35,482 nucleotides of DNA from an uncultured Verrucomicrobia subdivision 3 bacterium (GCA_903913865.1 CAIWMU010000161.1:1-35482), one strand, 5' to 3'; positions 1 to 35,482 are shown, numbered from the stretch's first letter. Made by a program: numbers and translations. The notes: generated by a model from the sequence alone, not told the origin.

Positions 1-2
1 GC

Positions 3-833
3 GAATTCATCGAGCTTTTGCGAAATCGCCCGATGTGCGAGCAGCTGGGGGCGAGGGTTTTGAACTTGAACGGGCCTTGCACAATCCCCCGGCAGGCAGG
101 CGCGGGAACTGCAAATTGGCTTGGCGAAACGGTTGCGAGCACCTTGAGTGTGGGTAACTTCACGCAGGTAACCTTGACCCCGACCGCCGTGAGCGCGTTT
201 CAGCAATACTCGAAACAGCTGGCAATCACAAGCGCCCCTGGCATCGAGCAGCTGATTCTGAGCGACATCAATTCCATCATAAATCTCGCGGTTGACCGGG
301 CGTGCCTGCACGGCAGCGGTTCGGGCGAGCCAACGGGCATCTCGAACACCGCCGGGATTTCAACCGTTTCGGTTGCGATGCTTGCCGCATCCGCGCTGAC
401 CAGCACACTGCACCCGTTTTTGGTCAGTCTCGAAACGACCGTTGCAACCAACAACGCCGATTTGGGAGCGCTGGCCTATTTGGTGAATCCCAAAATGCGC
501 GCGGCTGCAAAGGGAACGACCAAGTTCTCCGCTGCCGGGGCACCCCCTGTGTGGGAAACTGGCGACAAGCTGAACGGTTACCGGGCGGCTGTGACGAATC
601 AAATTGCGTCAAATTTGTCGCTTGGAACGGCAACCACGATCTGCAGCGCCGTCTTTTACGGCAATTGGGCCGATGTGCTGATTGCTTCCTACAACGGCGG
701 GGCGGCTGACATCGTGGTTGACCCATTCACTCTCGCACACAACGGCGTTGTGAGAATCTGCGCGCGCAAGTGGGTTGACGTTGCGTTGCGGCACCCGGCG
801 AGCTTCTGTTTGGGGCTTGGCGTTTTGGCATAA
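3..833 (+). CDS. HK97-family phage major capsid protein, 5'-truncated
   Basis: The reading frame is open from base 3 and the true start lies upstream of the window, so about 276 C-terminal residues are visible. The order of features matches the HK97 fold: an opening FIELLR segment, a beta-rich section, the 'QLILSDINSIINLAVDRACLHGSGSGEPTGI' type spine helix and GTP-like turn near residue 100, then the 'YLVNPKMRA' and 'GDKLNGYRA' segments and a C-terminal beta layer. Known capsid proteins of this fold build the icosahedral procapsid shell. It is the last gene of the element on this side, followed only by terminator-like hairpins, which is odd for a tailed phage because head-tail and tail genes usually come after the capsid gene. 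Confidence in the family is high; host range and activity cannot be judged. Confidence 0.9.
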   Translation, partial: EFIELLRNRPMCEQLGARVLNLNGPCTIPRQAGAGTANWLGETVASTLSVGNFTQVTLTPTAVSAFQQYSKQLAITSAPGIEQLILSDINSIINLAVDRACLHGSGSGEPTGISNTAGISTVSVAMLAASALTSTLHPFLVSLETTVATNNADLGALAYLVNPKMRAAAKGTTKFSAAGAPPVWETGDKLNGYRAAVTNQIASNLSLGTATTICSAVFYGNWADVLIASYNGGAADIVVDPFTLAHNGVVRICARKWVDVALRHPASFCLGLGVLA

Positions 834-854
834 GCGATTGCCTGACTCTTTCAC

Positions 855-885
855 ACCCGGGCGGGGCAACCTTCCCGGGTCTTTT
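855..885 (+). terminator. Terminator-like hairpin after capsid gene
   Basis: ACCCGGG (855-861) pairs perfectly with CCCGGGT (874-880) across a 12-base loop and is followed by CTTTT. It sits 22 bases after the capsid stop codon, the expected place for a Rho-independent terminator. Confidence 0.5.
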
Positions 886-964
886 CATGCCCGGGGGCAA
901 ACCCCGTTGACGTTCTGATAGGGGTGTAGGAGCTGCTCGATTTCCAACGGCCTTACCAACCGGG

Positions 965-994
965 AGCAGCACCAACAAAAGCGCTGCTTTTTTT
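965..994 (+). terminator. Hairpin with U-run (second terminator candidate)
   Basis: AGCAGC (965-970) pairs with GCTGCT (983-988) and runs straight into T at 989-994. An alternative, mutually exclusive fold pairs AAGCGCTG (979-986) with CAGCGCTT (1000-1007) around a T-rich loop. The first fold is a classic intrinsic terminator. Confidence 0.55.
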
Positions 995-1019
995 CTTTCC
1001 AGCGCTTCGAGGCAAAAGA

Positions 1020-1057
1020 GGCGGTTTGGGCTCCTTCTGGCTCAAGCCGCCTTTCTC
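1020..1057 (+). terminator. Long hairpin with short T-tract (third terminator candidate)
   Basis: GGCGGTTT (1020-1027) pairs with AAGCCGCC (1044-1051), and the stem continues inward through G1028-C1043, G1030-C1041 and C1031-G1040, giving about 12 pairs with an 8-base loop. TTTCTC follows. Together with the two hairpins upstream it closes the element transcriptionally before the tRNA. Confidence 0.5.
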
Positions 1058-1158
1058 ATGCCCCCAAGGTCAAAATTCGCTTCACAGGATGCCCGGCAAG
1101 GGGCTTCCGATAGCTTCCGAGTGTGATCATACCCCCCTGCCCCCAAGGGCAAGGAAGG

Positions 1159-1327
1159 ATTTGCCAGAGATTTGCCAAATTTGCCAGGGGGCTTCCGTTC
1201 AATGGCGAGGCGACCACACCCAAAAAGACCGCCACACCCTGCCCCGACTGTGGGAAAGTTCAGACCGAAGCAACCAAGGGGCATTTTACCCCGTTTAGGA
1301 TTTGCCACGATTTGCCAGAATTTGCCA
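1159..1327. repeat. Two arrays of three ATTTGCCA direct repeats
   Basis: Array 1 has ATTTGCCA at 1159-1166, 1170-1177 and 1179-1186. Array 2 has it at 1300-1307, 1310-1317 and 1320-1327, with an exact 10-base period. They lie 108-276 bases from the tRNA-Lys 3' end. Such clusters near an attachment site are typical of integrase arm-type or excisionase sites, but iterons or repressor operators are equally possible. No functional assignment can be proved from sequence. Confidence 0.6.
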
Positions 1328-1333
1328 AATTAG

Positions 1334-1361
1334 AGCACATTTCTTTTTATAGTAGCACATT
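1334..1361. repeat. AGCACATT direct repeat pair, 20-base period
   Basis: AGCACATT occurs at 1334-1341 and 1354-1361, two helical turns apart, directly next to the second ATTTGCCA array and about 75 bases from the tRNA end. It is probably part of the same protein-binding region. The remainder of 834-1434 holds no convincing gene. Confidence 0.4.
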
Positions 1362-1434
1362 GGTATAGGCTGAGCGGAAAACCCTTAAATCTGCAAAAAC
1401 GCCCATTTTATTGGGGTTTTTAGGGGATTTGAAC

Positions 1435-1510
1435 TGGTGGGTTGGGCGGGACTCGAACCCGCGACCAACGGCTTAAAAGGCCGCTGCTCTACCGACTGAG
1501 CTACCAACCC
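1435..1510 (-). tRNA. tRNA-Lys (anticodon TTT)
   Basis: Read on the minus strand, the 76-base gene has acceptor stem GGGTTGG/CCAACCC, a D-arm with AGCTCAGTCGGTAGAGC, and an anticodon loop CTTTTAA on a GCGGC/GCCGT stem giving anticodon UUU. The T-arm is GCGGGTTCGAGTCCCGC, followed by discriminator A and an encoded CCA. It reads AAA/AAG lysine codons. Its 3' end faces the phage-like element, making it the likely integration target. Confidence 0.96.
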
Positions 1511-1578
1511 TCCTGAGGCCGCGAAACCTAACCAAGTTCCGGGCCGGATGCAAGAGTTTTGCCGGGATTTCCAGCCGC

Positions 1579-2736
1579 TCAGTGCTTTTCGATCATCCGG
1601 CGGAACCGGCCGAAGAGCGGATTTGAGTCGTGCGGACCGGGGGATGCCTCTGGATGATATTGAACGCAGAAGATCGGCTTGGTCTTGTGGGCCATGCCCT
1701 CGACCGTCTGATCATTCAGGTTGATGCGGTCCACCACCACGTCTGATGGGAGGGTTGAGGGATCCACCGCGAACCCATGGTTCTGGGATGTGATTTCCAC
1801 ACGGCCGGACTCGAGATCCTTGACCGGCTGGTTCCCCCCACGATGACCAAACTTGAGTTTGAAGGTCCTTCCCCCAAACGCCTGGCCGAGAATCTGGTGC
1901 CCCAGACAAATGCCAAAGATGGGGATGCCCGTGTTCACCAACTCCGCAACAGCCTTGACGGCATAGCCCAACGCCGCAGGATCCCCGGGGCCATTCGACA
2001 GGAAAACACCGGCAGGCTTGTGCGCAAGGGCTTCGGCCGCCGTCGTGGATGCCGGGAGGACCCGCACCTTGAACCCATGCTGCCTCAGGCAGCGCAGGAT
2101 GTTGTACTTCATCCCAAAATCGAAGGCGACAATCGGAATATCGGCCGGAGGAAGCGTCCCCCGATGGGTCCTTGGATCCGCAGTAGAGGTTCCATGCACC
2201 AGCTTGAACTCCGGGCTTTGCTCGTCGGATTCATCCCAGAGGAAACTCTTTTCATGGGTGACCTGCTTAACGTAGTCCACTCCCACAAGGCCCGGCCATT
2301 CCTGGGCACGGCGCACCGCATCAGCCTCGGAAATTGGCTCCGTGGTGATGAACCCGTTCAGGGCGCCACGAACCCGCAGCTTTTTAGTCAGGGCGCGGGT
2401 GTCGATCCCCTGGATGCCCGGGATGCCGTTCTGCTCCAGATAGGCGGAAAGGGAAATCTCTGAACGCCAGTTGCTTACAACCGGTGAAAGCTCGCGAATC
2501 ACAAACCCGGAAACATGGGGACGCCAGGACTCGTTATCCTGAGAATTGATCCCGTAGTTGCCGATAAGGGGATAGGTCATCGTGACGATCTGCCCCTTGT
2601 AGGACGGGTCCGTCAATATTTCCTGGTATCCGGTCATGGAGGTGTTGAAACAAACCTCCCCGCAGGCGGAGGCTTTGGCGCCAAAACCTTCGCCTCGAAA
2701 CACAGAACCGTCTTCCAGTGCCAAAATAGCGTTCAT
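1579..2736 (-). CDS. carA: Carbamoyl-phosphate synthase small (glutaminase) subunit
   Basis: This 385-residue protein hydrolyses glutamine and passes ammonia to the large subunit for carbamoyl phosphate, feeding arginine and pyrimidine synthesis in the cytoplasm. The N-terminal CarA domain (about 1-140) has the usual [15 protein letters not shown] and NYGIN segments. The C-terminal class I glutamine amidotransferase domain (about 200-380) carries the nucleophile Cys277 in FGICLGHQ and His361/Glu363 in YHPEASPGP. The ATG at 2736 is chosen because the protein then begins exactly like the family ([10 protein letters not shown]); the open frame extends to 2952 but that extra part is not conserved-looking. 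A GAGAG lies just upstream. carB is not adjacent. It is divergent from the rhamnosidase gene, with 227 bases between. Confidence 0.96.
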
Positions 2737-2963
2737 TAAATCTCTCGCGACCGGGCGCGATGCTATAAAACCACCCGCCCGGGTCAAGATTAACCTGACA
2801 GAAATCGACAAATTCAGCCAAATTGCCCTCTCCACTCCCCTCGGAAGGTCGATTTCCACGAGACCCATCCCCTCCCGCAGGAAATCCGCCGGACCGCATT
2901 TTTCAGGCGACAATCGGGCAGAGAGAATCCATTCTCGCAGCAGACAACTCACAGCACAAGCCC

Positions 2964-5957
2964 ATGAAAACCCGTATCAAGCAGCTGATTTTGATCGCTC
3001 TGGCAGGAGGATGCCTCCTTTCCCGGCCCACCCCGGCATCCGGTGCCGAAGGCCTGGAGGCTGACTTTGCAACCCCTCCCGATGCCGCCCGCCCGTGGGT
3101 TTACTGGTATTTCATGGATGGAAACATGACCCGGGAGGGCATGACTGCCGATCTGGAGGCGATGAAGCAGGCCGGAATTGGCGGGGCCATCTTCCTTGAG
3201 GTCGATATCGGCGTTCCGCGTGGGACGGTGAAGTTCATGAGCCCACCATGGCGGGAACTGTTCGAACACGCCGTGCATGAGGCCGAGCGGCTCGGTCTGC
3301 AGATCGCCCTCGGCGCAGGACCCGGTTGGTGCGGCACGGGTGGTCCCTGGGTGAAACCGGAGCTTTCCATGCAGCACCTCGTCTCAAGCCAGGTGAATGT
3401 GACCGGACCCCGGCGTTTCCAGACCCTCCTGCCTCAGCCTGCCCCCAGAAAGCCGTTCTTCGGTGAAGGCACCCTCACCCCTGAACTGGCAAAGCAATGG
3501 CGCGAATTTTACCGGGATGAGGCTGTTGTGGCCTTTCCCACCCCCTCCGGCACCCTGCGCTTGAAGGATGCGGACGAGAAAGCGCTCTATTTTCGCGCCC
3601 CCTACTCCTCCCAGCCGGGGGTGAAGCCGTTTCTCCCCGCCCCAGCGAACTTTCCCGCAACACCCGCAGGGGAGTCCATCACCGCTTCAGCTGTCATGGA
3701 TCTGACAGGAAAACTGGCCCCGGATGGGCGTTTGGAATGGGATGTGCCCGCGGGAAATTGGACGATCATGCGCTTCGGGCGCACGATCACCGGCCAAACC
3801 ACGCGCCCCGCCCCACTGCCCGGGCTGGGCTTTGAGAGCGACAAATTCGACACCCGGGCGCTGGATGCTCATTTTGACGCCTTTGCAGGCAAGCTGCTCC
3901 GGGAGATGGGTCCGCGCCACACCCCGGGCCGGGGGCTCACAACCCTCCACTTCGACAGCTGGGAGATGAGTTCCCAGAACTGGTCGGAGCAGTTCCGCAA
4001 CGAATTTGCCAAACGCCGGGGCTACGATCCCCTGCGCTACCTCCCGGCCATGTCCGGCATGGTGGTCGATTCCATCGAAGTCTCTGAACGGTTCCTATGG
4101 GACCTGCGCCAGACCTCGCAGGAACTGGTGGTGGAGAATCACGCCATGCACCTGAAGAAGCTGGCCCACAAGAATGACCTCCAGCTCTCCATCGAACCCT
4201 ACGACCTGAACCCCACCTCAGACCTGACGCTGGGCGGCGTGGCGGATGTCCCCATGTGTGAATTCTGGTGGCAGGGTTTTGAAACCTCCTACAGCGTCCT
4301 CGAGGCGGCTTCCATCGGCCATACCCGGGGCCGCCCGATCGTGGCCGCAGAATCCTTCACCTCGGAACCGGGGGAGGATTGGCAGGGGCACCCCGGCGCC
4401 CTGAAGAATCATGGGGACTGGGCTTTCGGGGCCGGGGTCAACCGGATCGTCTTTCATCGCTACCAGCACCAACCCTGGCTGGATCGGCGGCCCGGTATGC
4501 GGATGGGGCCATATGGAGTCCATTGGGAACGCACCCAGACCTGGTGGGATCAGTCCCTCGCCTACCACCAATACCTGGCCCGCTGCCAATACCTCCTGAG
4601 GAAGGGCCTGCCCGTGGCGGATATTCTTTACCTCGCGGCGGAAGGTGCCCCGCATGTCTTTCGCCCCCCGGCCTCCGCCCTGCAGCACACACCTCCGGAC
4701 CGGAAGGGCTACACCTTCGACGGGTGCGCTCCGGATAACCTGATCGCCAACGCCAGCGTGCGGGGCGGAAGGATCACCTTCCCCGATGGGATGAGCTATG
4801 CAGTTCTCGTTCTGCCCAAATTCGACACAATGACTCCCGGCCTGCTCGCCAAAATCAAGCAACTGGTTCGGCAGGGGGCAACCATCGTTGGTGCGCCTCC
4901 ATCCAAATCCCCAAGCCTTGCCGGTTACCCTCAATGCGATTCCGAGGTGCAGTCACTGGCCCGGGAAATCTGGGGGGGACAGTCAGCCCCATCCCCGGAA
5001 CGTCCACGCCAACTTGGCAAAGGCAGAGTGTTTCTCGATACTGAGCCAACCTCCACAACCGCCGCCCCAGCTGTTTATCCCGCCTACGAAACGGTTGCCA
5101 CCATCCTGAAAGGGGATGGCCTGGCTCCAGATTTCAGCTCGGACGCCCCTCTCCGCAGCATCCATCGCCGGGATGGGAAGACCCATCTCTATTTCGTCGC
5201 AAATACCACAGCCAAAGCACTCCGCACGGAATGCCAATTCCGTGTGACCGGCCTTCAACCGGAATTGTGGGACCCGCTCACCGGTAAATGCCGCACCCTG
5301 CCCCAATTCACCTCCGGGCAGAATCTCACCACGATCCCCATGGAGTTCGCAGCCAACCAAAGCTTCTTCGTGTTGTTCCGGCAGCGGGCCGCGCGAACCA
5401 CTGCTACAGCGTCCAACTTTCCGAAACTCACCCCTGCCCTGCCGCTGGAAGGGAAATGGGATGTGCATTTCGACCCCGCGTGGGGGGGACCGGAGAGTAT
5501 CATCTTCCCGGATCTCACCGACTGGACAAAGCGGCCCGAGCCGGGAATTCGAAATTACTCGGGCAAGGCGATCTACCGGAAGCAGTTCCGCGCACCTGAA
5601 GACCTGACCCGCTCAACCCTGCGTCTGGACCTCGGCTCAGTGGATGTCATCGCCTCCATAACGCTCAACGGCCGCCCGCTCGGCACAGTCTGGTGCCCCC
5701 CCTGGCAGGTGGATGTTCCGGCCAACCTGCTGAAGCCGGAGGGCAACCATCTCGAAATCGAAGTCGCCAACCTCTGGCCCAACCGCCTGATCGGAGATTC
5801 AGCACTCCCCGTTGAACAACGGCGGACATGGACCACCTCCAACCCGTTCAAGCCGGAAAGCCCTTTGATGCCCTCCGGTCTTCATGGCCCGGTGTCGTTT
5901 CTCTCGGTCAAAGGTGGAGTCAATAACGGGGGAAATGCGGCCCCCGCCCGGCGATAG
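2964..5957 (+). CDS. GH106-type alpha-L-rhamnosidase, secreted
   Basis: The 997-residue product begins with a signal peptide (basic MKTRIK, then a hydrophobic stretch to about residue 25, with PASGA before the mature part). The mature N-terminus has the GH106 signature '[32 protein letters not shown]' split over about residues 40-75, followed by a TIM-barrel with FDSWE and [11 protein letters not shown] motifs. A C-terminal beta-sandwich, with [19 protein letters not shown] and WNPW-like segments, matches the galactose-binding-like end of this family. GH106 enzymes remove alpha-L-rhamnose from plant or microbial polysaccharides such as rhamnogalacturonan. It stands alone, with no transporter or sulfatase neighbours, so it probably acts on material at the cell surface or in the periplasm. 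The ATG at 2964 is chosen because it gives the signal peptide; the open frame extends to 2823. Confidence 0.88.
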
Positions 5958-5976
5958 GTTCCAAAACAGGGCATCA

Positions 5977-6030
5977 CCAGGGGATCTCCCTGGAATACAT
6001 GGCTGGCAGTGACCCGGGAGAATCCCCGGG
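5977..6030 (+). other. Two stem-loops downstream of the rhamnosidase gene
   Basis: CCAGGG (5977-5982) pairs with CCCTGG (5988-5993), and CCCGGG (6013-6018) pairs with CCCGGG (6025-6030). Neither is followed by a T-run, so they may be 3'-end protecting hairpins or weak terminators. Confidence 0.3.
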
Positions 6031-6116
6031 CGCAGAACCTCTCTGCCACCACTCACTTTACGAAATGCCGGATCGGAACTATGGTGCCGCATCGAATTAC
6101 GGATTTCATCAGAACT

Positions 6117-6884
6117 ATGAAAAAATGGATCGTTCGCGGTTTGGTGGCGGTGGTGGTTCTCTCGGTGGTCATCGTTGTCGCAATTGTTCTCTCTCTGGAC
6201 AGCGGCATCAAAAAGGGTGTTGAGTTCGCAGGTCCCAAATTGGCCCAGGTTGATGTGCGATTGAATTCCGTCAGCCTTTCCATCCTGTCCGGCTCTGCCA
6301 AGCTGGAGGGTCTCGTGGTGGGCAATCCTGAAGGCTACAAGACCCCCTCCGCGATCAGCCTGGGTCTCGCAAGTGTCAGTCTGAGTCCCGGATCACTCTT
6401 CTCCGACAAGGTGGTGATCAAGTCAATCAACATCGACTCCCCGGAAATCACCTACGAAACCAACCTCAAGCAAAGCAATCTGGGCAAAATCCTCGCCAAT
6501 CTTGAGGCAATGGCCGGGCCGCGCGACAAAAAGAAGGAGCCCTCAGCGCCCGCTGAAGGAGGAAAAAAGCTCCAGGTGGATGAAATCACCCTGAGCGGTG
6601 GAAAGATCCACGTCAGCATCACCGCCCTTCAAGGAAAGACCTTGGCAGTGCCGCTCCCCACAATTCACATCACAGGACTCGGCCAGGGACCTGAGGGAAT
6701 CACAGGAGCGGAGCTGGCGAAAATCATCCTGACGGAAATCGAAAAGGCCGCCGCGAAGGCATCCTCAGGGAGTATCTCTGATCTGGGAAAACAGGCCCTG
6801 GGATTGGGCTCGGATGCCACAAAGGGAACCACAGACGCCCTGAACAAGGCAACCAAGGGCATCGGAAACCTTTTTAAGAAGTAA
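6117..6884 (+). CDS. Membrane-anchored AsmA-like protein
   Basis: The 255-residue protein has an N-terminal membrane helix (about residues 4-27, rich in V, I and L after MKKWIVRG). An AsmA/DUF748-like beta region follows, with the typical 'VSLSILSGSAKLEGLVVGNPEGY' and 'KSINIDSPEITYE' strands. A basic/acidic linker (DKKKEPSAPAEGGKK) and a second beta repeat (VDEITLSGGKIHVS...LPTIHITGLG) come next, and the tail is Ala/Lys/Gly rich. AsmA-like proteins bridge or organise the envelope and lipid transport in Gram-negative bacteria; this is a short member and its own role is unknown. The ATG at 6117 was preferred to upstream in-frame starts (6009) because it places the basic n-region directly before the helix. 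Confidence 0.62.
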   Translation: MKKWIVRGLVAVVVLSVVIVVAIVLSLDSGIKKGVEFAGPKLAQVDVRLNSVSLSILSGSAKLEGLVVGNPEGYKTPSAISLGLASVSLSPGSLFSDKVVIKSINIDSPEITYETNLKQSNLGKILANLEAMAGPRDKKKEPSAPAEGGKKLQVDEITLSGGKIHVSITALQGKTLAVPLPTIHITGLGQGPEGITGAELAKIILTEIEKAAAKASSGSISDLGKQALGLGSDATKGTTDALNKATKGIGNLFKK

Positions 6885-6908
6885 AACCGCCCACTTTGGA
6901 TCGGCGGG
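6884..6908 (-). terminator. Hairpin terminating the small minus-strand gene (or bidirectional)
   Basis: CCGCC (6887-6891) pairs with GGCGG (6903-6907). On the minus strand it is followed by TTTTAC, so it best serves the gene at 6944-7225. It also lies just after the stop of the convergent AsmA-like gene. Confidence 0.45.
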
Positions 6909-6943
6909 CTTAGGCAATTTCACCTTGCAGGGTGCTCCGGTTG

Positions 6944-7225
6944 CTATCCTTTCTGATTGCGGACTTTATCCTTCTTTTCCTCAAAGTTCGCCCGGATGGT
7001 CTTGCGGTCGCTCACCATCTGCTTGTCGATTTGGGCCACGGCATCCTCATCACCCCGCTCCACGGCCCTTGTCATCTCATCCTTAAGCAGCAGTTCCCGT
7101 TCGGCCAGCTTGGCGGCGCACTGGGATTCAAGCTCGGCAATCTGGCTCTTCTGCTCGCTGGAGAGCTTCACCGTGGGGGCGCTCTTGCTCAACCGCTCCA
7201 TGGCTAATTCGTAGGCTGTCTTCAT
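6944..7225 (-). CDS. Small conserved charged protein, function unknown
   Basis: The 93-residue product begins MKTAYELAMERLSK and is then strongly charged and predicted helical (LSSEQKSQIAELES..., KAERELLLKDEM..., ending KKDKVRNQKG), resembling a coiled coil. From memory, proteins with this start recur in Verrucomicrobiota and Planctomycetota as hypothetical proteins. There is no signal peptide or membrane helix, so it should be cytoplasmic. The frame is open far upstream (to 7732), but that section overlaps the HAD phosphatase gene on the other strand and is not conserved-looking. The ATG at 7225 lacks a clear Shine-Dalgarno sequence. Its function is not known to me. Confidence 0.7.
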   Translation of the reverse strand: MKTAYELAMERLSKSAPTVKLSSEQKSQIAELESQCAAKLAERELLLKDEMTRAVERGDEDAVAQIDKQMVSDRKTIRANFEEKKDKVRNQKG

Positions 7226-7372
7226 TTTTGTTCGATGGCCAGCATGGGACATCAGGCCCCGGAGGTCCAGCGAAACCTCACTTCCGGAATCCCACTCATC
7301 CGTTTTGACTTTTGGCCGAAAAAAGAGATCATGGGGCAGGACAATCCTCCAGCTGTCGGAGGTTCGTTTACG

Positions 7373-8152
7373 ATGCCAATCAAACTTATTTCGACCGATT
7401 TCGACGGGACCCTGTTTGCCGAATTTGAGAATCCACCCATCCCGGTGCGGGTTCAGGAATTGATCTCCTCCCTCCAAAAACAGGGGGCGAAGTGGATCAT
7501 CAACACGGGACGGGACATGTCCAGCCTCATGGAGGCCTTCGGGAGAACACACATCACCATTGAACCGGATTATCTGGTCCTGGTGGAGCGGGAGATTTAC
7601 ACCAACCAGAACTCCAGCTTTGTGGGGCTGGAGCCGTGGAACAGCGACTGCACCGAATCCCACGCGAAGCTCTTTGCCCGGGTTGAACCCGACCTCCCTG
7701 AATTGGTCGAATGGATCCATAAACGGTTCCATGCCAGGACCTATCAGGATGCGTTCTCCCCCTTCTGCATCATCGCCTCCTCAAATGCCGACATGGACAT
7801 CGTGCATGCGCGGCTGGAGGCTTATTGCGCAACCATTCCGGATCTCACAGTCGTCCGGAACGATGTCTATGCACGCTTCAGCCATGTGAACTACAACAAA
7901 GGGGCTGCGTTGCGTGAAATCGCGCAAAGGCTGGGCATCGGCCCTGAGGAGACCTTTGCCGCAGGGGATCACCTGAACGACCTCCCCATGCTCCAGCGGT
8001 GCCATGCGCACTTTCTGGCGACCCCATCCAATGGCGTCCCGGAGGTTCATGCGCAGGTCGGGGCCCAAAATGGGTTCATCAGCACCCTCCATGCCGGAGA
8101 GGGCATTGCGGAAGCCCTCGAGCATTTCATCACCACGACAGGTCGCCTTTAG
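7373..8152 (+). CDS. HAD-superfamily hydrolase (Cof/SPP-like phosphatase)
   Basis: This 259-residue cytoplasmic protein has all four HAD motifs. Motif I is DFDGT with nucleophile Asp9 and Asp11, motif II is the Thr of INTGRD, motif III is the Lys of NYNKGAALREIAQRLGI, and motif IV is GDHLNDLPML. The cap lies between motifs II and III, as in type IIB (Cof and sucrose-phosphate phosphatase) members, which hydrolyse small phosphorylated metabolites using Mg2+. The substrate cannot be read from sequence. The ATG at 7373 has a GGAGG about 9 bases upstream; upstream in-frame starts are possible but add unconserved sequence. It lies 13 bases before the Ppx/GppA gene and is probably co-transcribed with it. 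Confidence 0.87.
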   Translation: MPIKLISTDFDGTLFAEFENPPIPVRVQELISSLQKQGAKWIINTGRDMSSLMEAFGRTHITIEPDYLVLVEREIYTNQNSSFVGLEPWNSDCTESHAKLFARVEPDLPELVEWIHKRFHARTYQDAFSPFCIIASSNADMDIVHARLEAYCATIPDLTVVRNDVYARFSHVNYNKGAALREIAQRLGIGPEETFAAGDHLNDLPMLQRCHAHFLATPSNGVPEVHAQVGAQNGFISTLHAGEGIAEALEHFITTTGRL

Positions 8153-8165
8153 CCCTGCCCCCCCC

Positions 8166-9104
8166 ATGCCACTCCGCCGGAAAGCAGTCATCGATGTCGG
8201 CACCAATTCCGTAAAGCTGTTTGTGGCGGATGTCCGGGGCGGCTCCATTCAACCCCTGCGGGAGGAGAGCACACAGACGCGGCTCGGACGCGGCTTCTAC
8301 GAGGACCATCTCCTGCAGCCGGATGCCATCGCACAGACGGCTCAGGCGGTTGGAACCTACGCCGCCCAGGCCCGGGATCTCGGCGCGGAATCATTGAGGA
8401 TCATCGCAACCAGTGCCGCCCGGGATGCGATCAATGCTGCCGATCTCCTCAAGGCACTCGGGCATGCCACCGGTGTCCCTGTGGAGGTCATCAGCGGCGA
8501 GCAGGAGGCAGCCTGGGTGTGTCAGGGCGTGCTAGGCGACCCGAGGCTCCATAATGGGGGTATCGTGATCATGGATCTTGGCGGTGGCAGCACCGAATTC
8601 ATTCTGGCCGGGGGTGACCTGCCGCAGAGGAGCCGCAGTTTCCCCCTCGGCACCGTGCGGTTGCTGGAGCAGCATCCCCACTCTGATCCACCCCTCCCCG
8701 TCGAACTGGCCCGGTGTCGCTCCTTCGTCAGTGATTTCTTGCAACGGGAGGTGGTTCCGTTCCTCGAACAGGGTTGGAAAGGTCAGGATCACAACCGTCC
8801 GCAAACCCTCATCGGAACAGGCGGGACCGCCACCATCCTGGCCCGGATGGATGGAGGTTTGACCGGTTACGACAGGGAACAGATTGAGGCGCAAACGCTC
8901 GACCCTGCCCGCGTCACATGGCATGTCGAATCCCTGTGGGGGCAAACGCTCGCACAACGCCAATCCGTGTCAGGTTTGCCTCCAAACCGGGCGGACGTGA
9001 TTCTGACCGGGGTGGTGATCTATGAAGCCGTCATGAGGGAACTGCTTCTCAACCGCCTCAACGTCAGCACCCGGGGCCTCCGCTGGGCCGCCCTCATGGA
9101 CTGA
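8166..9104 (+). CDS. Ppx/GppA-family phosphatase (exopolyphosphatase-like)
   Basis: The 312-residue length fits the minimal two-lobe Ppx/GppA core without the C-terminal HD extension of E. coli Ppx. The ASKHA phosphate-binding loops are visible: IDVGTNSVKLFVADV near the N-terminus and IMDLGGGSTEFIL at about residues 135-150. Also seen are the ISGEQEAAW segment and the GTGGTATILARM adenosine/phosphate motif near 220. Family members hydrolyse polyphosphate or convert pppGpp to ppGpp. Which applies here is not decidable. It is coupled to the HAD phosphatase gene upstream (13-base gap), suggesting shared phosphate or stress metabolism. It converges on ligA, with 147 bases between. Confidence 0.9.
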   Translation: MPLRRKAVIDVGTNSVKLFVADVRGGSIQPLREESTQTRLGRGFYEDHLLQPDAIAQTAQAVGTYAAQARDLGAESLRIIATSAARDAINAADLLKALGHATGVPVEVISGEQEAAWVCQGVLGDPRLHNGGIVIMDLGGGSTEFILAGGDLPQRSRSFPLGTVRLLEQHPHSDPPLPVELARCRSFVSDFLQREVVPFLEQGWKGQDHNRPQTLIGTGGTATILARMDGGLTGYDREQIEAQTLDPARVTWHVESLWGQTLAQRQSVSGLPPNRADVILTGVVIYEAVMRELLLNRLNVSTRGLRWAALMD

Positions 9105-9173
9105 GGTCTCCCCCGAGCGATGGGCGACCCCTCGCGGAAAATCGGTCAACCCCCATCCGCAACCCCCTCCCCC

Positions 9174-9200
9174 ATCTGCGGTAATCTGCGCCATCTGCGG
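9174..9200. repeat. Interspersed ATCTGCG repeat cluster between convergent genes
   Basis: ATCTGCGG, ATCTGCGC and ATCTGCGG occur at 9174, 9184 and 9193. On the minus strand they read as CGCAGAT units. From memory, arrays of this unit are scattered between genes in several environmental phyla including Verrucomicrobiota. It lies between the convergent ends of the Ppx/GppA gene and ligA. Confidence 0.55.
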
Positions 9201-9251
9201 ATAACCCTTCCCCATCTTCCCATTGCTGGGGCCCGACGCCAACAATGCCGA

Positions 9252-11303
<2,052 letters not shown>

Positions 11304-11437
11304 TTAACCTTATTGTCGAAAATTGCACGCCCAAATTGCGCCCAACCCGGCACATCACCCGTGGGGAGGGTCTTCACGAAACCGATTTCCCCTGATTTTT
11401 TCACTGAAATTCCAGCCGGACAGGTTATGTTTGAGGC

Positions 11438-11983
11438 ATGAAGATTCAGACTCTGACAATCGGCCTTCGCGTGCGACACCCGCAATATGGAACGGGAGTG
11501 GTCAGGAGCATCGCTGAAAAAACTGCAGAGATTCGATTTGACGACGCCCTGCGCACCGTGGATCCCGAATTGAGCGGCGTGGAACCTGCCGAACCGTCCG
11601 CTTCGCTTACCGGCCTGCAAATACCTTTGCAACAGTTTGTCGAGTCCGCCGTGGAGGCCGTGATGACCCGTCTGGGCCATGAAAAGCCGGATGTGGTCGT
11701 CAACGAACTGGGCCTCCGCTGGCTCAAAGGCCGCGCCGTGCTCCATCCTTCGGACCCGACTCTCCAAACCAAGGAAGTGCCGATGGATGTGTTCTTCCAC
11801 AAACTCGTGGGGGTCAGAAACCAACTCCGCGTTCTGGAGCAAAAAATTAACGGCCACCCCGGTCTGTCTGATCCGGACAAGATCGAGATGCAGCAGTATA
11901 TCTCCCGCTGCCATGGATCGCTCACCACGTTCAACCTCCTGTTCAGAAACAAGGAGGACCAGTTCTCCTCCAAGGGGGAATAG
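11438..11983 (+). CDS. Conserved hypothetical protein with an SH3/Tudor-like N-terminus
   Basis: The 181-residue cytoplasmic protein begins with IGLRVRHPQYGTGVVRSIAEKTAEIRFDD, a motif like the small beta-barrel at the C-terminus of UvrD/PcrA helicases and in CarD-like proteins, which contact nucleic acid or RNA polymerase. The rest is helical and rich in conserved-looking segments (WLKGRAVLHPSDPTLQTKEVP, VFFHKLVGVRNQLRVLEQKIN, QQYISRCHGSLTTFNLLF), probably a coiled coil. I do not recognise a named family, and the function is unknown. It is divergent from ligA (143 bases between). A strong hairpin (12017-12035) lies after it. Confidence 0.75.
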   Translation: MKIQTLTIGLRVRHPQYGTGVVRSIAEKTAEIRFDDALRTVDPELSGVEPAEPSASLTGLQIPLQQFVESAVEAVMTRLGHEKPDVVVNELGLRWLKGRAVLHPSDPTLQTKEVPMDVFFHKLVGVRNQLRVLEQKINGHPGLSDPDKIEMQQYISRCHGSLTTFNLLFRNKEDQFSSKGE

Positions 11984-12016
11984 GAGGCTGTTGGGAATCG
12001 GCAGACTGGACTCCGG

Positions 12017-12035
12017 GGGGCGGCAACACCGCCCC
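12017..12035. terminator. Strong GC hairpin between convergent genes
   Basis: GGGGCGG (12017-12023) pairs perfectly with CCGCCCC (12029-12035) around a CAACA loop. It sits between the convergent ends of the genes at 11438-11983 and 12036-12233. There is no T-run, so it may be a bidirectional but inefficient terminator. Confidence 0.45.
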
Positions 12036-12233
12036 TCAGTTCCTGGGCTTCTTTCCAATCCCCCAGATGAACCAGATGGCGAGCAGGAAGAGGAGAATCA
12101 CCCACCAGAAGTAGCGCAATTCCATGGCTGCCAGTTCCGCCATCGCCAGGGCGCGGGGAAACAGGACCAGAAGCACCACCAGCACCAGACCCAGGAACGA
12201 GAACTGGAGGAACGCCCGAAACCGTGGGTTCAT
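12036..12233 (-). CDS. Small two-helix membrane protein
   Basis: The 65-residue protein has two predicted membrane helices (about residues 10-30 and 40-58, with WWVILLFLLAIWFIW) and a basic C-terminal tail GKKPRN. Its ATG overlaps the stop of the upstream SPFH gene in ATGA, so it is probably translated by coupling and belongs to that operon. Its position suggests a partner or accessory subunit of the SPFH proteins in a membrane microdomain. I know of no named family, so this is inferred from position only. Confidence 0.72.
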   Translation of the reverse strand: MNPRFRAFLQFSFLGLVLVVLLVLFPRALAMAELAAMELRYFWWVILLFLLAIWFIWGIGKKPRN

Positions 12234-13048
12234 TGGGCTGCCTTTTCTGTTTCACCCAGCGGCAACAGCAAACTGGCAGGGGCCGATCCTGCATCGGCAG
12301 GCACCACCATCGGGGACCGGCCATCCCATCGCTCCACGAGCTGCAATTTCAAAAAGGCAGGGTTGAGCTTCAGCGCCTCGCCCCGCACGCGAATCGCCTC
12401 CGCCTCACCCAAGGCCCGGATGATGGCCGTCTCGGCTTCCACCTGGGTTTGAATCTGGGTAAAACGGGCCTGCGCCGCCTGCTGCTCGGCCACCATCTTG
12501 GCCTCAATCGCCCTCTCCAGTTCGGGAGAAAGGTCAATGTTCTGAATCACCACATCGGTGACGTTCAGGATCGAGCCAATCTTTGTGCGGGCCGAAGCCA
12601 GCACCTTTTGCTTGATCTCCTCGCGGCTCTTAACAATCTGTTCTGCGGTCTGGTTGGCCGTGATCTCCTTGAGTGCCTCCTGAATGCGCGGCGCGATCAG
12701 GTTGTCGAACGGATCCCCCGAAAATTGCTTGTAGATCTGGACGACCGATTCCTGCGGCACCCGATACATGACTCGCAGTTCCATCATCACCTGCTGCAGA
12801 TCGGAGGAGAAGCAGTCGGCCTTCACATTCTGTGTCCGTTGCTTGATGATGATCGGCACGATGGATGTGATAAATGGCGTCTTGAACCCCAACCCCTCCG
12901 GGAGGAATTGGTCGGTCGCCTTGCCCAGAGTCACCTTGATCCCACGGGTGCCCGGCTCCACAACGTAGGTGGATGTGGAACTGATCAGGACCCCCAGGAA
13001 AACGACAGCCGCAACCGCCAGCAGGCGTGGTAGGATATATCGTTCCAT
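12230..13048 (-). CDS. Prohibitin-like SPFH protein (second of two)
   Basis: The product is 272 residues from the ATG at 13048. An N-terminal membrane helix (about 6-26, RLLAVAAVVFLGVLI) is followed by an SPFH/Band 7 domain (STYVVEPGTRGIKVTLGKA..., QVMMELRVMYRVP, DPFDNLIAPRIQEALKEITA) and a coiled coil (KMVAEQQAAQARFTQIQTQVEAETAIIRALGEAEAIRVRG). The short C-terminal tail is not conserved. SPFH proteins build ring or cage assemblies that control membrane proteases or microdomains. It is a diverged paralogue of the upstream gene. An in-frame ATG at 13111 would overlap that gene by 59 bases. I prefer 13048, which leaves a 4-base gap and starts MERYILP, but a clear ribosome site is seen for neither. 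Confidence 0.85.
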   Translation of the reverse strand: MERYILPRLLAVAAVVFLGVLISSTSTYVVEPGTRGIKVTLGKATDQFLPEGLGFKTPFITSIVPIIIKQRTQNVKADCFSSDLQQVMMELRVMYRVPQESVVQIYKQFSGDPFDNLIAPRIQEALKEITANQTAEQIVKSREEIKQKVLASARTKIGSILNVTDVVIQNIDLSPELERAIEAKMVAEQQAAQARFTQIQTQVEAETAIIRALGEAEAIRVRGEALKLNPAFLKLQLVERWDGRSPMVVPADAGSAPASLLLPLGETEKAAQ

Positions 13049-13052
13049 GGCA

Positions 13053-13922
13053 TCAACGGGCGGGAACCCGCCGCTGCGCGGCGGGCGGGGATTGTATGTG
13101 GATGTTGGCATTTGTTTTATGTGGGCGAAGCTTCTCCAGATCCTGCAAGGGCAGCATCAGGCCTTCTCCGCCTCCAATGACGAGCGGGATGATTCCATCC
13201 CATTTATCGACGATCTTTAAGTCCACGAAGGCAGGGTTGTCCTTCAGAGCCTTGCCGCGAATCCGGATTGATTCCGCCTCGCCTTTGGCCTGGATCACAC
13301 CCGTATCCGCCTCGATCTGGGCCCGCTGCTGCAGGAACTTGCTCTTGGAAGCCTCCTGCTCCTGCACCATCTTGGCTTCGATCGCATGCTCCAGTTCCTT
13401 CGTGAGGGAGATGTTTTGAATGACCAAATCCTCGACCAGGACGAGGTTGTCGATTTTCTTGCGGGCAATCTCCAGTGCTTTGGCCTTGATCTGGTCCCGG
13501 TTCTTCACAATGAGTTCCGCACTCTGCAGTGCAGCCACCTCTTTCAAGGCTTCGTGCACACGGGGTGCCACAAGACTGGAAAAGGGATCTCCATAATATT
13601 CCTGAAACAGTTTCACCACCGAACTTTCGGGAACGCGATAAAGAATCCGCAAGTCGATCTGGATCTGCTGAAGGTCCGAGGAATAGCACTCCGCCCGCTC
13701 CTCCATCATCTGCTGGCGGATGGGAACACTGTGAATCTTCGTGATGAGCGGGGTTTTGAGGCCAAACCCCTCCGGCTTGAAGGCAGGCGAAACCTTCCCC
13801 AACGTCACCTCCACCCCACGGTGCCCGGGCTGGATCACGTAGGTTCCTGAGGATGCCATCAGCACCGCTATAAAGACCAGCAGTGCGATTCCAACCGCCC
13901 GCGCCATGGATTGCGAACTCAT
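13053..13922 (-). CDS. Prohibitin-like SPFH protein (first of two)
   Basis: The 289-residue product has one N-terminal membrane helix (about 9-27, GIALLVFIAVLMASSG). An SPFH/Band 7 domain follows (GTYVIQPGHRGVEVTLGKVS, IQIDLRILYRVPESS, DPFSSLVAPRVHEALKEVAA), then a charged coiled coil (KMVQEQEASKSKFLQQRAQIEADTGVIQ). The tail ends KTNANIHIQSPPAAQRRVPAR. It is likely to co-assemble with the downstream paralogue, as paired prohibitins or HflK/HflC do; that is family knowledge, not visible here. It begins a three-gene minus-strand operon, with 275 bases upstream to the AlgE-like porin's 3' end and no clear promoter that I could assign. Confidence 0.87.
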   Translation of the reverse strand: MSSQSMARAVGIALLVFIAVLMASSGTYVIQPGHRGVEVTLGKVSPAFKPEGFGLKTPLITKIHSVPIRQQMMEERAECYSSDLQQIQIDLRILYRVPESSVVKLFQEYYGDPFSSLVAPRVHEALKEVAALQSAELIVKNRDQIKAKALEIARKKIDNLVLVEDLVIQNISLTKELEHAIEAKMVQEQEASKSKFLQQRAQIEADTGVIQAKGEAESIRIRGKALKDNPAFVDLKIVDKWDGIIPLVIGGGEGLMLPLQDLEKLRPHKTNANIHIQSPPAAQRRVPAR

Positions 13923-14197
13923 ACGCCCCTACTCTATCAGGGATGGGTCCCAATGGCTATTCCAACCGCCACATCATTTTGTAACCGCCCCGTTCACCCA
14001 AAAAATTCGTGTCCGGCGCATTTGCGACCATTCCAACCAACTGGTGCAATAAATCACGAGGGGGACCAGCGATGAATCAACTCCGGGCGCTGCCACCCTT
14101 GGTCCGGGCGGCGGCGCACCCCGGATCAACGGATTCCAGCCCCCGACCGGAAGCCGTAACGTTCAAACGGGAAGATCCCGTGACTGTCCGCTGTTCT
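13923..14197. other. Gap between porin end and SPFH operon start
   Basis: The 275 bases hold a perfect hairpin ACGGGA/TCCCGT (14167-14172 with 14176-14181) just after the porin stop on the minus strand, followed by TTGAACG, so it may be a weak terminator. A 45-residue frame beginning near 14072 behind CGAGGGGGACCAGCG is unsupported. The segment 14168-14190 has a slight cobalamin-riboswitch-like CCCG..ACTGT look but lacks the rest. Confidence 0.3.
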
Positions 14198-15625
14198 TTA
14201 AAAACTTAATGTCGCCTGCACATACGCCCAGTCTGCATCTGTGGATCCCCCGCTCGAAGCCTTTGAGCTGTCGATGTAGCTCCCGGTGAAAAAGTGTCCG
14301 AAACCGGTGCGCAGGACAGCCCACGGGGTGACGGCATATGTGACATCCAGATCAATTTCGGAGCCAAGCGCCGCATCGTAGCTGCTGTTGCGTGCGTAAC
14401 CGTAATCGTTGCGACCTGCCCCGCTCTGCGGATAGAAGTAGTCATGCGTATCCGCCAGCCAGAGCATGTGGTAATCAACATTGATCCCGAGCTTCTTGTG
14501 CGGCTTGAGCCCCACGCTGAAGCGGACATCGTTCATGTTGCGCCACCCGACGATATCAACCAGCCCATAATGCTTGTGGTTGATCGGGAACAGGTTGTCC
14601 AGGGTTTCACTCTTTCCATCGTTCGGGTCGGAATCCCCGCTGGAGAAGTCGTATTCAAGGCCCAAACGCGGGGATGCGACCACATCCTTCCACGTGTATC
14701 CCCCCCCGAACGCCACAGCATAGGCCTGCTGCTCCCGCCGCTGGCCAGCCTGTGTCACATTTCCGAACTGCCCCACCGCCTCACCAAAATAGTCCCATCC
14801 CTTCAGCTTGCCGGGCAGAGATTTGACGCGCGCACCCACGGAATAAATGTCCCGTGGAGTGACTGTCCCCCCCACCCCGGTGTTGCGGGAGAGGAAATAG
14901 AGCTGGGTCTCCTGGATCGGCACCAGTTTGGTCGTGGATCCATACACCCCGAACAGCCAGTCGTGCGGGTTCACCTCGTCAAACCTGGTGTCATCGACCA
15001 CGACCGCCCTTCCGGCGAAGGCGTCCACCCAGGAACCATTCTGCTCATAGCGGATCTTGGCGGCGTCAAAATTCCGGGCCGTGTTGCCCCAATCGGACAA
15101 ACCCAGCAGACGCTCATCCCCGTAGCTCAACTCTTGGCGACCCACCTTCAGGGAGAGGGGAAACTCCTTGATGTTGCCAATTTTGACATAGGCCTGGGTC
15201 AGGTCAAAGCTGTCCGCCCCGGGATTTTTCGGGTCGTTATCCCAGACGGAGTCACTGTTCTGTGCCTCAGTGTAAAAACTGACCCAGGAAGTCTTGTAGC
15301 CGACGTGAAACCGTTCCCGTGTCCAAAGGTAGCTGTTGTCGTTGGAAACGCCGGACTTCTGAAAATCCAGATTGGGAAATGCGGGGCTTGCGTCCTCAAA
15401 AACCTCGTAGCGCACCCTGGCCTGTCCACCGATATCCCAGGACTCAAACCCGGAGGATTGCTGCCGCAGCCAGTCGTTCAGCAATCCGCTGCTCGGAGCT
15501 GCCGTCTTGGGCGGTGCGCCTGCAGCAATGGGAGGCGTTTCTGCAGCAAGTGTGGAATGTGTGATCAGGGTAAGCGCCAGACCTGTCGCCAGCTGACCTG
15601 CCTTGAGGGACATTGATTTCGTCAT
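14198..15625 (-). CDS. Alginate-export (AlgE)-type outer-membrane porin
   Basis: The 475-residue product has a signal peptide ending near ...ITHSTLAAE and a C-terminal Phe (ATLSF), typical of beta-barrel proteins. The mature sequence opens with QARVRYEVFED and continues with alternating beta-strand sequence, including YLWTRERFHVGYKT, SLKVGRQELSYGDERLLG, RNFDAAKIRYEQ, WKDVVASPRLGLEYDFSSGD and DYHMLWLADTHDYFYP. This matches the alginate export family (PF13372-like), known to make 16-18 strand anionic porins for polysaccharides or small acids. It is 428 bases downstream of the giant cytochrome gene and may or may not be co-transcribed with it. Two starts are possible, ATG at 15625 or 15613. Its substrate here is unknown. 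Confidence 0.85.
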   Translation of the reverse strand: MTKSMSLKAGQLATGLALTLITHSTLAAETPPIAAGAPPKTAAPSSGLLNDWLRQQSSGFESWDIGGQARVRYEVFEDASPAFPNLDFQKSGVSNDNSYLWTRERFHVGYKTSWVSFYTEAQNSDSVWDNDPKNPGADSFDLTQAYVKIGNIKEFPLSLKVGRQELSYGDERLLGLSDWGNTARNFDAAKIRYEQNGSWVDAFAGRAVVVDDTRFDEVNPHDWLFGVYGSTTKLVPIQETQLYFLSRNTGVGGTVTPRDIYSVGARVKSLPGKLKGWDYFGEAVGQFGNVTQAGQRREQQAYAVAFGGGYTWKDVVASPRLGLEYDFSSGDSDPNDGKSETLDNLFPINHKHYGLVDIVGWRNMNDVRFSVGLKPHKKLGINVDYHMLWLADTHDYFYPQSGAGRNDYGYARNSSYDAALGSEIDLDVTYAVTPWAVLRTGFGHFFTGSYIDSSKASSGGSTDADWAYVQATLSF

Positions 15626-16053
15626 ATTTCTATTGTTCTGCAGCTCTTCTATTAGGGACGGTCAGGAAATCCAAAGCAACAGGATCCCACGACACGACCC
15701 GGAAACGCCATACGATCAACACCCAAAAATCGGCCGGAAGAAACCCGTTTACACCTACGAGTCTCCAAGCCATGCAGCACCCCGACCGTGATCGTGGACA
15801 TCGTTCCAATTGGCTTATCGGATCATACATGAAGCAGTTAAGGAAATAAGATGAAAAAATCACTCTTAATTGCTCGACGAACCGGCCGGAAAAACAGGAC
15901 CGGAGACCGATGAGGCCTGCTTCACCCGCACCACAAACGCGAAACTTCGGCCGTGCGCAGAAACCACCCCACCCGCATCGGCTCCGGACAGGAGTAGAAG
16001 CTGCAAAGATCGGGCCTATTCAGCCAATCGACACAACCGAAGTTCCGTGGAAC
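15626..16053. other. Non-coding gap between the giant cytochrome gene and the porin
   Basis: The 428 bases contain no supported gene. A short palindrome GTTCCGTGGAAC (16042-16053) lies immediately after the stop of the upstream gene. An AT-rich stretch (about 15830-15880) could hold a promoter for the porin, but I cannot place convincing -35 and -10 boxes. No riboswitch or tRNA pattern is recognised. Confidence 0.5.
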
Positions 16054-17577
16054 CTACTTCTTGGGCTTGTCGTAGAACTTCGGATGACAATCGGCGCAGG
16101 TTGTCCCCTTGGTCTTCCAATTCACATGGTCATGACACTTGGTGCAGTCCATCTTCCGGTGGTCCTGATCGAGACCAAAGCGGCTCATGGCATCGTGCTC
16201 AAACCGCAGATGCTCACCCTTCCACCCTTCGGGGCCGTGGCATTTGGTGCACCCCTCCCCCAACGCACCCTTGTGGGGATCATCCGACTTATGGCAGGTA
16301 ACGCAGAACAATCCCGCTTTAGCGACCTGACCCGACTGCGCGATTCTGGCGGGTTGATGGCAGGAACTGCACTTGGCCGTCAAGTGTTTCCCTGTGATGT
16401 GCTCACCGTTGGCCTCATACTTCAGAATGTGGTCAGAGCCCGCATACTTCTTGGGCATGATCTCCATCGAATGGCAGGAGACGCACGTTGCACCGTATTC
16501 CTCCGGATGTTTCACCTTGTGGCATGTTTCGCAGGCCATTCCCAGGCCCCTGAACTGGGCAGATGCCAGCTTGCCCCCCTCGGGCCTCGGCTTGTGGCAC
16601 TTGATGCAATCCACCTTGGCATGTTTGCCGATCAACGGGAACTTCGTGTCCTTCGCATGTTCAAACTGCAACGCCTTCCGGCTGAACTCAACAGGAGCAG
16701 CGTGGCACTTCGCGCAGGCCCGTTCGAACTGACCATCATGCGGATCCTTGTGACAATCCACACATTCCGATTTGAGGCTCCTGAACTGAGCTGAGGCTAG
16801 CTTCATCTCCGGCGGGGCGGGAATATGACACTTCTCACACTGGGCAGCGGCATGCTTTTCGATCAACTGGAACTTTGCGTCCCTGTTGTGGACAAAGGAA
16901 ATCAATTCCCGCTTGAATCCATTCGGGGAATGGCACTTGGTGCAATTCCGCTCAAACTGGTTCCGATGTGGATCCTTGTGGCAGTCCGCACACTCAGACT
17001 TGAGATTGTGGAACTGCGCGGTCCCCAGATGCTCTCCCGGCGCCTTGGGAACATGGCATTTCTCACAGGCCACAGCCTCATGCTTTGCCACCAGCGGGAA
17101 CTTGGTGTCCTTGTTGTGAACGAATAACAGGTTCTCCTTCCTCCAACCCAGAGGGGAATGGCAGGTGGTGCAGGCAGCAGCGAATTGCTGACCGTGCGGT
17201 TCCTCATGACAGACTTTGCACTCCTGAGTCAACCCCTTGAACTTGGCGGAACTCAGGAATGCATCCGGGCCGTCCGGTTTGTGGCACTTTCGACAATCCG
17301 TTACGGCATGCTTGCCCACAAGCTTGAACACCGAATCATTTGTATGGGAGAACTTGAGGTTCCTTCCCGTCCATCCTGCGGGAGTATGGCACTTGTCGCA
17401 GGAGACCGTGAACTGACCACGATGGGGATCTTTATGACAATCCGTGCAGGCCTCGTGTTTCAATCCCATGAAGTAAAGCCCCGGCGATTCCGGAGTGCGC
17501 TTGTTCTTGTGACACTCGTCGCACTGTAGCTTCGCGTGTTTTCCCTCAAGCTCAAAGCCGGTGTCCTTGTGATTGAA
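16054..17577 (-). repeat. Tandem tri-heme coding repeats (about 76 residues, 228 bases)
   Basis: Units begin with an FxH motif followed by GKHA..C..CH at residues 851, 927, 1002, 1078, 1156, about 1233 (degenerate) and 1309 of the giant protein. Periods are 75-78 residues. Each full unit holds three CxxCH sites and the segments 'AQF..LK.EC..CHKDPH' and 'QF...C.KCHSP.G'. The last unit is truncated, with two hemes. Three hemes precede the array. Confidence 0.9.
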
Positions 17578-20127
17578 CGTCTCCTTGACAAGCGGGATCA
17601 GTGTATTCGTGCCGGTGGGATGTTCCTTATGACAGATGAAACAATTTCCCTTGAGGGTTCCGTGATAACCAATTCCCTTAAGGCGGTGATCCTTGACAAT
17701 CTCATGGCACTTTTCGCAATTCGAATCGGGAATCCCACCGGTGTAGGAATGACATTTGGTGCACCTGTCCGCACTGGCCCCCATCCGGTGTTTCGTTGAA
17801 AGCTGCCGGGGACTGATCATCGAGGAGAACTTCTTCTCAAACTGCATCTGCGCGGAAGTTGCCAGTCCCTTGTGAAATGCCCAGGCGCCAAACGAAGCCA
17901 TCACCACGGACAAAACCAACATGACCAGAGCCGCCCTAACGGCAAAGATCTCCCGGAGGGTCTTCGTGGCATCCACCGGTTCCCCACGTCCGAAGCTTTG
18001 GAACTTCGCATCCCCGTGACCGTGACTCTGGCCATGGGCCTCCGCATGACCATGGCCATGCACATCCCCATGACCATGCCCGTGGGCGTGGGAAGAGTGG
18101 GGCATGCTCAATGGATGGTGGTGCTCTATGTATTCCATCGGGGACCAGCCATGGAAAATTCCCGGGAGGGAGATGCGTGTGCCCGGGTTGATGAAGGCGA
18201 GGAACAGGTGTCCCCCGGTGGTGTTCATCGTCGAAAAGAACAGTGCGGCATGGATATACCAGGGGAGCAATGTTCCCCCCTTGAAATGAATCAGGATGCC
18301 GGTGACGGTGAACGTAAAGAAGTAAACGATGACCAGAAAGGCGTTGATCTTCTGCCCCGTGTTGAACCGCCCCGCCGGAGGCACAACCACCTTTTTGTCG
18401 AATCCACTCCGGATGCTCTGAACGATCCAGAGCAGGTCATTCGGCCCCCAGGTGAGCACCACCTTGATGTGCATCCAATGGACCTTTGGCCGCATCAGGA
18501 TCACCAGCGGCATGCCTATCACCCATATCGTCGCAAAGAACTTGTGGGTCAGGACAACCCGGGCGACGGTCCGGTGGTCTATGCTCCAAAAGCGGGATGC
18601 CAGCATCACGATGCCGCTGAGCATCAGCACAAGAAACGGCAGGGCATTGACCCAATGGAGAAGCAACTCCGGCTTGACGAAGCGCCTGAACCTGGCGAAC
18701 CGCAGATAATAGCGGTCATGCTCCGGATCGTATTCGATCAACTTCCCCTTCGACAGCTTCTTGAGCAGGTCAAGAATTGCCATCACGAAGAGCAGTAGAT
18801 CATCAGCCGGGTCGTTGCCCAGTTGTGCGGCAACCGGCAGGAAGAGACACAGGGTGTCCCTCAACTCAGCAGGTGTGGGGCCCACTTTGACGTAGATGTT
18901 GCCGTCAGCCAGCCGATGCACGAAAAGCGCATACGCCAGGCGCAGGGCCATCGCCTTGTGCTCTGGTTCAGCATCGCACTTCTTGATGCGCGTCTCCAGT
19001 TCCATGGCGGTTTCGATAACCGCCTCAACCTCGGGCAGTTCCCGGAACTCAGGAGTGCTCCAGACGGTGCGCCAATAACTGTCAAAACAAATCAATCCCG
19101 GCCGATCCTCTGGAACGGTCTGGTCGAGCAATTGCTCGATACTCCCTGATAATGTGACCAGCAGATGTCCGGCTTCCGCGAACGGAATCCTGACACAGAT
19201 GTCGATGTAATCCGGATGAACAGGAAACTGGGCGACGAACTCATCCATCCTCTCCTGCATGCCGCCGTAGAATCCGGTGAACTTAGTGAGGTAGGCCCTG
19301 ACGGCCTCTTTCTGCGCGGCCGTCTTCTTAACCAATCGCCCGGCTACCACATGCTGCCACCCCCGGGCCTCCATCTTCACCTGGGCGAAACGGTCCTTCA
19401 ACCCATGCAAGCCGTCTGTGGCCACCCCCGCATGCTCATGATCAAGAATCGGCTCCAGAACACTGGCCAGGAACCGCAACTTCGTCCTGCGGCACGCCGT
19501 CCCGATCTCTCCCAGAAACTTTACATCCGCCAGAAGTTCCTTGTCTGTCCGGCTCCCCAAATAATCCTGCAGATCATCCACCACCAGGAGCAACCCATGG
19601 CCGGAAAAGTGATCCTCGAACCGCGCCATCATCCCTGCGATCAACTCCCCATCCCCCTCGGGTACCGGTGCGGCCGGGAAAGTGTGGGAGACTCCCAACT
19701 TTGAAAAATACTCCTTCAACCGGGCCAGAAGCAGGTCCCTGAAGGACTTCGTTCCCTCATCCACCTCCATCCGGATCACCTTGAAGCGGCCGGCGATCGC
19801 GTCCAACCCGACCCCTTCCCCCCGGACCTTCAACACGTCCAACCCGCGGTTTAGTTCAGCGAGGTCGGCATGCTCTGCGATACTTGAAATCAGCGACAGC
19901 CAGAAGGTCTTGCCACCACCTCTGGACCCTACCAGTAAAACCGCTTCGCCGCTCCCCTGAAGGCCGATCTGCAGGTTTGGAAAAACCGAACGGGTCAGGC
20001 ACTCCGCCATGCCCGCAGAAATGACGCAATCAGTAACCGCCCGGACCGCCCCTTCCCTTAGATCAGCATCAGGCAGCTGGTCGAAATCCTTGATCGGCTC
20101 AAACTTGAATAGCTCGCGATATTTCAT
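16054..20127 (-). CDS. Giant fusion: DUF6079-like ATPase, cytochrome b, 23-heme c-type cytochrome
   Basis: This single 1357-residue frame has five parts. (1) Residues 1-480 are a P-loop ATPase: Walker A GSRGGGKT at 67-74, Walker B LLLVVDD at 179-185, and segments such as KDRFAQVKM, RMDEFVAQFPVHPDYID and EDRPGLICFDSYW that I recall from DUF6079 proteins of phage-defence loci. (2) Residues 488-650 are a four-helix cytochrome b-like domain (helices about 488-513, 524-545, 594-615 and 623-645) with candidate heme His491, His528, His626 and His640. (3) Residues 669-706 are a His/Gly-rich loop. (4) Residues 730-753 are a fifth helix. (5) Residues 789-1348 carry 23 CxxCH motifs. N-in topology plus five helices puts the ATPase in the cytoplasm and the hemes in the periplasm. 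By analogy with Geobacter CbcL it may oxidise quinol. The ATPase role is unknown. It is 49 bases downstream of the NHL/Ig gene and ends the operon. Confidence 0.9.
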   Translation of the reverse strand: MKYRELFKFEPIKDFDQLPDADLREGAVRAVTDCVISAGMAECLTRSVFPNLQIGLQGSGEAVLLVGSRGGGKTFWLSLISSIAEHADLAELNRGLDVLKVRGEGVGLDAIAGRFKVIRMEVDEGTKSFRDLLLARLKEYFSKLGVSHTFPAAPVPEGDGELIAGMMARFEDHFSGHGLLLVVDDLQDYLGSRTDKELLADVKFLGEIGTACRRTKLRFLASVLEPILDHEHAGVATDGLHGLKDRFAQVKMEARGWQHVVAGRLVKKTAAQKEAVRAYLTKFTGFYGGMQERMDEFVAQFPVHPDYIDICVRIPFAEAGHLLVTLSGSIEQLLDQTVPEDRPGLICFDSYWRTVWSTPEFRELPEVEAVIETAMELETRIKKCDAEPEHKAMALRLAYALFVHRLADGNIYVKVGPTPAELRDTLCLFLPVAAQLGNDPADDLLLFVMAILDLLKKLSKGKLIEYDPEHDRYYLRFARFRRFVKPELLLHWVNALPFLVLMLSGIVMLASRFWSIDHRTVARVVLTHKFFATIWVIGMPLVILMRPKVHWMHIKVVLTWGPNDLLWIVQSIRSGFDKKVVVPPAGRFNTGQKINAFLVIVYFFTFTVTGILIHFKGGTLLPWYIHAALFFSTMNTTGGHLFLAFINPGTRISLPGIFHGWSPMEYIEHHHPLSMPHSSHAHGHGHGDVHGHGHAEAHGQSHGHGDAKFQSFGRGEPVDATKTLREIFAVRAALVMLVLSVVMASFGAWAFHKGLATSAQMQFEKKFSSMISPRQLSTKHRMGASADRCTKCHSYTGGIPDSNCEKCHEIVKDHRLKGIGYHGTLKGNCFICHKEHPTGTNTLIPLVKETFNHKDTGFELEGKHAKLQCDECHKNKRTPESPGLYFMGLKHEACTDCHKDPHRGQFTVSCDKCHTPAGWTGRNLKFSHTNDSVFKLVGKHAVTDCRKCHKPDGPDAFLSSAKFKGLTQECKVCHEEPHGQQFAAACTTCHSPLGWRKENLLFVHNKDTKFPLVAKHEAVACEKCHVPKAPGEHLGTAQFHNLKSECADCHKDPHRNQFERNCTKCHSPNGFKRELISFVHNRDAKFQLIEKHAAAQCEKCHIPAPPEMKLASAQFRSLKSECVDCHKDPHDGQFERACAKCHAAPVEFSRKALQFEHAKDTKFPLIGKHAKVDCIKCHKPRPEGGKLASAQFRGLGMACETCHKVKHPEEYGATCVSCHSMEIMPKKYAGSDHILKYEANGEHITGKHLTAKCSSCHQPARIAQSGQVAKAGLFCVTCHKSDDPHKGALGEGCTKCHGPEGWKGEHLRFEHDAMSRFGLDQDHRKMDCTKCHDHVNWKTKGTTCADCHPKFYDKPKK

Positions 20128-20176
20128 TCTCTCGGATTCTGGTCTCGTCTAAAAATGCAGTTGTATCACCATGCAT

Positions 20177-21790
20177 CTAGGGCACCCATCTCAAGCGGTA
20201 AAAGCGGATGGCATGGTTCGTGGCCTCAAAATCCACAAACTCCAAAAGCCCCGCATCCTGGGCAAAATCCCTGATCGATTCCCACTGCTGCAGGTCGCTT
20301 GAGGCATCGAGGGAATAAGCATAGCCCGGGTCAAGGTTCAAGGTCAGGTGGAATATCTGGTTTGTCGCCATCGTGGAGGAGACAATCTCCATGACCGAGG
20401 GAGGAATCACCACCGAAAGATTCGCCACCTCGCTCACGACCGATCCCGCCTCATTGCTGACGACCACGGTGTAACTCCCGGACTGGATGCCCTGCACATC
20501 CGCCAATTCCAGCACACGGTTGATGGCTCCACTGATATTGTTTCCGTTTTTTCGCCACTGGTAGGATGGCGATGTCCCATCCGCAACCACTGCCATCACC
20601 ACATTCGCCCCACGCAACACGGTCTGGCTTTCAGGCTGACTCACGATTCTGGGCGCATCCATCACCACAACCCGGGTGATGCTACTCGTGAAAGTGCCCC
20701 ATGAACTGGCCACCACCACGGAATACAGCCCCCCATCACCCACTCCAGTTGATGGAATCGCCAGGGTCATGTTTGTCGCCCCGCTAATGGGAAGTCCACC
20801 CTTCCACCACTGACACGCAAAATCTCCAGCCCCACCTGAGGCAACCGACAAAGTGAGATCCCCACCGGCGGGAATAACCCCATCCGAGGGCTCCACATGA
20901 AGATGGAAAAAGGAATCCAACCCGAACAGTTCCACCCTGCGGGTATTGGCAGAGGCCACAAACAGACGGTTCGCCGCATCCAGAGCCAATCCGCCCGGGG
21001 ATGCCAGCTGCCCTGGAAGTGATCCAAAAGACCCCACAGTGGACACGGACGCTCCTGTCGCCGCGTCAAAAACCTTCACCAACCCTTGAAAAGTATCTGC
21101 CACGTAAAACCGCCCCGCCTTGTCAAAAAACGCCGCCTGCGCCCGCCCGGATGTGGCAGTTGCTCCGAGTTTGAAACTGCGCGAAAACGCCCCCGCCCGG
21201 TCAAAGACCTGGCAGCGGTCATTGTTTTGATCCACAACAAAAACCTCCCCATTCGTCCGGACACCCAGCCCCGCCGGGAAACTAAATTCCCCACCCCCCT
21301 GCCCCGACCCGCTAAACTGGTTCGTCAACACCCCACCGACATATACCTTCACCAGGTTGGCCCGGCTGTCGGACACATACACCCGCCCCCCATCCACATC
21401 GGGATCAATGGCAATATGGTTTGGCATCAGAAACTCGCCATCCCCAACCCCCAACTTGTAGCGGGGATTCCAATCCGCATCAAAAACAGTGACACTCCCG
21501 GAGGCCTCCTCGGCAAGATAAATGCTCCCCTGCTGGTCGATGGCAATCCCGAGAGGCCCGGCGAATCCACCACGCCCGTCAACCTTCCTTCCAAAGGCAT
21601 CAAAGACCACCACTTCTCCAGCCGAAGGCTCCGTGACATAGGCCCGCGCCTGCGCGTCTATGGCAACGCGTGCCGGAGCCTGGAGCGATTTGGAGTAACC
21701 GCCGAGCCATGTCGCCACCGGGGCGGCACTCTGGCCCACCGCACTCAGGGCGATGGTCAACAAATACAGGGCAATGCAGGTTCTTTTCAT
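20177..21790 (-). CDS. Secreted NHL beta-propeller with Ig-like domains
   Basis: The 537-residue product has a signal peptide (about 1-20, LYLLTIALSAVGQSA). NHL-type propeller repeats follow over about 30-300, with recurring 'AIDxxxxxYVxExxxGxVxVFD' strands. Two Ig-like domains come next (about 310-470, CQWWKGGLPISGATNMTL and YQWRKNGNNISGAINRVLEL). The C-terminal module (YSLDASSDLQQWESI...IRFYRLRW) is of a kind abundant in secreted verrucomicrobial proteins. Propellers and Ig domains mediate protein contacts, so it may scaffold the cytochromes outside the cell; this is inference. Its ATG overlaps the stop of the radical SAM gene (ATGA), so it is co-translated with the assembly genes. Confidence 0.87.
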   Translation of the reverse strand: MKRTCIALYLLTIALSAVGQSAAPVATWLGGYSKSLQAPARVAIDAQARAYVTEPSAGEVVVFDAFGRKVDGRGGFAGPLGIAIDQQGSIYLAEEASGSVTVFDADWNPRYKLGVGDGEFLMPNHIAIDPDVDGGRVYVSDSRANLVKVYVGGVLTNQFSGSGQGGGEFSFPAGLGVRTNGEVFVVDQNNDRCQVFDRAGAFSRSFKLGATATSGRAQAAFFDKAGRFYVADTFQGLVKVFDAATGASVSTVGSFGSLPGQLASPGGLALDAANRLFVASANTRRVELFGLDSFFHLHVEPSDGVIPAGGDLTLSVASGGAGDFACQWWKGGLPISGATNMTLAIPSTGVGDGGLYSVVVASSWGTFTSSITRVVVMDAPRIVSQPESQTVLRGANVVMAVVADGTSPSYQWRKNGNNISGAINRVLELADVQGIQSGSYTVVVSNEAGSVVSEVANLSVVIPPSVMEIVSSTMATNQIFHLTLNLDPGYAYSLDASSDLQQWESIRDFAQDAGLLEFVDFEATNHAIRFYRLRWVP

Positions 21791-23319
21791 GTCAACACCT
21801 CGGTTTTGGCCGGTTTGGTTTTCCGTTTGAAGAACTTCTTTATCCGCTGCACCGGGCAGCGGCTTTCCGATTCAGCAAGATCCACGAACGCCTTCATATC
21901 CGGAGGAAGCTCCAGCCCCGTCATCTGATCCTTCAGATAGGAATGCTCCATCAGCAACTGCATGAGGGACTTCATGAATTCCTGTTTCCAGGCAGGCATG
22001 CTGAACATGCGCTTCATTTTTGTGACGTAGAACTCCCGGAATCCCCGGAACAGCTCCGCACGCACCTCGTCCAGGGTCATGGCAATCGGCTTCACCACCG
22101 GCTCCACCAGGTTGTACTTACGATAGTCCTTCGTCGCGATGTGGTCTTTGACATCCTTATAGAGATCTGCATACGGCCAGGGGGTGATCGCCAGGAAGAA
22201 TGCCATGTCAGGATCGTAAAACTTCGCCAGTTCAATGGTGCGGGCCATCTCCTCCTTGGTTTCATTCGGCATCCCCATCACGAAGGATGTCTCCGAAATC
22301 ATGCTGTGCTCGTTGATCAACTCAATCGCCCGCTTGCCCTGCTCAACCTTCGCATCCTTCTTGTAGAGATCCAGAGTCGCCTGGTTGACCGATTCCACGC
22401 CAACGTAGATGTGCTCGATTCCCGCCTTCCGGTAGCGGGGCATCAAGGGCTCATCCCGAACAATGTCATCCACCCGGGTCTCCAACAGCAGGCTCACTCC
22501 GAGGTCCCTCTCGATAAGCAGATCAAGAATGCGGCTCCACCGGGTCGCGTCCAGGGTTGGAATCTCGTCAGCGATCATCGCCACATCAACGCCATAACGC
22601 CCCTTGAGCATCTGCAGTTCGTCCACGAATTTCTCCGCTGAAACCGCCCGCCACGATTCCTTCCAGAACAGACGCTGCGAGCAGAAGGAACAGTGCTGCT
22701 TGCATCCCCTCGAGGAGGAGACGATCGCCAGGGTCGATCCCGGCTTGACGCGGTAGCTGTACTCTTTCCATGGAACCAGATCCCACGCAGGTTCCAGCGT
22801 GTCGAGGTCACGGACGAATCCGCGCTTCAAAGTGGCCACAATCTGCCCCCCCTCGCGGAATGCAATCCCTCGCACTTTCTTGAGATCCGCATCCGCCTTC
22901 CACGCATCCATCAACTCCACCGCAGCCACTTCGCCCTCGCCGCGAATGATGACATCGATTTCCGGGTGCTCCCTCAAAATCTCATCATACATGAAGGTCG
23001 GATGGGTATTCCCCAGTGCCGTCAGCACCCCGGGAATCTCCTCCTTCGCCACCCGGCACACTTCCATGCCGTCCATCACCGTAGCCGTGATGCAGGAAAC
23101 AAACACCGCATCAGGTCGCTCCCGCCGGAGCGTTTCGCGCACCTGTTCCAGCGTGTGAAAACGGGTCATCGCATCGTAAAGGGCGACCCCATAGCCCGCC
23201 TTTTTCAACGCGCCTCCCACGTAAAGCAGGCCCAACGGAAGCCATGAACCAGCGGACTCCACCACTCCTGAGTGGTAGGGAGGGGTCACCAACAGAATTT
23301 GTGGGCGTCTCGGTTTCAT
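21787..23319 (-). CDS. B12-binding radical SAM protein
   Basis: The 510-residue protein has an N-terminal cobalamin-binding Rossmann domain (about 1-150, with ILLVTPPYHSG, GGALKKAGYGVALYDA and GNTHPTFMYDEILREHPEIDVIIRGEGE). A radical SAM barrel follows, with the [4Fe-4S] ligands Cys206, Cys210 and Cys213 in CKQHCSFC. A helical C-terminus completes it. Relatives (BchE, HpnJ and similar) catalyse methylation, cyclisation or other C-C chemistry, usually with SAM and sometimes cobalamin. The substrate cannot be told here. It overlaps the CcsA gene upstream and the NHL/Ig gene downstream by four bases each (ATGA), so it is tightly tied to cytochrome assembly. The DNA encodes a classic Cx3Cx2C motif and nothing looks broken. 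Confidence 0.9.
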   Translation of the reverse strand: MKPRRPQILLVTPPYHSGVVESAGSWLPLGLLYVGGALKKAGYGVALYDAMTRFHTLEQVRETLRRERPDAVFVSCITATVMDGMEVCRVAKEEIPGVLTALGNTHPTFMYDEILREHPEIDVIIRGEGEVAAVELMDAWKADADLKKVRGIAFREGGQIVATLKRGFVRDLDTLEPAWDLVPWKEYSYRVKPGSTLAIVSSSRGCKQHCSFCSQRLFWKESWRAVSAEKFVDELQMLKGRYGVDVAMIADEIPTLDATRWSRILDLLIERDLGVSLLLETRVDDIVRDEPLMPRYRKAGIEHIYVGVESVNQATLDLYKKDAKVEQGKRAIELINEHSMISETSFVMGMPNETKEEMARTIELAKFYDPDMAFFLAITPWPYADLYKDVKDHIATKDYRKYNLVEPVVKPIAMTLDEVRAELFRGFREFYVTKMKRMFSMPAWKQEFMKSLMQLLMEHSYLKDQMTGLELPPDMKAFVDLAESESRCPVQRIKKFFKRKTKPAKTEVLT

Positions 23320-24143
23320 TGGAAGTAGGCCGAATGCATTGAGGGAAAAACGAACGGGAAAATCAGCACGGTCAGGACTGAGAGGACAAAGCAGGCGATC
23401 GTTCCCCAGGCAGTCGCACGGGCGCCCAGTTTGAAAAACAGCCGTGCATGCAACAAAATCGCATAGGCGAGCCAGGTCACGAGTGACCAGGATTCAATCG
23501 GGTCCCAACCCCAGTAGCGTCCCCAGGATTGATTGGCCCAAATCGCACCGGCACCGATGGTGGTGGTCCAGAAGACGAACCCGAACCCGATGAAACGCAC
23601 CGTGTAGGCCTCCACGACATCCGCACCCGGCAGGCGGTCCAGCCAGCGACCCGTCTCCCCCTTGAGTTTCCTCAGGAGAACGACTGCCGCCCCAAGCGCC
23701 AGAATAAAGGCCCCCACTGCAAGTTTGTTGAACACAACATGGAAAATCAGCCACATCGAGCGCAATGTCGGCGGGAGGCTGCGAGCTTCAGGATTTGTAA
23801 ACAGCCCAAACCCCATCATCAGGATCGACACAGGCAGGGCCACCAGGGCGACCGATCCCCAGTTCGGCTTCCGCCAGACGAAGATCAGCAGCATGACAAT
23901 CGCAATCCACGCATTCGAGGAGAGCACCTCGTATTTGAGCATGTAAGGCCCGTGCCCCACATGCACATAGCGCAGAACCAAACCGATGGTGTGCGGCACC
24001 AAACCGGCCGCTGTGGTCCATGTCGCCAGCCGGATCTTGTCAGGCCGGGCAAAAATCAGGGCCCAGGCAAACAGGGTTACCCCCCCGATATAGAGTGCCA
24101 CAGCACCCCAGTGTAATGTTGCTTCCCACGCAAATGGACTCAT
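23316..24143 (-). CDS. ccsA: Cytochrome c biogenesis protein CcsA (ResC-like), system II
   Basis: The 275-residue integral membrane protein has eight or so hydrophobic segments and the heme-binding WGWDPIE motif at 211-217 (the W-rich WWD-type signature). Candidate heme-ligand histidines lie at 51, 135, 232 and 270. With ResB it forms the heme exporter and apocytochrome ligase of system II. The ATG at 24143 is chosen because it overlaps the ResB stop in ATGA and begins MSPFAWEATLHWG. An in-frame start at 24212 would add 23 residues inside the ResB gene. It sits directly downstream of resB and serves the heavily heme-laden proteins of the cluster. Confidence 0.93.
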   Translation of the reverse strand: MSPFAWEATLHWGAVALYIGGVTLFAWALIFARPDKIRLATWTTAAGLVPHTIGLVLRYVHVGHGPYMLKYEVLSSNAWIAIVMLLIFVWRKPNWGSVALVALPVSILMMGFGLFTNPEARSLPPTLRSMWLIFHVVFNKLAVGAFILALGAAVVLLRKLKGETGRWLDRLPGADVVEAYTVRFIGFGFVFWTTTIGAGAIWANQSWGRYWGWDPIESWSLVTWLAYAILLHARLFFKLGARATAWGTIACFVLSVLTVLIFPFVFPSMHSAYFQ

Positions 24144-26134
24144 GGCTTTTGAACCTCCGCTTTGTTGCTCGAATTGGCTGTAGTGTGCCCGGCACCCCGC
24201 TCGGCGATCCAAGTTGTCTGTTTCCGGCTGACCTTCGGGTCGGAGGTAAACTGAATTTCCTCCACCAGCCAGGCCCCCTCGGTCTTCTTGAACACGTAAA
24301 GCATCTCGTAGGAATCCTTTGAAGCCTCTCCCACCTGTTCCCCGCTGCCTATCTTCCTATCGCGGTAGCGCCACTGCTCCTTCGTCCTCACCCGCATTTC
24401 ATCCTTCTGCTGTTCGACTCCCGTGATGTCCAGCGAAAGCAACTCCGAATCAAGGGTCAAACCGAGATCCAACCGCACTCCGATCAGTCCCAAAATCTTC
24501 CGCCCCTCTTTCACACCGACGACAGGATCTATCAATTTCACATCCCCACGGCGATAGGCTTCCGAAACGACCTGGTTGTAATGTTCCACCAACCCCCGTG
24601 CCTCCTCCCGTGCGCTGGGCTGGCAGCCCGGTCCGAGAACCAACCCGCACAGAAGCAGGGCAAAGACAGAGGCACCAGCGGTCCTTCCACCCACCGGATC
24701 GGCCTTTTCCACCGATGCAGCGCTCCCGGCTGGTGCGCCTTCGACACTTTTGCGGGGGGCGATATCCGCTGCGGATCCGCCTTCCTCCTCGACCATCCGC
24801 TGGAATCTCTCAGCGAACAACGGTGCAAACCGCTGCGGCTTCATTGCCAGAAACACCCGCTCCGTTGCGCCAAGCGGGGTGATCACAAGGCATCCATCCA
24901 GCTTGATGAGGGTGAAAATAATCACCGAACCCGCCATGATCAGGGTAAACCCGGCATAGGCCAGCCATAGAGCGGAATCCCTGCTGCCCCGCAAACGGGC
25001 CCAAAACGGTGTTCCACGCAACGCCAACCGTCCCCCATCCGGCAGGAGAGCCGACTGACCCACCCGGGCATCTCCCGTGAATAGAAGCGCTCCATCCTTC
25101 ATGACTCGAAGTTCCACCAGGGATGGATGCTGCCCCTCCGGCCCCACCCTCGCACGAACATAGGCCCTCATCCCCTCTGGCCCCCCAGATATCCCTTCAT
25201 ATCGCCCTTTACCCACACCGGCGAGCAGCGCAGCCTCCCGCTTCGTCTCCACTCCGGGCTTCTCCCACTCCAGAAGCGCCGCTGGCCCAAAATCCGACCC
25301 CAGGAACAATCTACCACCACCCACCTTCAGGTCATGGTTGACCGCTAGCTGGGATTTCTCTGCTCCCGCCGCCCCCTCCACCGAGACCTCAACCTGCAAC
25401 TCCCGCAGGTCTCCGTCCTTGTAGTGGGCCGACTTCACACTGTTCATTGTCACCGGTGAATTCAGACGGAAGGGCTGGCCCAGAATGCCCGAAAACTGCC
25501 CGGCCCAGGCCGCAGCGGTGGGTGGCAGGGTCTCACCCTCAACCAAATCCACGACCGCTTCCGTCCCGAACAATGCCCGACACGCCCCCCCCACAATCAC
25601 GAGCATCAGCCCCACGTGCAGCATGACGGAACCGGTCAAACCAAACCGTTTCTCAGCCCATACCTTTACCAGAGGCTCAGTTCCCCCCCCCCTCGCAGGC
25701 CGCTCAAACTGTGCCCTAAGGGGGGCGGAACTGAAATGAGCTGGCGTCATCCGCTGCGTCCATCCCACTCGCAACCGCCTGACCTGCTCGAGAATGACGA
25801 TCCAAAGCGAGGCTGTCGCCATCAGGGTCAACCCGAGAAACCAGCGGCTGTGAAACAGATCATCCAGGGCAAAGACTCTCACCAGCATCGACTGCATCTC
25901 CCCGCCTTCGCGCAACCGTGCCAGACTCTCCACCGTTGCGGATCCGGCCTGCGGCAGGCTCGCCCCAAGCCCGGTCGCAAACGCAATCGCCACGATCTCC
26001 CCGACAATCACCAGCGGGGAACGGAGGAACCTCCGCAGGGCGAGGGCCTTTAATCGCAACATCTCCTTCCAAAAGCCCAAACCTGAGGCGTTTGGATGTC
26101 CGATGCCGCGAGCGCTATGTGGGGCGCTTTTCAC
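24140..26134 (-). CDS. resB: ResB cytochrome c assembly protein fused to an extra C-terminal domain
   Basis: The 664-residue product starts with a ResB/Ccs1 body (about 20-430) with four membrane helices (about 41-60, 100-116, 168-187 and 389-411) and a large periplasmic loop. A Ser/Ala/Glu-rich linker (about 445-485) leads to a fifth hydrophobic segment (487-503) ending at Cys504. After that comes a soluble domain (about 510-630; VVGVKEGRKILGLIG..., TKEQWRYRD..., YVFKKTEGAWLVEEIQF) that resembles the ARC6/IMS (DUF4101) fold. ResB proteins of system II normally end after the fourth helix. N-in topology places the added domain in the periplasm. The start is GTG at 26134 in a GTGA overlap with the cytochrome stop. 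An ATG at 26062 is less likely because its purine-rich site abuts the start codon. Confidence 0.82.
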   Translation of the reverse strand: MKSAPHSARGIGHPNASGLGFWKEMLRLKALALRRFLRSPLVIVGEIVAIAFATGLGASLPQAGSATVESLARLREGGEMQSMLVRVFALDDLFHSRWFLGLTLMATASLWIVILEQVRRLRVGWTQRMTPAHFSSAPLRAQFERPARGGGTEPLVKVWAEKRFGLTGSVMLHVGLMLVIVGGACRALFGTEAVVDLVEGETLPPTAAAWAGQFSGILGQPFRLNSPVTMNSVKSAHYKDGDLRELQVEVSVEGAAGAEKSQLAVNHDLKVGGGRLFLGSDFGPAALLEWEKPGVETKREAALLAGVGKGRYEGISGGPEGMRAYVRARVGPEGQHPSLVELRVMKDGALLFTGDARVGQSALLPDGGRLALRGTPFWARLRGSRDSALWLAYAGFTLIMAGSVIIFTLIKLDGCLVITPLGATERVFLAMKPQRFAPLFAERFQRMVEEEGGSAADIAPRKSVEGAPAGSAASVEKADPVGGRTAGASVFALLLCGLVLGPGCQPSAREEARGLVEHYNQVVSEAYRRGDVKLIDPVVGVKEGRKILGLIGVRLDLGLTLDSELLSLDITGVEQQKDEMRVRTKEQWRYRDRKIGSGEQVGEASKDSYEMLYVFKKTEGAWLVEEIQFTSDPKVSRKQTTWIAERGAGHTTANSSNKAEVQKP

Positions 26135-28383
26135 CAGTTTTCAGTTCCGGTTCCCGTTGCGTGATGGCCACAGGAGGTGCGGCAGTTGGCGTTTTCAGTG
26201 TATGAGCCCACCGCCGCTTTCGTGAACTGCTGCATACCGACTGTCGTGAGGGTGTTGTTATAGGCGTAGCGGGCGGGCATGGTGCCATCCCTGTCTGCGA
26301 TCAACCGGGACATCTTCCCGCCATGTGGAACAACGATATGACAAACATAACACTGGGAACTGCTGTGGTCCCCCTCACTATGCCCCCTATGGGTTGATTT
26401 GTTGTGGCAATTGGCACACCAACTGTTGTTATAGTTGGCGAGAGTAACGTTGGGCCAATTGTTCGCGTTGGTGCCACGCAGCATGAACTGGGCTGCCGAG
26501 CCATGGGGTCCCTGGGCCGCGGGCAGCGCGGCGTCCGTGCTGTGACAGTCGGCACACATCATGGTTTGGGTTCCAAGATTCACGTTCCACGGAGCCTTCA
26601 TCGCTGCCGCAAGCAGGCCCCGCTTTCCACCCACTGCAATGGAATTGGAGTAGGAGTCCAATCCTACGACAATCGGATGGCCAGACTTGTTCTTGGGGCT
26701 GAACTCCAGGGCAAGGTCCGTTTCAATCGGGGTGGCGACGCTACCATTGGTGGAAACTCCGTTCGGGGCAACACCGGCCACCCATCCATAGCTGGAGTGG
26801 CATTTGAAACAAATCTGGTATTCGTTTGTTGCCCCGGGGTTTGCAGGGATCAGTGTAAAAAGGTTCGTGGTGATGGCCTGGAAATTTGTTAGAGCCGTGA
26901 AGTTTACGGCGACTCCGGAAACCCCAAGCATCGGCCCATCCACCACATTGCGGGTGGCCGTAGGTGTGTTCGTGAATGAGACCGATCCAACTTTGGCTTT
27001 GTGCGCGTTATGGCAATCCGAACACTCGACCGATCGCACCCCGACCTGCTGGGCATCGACCACCCGGTGATGTATTCGCTTCGCGAAATCAGCTTCCACC
27101 TGCTTGACGGCAGGCCCGTTCGTTCCATGGCAGGTGAAGCACATGCGCTCCTCAAAATCGGCCAGCAACTTGGGGTAGTGGTTCGTCGGAGCCGCAGTAT
27201 CCGGCCATCCATGCACCGGATGGCAGTTCACACAACTGCCCCGGTCGAGGACGTTCGTGCGGGCGGGCAACAAGGACCCCCGCCTGCCGCCGGGCCAGAG
27301 GGTGGCGCTGTTGGTGGTTGAGAAATGGGCGGCCGGAGTGGCGGTGTCTGCAAGGGTATGGCAATCAATGCAGAGCGATCGACTGCTGGCGACCCGGGTC
27401 AACTTTCCATCCGTTGAAACAGTCTTGTGAACATCGTGGCAGCTCAGGCAGCCGAAGTTGGTGGTTCCTGTCTGGGTCGGCAGAAGGGTTGGAGACTTGT
27501 GCTTGGCATCCACCGGGGTCTTGATCCCAACAGGGTGGGTTCCTGTAAGTGCGTTGGTTGCGTTCATCCCGGCATGGCAGTCAACGCACATCTGATCGGT
27601 CTGCGTGTTCATGCGCATGAAGTGACGTCCGCTGCCGGTCCCCCGCCCACCGTATGCAGGGGCGGTGGCATCAAAGGGGGCGAACTCCTGGCTGTGGCCA
27701 TCATGACATGCGGAACAGCTCACGACCCCGTCCACCATGTGCGCAAGCATCGTGGTGTTGGTCGGCTGACGAACTCCCGCACGCACATAAAGGTTCCACT
27801 TGTCGCCAGGCTGAAAGGATGTGGCGGCCCCATCGAGAAATTTCACCGATACACCCGCATCCAACAACACGGAGACCCCGGTGAGCACATTCGTTCCCGC
27901 TCCTCCCCCCGGAATCGTGGCCGACCACCCGAACCGGGCCACCCCTGCGGCTCCTGCCGTGGTGATCGTCAAAGTGTAAACCTTGGGATAGTAACCCGTG
28001 TAGGTGCCAAGCGGCTTGACTGAACCGGTGGAGGGGGTGACCGCCCCGCCCAAAAACTGCACATGCCCCGCCGCACTCGCATCCCACCGGTGGGATGTCC
28101 CGGAAGCCGCGGCTCCGACCACATTCGTTGGCAAACCCGGGTATGGCAGCGCCTGATCACTCGATGCAAATGCCAGCGTGGAAGCGGAACCGCCCGATTG
28201 ATGGCAGCTCAGACACACATTGGCATCCCCCGCAACCGCCGTCAGGTTCCCTCCCGGGGATGAATGTGGAATATGGCAGGAGCCACAAAGATCTGCTGTG
28301 ACATGCGGCGGATCAATGGCAGGCGCCGCCGCCGGGAGCAGGATTGAGACTGCGAAGACCAGCGACTTCAAGTGTAGCTTCAT
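26131..28383 (-). CDS. Secreted multiheme c-type cytochrome, 13 CxxCH plus one atypical site
   Basis: The 750-residue product has a signal peptide (MKLHLKSLVFAVSILLPAAAPA). There are 13 canonical CxxCH motifs, starting with CGSCH (Cys33) and CLSCH (Cys57), and a last site of form CX3CxH (Cys734, Cys738, His740). Paired CxxCH...HxxH and 'DCHNPH/NAH' patterns resemble the doubled-CxxCH families found in porin-cytochrome conduits. A heme-free beta-rich insertion (about 125-205) interrupts the heme chain after heme 2. The ATG at 28383 lies two bases after the stop of the upstream 12-heme gene and gives the signal peptide; the open frame extends to 28614 within that gene. Probably an outer-membrane or surface electron carrier working with the barrel at 30044. 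Confidence 0.87.
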   Translation of the reverse strand: MKLHLKSLVFAVSILLPAAAPAIDPPHVTADLCGSCHIPHSSPGGNLTAVAGDANVCLSCHQSGGSASTLAFASSDQALPYPGLPTNVVGAAASGTSHRWDASAAGHVQFLGGAVTPSTGSVKPLGTYTGYYPKVYTLTITTAGAAGVARFGWSATIPGGGAGTNVLTGVSVLLDAGVSVKFLDGAATSFQPGDKWNLYVRAGVRQPTNTTMLAHMVDGVVSCSACHDGHSQEFAPFDATAPAYGGRGTGSGRHFMRMNTQTDQMCVDCHAGMNATNALTGTHPVGIKTPVDAKHKSPTLLPTQTGTTNFGCLSCHDVHKTVSTDGKLTRVASSRSLCIDCHTLADTATPAAHFSTTNSATLWPGGRRGSLLPARTNVLDRGSCVNCHPVHGWPDTAAPTNHYPKLLADFEERMCFTCHGTNGPAVKQVEADFAKRIHHRVVDAQQVGVRSVECSDCHNAHKAKVGSVSFTNTPTATRNVVDGPMLGVSGVAVNFTALTNFQAITTNLFTLIPANPGATNEYQICFKCHSSYGWVAGVAPNGVSTNGSVATPIETDLALEFSPKNKSGHPIVVGLDSYSNSIAVGGKRGLLAAAMKAPWNVNLGTQTMMCADCHSTDAALPAAQGPHGSAAQFMLRGTNANNWPNVTLANYNNSWCANCHNKSTHRGHSEGDHSSSQCYVCHIVVPHGGKMSRLIADRDGTMPARYAYNNTLTTVGMQQFTKAAVGSYTENANCRTSCGHHATGTGTENW

Positions 28384-28385
28384 AG

Positions 28386-30044
28386 TCAATATTTGGAGTT
28401 GTGGTCCTTGCCGTGGCAGGAAAGGACACAGGATCCATGGGACATACCCTGCGCCTGAAACGAACGTGCGCCGGTAACCACATTGGGATTGAAGTTGATT
28501 AGACGGGGATTCGGAGATCCATGCGGGTCGTGGCAGGTCAGGCAGGATGTCATCCCCATGTGCTGGAGATGCTGCGGCCATGCGGTGTTGACAAAATTGT
28601 GGCACTTGTTGCAAAGCGCCGAATTCCCGGGGTTGGAACCGATATCGGCAAAACTCAAAGGTTTCTCAAGGAGCGGCTTATAGGCTGACCCATGAGGTCC
28701 CTTCGCCCCGCCCGGAGTGGATGCCGAATCACTGTTGTGGCAGTCTCCACACCCGATCCTGCTCGCGGTATTCCAGGGGGCCTTCAAGCTGGGCACATTC
28801 GGGTTTGCTCCAGCCGAAACAACCGGGTGAAAAGAGTTTGTCCCGCTCGAACTTGTGAATTCGGCACGTGTGTTCAGCTGGGGAAACTGGCGGGGAACCA
28901 TCGACGGACCCTTTGCCGTGTCGGCATGACAGCGGAAGCAAAGCTCATACTCATAGGTGATCTGGGAAACCGCCCCGCCGCCAACGTTCACGCCCCGGAC
29001 ACCTGCAAGGGCACCTGAAACTCCCGCCCCCAGGGGGGTGGTTGAATCATTGCTGGCGTGCGGATTATGGCAATCTGCGCACTCCACATGCCGGTTCGCA
29101 CCGGCTGGAACCAGTGGCTGCTCCATCGGATCATGGACGCCGGTATTATCGATGACCGGATGGACGCTCGGCTTGTTGAACTCGGCAAGGATGTTCTTAG
29201 CAGCCACATTGCCGTTGTGGCAGGTGTAACAATTCTGTTCCTCGGCGGCATAGTTGAGGAGGCGCTGCCTTCCCCCTGCCCCATGTGGATTATGGCAACT
29301 CTCGCAGGCGTTCGCCGCAACCGTCTTCTCAGTGGTGTGCGTCCAGGGATTCGGGGCTGCCCCATTCCACGTCTTTGTGGAGGTTCGATGGCTTCCCTCG
29401 TTCCAATTCTTCATGTTGTGGCACGCAACACACAGCGCGGATGCCGTGTTGTTCATCACGAGAAAACTGGGGTTCCCGTTGTCGTGCGCGTCGTGGCATG
29501 AGGTGCACTGTAACTGGTTGTTGGCATCCAGATGCACACCGCTGGATGTGGGCGGCGGTCGCAACTGCCCGTCCATGGCCACCAGCGCGGCATCGTATCT
29601 GAATGAAATGGGGTGGTCGTCTGAAAGATCCGTCCCCAGGTTGGATCGTCCCGGAGGCATCTTCGCCACAGCGCTCTTCATCGGAATCGGACTCGAACGA
29701 CTGCGAACCATGCCGAGCGCCACTGTCCCGTCATGGCAGCTGAGACACAGTTTGGAGGACCCTGTCGGCTGCCCGATGGTCGCCTTCGTGGTGCTGCTGC
29801 TGTAGGGAATGTAGGAAGCCCTTGAATCGTAGCGATTCCACAGTGCCATTTCACTGTTCGCGGAATGCGGCGTGTGGCAGAAGATGCAGATCTCCGTGCT
29901 CGCACCAGCAGCGGACTTGTTGGCTGTCAGGGTCCCCACCCCTGTGACGGAAAGGTTGTGCTTGGATTGGCCAACGTTGGCCGCACCCGCACCCATTGCC
30001 AGAAGGCAGACCAGAAAGAATATCACTGAACCAATGGCCCTCAT
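28386..30044 (-). CDS. Secreted multiheme c-type cytochrome, 11 CxxCH plus one atypical site
   Basis: The 552-residue product begins with a signal peptide (SVIFFLVCLLAMGAGAA). Its first four hemes (residues 53-209, CIFCH/CLSCH/CTSCH/CVACH) follow the same order as the separate tetraheme protein at 33316, including CHTPH, LWNR/LWNH, YSS, CHDGTVA, DHPI and CxSCH.(T/A)HD. Seven further canonical sites follow, and a C-terminal site of form CX3CH (Cys539, Cys543, His544). Its ATG shares one base with the porin stop (TGATG) and is preceded by AGGAGGAG (30053-30060), a good ribosome site. The cytochrome would act in the periplasm or within the barrel at 30044. Confidence 0.88.
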   Translation of the reverse strand: MRAIGSVIFFLVCLLAMGAGAANVGQSKHNLSVTGVGTLTANKSAAGASTEICIFCHTPHSANSEMALWNRYDSRASYIPYSSSTTKATIGQPTGSSKLCLSCHDGTVALGMVRSRSSPIPMKSAVAKMPPGRSNLGTDLSDDHPISFRYDAALVAMDGQLRPPPTSSGVHLDANNQLQCTSCHDAHDNGNPSFLVMNNTASALCVACHNMKNWNEGSHRTSTKTWNGAAPNPWTHTTEKTVAANACESCHNPHGAGGRQRLLNYAAEEQNCYTCHNGNVAAKNILAEFNKPSVHPVIDNTGVHDPMEQPLVPAGANRHVECADCHNPHASNDSTTPLGAGVSGALAGVRGVNVGGGAVSQITYEYELCFRCHADTAKGPSMVPRQFPQLNTRAEFTSSSGTNSFHPVVSAGANPNVPSLKAPWNTASRIGCGDCHNSDSASTPGGAKGPHGSAYKPLLEKPLSFADIGSNPGNSALCNKCHNFVNTAWPQHLQHMGMTSCLTCHDPHGSPNPRLINFNPNVVTGARSFQAQGMSHGSCVLSCHGKDHNSKY

Positions 30045-32029
30045 CAGAAACTCCTCCTGATGCGCAGATAGAAGTGATGGCGCTGCGACAGGGTTGCCGG
30101 TTGTGACTCCCGTCCGTATTCGTAGCCAAACTTCACCGCCAGCTTTCCAATCGCATAATCCAGCCCCAGACGTCCCACGCCTGTATCCCTGTCATTCGTG
30201 TAACCACGATCGATGCGCACGCCGCCTTCTGAATTCCAGGACAGGTGCTCCGTCAACCGCTCCTGATATCTCAAAATAAACCCATAGGAGTTCTGGCTCA
30301 TGCCGGTGTCTTGAAAATGCGTCCAGTTCTGATCAAACTCCAGTCCCACGTTCGAATTCTGGTTGGGCTGGAACTGGATCGATTGGAAGAGGCGCGCACG
30401 CTCATACGGCGCAAGGTTTGAATCGGCCAGCTCATACTCCGCCCCCGTTCTAAGCCACTTCCAAGTGCTGTCCACACCAACGGTCTTGGAATTAAGCCAC
30501 CGCAACATCAAGTCATCCCCCCCAATGTAGTCCAGTATGCTCCATCGTCCGTAAAAACCAAGCAGTCCTTTCCAGAGATCATACCGGAACAGGAGGTTGT
30601 TGTCGTAGCTGTAATAGCGGGCTGAGGGTTGAAGCTGCGCATCGTAATCCACAAACACCTCCTGCCCCGGCGTGATTTTCCCGCCGGTGATCCTCTCTAT
30701 CTGCAGGAGTGAGCCATGCTGGATAATCCTGTAATCCAGACCCTCAATGTAGGTGATTGTCTGGTTCTTGTCCGTGACGTGGACACTTGATGCGGTTGCC
30801 CCGGGCTGGTTCAGGAAGGTTGTGGTACCATCGGTCAGCACATGCGACTCATCCATGATGCCGATCATTTGCCCGCTCGAAGTCCTCTCCTCCCTGTCAA
30901 TCCGGCCATTATAGCCAAGCATGACCGAGGACCATGAGTTCAGGGGACGGTTGTATTGCTGATCAAGGCTTGTTCCATATCGGCACGTGTCTGAGAAAGA
31001 ATCCAGACCGGTGGCGGAACTCCTGATCCCGTGCAGATCCCATGTCGCAGAGTAGGTCTCTGTAGGTTCATAGCCAAGACCTGCTCTCCCCTGATGGGAA
31101 ATCGAATCCGAGGGACCAGCTGAGGCTGTGTCAAAAGCGTATTCGTAAAAACTTCGCAGTTTGGAAGAGTGCTGTAGACGAAGATTCTCCTGAAGCAGCA
31201 ACCGCTCGGTCGGTTGAGTGGTCTCGGCGACGGAGTTGTAGTTGCCGAGCGAATTGAGGGTAATCCATGAATCATCCCCGAACCCCTCGTTGTCGATCAG
31301 GCTCAGGTTCTGGTTGAGCCCGCGCTGTTGGCTGAATCCATCGTCAACCCGATAAAACCTGTCCAGGTTGTAGCTCAGCTGAGTTCTGGCCGCATCCGAG
31401 CGGCGCATGCTTTGAGCATTCAGCGTAATCGTGTCTTCGGTAAGTTCAGCGGGGCGCCGGTCATCAACGATCACCTCATCATAATGCTGGGCGGTGACGG
31501 AAAATGGAACAGGCCCTGCTGAATACCCCGTTCTCCCCCCGCACCGCTGGCTTTCCACCCGCACACGTGAGAAAAAGTCGTAATCACGGTAGGTGATGTC
31601 CTTGTCGGCAAACAGATTGACCGTGTAGGGCTTGAGTTGAAGGAGATCAATCGATCCGTGGTATCTTTGGAGGAAATCCAGACTTGAGGCACTCCCGCCC
31701 GGATCCTGCCTCGTTTCCTGCCAATCCGCACCAAGCTCCGTGTTCAGCTTGTATTGGAGCAGGTTGGGATGGTAGACAGAGCCGCCCACCCCCAGCCCCA
31801 CAACCGGCTGAACCATAAGCCGCTGCCTGATGACGGATGTGGGGGGATCACTCACCTGCTGCGTCTCCCTATCAAACTCCAAATCCGTCTGCAGATACTG
31901 TTCGGTAAACTGCATTCGAAAGGCCTTTGGACGATCCACCTCTACAATCCGCTGCGCCTGTGCGCTTCGGGATGCCGCTCCAAGAAGGAAAAGCAGGCAC
32001 CATCGGAGCGTCACGGAGCGGCGGGTCAT
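30044..32029 (-). CDS. Outer-membrane beta-barrel, probable porin of a porin-cytochrome conduit
   Basis: The 661-residue product has a signal peptide (to about ...SRSAQAQ), alternating beta-strand sequence throughout and a C-terminal Phe (YLRIRRSF). Strands such as NLLFRYDLWKGLLGFYGRWSIL and AVKFGYEYGRESQ are amphipathic. I find no named-family motif strong enough to call it MtrB/PioB, but it is followed directly by two multiheme cytochromes, the arrangement seen in Mtr and Geobacter porin-cytochrome conduits, where the barrel insulates a heme wire across the outer membrane. The ATG at 32029 gives the signal peptide. It stands 97 bases downstream of the NHL lipoprotein gene. Confidence 0.78.
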   Translation of the reverse strand: MTRRSVTLRWCLLFLLGAASRSAQAQRIVEVDRPKAFRMQFTEQYLQTDLEFDRETQQVSDPPTSVIRQRLMVQPVVGLGVGGSVYHPNLLQYKLNTELGADWQETRQDPGGSASSLDFLQRYHGSIDLLQLKPYTVNLFADKDITYRDYDFFSRVRVESQRCGGRTGYSAGPVPFSVTAQHYDEVIVDDRRPAELTEDTITLNAQSMRRSDAARTQLSYNLDRFYRVDDGFSQQRGLNQNLSLIDNEGFGDDSWITLNSLGNYNSVAETTQPTERLLLQENLRLQHSSKLRSFYEYAFDTASAGPSDSISHQGRAGLGYEPTETYSATWDLHGIRSSATGLDSFSDTCRYGTSLDQQYNRPLNSWSSVMLGYNGRIDREERTSSGQMIGIMDESHVLTDGTTTFLNQPGATASSVHVTDKNQTITYIEGLDYRIIQHGSLLQIERITGGKITPGQEVFVDYDAQLQPSARYYSYDNNLLFRYDLWKGLLGFYGRWSILDYIGGDDLMLRWLNSKTVGVDSTWKWLRTGAEYELADSNLAPYERARLFQSIQFQPNQNSNVGLEFDQNWTHFQDTGMSQNSYGFILRYQERLTEHLSWNSEGGVRIDRGYTNDRDTGVGRLGLDYAIGKLAVKFGYEYGRESQPATLSQRHHFYLRIRRSF

Positions 32030-32126
32030 GATGGCGTGTCTTCTTCGTGTTGTTTCAGGCGAAACCCGCCGCCGAAGGCACCAGCCAGTGCCAAACCGTG
32101 CGCGGGATCATATATTCCTTTGAGTG

Positions 32127-33263
32127 TCAGCGTTTGTGGCCCAATCCGTAAACGCTGATTTTTTTCGGTCCATATTGGTTGGCGATGATCACCAGCTGCT
32201 CCACTACAAAATCGGGTGCGACATATTTTTGAAACAGACCCACATGCGCATAATCAACAGTTATTCCAGCCGGCAGGCTCAGTGGCGCGGCACTCCCTCC
32301 CTGCTCACCAAAGAAGAGAAGCAGTTTTCCGTCGGCATCAAATATCTGACAAACCTGGGTGGCAGCATCCACCACGTAGAGGCGATTCTCCCGATCCACT
32401 GCTATCCCCTTTGGCCTAGCAAACTGCCCGGGCAGGTCACCCCGTGTTCCGATCGACCGCAAATGCCGACCTTCGGCGTCAAAAACCAGAACCCGGCAGG
32501 TCGCCATGTCCGAAACATAAACCCTGCCCGACTGATCGACCGCCACATTGACGGGCATATAGAGTTTCCCAGGCTCCTTCTCCTCCGCCTCATCAGGATT
32601 GCGGGGAATCGTGAATAGGGGCTTGAGACCGACTTTATCATAGACCCGAACGCAGTGGGTTTTGATGTCCGTTACAAAGATCCGACCTTTGCCAAGGGCG
32701 ACGCAGGTGGGACGCAGCGAGTCATCCTCGCCGATCTGTCCGATCAACGCATCGCCCGCACCGTAGATCAGAATCCGGTTACGGCCTGTGTCTGCGACGT
32801 ATCGGGTGCCGTCCTCGTCAATCGCCAGATTGACAGGTGTTCCAAATTTCCCGGCGTCCGCTGGAGAAAACCGGCTCATGGTCTTCCCCACCAGGTCCAG
32901 AATGTCGACCGTTCGTGTTCCTGTGTCACACACGAAGATCTGGTTGCTCATAATCAACACCCCGTAGGGCTTGACGATGGGCTGTGAACGGGGTGTCTCC
33001 CCGGTGATGAATGTTGCCAACGGGCTGACGGCCATCCCCAGATCAATCTCGTCAGAATAACTGACCAGAAACTGGAGTCTGGGTGCTGCAGGGGGGGGCG
33101 GATAAAAGATCGGCTTCTTCCCCACTTTGCTTCCCTGGTCCGTGGCGCAGCCGGCGATAAAAGCCAGCCACGCCACAGCCAGCACAAGTTTCACAACTTG
33201 TGGAGCACGAGCTTTTTGGCAACAAACATAAGTCATAACGTCATCCAGGCGGGGCGGCTTCAC
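32127..33263 (-). CDS. NHL-repeat lipoprotein
   Basis: The 378-residue product has a hydrophobic leader ending FIAGC (Cys39), a probable lipobox, then six-bladed NHL propeller repeats (for example YVADTGRNRILIYGAGD, IFVTDIKTHCVRVYD, VYVSDMATCRVLVFD and LYVVDAATQVCQIFD) ending near GLGHKR. It should be a membrane-anchored periplasmic or surface protein. NHL propellers are common next to porin-cytochrome clusters but their role is unproven. Starts at 33263 or the ATG at 33236 are both possible; 33236 gives a more normal lipoprotein signal length. It lies between the tetraheme gene and the barrel gene. Confidence 0.82.
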   Translation of the reverse strand: MKPPRLDDVMTYVCCQKARAPQVVKLVLAVAWLAFIAGCATDQGSKVGKKPIFYPPPPAAPRLQFLVSYSDEIDLGMAVSPLATFITGETPRSQPIVKPYGVLIMSNQIFVCDTGTRTVDILDLVGKTMSRFSPADAGKFGTPVNLAIDEDGTRYVADTGRNRILIYGAGDALIGQIGEDDSLRPTCVALGKGRIFVTDIKTHCVRVYDKVGLKPLFTIPRNPDEAEEKEPGKLYMPVNVAVDQSGRVYVSDMATCRVLVFDAEGRHLRSIGTRGDLPGQFARPKGIAVDRENRLYVVDAATQVCQIFDADGKLLLFFGEQGGSAAPLSLPAGITVDYAHVGLFQKYVAPDFVVEQLVIIANQYGPKKISVYGLGHKR

Positions 33264-33315
33264 AAATGAACCCGCCCTCAGATTCCACTACAGGAACCAG
33301 TAGCCTGAAGATGGC

Positions 33316-33948
33316 TTACTTGACGTGGCACTTCAAGCACAGGGCGCTGCCGGCGTTCGAAATGCGCAGGAACTTGGTGTAGGTGTTATCGTGAGTGGAA
33401 TGGCAGGAGGCGCACTCCATTTTGCCACCGAACAGGGGGATGGTTGCCGCAACGTCCACATAGTTGGTGGATGTCGGGGTAACGAGGCCCTTGTCAATCG
33501 CGACCAGCGCCGCGTTGTAGCTGAAGGCAATCGGGTGATCGCTGCTCAGGGAGTTACCGGAACCAACGCGGTTGGTGGTGCTGATGAAGTGTGTTCCAGC
33601 ATTGATCGTTCCAGCGTTGGCGAAGGAATCGACTGCGACTGTGCCGTCGTGACAGCTCAAGCACAGCTTGGATGTCGGCCCCGGTTGTCCCTGGGAAGCG
33701 ACACCGGCGAAGGTGGCGCTACTGTAGAGGGTGTAGCTCGCGACCGTGGTCGCATGGTTCCACAACGGAGCCCCTGCAACCGCCTGGGCCAAGTGAGGCG
33801 TATGGCAGAATTTGCAAAGTTCCGTCGTTCCCCAGCCCTTGGCGGAGAGATCGTGCGGAGTTCCAGTGATCGATGCACCTGATGCGGACCATGCACCTGC
33901 GGCGAACAGGGCGGCTGCAACGATAATTTGTGATTTACGGGTATTCAT
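33316..33948 (-). CDS. Secreted tetraheme c-type cytochrome
   Basis: The 210-residue product has a signal peptide (IIVAAALFAAGAWSASG) and four CxxCH sites: CKFCH (45), CLSCH (96), CASCH (179) and CLKCH (204). Distal His candidates are His52, His138 and His186. The order CHTPH...LWN...YSS...CHDGTVA...DHPI...CASCHSTHD...LCLKCH matches the first 160 residues of the 12-heme cytochrome in the same cluster. Stand-alone tetraheme proteins of this kind include the nanowire-forming OmcE class, as I recall, so filament formation is possible but only a guess. It is 52 bases upstream of the NHL lipoprotein gene and 89 bases downstream of the AraC regulator. No Shine-Dalgarno is seen before ATG 33948. Confidence 0.87.
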   Translation of the reverse strand: MNTRKSQIIVAAALFAAGAWSASGASITGTPHDLSAKGWGTTELCKFCHTPHLAQAVAGAPLWNHATTVASYTLYSSATFAGVASQGQPGPTSKLCLSCHDGTVAVDSFANAGTINAGTHFISTTNRVGSGNSLSSDHPIAFSYNAALVAIDKGLVTPTSTNYVDVAATIPLFGGKMECASCHSTHDNTYTKFLRISNAGSALCLKCHVK

Positions 33949-33985
33949 TCTATTTGTTTTTGTTGTTGCTGTTCTCTGTGCTCTG

Positions 33986-34024
33986 GTGTCGGGCCCCGTT
34001 CTCGGCGGAGCTGTTGGCCGACAC
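33986..34024 (-). other. Hairpin between regulator and tetraheme gene
   Basis: GTGTCGG (33986-33992) pairs with CCGACAC (34018-34024). It lies 14 bases after the AraC regulator's stop and in the 5' leader of the tetraheme gene. There is no T-run, so it could be a weak terminator, an attenuator or an mRNA-stabilising leader structure. Confidence 0.35.
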
Positions 34025-34037
34025 TAGAAATTTGTTT

Positions 34038-35063
34038 TCATTGGGTGCCCTTAGCGGGACCACCTGTGCGGTTGCGGATGCCCCGGGGTCTTCTGCTTCC
34101 GCCGGTCCGCTTTGTGGGCCACATCCCCGCCCACCTCGCCGGCAACGATCCGGTCCCACCCTTCAACCGGCGCCTGAACCCCATTCCCCGGGTTCTCCGC
34201 ACGGCCTCCAGAAACGCGGCACGGGTCTCAAACCCGACCACGGAACCAACCTGGCTCAGTGGGGCGCCAAAATCTTCAACCAGCGTCCGGGCCCTCTTCA
34301 ATCTCAGGGATGCCACATACTCCGGCACCGTCATCCCGGTTGATTTCCGGAACTCCGCACGCAATCTCGCGGGACTCAGGCGGGCTGCGGCAGCCACCCT
34401 GGAAAGATCCAGCGTTCCTGCCACCCTCTCGTGGATGAAAGCCTTGGCCCGGCATACCGGATCGCTTTCCGCCAGCAAACCCGCATCACACGGCTTCTCC
34501 AGCTCCCGGACAAGTGATTGCGTATACAACCGCAGTAAATCCCCGACACCCTCTGTCCGCATCCCGTCAACCGCCCCAGGATCGAACGCCCCCGCGGCAA
34601 CACCCGACCGGATGATTCCCGCCCCCGATGCTGCCAGTCGTTCCGATGCCCGCCAGCATTCCGCCAGCACAACGCTCTCGCTCAGCAACCGGCCGCCCAC
34701 CCATGTGGCAACATGCCGGTCACCAACGACCACGGGAGCCGCTACAAATTGCAGCCTCGCAGCAAAACAATCACACTGGGGAACCAGGGTCTTACCGGCC
34801 CGGCGCATGATTTCCGACTCCATCGTCCGGCAGACATCACCGGCGGCAAAATTCTCGGACAGCGATTTGTGGAAAGCCCCATCCCGGACCCCGCCGCCCA
34901 CCGTGCTGGATGTCTCGCCGGGCGGAACCAGCTTCAGGGCGATTCCAGTTGCCTTGCTGAACGCCTTCTCAAACTTCCCGATGATGGGCATCCCAACCAA
35001 ACGGGCATAATCACAACCCTGGTGACCATTCCCACCCGAACTTGATTGTTGCTTCCGATTCAT
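34038..35063 (-). CDS. PocR-domain AraC-family transcriptional regulator
   Basis: The 341-residue protein has an N-terminal PocR-like sensory domain (about 30-150, with FEKAFSKATGIALKLVPPGE, Cys78 in GDVCRTM, and Cys97/Cys99 in QCDCFAARLQFVAAPVVV). An AraC helix-turn-helix region follows (about 215-300, LSRVAAAARLSPARLRAEFRKSTGMTVPEYVASLRLKRARTLVED). The tail is about 40 basic residues (RRPRGIRNRTGG) longer than most AraC proteins. PocR domains bind small organic ligands; the clustered Cys residues could equally sense redox or metal, which is a guess. It is in line with and just upstream of the cytochrome operon and may control it. ATG at 35063 is used; the TTG at 35066 is unlikely. Confidence 0.85.
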   Translation of the reverse strand: MNRKQQSSSGGNGHQGCDYARLVGMPIIGKFEKAFSKATGIALKLVPPGETSSTVGGGVRDGAFHKSLSENFAAGDVCRTMESEIMRRAGKTLVPQCDCFAARLQFVAAPVVVGDRHVATWVGGRLLSESVVLAECWRASERLAASGAGIIRSGVAAGAFDPGAVDGMRTEGVGDLLRLYTQSLVRELEKPCDAGLLAESDPVCRAKAFIHERVAGTLDLSRVAAAARLSPARLRAEFRKSTGMTVPEYVASLRLKRARTLVEDFGAPLSQVGSVVGFETRAAFLEAVRRTRGMGFRRRLKGGTGSLPARWAGMWPTKRTGGSRRPRGIRNRTGGPAKGTQ

Positions 35064-35482
35064 CAACTCACATCAACCAACATCCACCCAATCCAATGTC
35101 CACTTTACACAACCATTCACCGTCAACCGATTCTCTGTTTGATGCCGACCTTCTAGCAAGTTCCGGGCCACAGAACGCCCCAACCGCTCGCCAAATTGCA
35201 AAAAACTCTAATCTTCACACAAAACCAAGCCTGCCCCACCATTCCGAAGGACCGGATCACGATTCGTGAAGAACTCTCAACTGAACTGTGATAAGACTAT
35301 CGAGGAGGTTCGAAGCTGTCTAATGGCCGTTTGCTGTTTGCTAACCCGACTTTCGCACCCCACCCCCCGAACAGGGGGGTCTGACATCTGTAAGTGGTTG
35401 ATAGACAACGGTTGGAATTTTGATTCTTGCGTTGTAGGGACTATAACTGTCGATTTCCATGAATTTCTCTTTACGCGCCCCC
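35064..35482. other. Right-edge intergenic region
   Basis: The 419 bases upstream of the AraC regulator contain no supported complete gene. A perfect stem ACCCCCC/GGGGGGT (35362-35368 with 35374-35380, loop GAACA) lacks a T-run on either strand. A forward sigma70-like promoter is listed separately. Confidence 0.5.
35420..35447 (+). promoter_or_regulatory. Sigma70-like promoter pointing out of the window
   Basis: TTGATT (35420-35425) and TATAAC (35442-35447) are 16 bases apart. An ATG at 35459 opens a frame (MNFSLRAP) that runs to the window edge, which would give a nearly leaderless transcript. The frame is too short to judge. Confidence 0.35.

What the first reader, a model, noticed from the sequence alone, without database searches (positions are those of the whole stretch)
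16054..20127. DUF6079-like ATPase fused to a cytochrome b and a 23-heme periplasmic cytochrome
Seen: one uninterrupted frame carries a Walker-type ATPase (1-480), four helices with b-heme-like histidines, a His-rich loop, a fifth helix, and 23 CxxCH sites, with a topology that keeps the ATPase inside and all hemes outside. Known: DUF6079-type ATPases are, as I recall, large soluble proteins of phage-defence (BREX-like) loci, and CbcL-type proteins fuse cytochrome b with multiheme c for quinol oxidation. I know of no described protein joining the two. Inference: ATP binding may gate or energise electron flow from quinone to the extracellular route, or a redox state may signal to the ATPase. This is the best candidate for an undescribed system in the window.
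Basis: partly seen in the sequence, partly recalled or inferred. Interest (0 to 1): 0.93.

Follow-up and report, generated by a model that had tools for sequence, protein, structure and literature searches.

The report
BREX ATPase fused to respiratory electron wire
A Verrucomicrobia bacterium and a handful of relatives carry the front half of a phage-defence ATPase (BrxC) joined in one protein to a membrane cytochrome and a string of 20-23 hemes inside an electron-export gene cluster; the fusion is real and conserved, but its ATPase part looks like a retired motor rather than a power source.

Summary
Window 16054-20127 (-) is one uninterrupted 1357-aa frame. Residues 1-476 match DUF6079 (Pfam E 1.9e-136) and BrxC (PADLOC 5e-137): AAA+ domain, helical lid and first winged helix of the BREX ATPase. 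Residues 480-673 match FdnI-type cytochrome b. Residues 789-1348 hold 23 CxxCH as tandem triheme c7-like modules. The join is no artefact: seven further Verrucomicrobia MAGs carry the full fusion and one more genus (four genomes) a shortened form, generally beside a porin-multiheme (extracellular electron transfer) cluster. A second porin cluster in the same genome carries a CbcL-type quinol dehydrogenase instead. Best reading: inner-membrane quinol dehydrogenase and periplasmic wire of that conduit, with a BrxC-derived cytoplasmic module.

The idea that ATP energises electron flow is disfavoured. The P-loop is kept in 8/8, but the catalytic Walker-B glutamate is lost in 6/8 (window: Asp), against 0/11 stand-alone BrxC. 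One genus has lost the whole AAA+ core yet keeps lid, winged helix, b-heme ligands and 20 hemes. A nucleotide-bound docking/self-association module, or a passenger, fits better. The His-rich loop is window-specific. I found no published description of this fusion.

The parts
16054..20127 (-). BrxC-cytochrome b-23-heme fusion protein, 1357 aa, one frame
   Evidence: homologues
19369..20016 (-). AAA+ (ORC/Cdc6-type) core, aa 38-253, of BrxC type
   Evidence: PF19557, PADLOC BrxC, Foldseek/VIA best matches BrxC N-terminal structures 9zll/9zdx
19906..19929 (-). Walker A GSRGGGKT, aa 67-74; Lys and Thr/Ser kept in all 8 fusions that have the core
19573..19590 (-). Walker B LLVVDD, aa 180-185; catalytic Glu replaced by Asp185
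   Evidence: position 185 aligns with E269 of Acinetobacter BrxC
18694..19368 (-). Lid helical bundle (aa 254-405) and winged helix (aa 406-478) of BrxC; kept even where the AAA+ core is lost
18103..18675 (-). FdnI-type cytochrome b, aa 485-675, with His491, 528, 626, 640 invariant in the 11 sequences checked
17962..18102 (-). His-rich linker, aa 676-722; its HxH insert is window-specific
17869..17937 (-). Fifth membrane helix, about aa 731-753
   Evidence: hydropathy, model
16057..17763 (-). Periplasmic c-type domain, 23 CxxCH, tandem 76-aa triheme c7-like modules (spacing 25/16/35)
20177..21790 (-). NHL/Ig-domain protein next to the fusion
21787..23319 (-). B12-binding radical SAM protein (BchE-like), conserved in several fusion clusters
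23316..24212 (-). CcsB-type cytochrome c assembly protein
24140..26134 (-). ResB-type cytochrome c assembly protein
26131..28614 (-). Multiheme cytochrome, 13 CxxCH
28386..30044 (-). MtrA-like multiheme cytochrome, 11 CxxCH
30044..32029 (-). Putative outer-membrane porin of the conduit (661 aa, no Pfam hit; porin by position and length only)
32127..33263 (-). NHL beta-propeller protein
33316..33948 (-). Tetraheme cytochrome

Best explanation
The protein is the inner-membrane quinol dehydrogenase (or, run backwards, quinone reductase) and periplasmic heme wire of a Verrucomicrobia porin-cytochrome conduit. It works like CbcL but with reversed domain order and a BrxC half in front. Inferred path: menaquinol is oxidised at the FdnI-type site (Asn589/Gly591), electrons cross two b hemes (His491/His640 and His528/His626) and run along about seven triheme c7-like modules towards the MtrA-like/porin complex. 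The cytoplasmic BrxC half (AAA+, lid, winged helix) is most likely not a motor. It is a nucleotide-binding docking or self-association module inherited from BREX, in which ATP is at most a ligand and whose minimal kept part is the lid plus winged helix. Shown: the fusion, domain identities, conserved ligands, cluster context, motif losses. Inferred: topology, quinone reaction, direction, and any role of the BrxC half.
For: Cytochrome b match TIGR01583; His491/528/626/640 and Gly591 invariant in 11 of 11, Asn589 in 10 of 11; the FdnI alignment shares the N-x-G-Q-K stretch. Triheme spacing 25/16/35, with 20- and 23-heme versions differing by one 76-aa module. Porin, MtrA-like 11-heme, tetraheme and NHL genes recur beside the fusion. 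In the same genome a second porin cluster on C171 carries a CbcL-type protein (9 c hemes, then FdnI cytochrome b). BrxC identity by sequence and fold (9zll_D, VIA Z 17.6, 313 residues, model 18-476). Not a motor: Walker-B Glu lost in 6/8 (five changes on the tree if Glu is ancestral), arginine finger lost in 4/8, stand-alone BrxC keeps both 11/11; AAA+ core deleted once in genus g39, four genomes. Published: BrxC 1-551, the same extent, binds ATP and self-associates but does not bind DNA alone, and Walker-B E->Q favours the ATP dimer (PMC13326643).
Against: No redox activity, quinone binding or expression was tested, and electron direction is unknown. The structure model is weak (pLDDT 50) and the c domain did not fold (pLDDT 34). 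Two fusions (G001, G023) keep the Walker-B Glu and G001 keeps both Glu and arginine finger, so hydrolysis may survive in some. E->D in the window need not abolish activity. Porin clusters without the fusion exist, so the link to the conduit is not obligatory.
Confidence: 0.6

Rival explanations
1. ATP-coupled or ATP-gated electron transfer: the AAA+ domain hydrolyses or senses ATP and drives or switches electron flow through the cytochrome.
For: P-loop Lys and Walker-B Asp are kept in 8/8 fusions that hold the core; the core is under purifying selection; ATP binding governs BrxC self-association in published work (PMC13326643).
Against: Catalytic Glu lost 6/8, arginine finger lost 4/8; whole core deleted in one genus that keeps the cytochrome and its cluster.
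Confidence: 0.15
2. Passenger: the BrxC half is a relic that supplies the start and folding of the membrane protein and is slowly decaying.
For: It evolves faster than the cytochrome parts (mean identity 0.37-0.39 against 0.63 for cytochrome b and 0.54 for the c domain); AAA+ core lost in one genus.
Against: Kept in frame in every homologue found; P-loop kept in 8/8; amino-acid changes well below near-saturated silent changes; lid and winged helix kept in the genus that lost the core.
Confidence: 0.2
3. Redox-linked defence protein: the BrxC half recruits BREX factors or DNA, and phage attack or redox state changes membrane electron flow.
For: True BrxC kinship; the genome also has a BREX-like locus with full BrxC and PglXI; the BrxC N-terminal half docks BrxB:PglZ (PMC13326643).
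Against: No BREX gene among the window's neighbours; of the order's genomes searched only the window's own showed both fusion and stand-alone BrxC; BrxC 1-551 does not bind DNA by itself.
Confidence: 0.07
4. Assembly or gene-calling artefact joining two neighbouring genes.
For: All homologues come from metagenome-assembled genomes.
Against: Same join with the same junction motif (F-R/K-R-F ... P-E ... H-W) in many independent MAGs across several families.
Confidence: 0.01

Closest known systems
BrxC/PglY (DUF6079), AAA+ scaffold ATPase of BREX
   Same: aa 1-478 correspond to the N-terminal AAA+, lid and first winged helix, the same extent as the studied BrxC 1-551 fragment (PMC13326643)
   Different: C-terminal about 770 aa replaced by cytochrome b and c; catalytic Glu usually lost; no BREX neighbours
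CbcL/MtrH/MtoC quinol oxidases/quinone reductases (PMC6295460)
   Same: FdnI/HydC-type diheme cytochrome b joined to a multiheme c domain, beside a porin-cytochrome cluster; reported CbcL homologues carry 3-23 CxxCH
   Different: CbcL has c hemes N-terminal and cytochrome b C-terminal (usually six helices); here cytochrome b comes first, then one helix and c hemes, with an extra BrxC half
FdnI, cytochrome b556 of E. coli formate dehydrogenase-N (1kqf)
   Same: Four-helix diheme cytochrome b and N-x-G-Q-K stretch
   Different: Weak by sequence (PDB profile E 0.72); no formate dehydrogenase subunits here
Verrucomicrobia porin-multiheme clusters (He et al. 2017, PMC5615132)
   Same: Phylum, porin plus multiheme cytochromes, proposed electron export
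   Different: Their text names no cytochrome b or ATPase fusion; I did not compare their sequences directly
Tandem c7 triheme 'nanowire' cytochromes of Geobacter (recalled)
   Same: Repeating triheme c7-like modules (Cytochrome_C7, 7 stretches)
   Different: Membrane-anchored, part of the quinol enzyme; no PDB match by phmmer at E<=0.01

Membership tests
BrxC / DUF6079 | N-terminal ORC/Cdc6-type AAA+, lid and winged helix | tested here: met
BrxC / DUF6079 | C-terminal alpha+beta, second winged helix, coiled coil (about 1200-1300 aa in all) | tested here: not met
   Pfam match ends at profile 470 of 1238; replaced by cytochrome
BrxC / DUF6079 | Intact Walker A and Walker B with catalytic Glu | tested here: not met
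   Walker A intact, Walker B Glu is Asp in the window
BREX system | PglX, PglZ and partner genes alongside BrxC | tested here: not met
   neighbours are cytochrome and biogenesis genes; BREX-like genes lie on another contig
FdnI/HydC-type cytochrome b | Four helices, two pairs of b-heme His, quinone-site Asn/Gly | tested here: met
   equivalog cut-off of TIGR01583 not reached, so not an FdnI orthologue
CbcL/MtrH/MtoC | N-terminal multiheme c domain followed by C-terminal cytochrome b | tested here: not met
   domain order reversed
CbcL/MtrH/MtoC | Quinol:cytochrome c electron transfer | not testable with these tools
   needs biochemistry
Porin-cytochrome conduit component | Encoded with porin and periplasmic multiheme cytochrome | tested here: met
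   porin homologues; the porin itself is identified by context, not by a family match

The most novel reading that the evidence does not exclude
An energy-charge switch on extracellular respiration: ATP binding to the BrxC half, without hydrolysis, clusters or uncouples the quinol dehydrogenase so that electron export follows the cell's ATP level; a phage-defence ATPase domesticated as a respiratory regulator.
Probability: 0.2. Interest if true: 0.88.

Novelty: new variant of a known kind. Interest (0 to 1): 0.68.

Why it matters
It joins two fields that do not normally meet: phage defence and extracellular respiration. A defence AAA+ half captured by an electron-export enzyme, kept across several Verrucomicrobia families while its catalytic residues erode, is a natural experiment on what BrxC's N-terminal half does without hydrolysis or DNA binding. 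It also offers a candidate for the inner-membrane step of the Verrucomicrobia porin-cytochrome pathway proposed for humic, anoxic waters.

Tried and rejected
Frame join/artefact: rejected, the fusion recurs in independent MAGs. His-rich loop as a functional core: rejected, window-specific. Viral relatives: no confirmed relative. c-domain structure: model unusable, pLDDT 34, so no fold search was run on it. phmmer of the ATPase half against PDB found nothing useful; the profile search and fold search found BrxC. c domain against PDB: no match at E<=0.01. Own-genome Cytochrome_C7 search did not return the window, so it was not used to count cytochromes. An inner-membrane replacement in porin clusters lacking the fusion: the 8-9-heme proteins there show no cytochrome b helices. 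dN/dS ratios not quoted because silent changes are near saturation. Relaxed selection on the AAA+ core specifically: not shown, as core, lid and winged helix are about equally diverged in fusions.

Full report
Observation. The frame 16054-20127 (-) is intact and 1357 aa long, with a P-loop, membrane helices and 23 CxxCH. DUF6079 covers aa 1-476 at E 1.9e-136, PADLOC names the same stretch BrxC at 5e-137, and aa 480-673 match formate dehydrogenase gamma.

Is the join real? Yes. Full fusions with the AAA+ core were found in the window genome, G001, G023, G463, G482, G443, G184 and the MAG Umea2p3_bin-1644, with 20 or 23 CxxCH. Four further genomes of one genus (G625, G626, G639, G635) carry the fusion without the AAA+ core: about the first ten residues are kept and the frame resumes in the lid. 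G635 is split over two contigs. In the order sample of 320 genomes, ten carry one form or the other; stand-alone BrxC was found in eight, and only the window's genome showed both. In the 388-genome phylum sample only the window genome and G184 carry it. The genome-contig scan used two short peptide patterns and returned only four loci, all Verrucomicrobia; it missed fusions found by other searches, so absence from other phyla is not shown.

What the N-terminal half is. The model (pLDDT 50 overall, mostly 60-86 in the AAA+ core) has the AAA+ strand order, a helical bundle and a winged helix. The best PDB matches are BrxC N-terminal structures (Foldseek E 3.8e-5; VIA Z 17.6 over 313 residues at rmsd 11.9, high probably because the lid is poorly predicted), ahead of ORC/Cdc6 proteins. 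The fused part ends where the published BrxC 1-551 fragment ends, AAA+ plus first winged helix (PMC13326643; PMC12839542). In the tree of this region the eight fusions and thirteen stand-alone Verrucomicrobia BrxC lie on two sides of one branch (99/98), which fits one fusion event; the root is not fixed.

Does it hydrolyse ATP? Walker A Lys and Walker B Asp are kept in 8/8. The catalytic Glu185 (aligned with E269 of Acinetobacter BrxC) is Asp in the window, Umea and G184, Gly in G463 and G443, Gln in G482, and Glu only in G001 and G023; all 11 stand-alone BrxC compared have Glu. Arg246 (by the same alignment, the arginine finger R330) is lost in G023, G463, G482 and Umea, and kept in 11/11 stand-alone. 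On a tree of the cytochrome part the residue states need five changes and the AAA+ deletion is one event (100/100). With Glu taken as ancestral, from its constancy in BrxC, that is five losses; bare Glu/not-Glu parsimony without that assumption gives two changes. In published work Walker-B E->Q blocks most hydrolysis but favours the ATP-bound dimer, and BrxC 1-551 did not bind DNA (PMC13326643). Hence my preference for a non-motor docking or self-association module. This is inference; nothing was measured.

Cytochrome part. His491, 528, 626 and 640 are invariant in the 11 sequences compared; pairing 491/640 and 528/626 and assigning Asn589/Gly591 to the quinone site follow from the FdnI structure as I recall it and the alignment. 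The c domain repeats every 76 residues with spacing 25/16/35, and the 20-heme proteins lack one module. N-terminus inside and c hemes outside follow from four plus one helices and from c-heme attachment in the periplasm; ResB and CcsB assembly genes lie in the cluster.

Context. Porin, 11-heme MtrA-like, tetraheme and NHL genes recur beside the fusion where the contig is long enough; ResB, CcsB and the B12-radical SAM gene recur in a subset. Porin clusters without the fusion also exist and carry other multiheme proteins without cytochrome b. The window genome has a second porin cluster on C171 with a CbcL-type protein, and a C93 locus with a CbcL-like and a NapC/NirT-domain cytochrome. The fusion therefore plausibly fills the quinol-oxidase place in the first cluster.

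Selection. Amino-acid divergence is higher in the BrxC half than in cytochrome b, with silent sites near saturation, so the half is constrained but looser.

Limits. All relatives are MAGs; no activity, expression or direction data; models are weak; literature search covered open PMC papers only, and BrxC with multiheme returned none.

Noticed in passing
window 21787-23319 (-): BchE-like B12-binding radical SAM protein in the cluster, 75-83% identical across the fusion loci that have it, among the most conserved neighbours; possible link to cytochrome or lipid modification.
   Followed up: partly
L129 (G000:C171) 387-12383: Second porin-cytochrome cluster in the same genome with a 19-heme protein and a CbcL-type 9-heme/cytochrome b protein.
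   Followed up: partly
L130 (G000:C93) 8259-11928: A NapC/NirT-domain cytochrome with three helices (ImcH-like arrangement) next to an 11-heme CbcL-like protein.
   Followed up: partly
L013 (G000:C83): Full-length BrxC and a PglXI methyltransferase, suggesting a type 3-like BREX locus in the same genome.
   Followed up: partly
L114 (G445) 5243-9086: Two 9-heme proteins that carry an additional long C-terminal region without CxxCH, which I read by eye as thioredoxin-like followed by TPR-like sequence.
   Followed up: no
window 30044-32029 (-): Putative porin with no Pfam match; homologues in 52 of 320 genomes of the order.
   Followed up: partly
window 18007-18081 (-): HGHGHG-type His-rich insert (aa 683-707) seen only in the window's protein; possible metal binding.
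   Followed up: no
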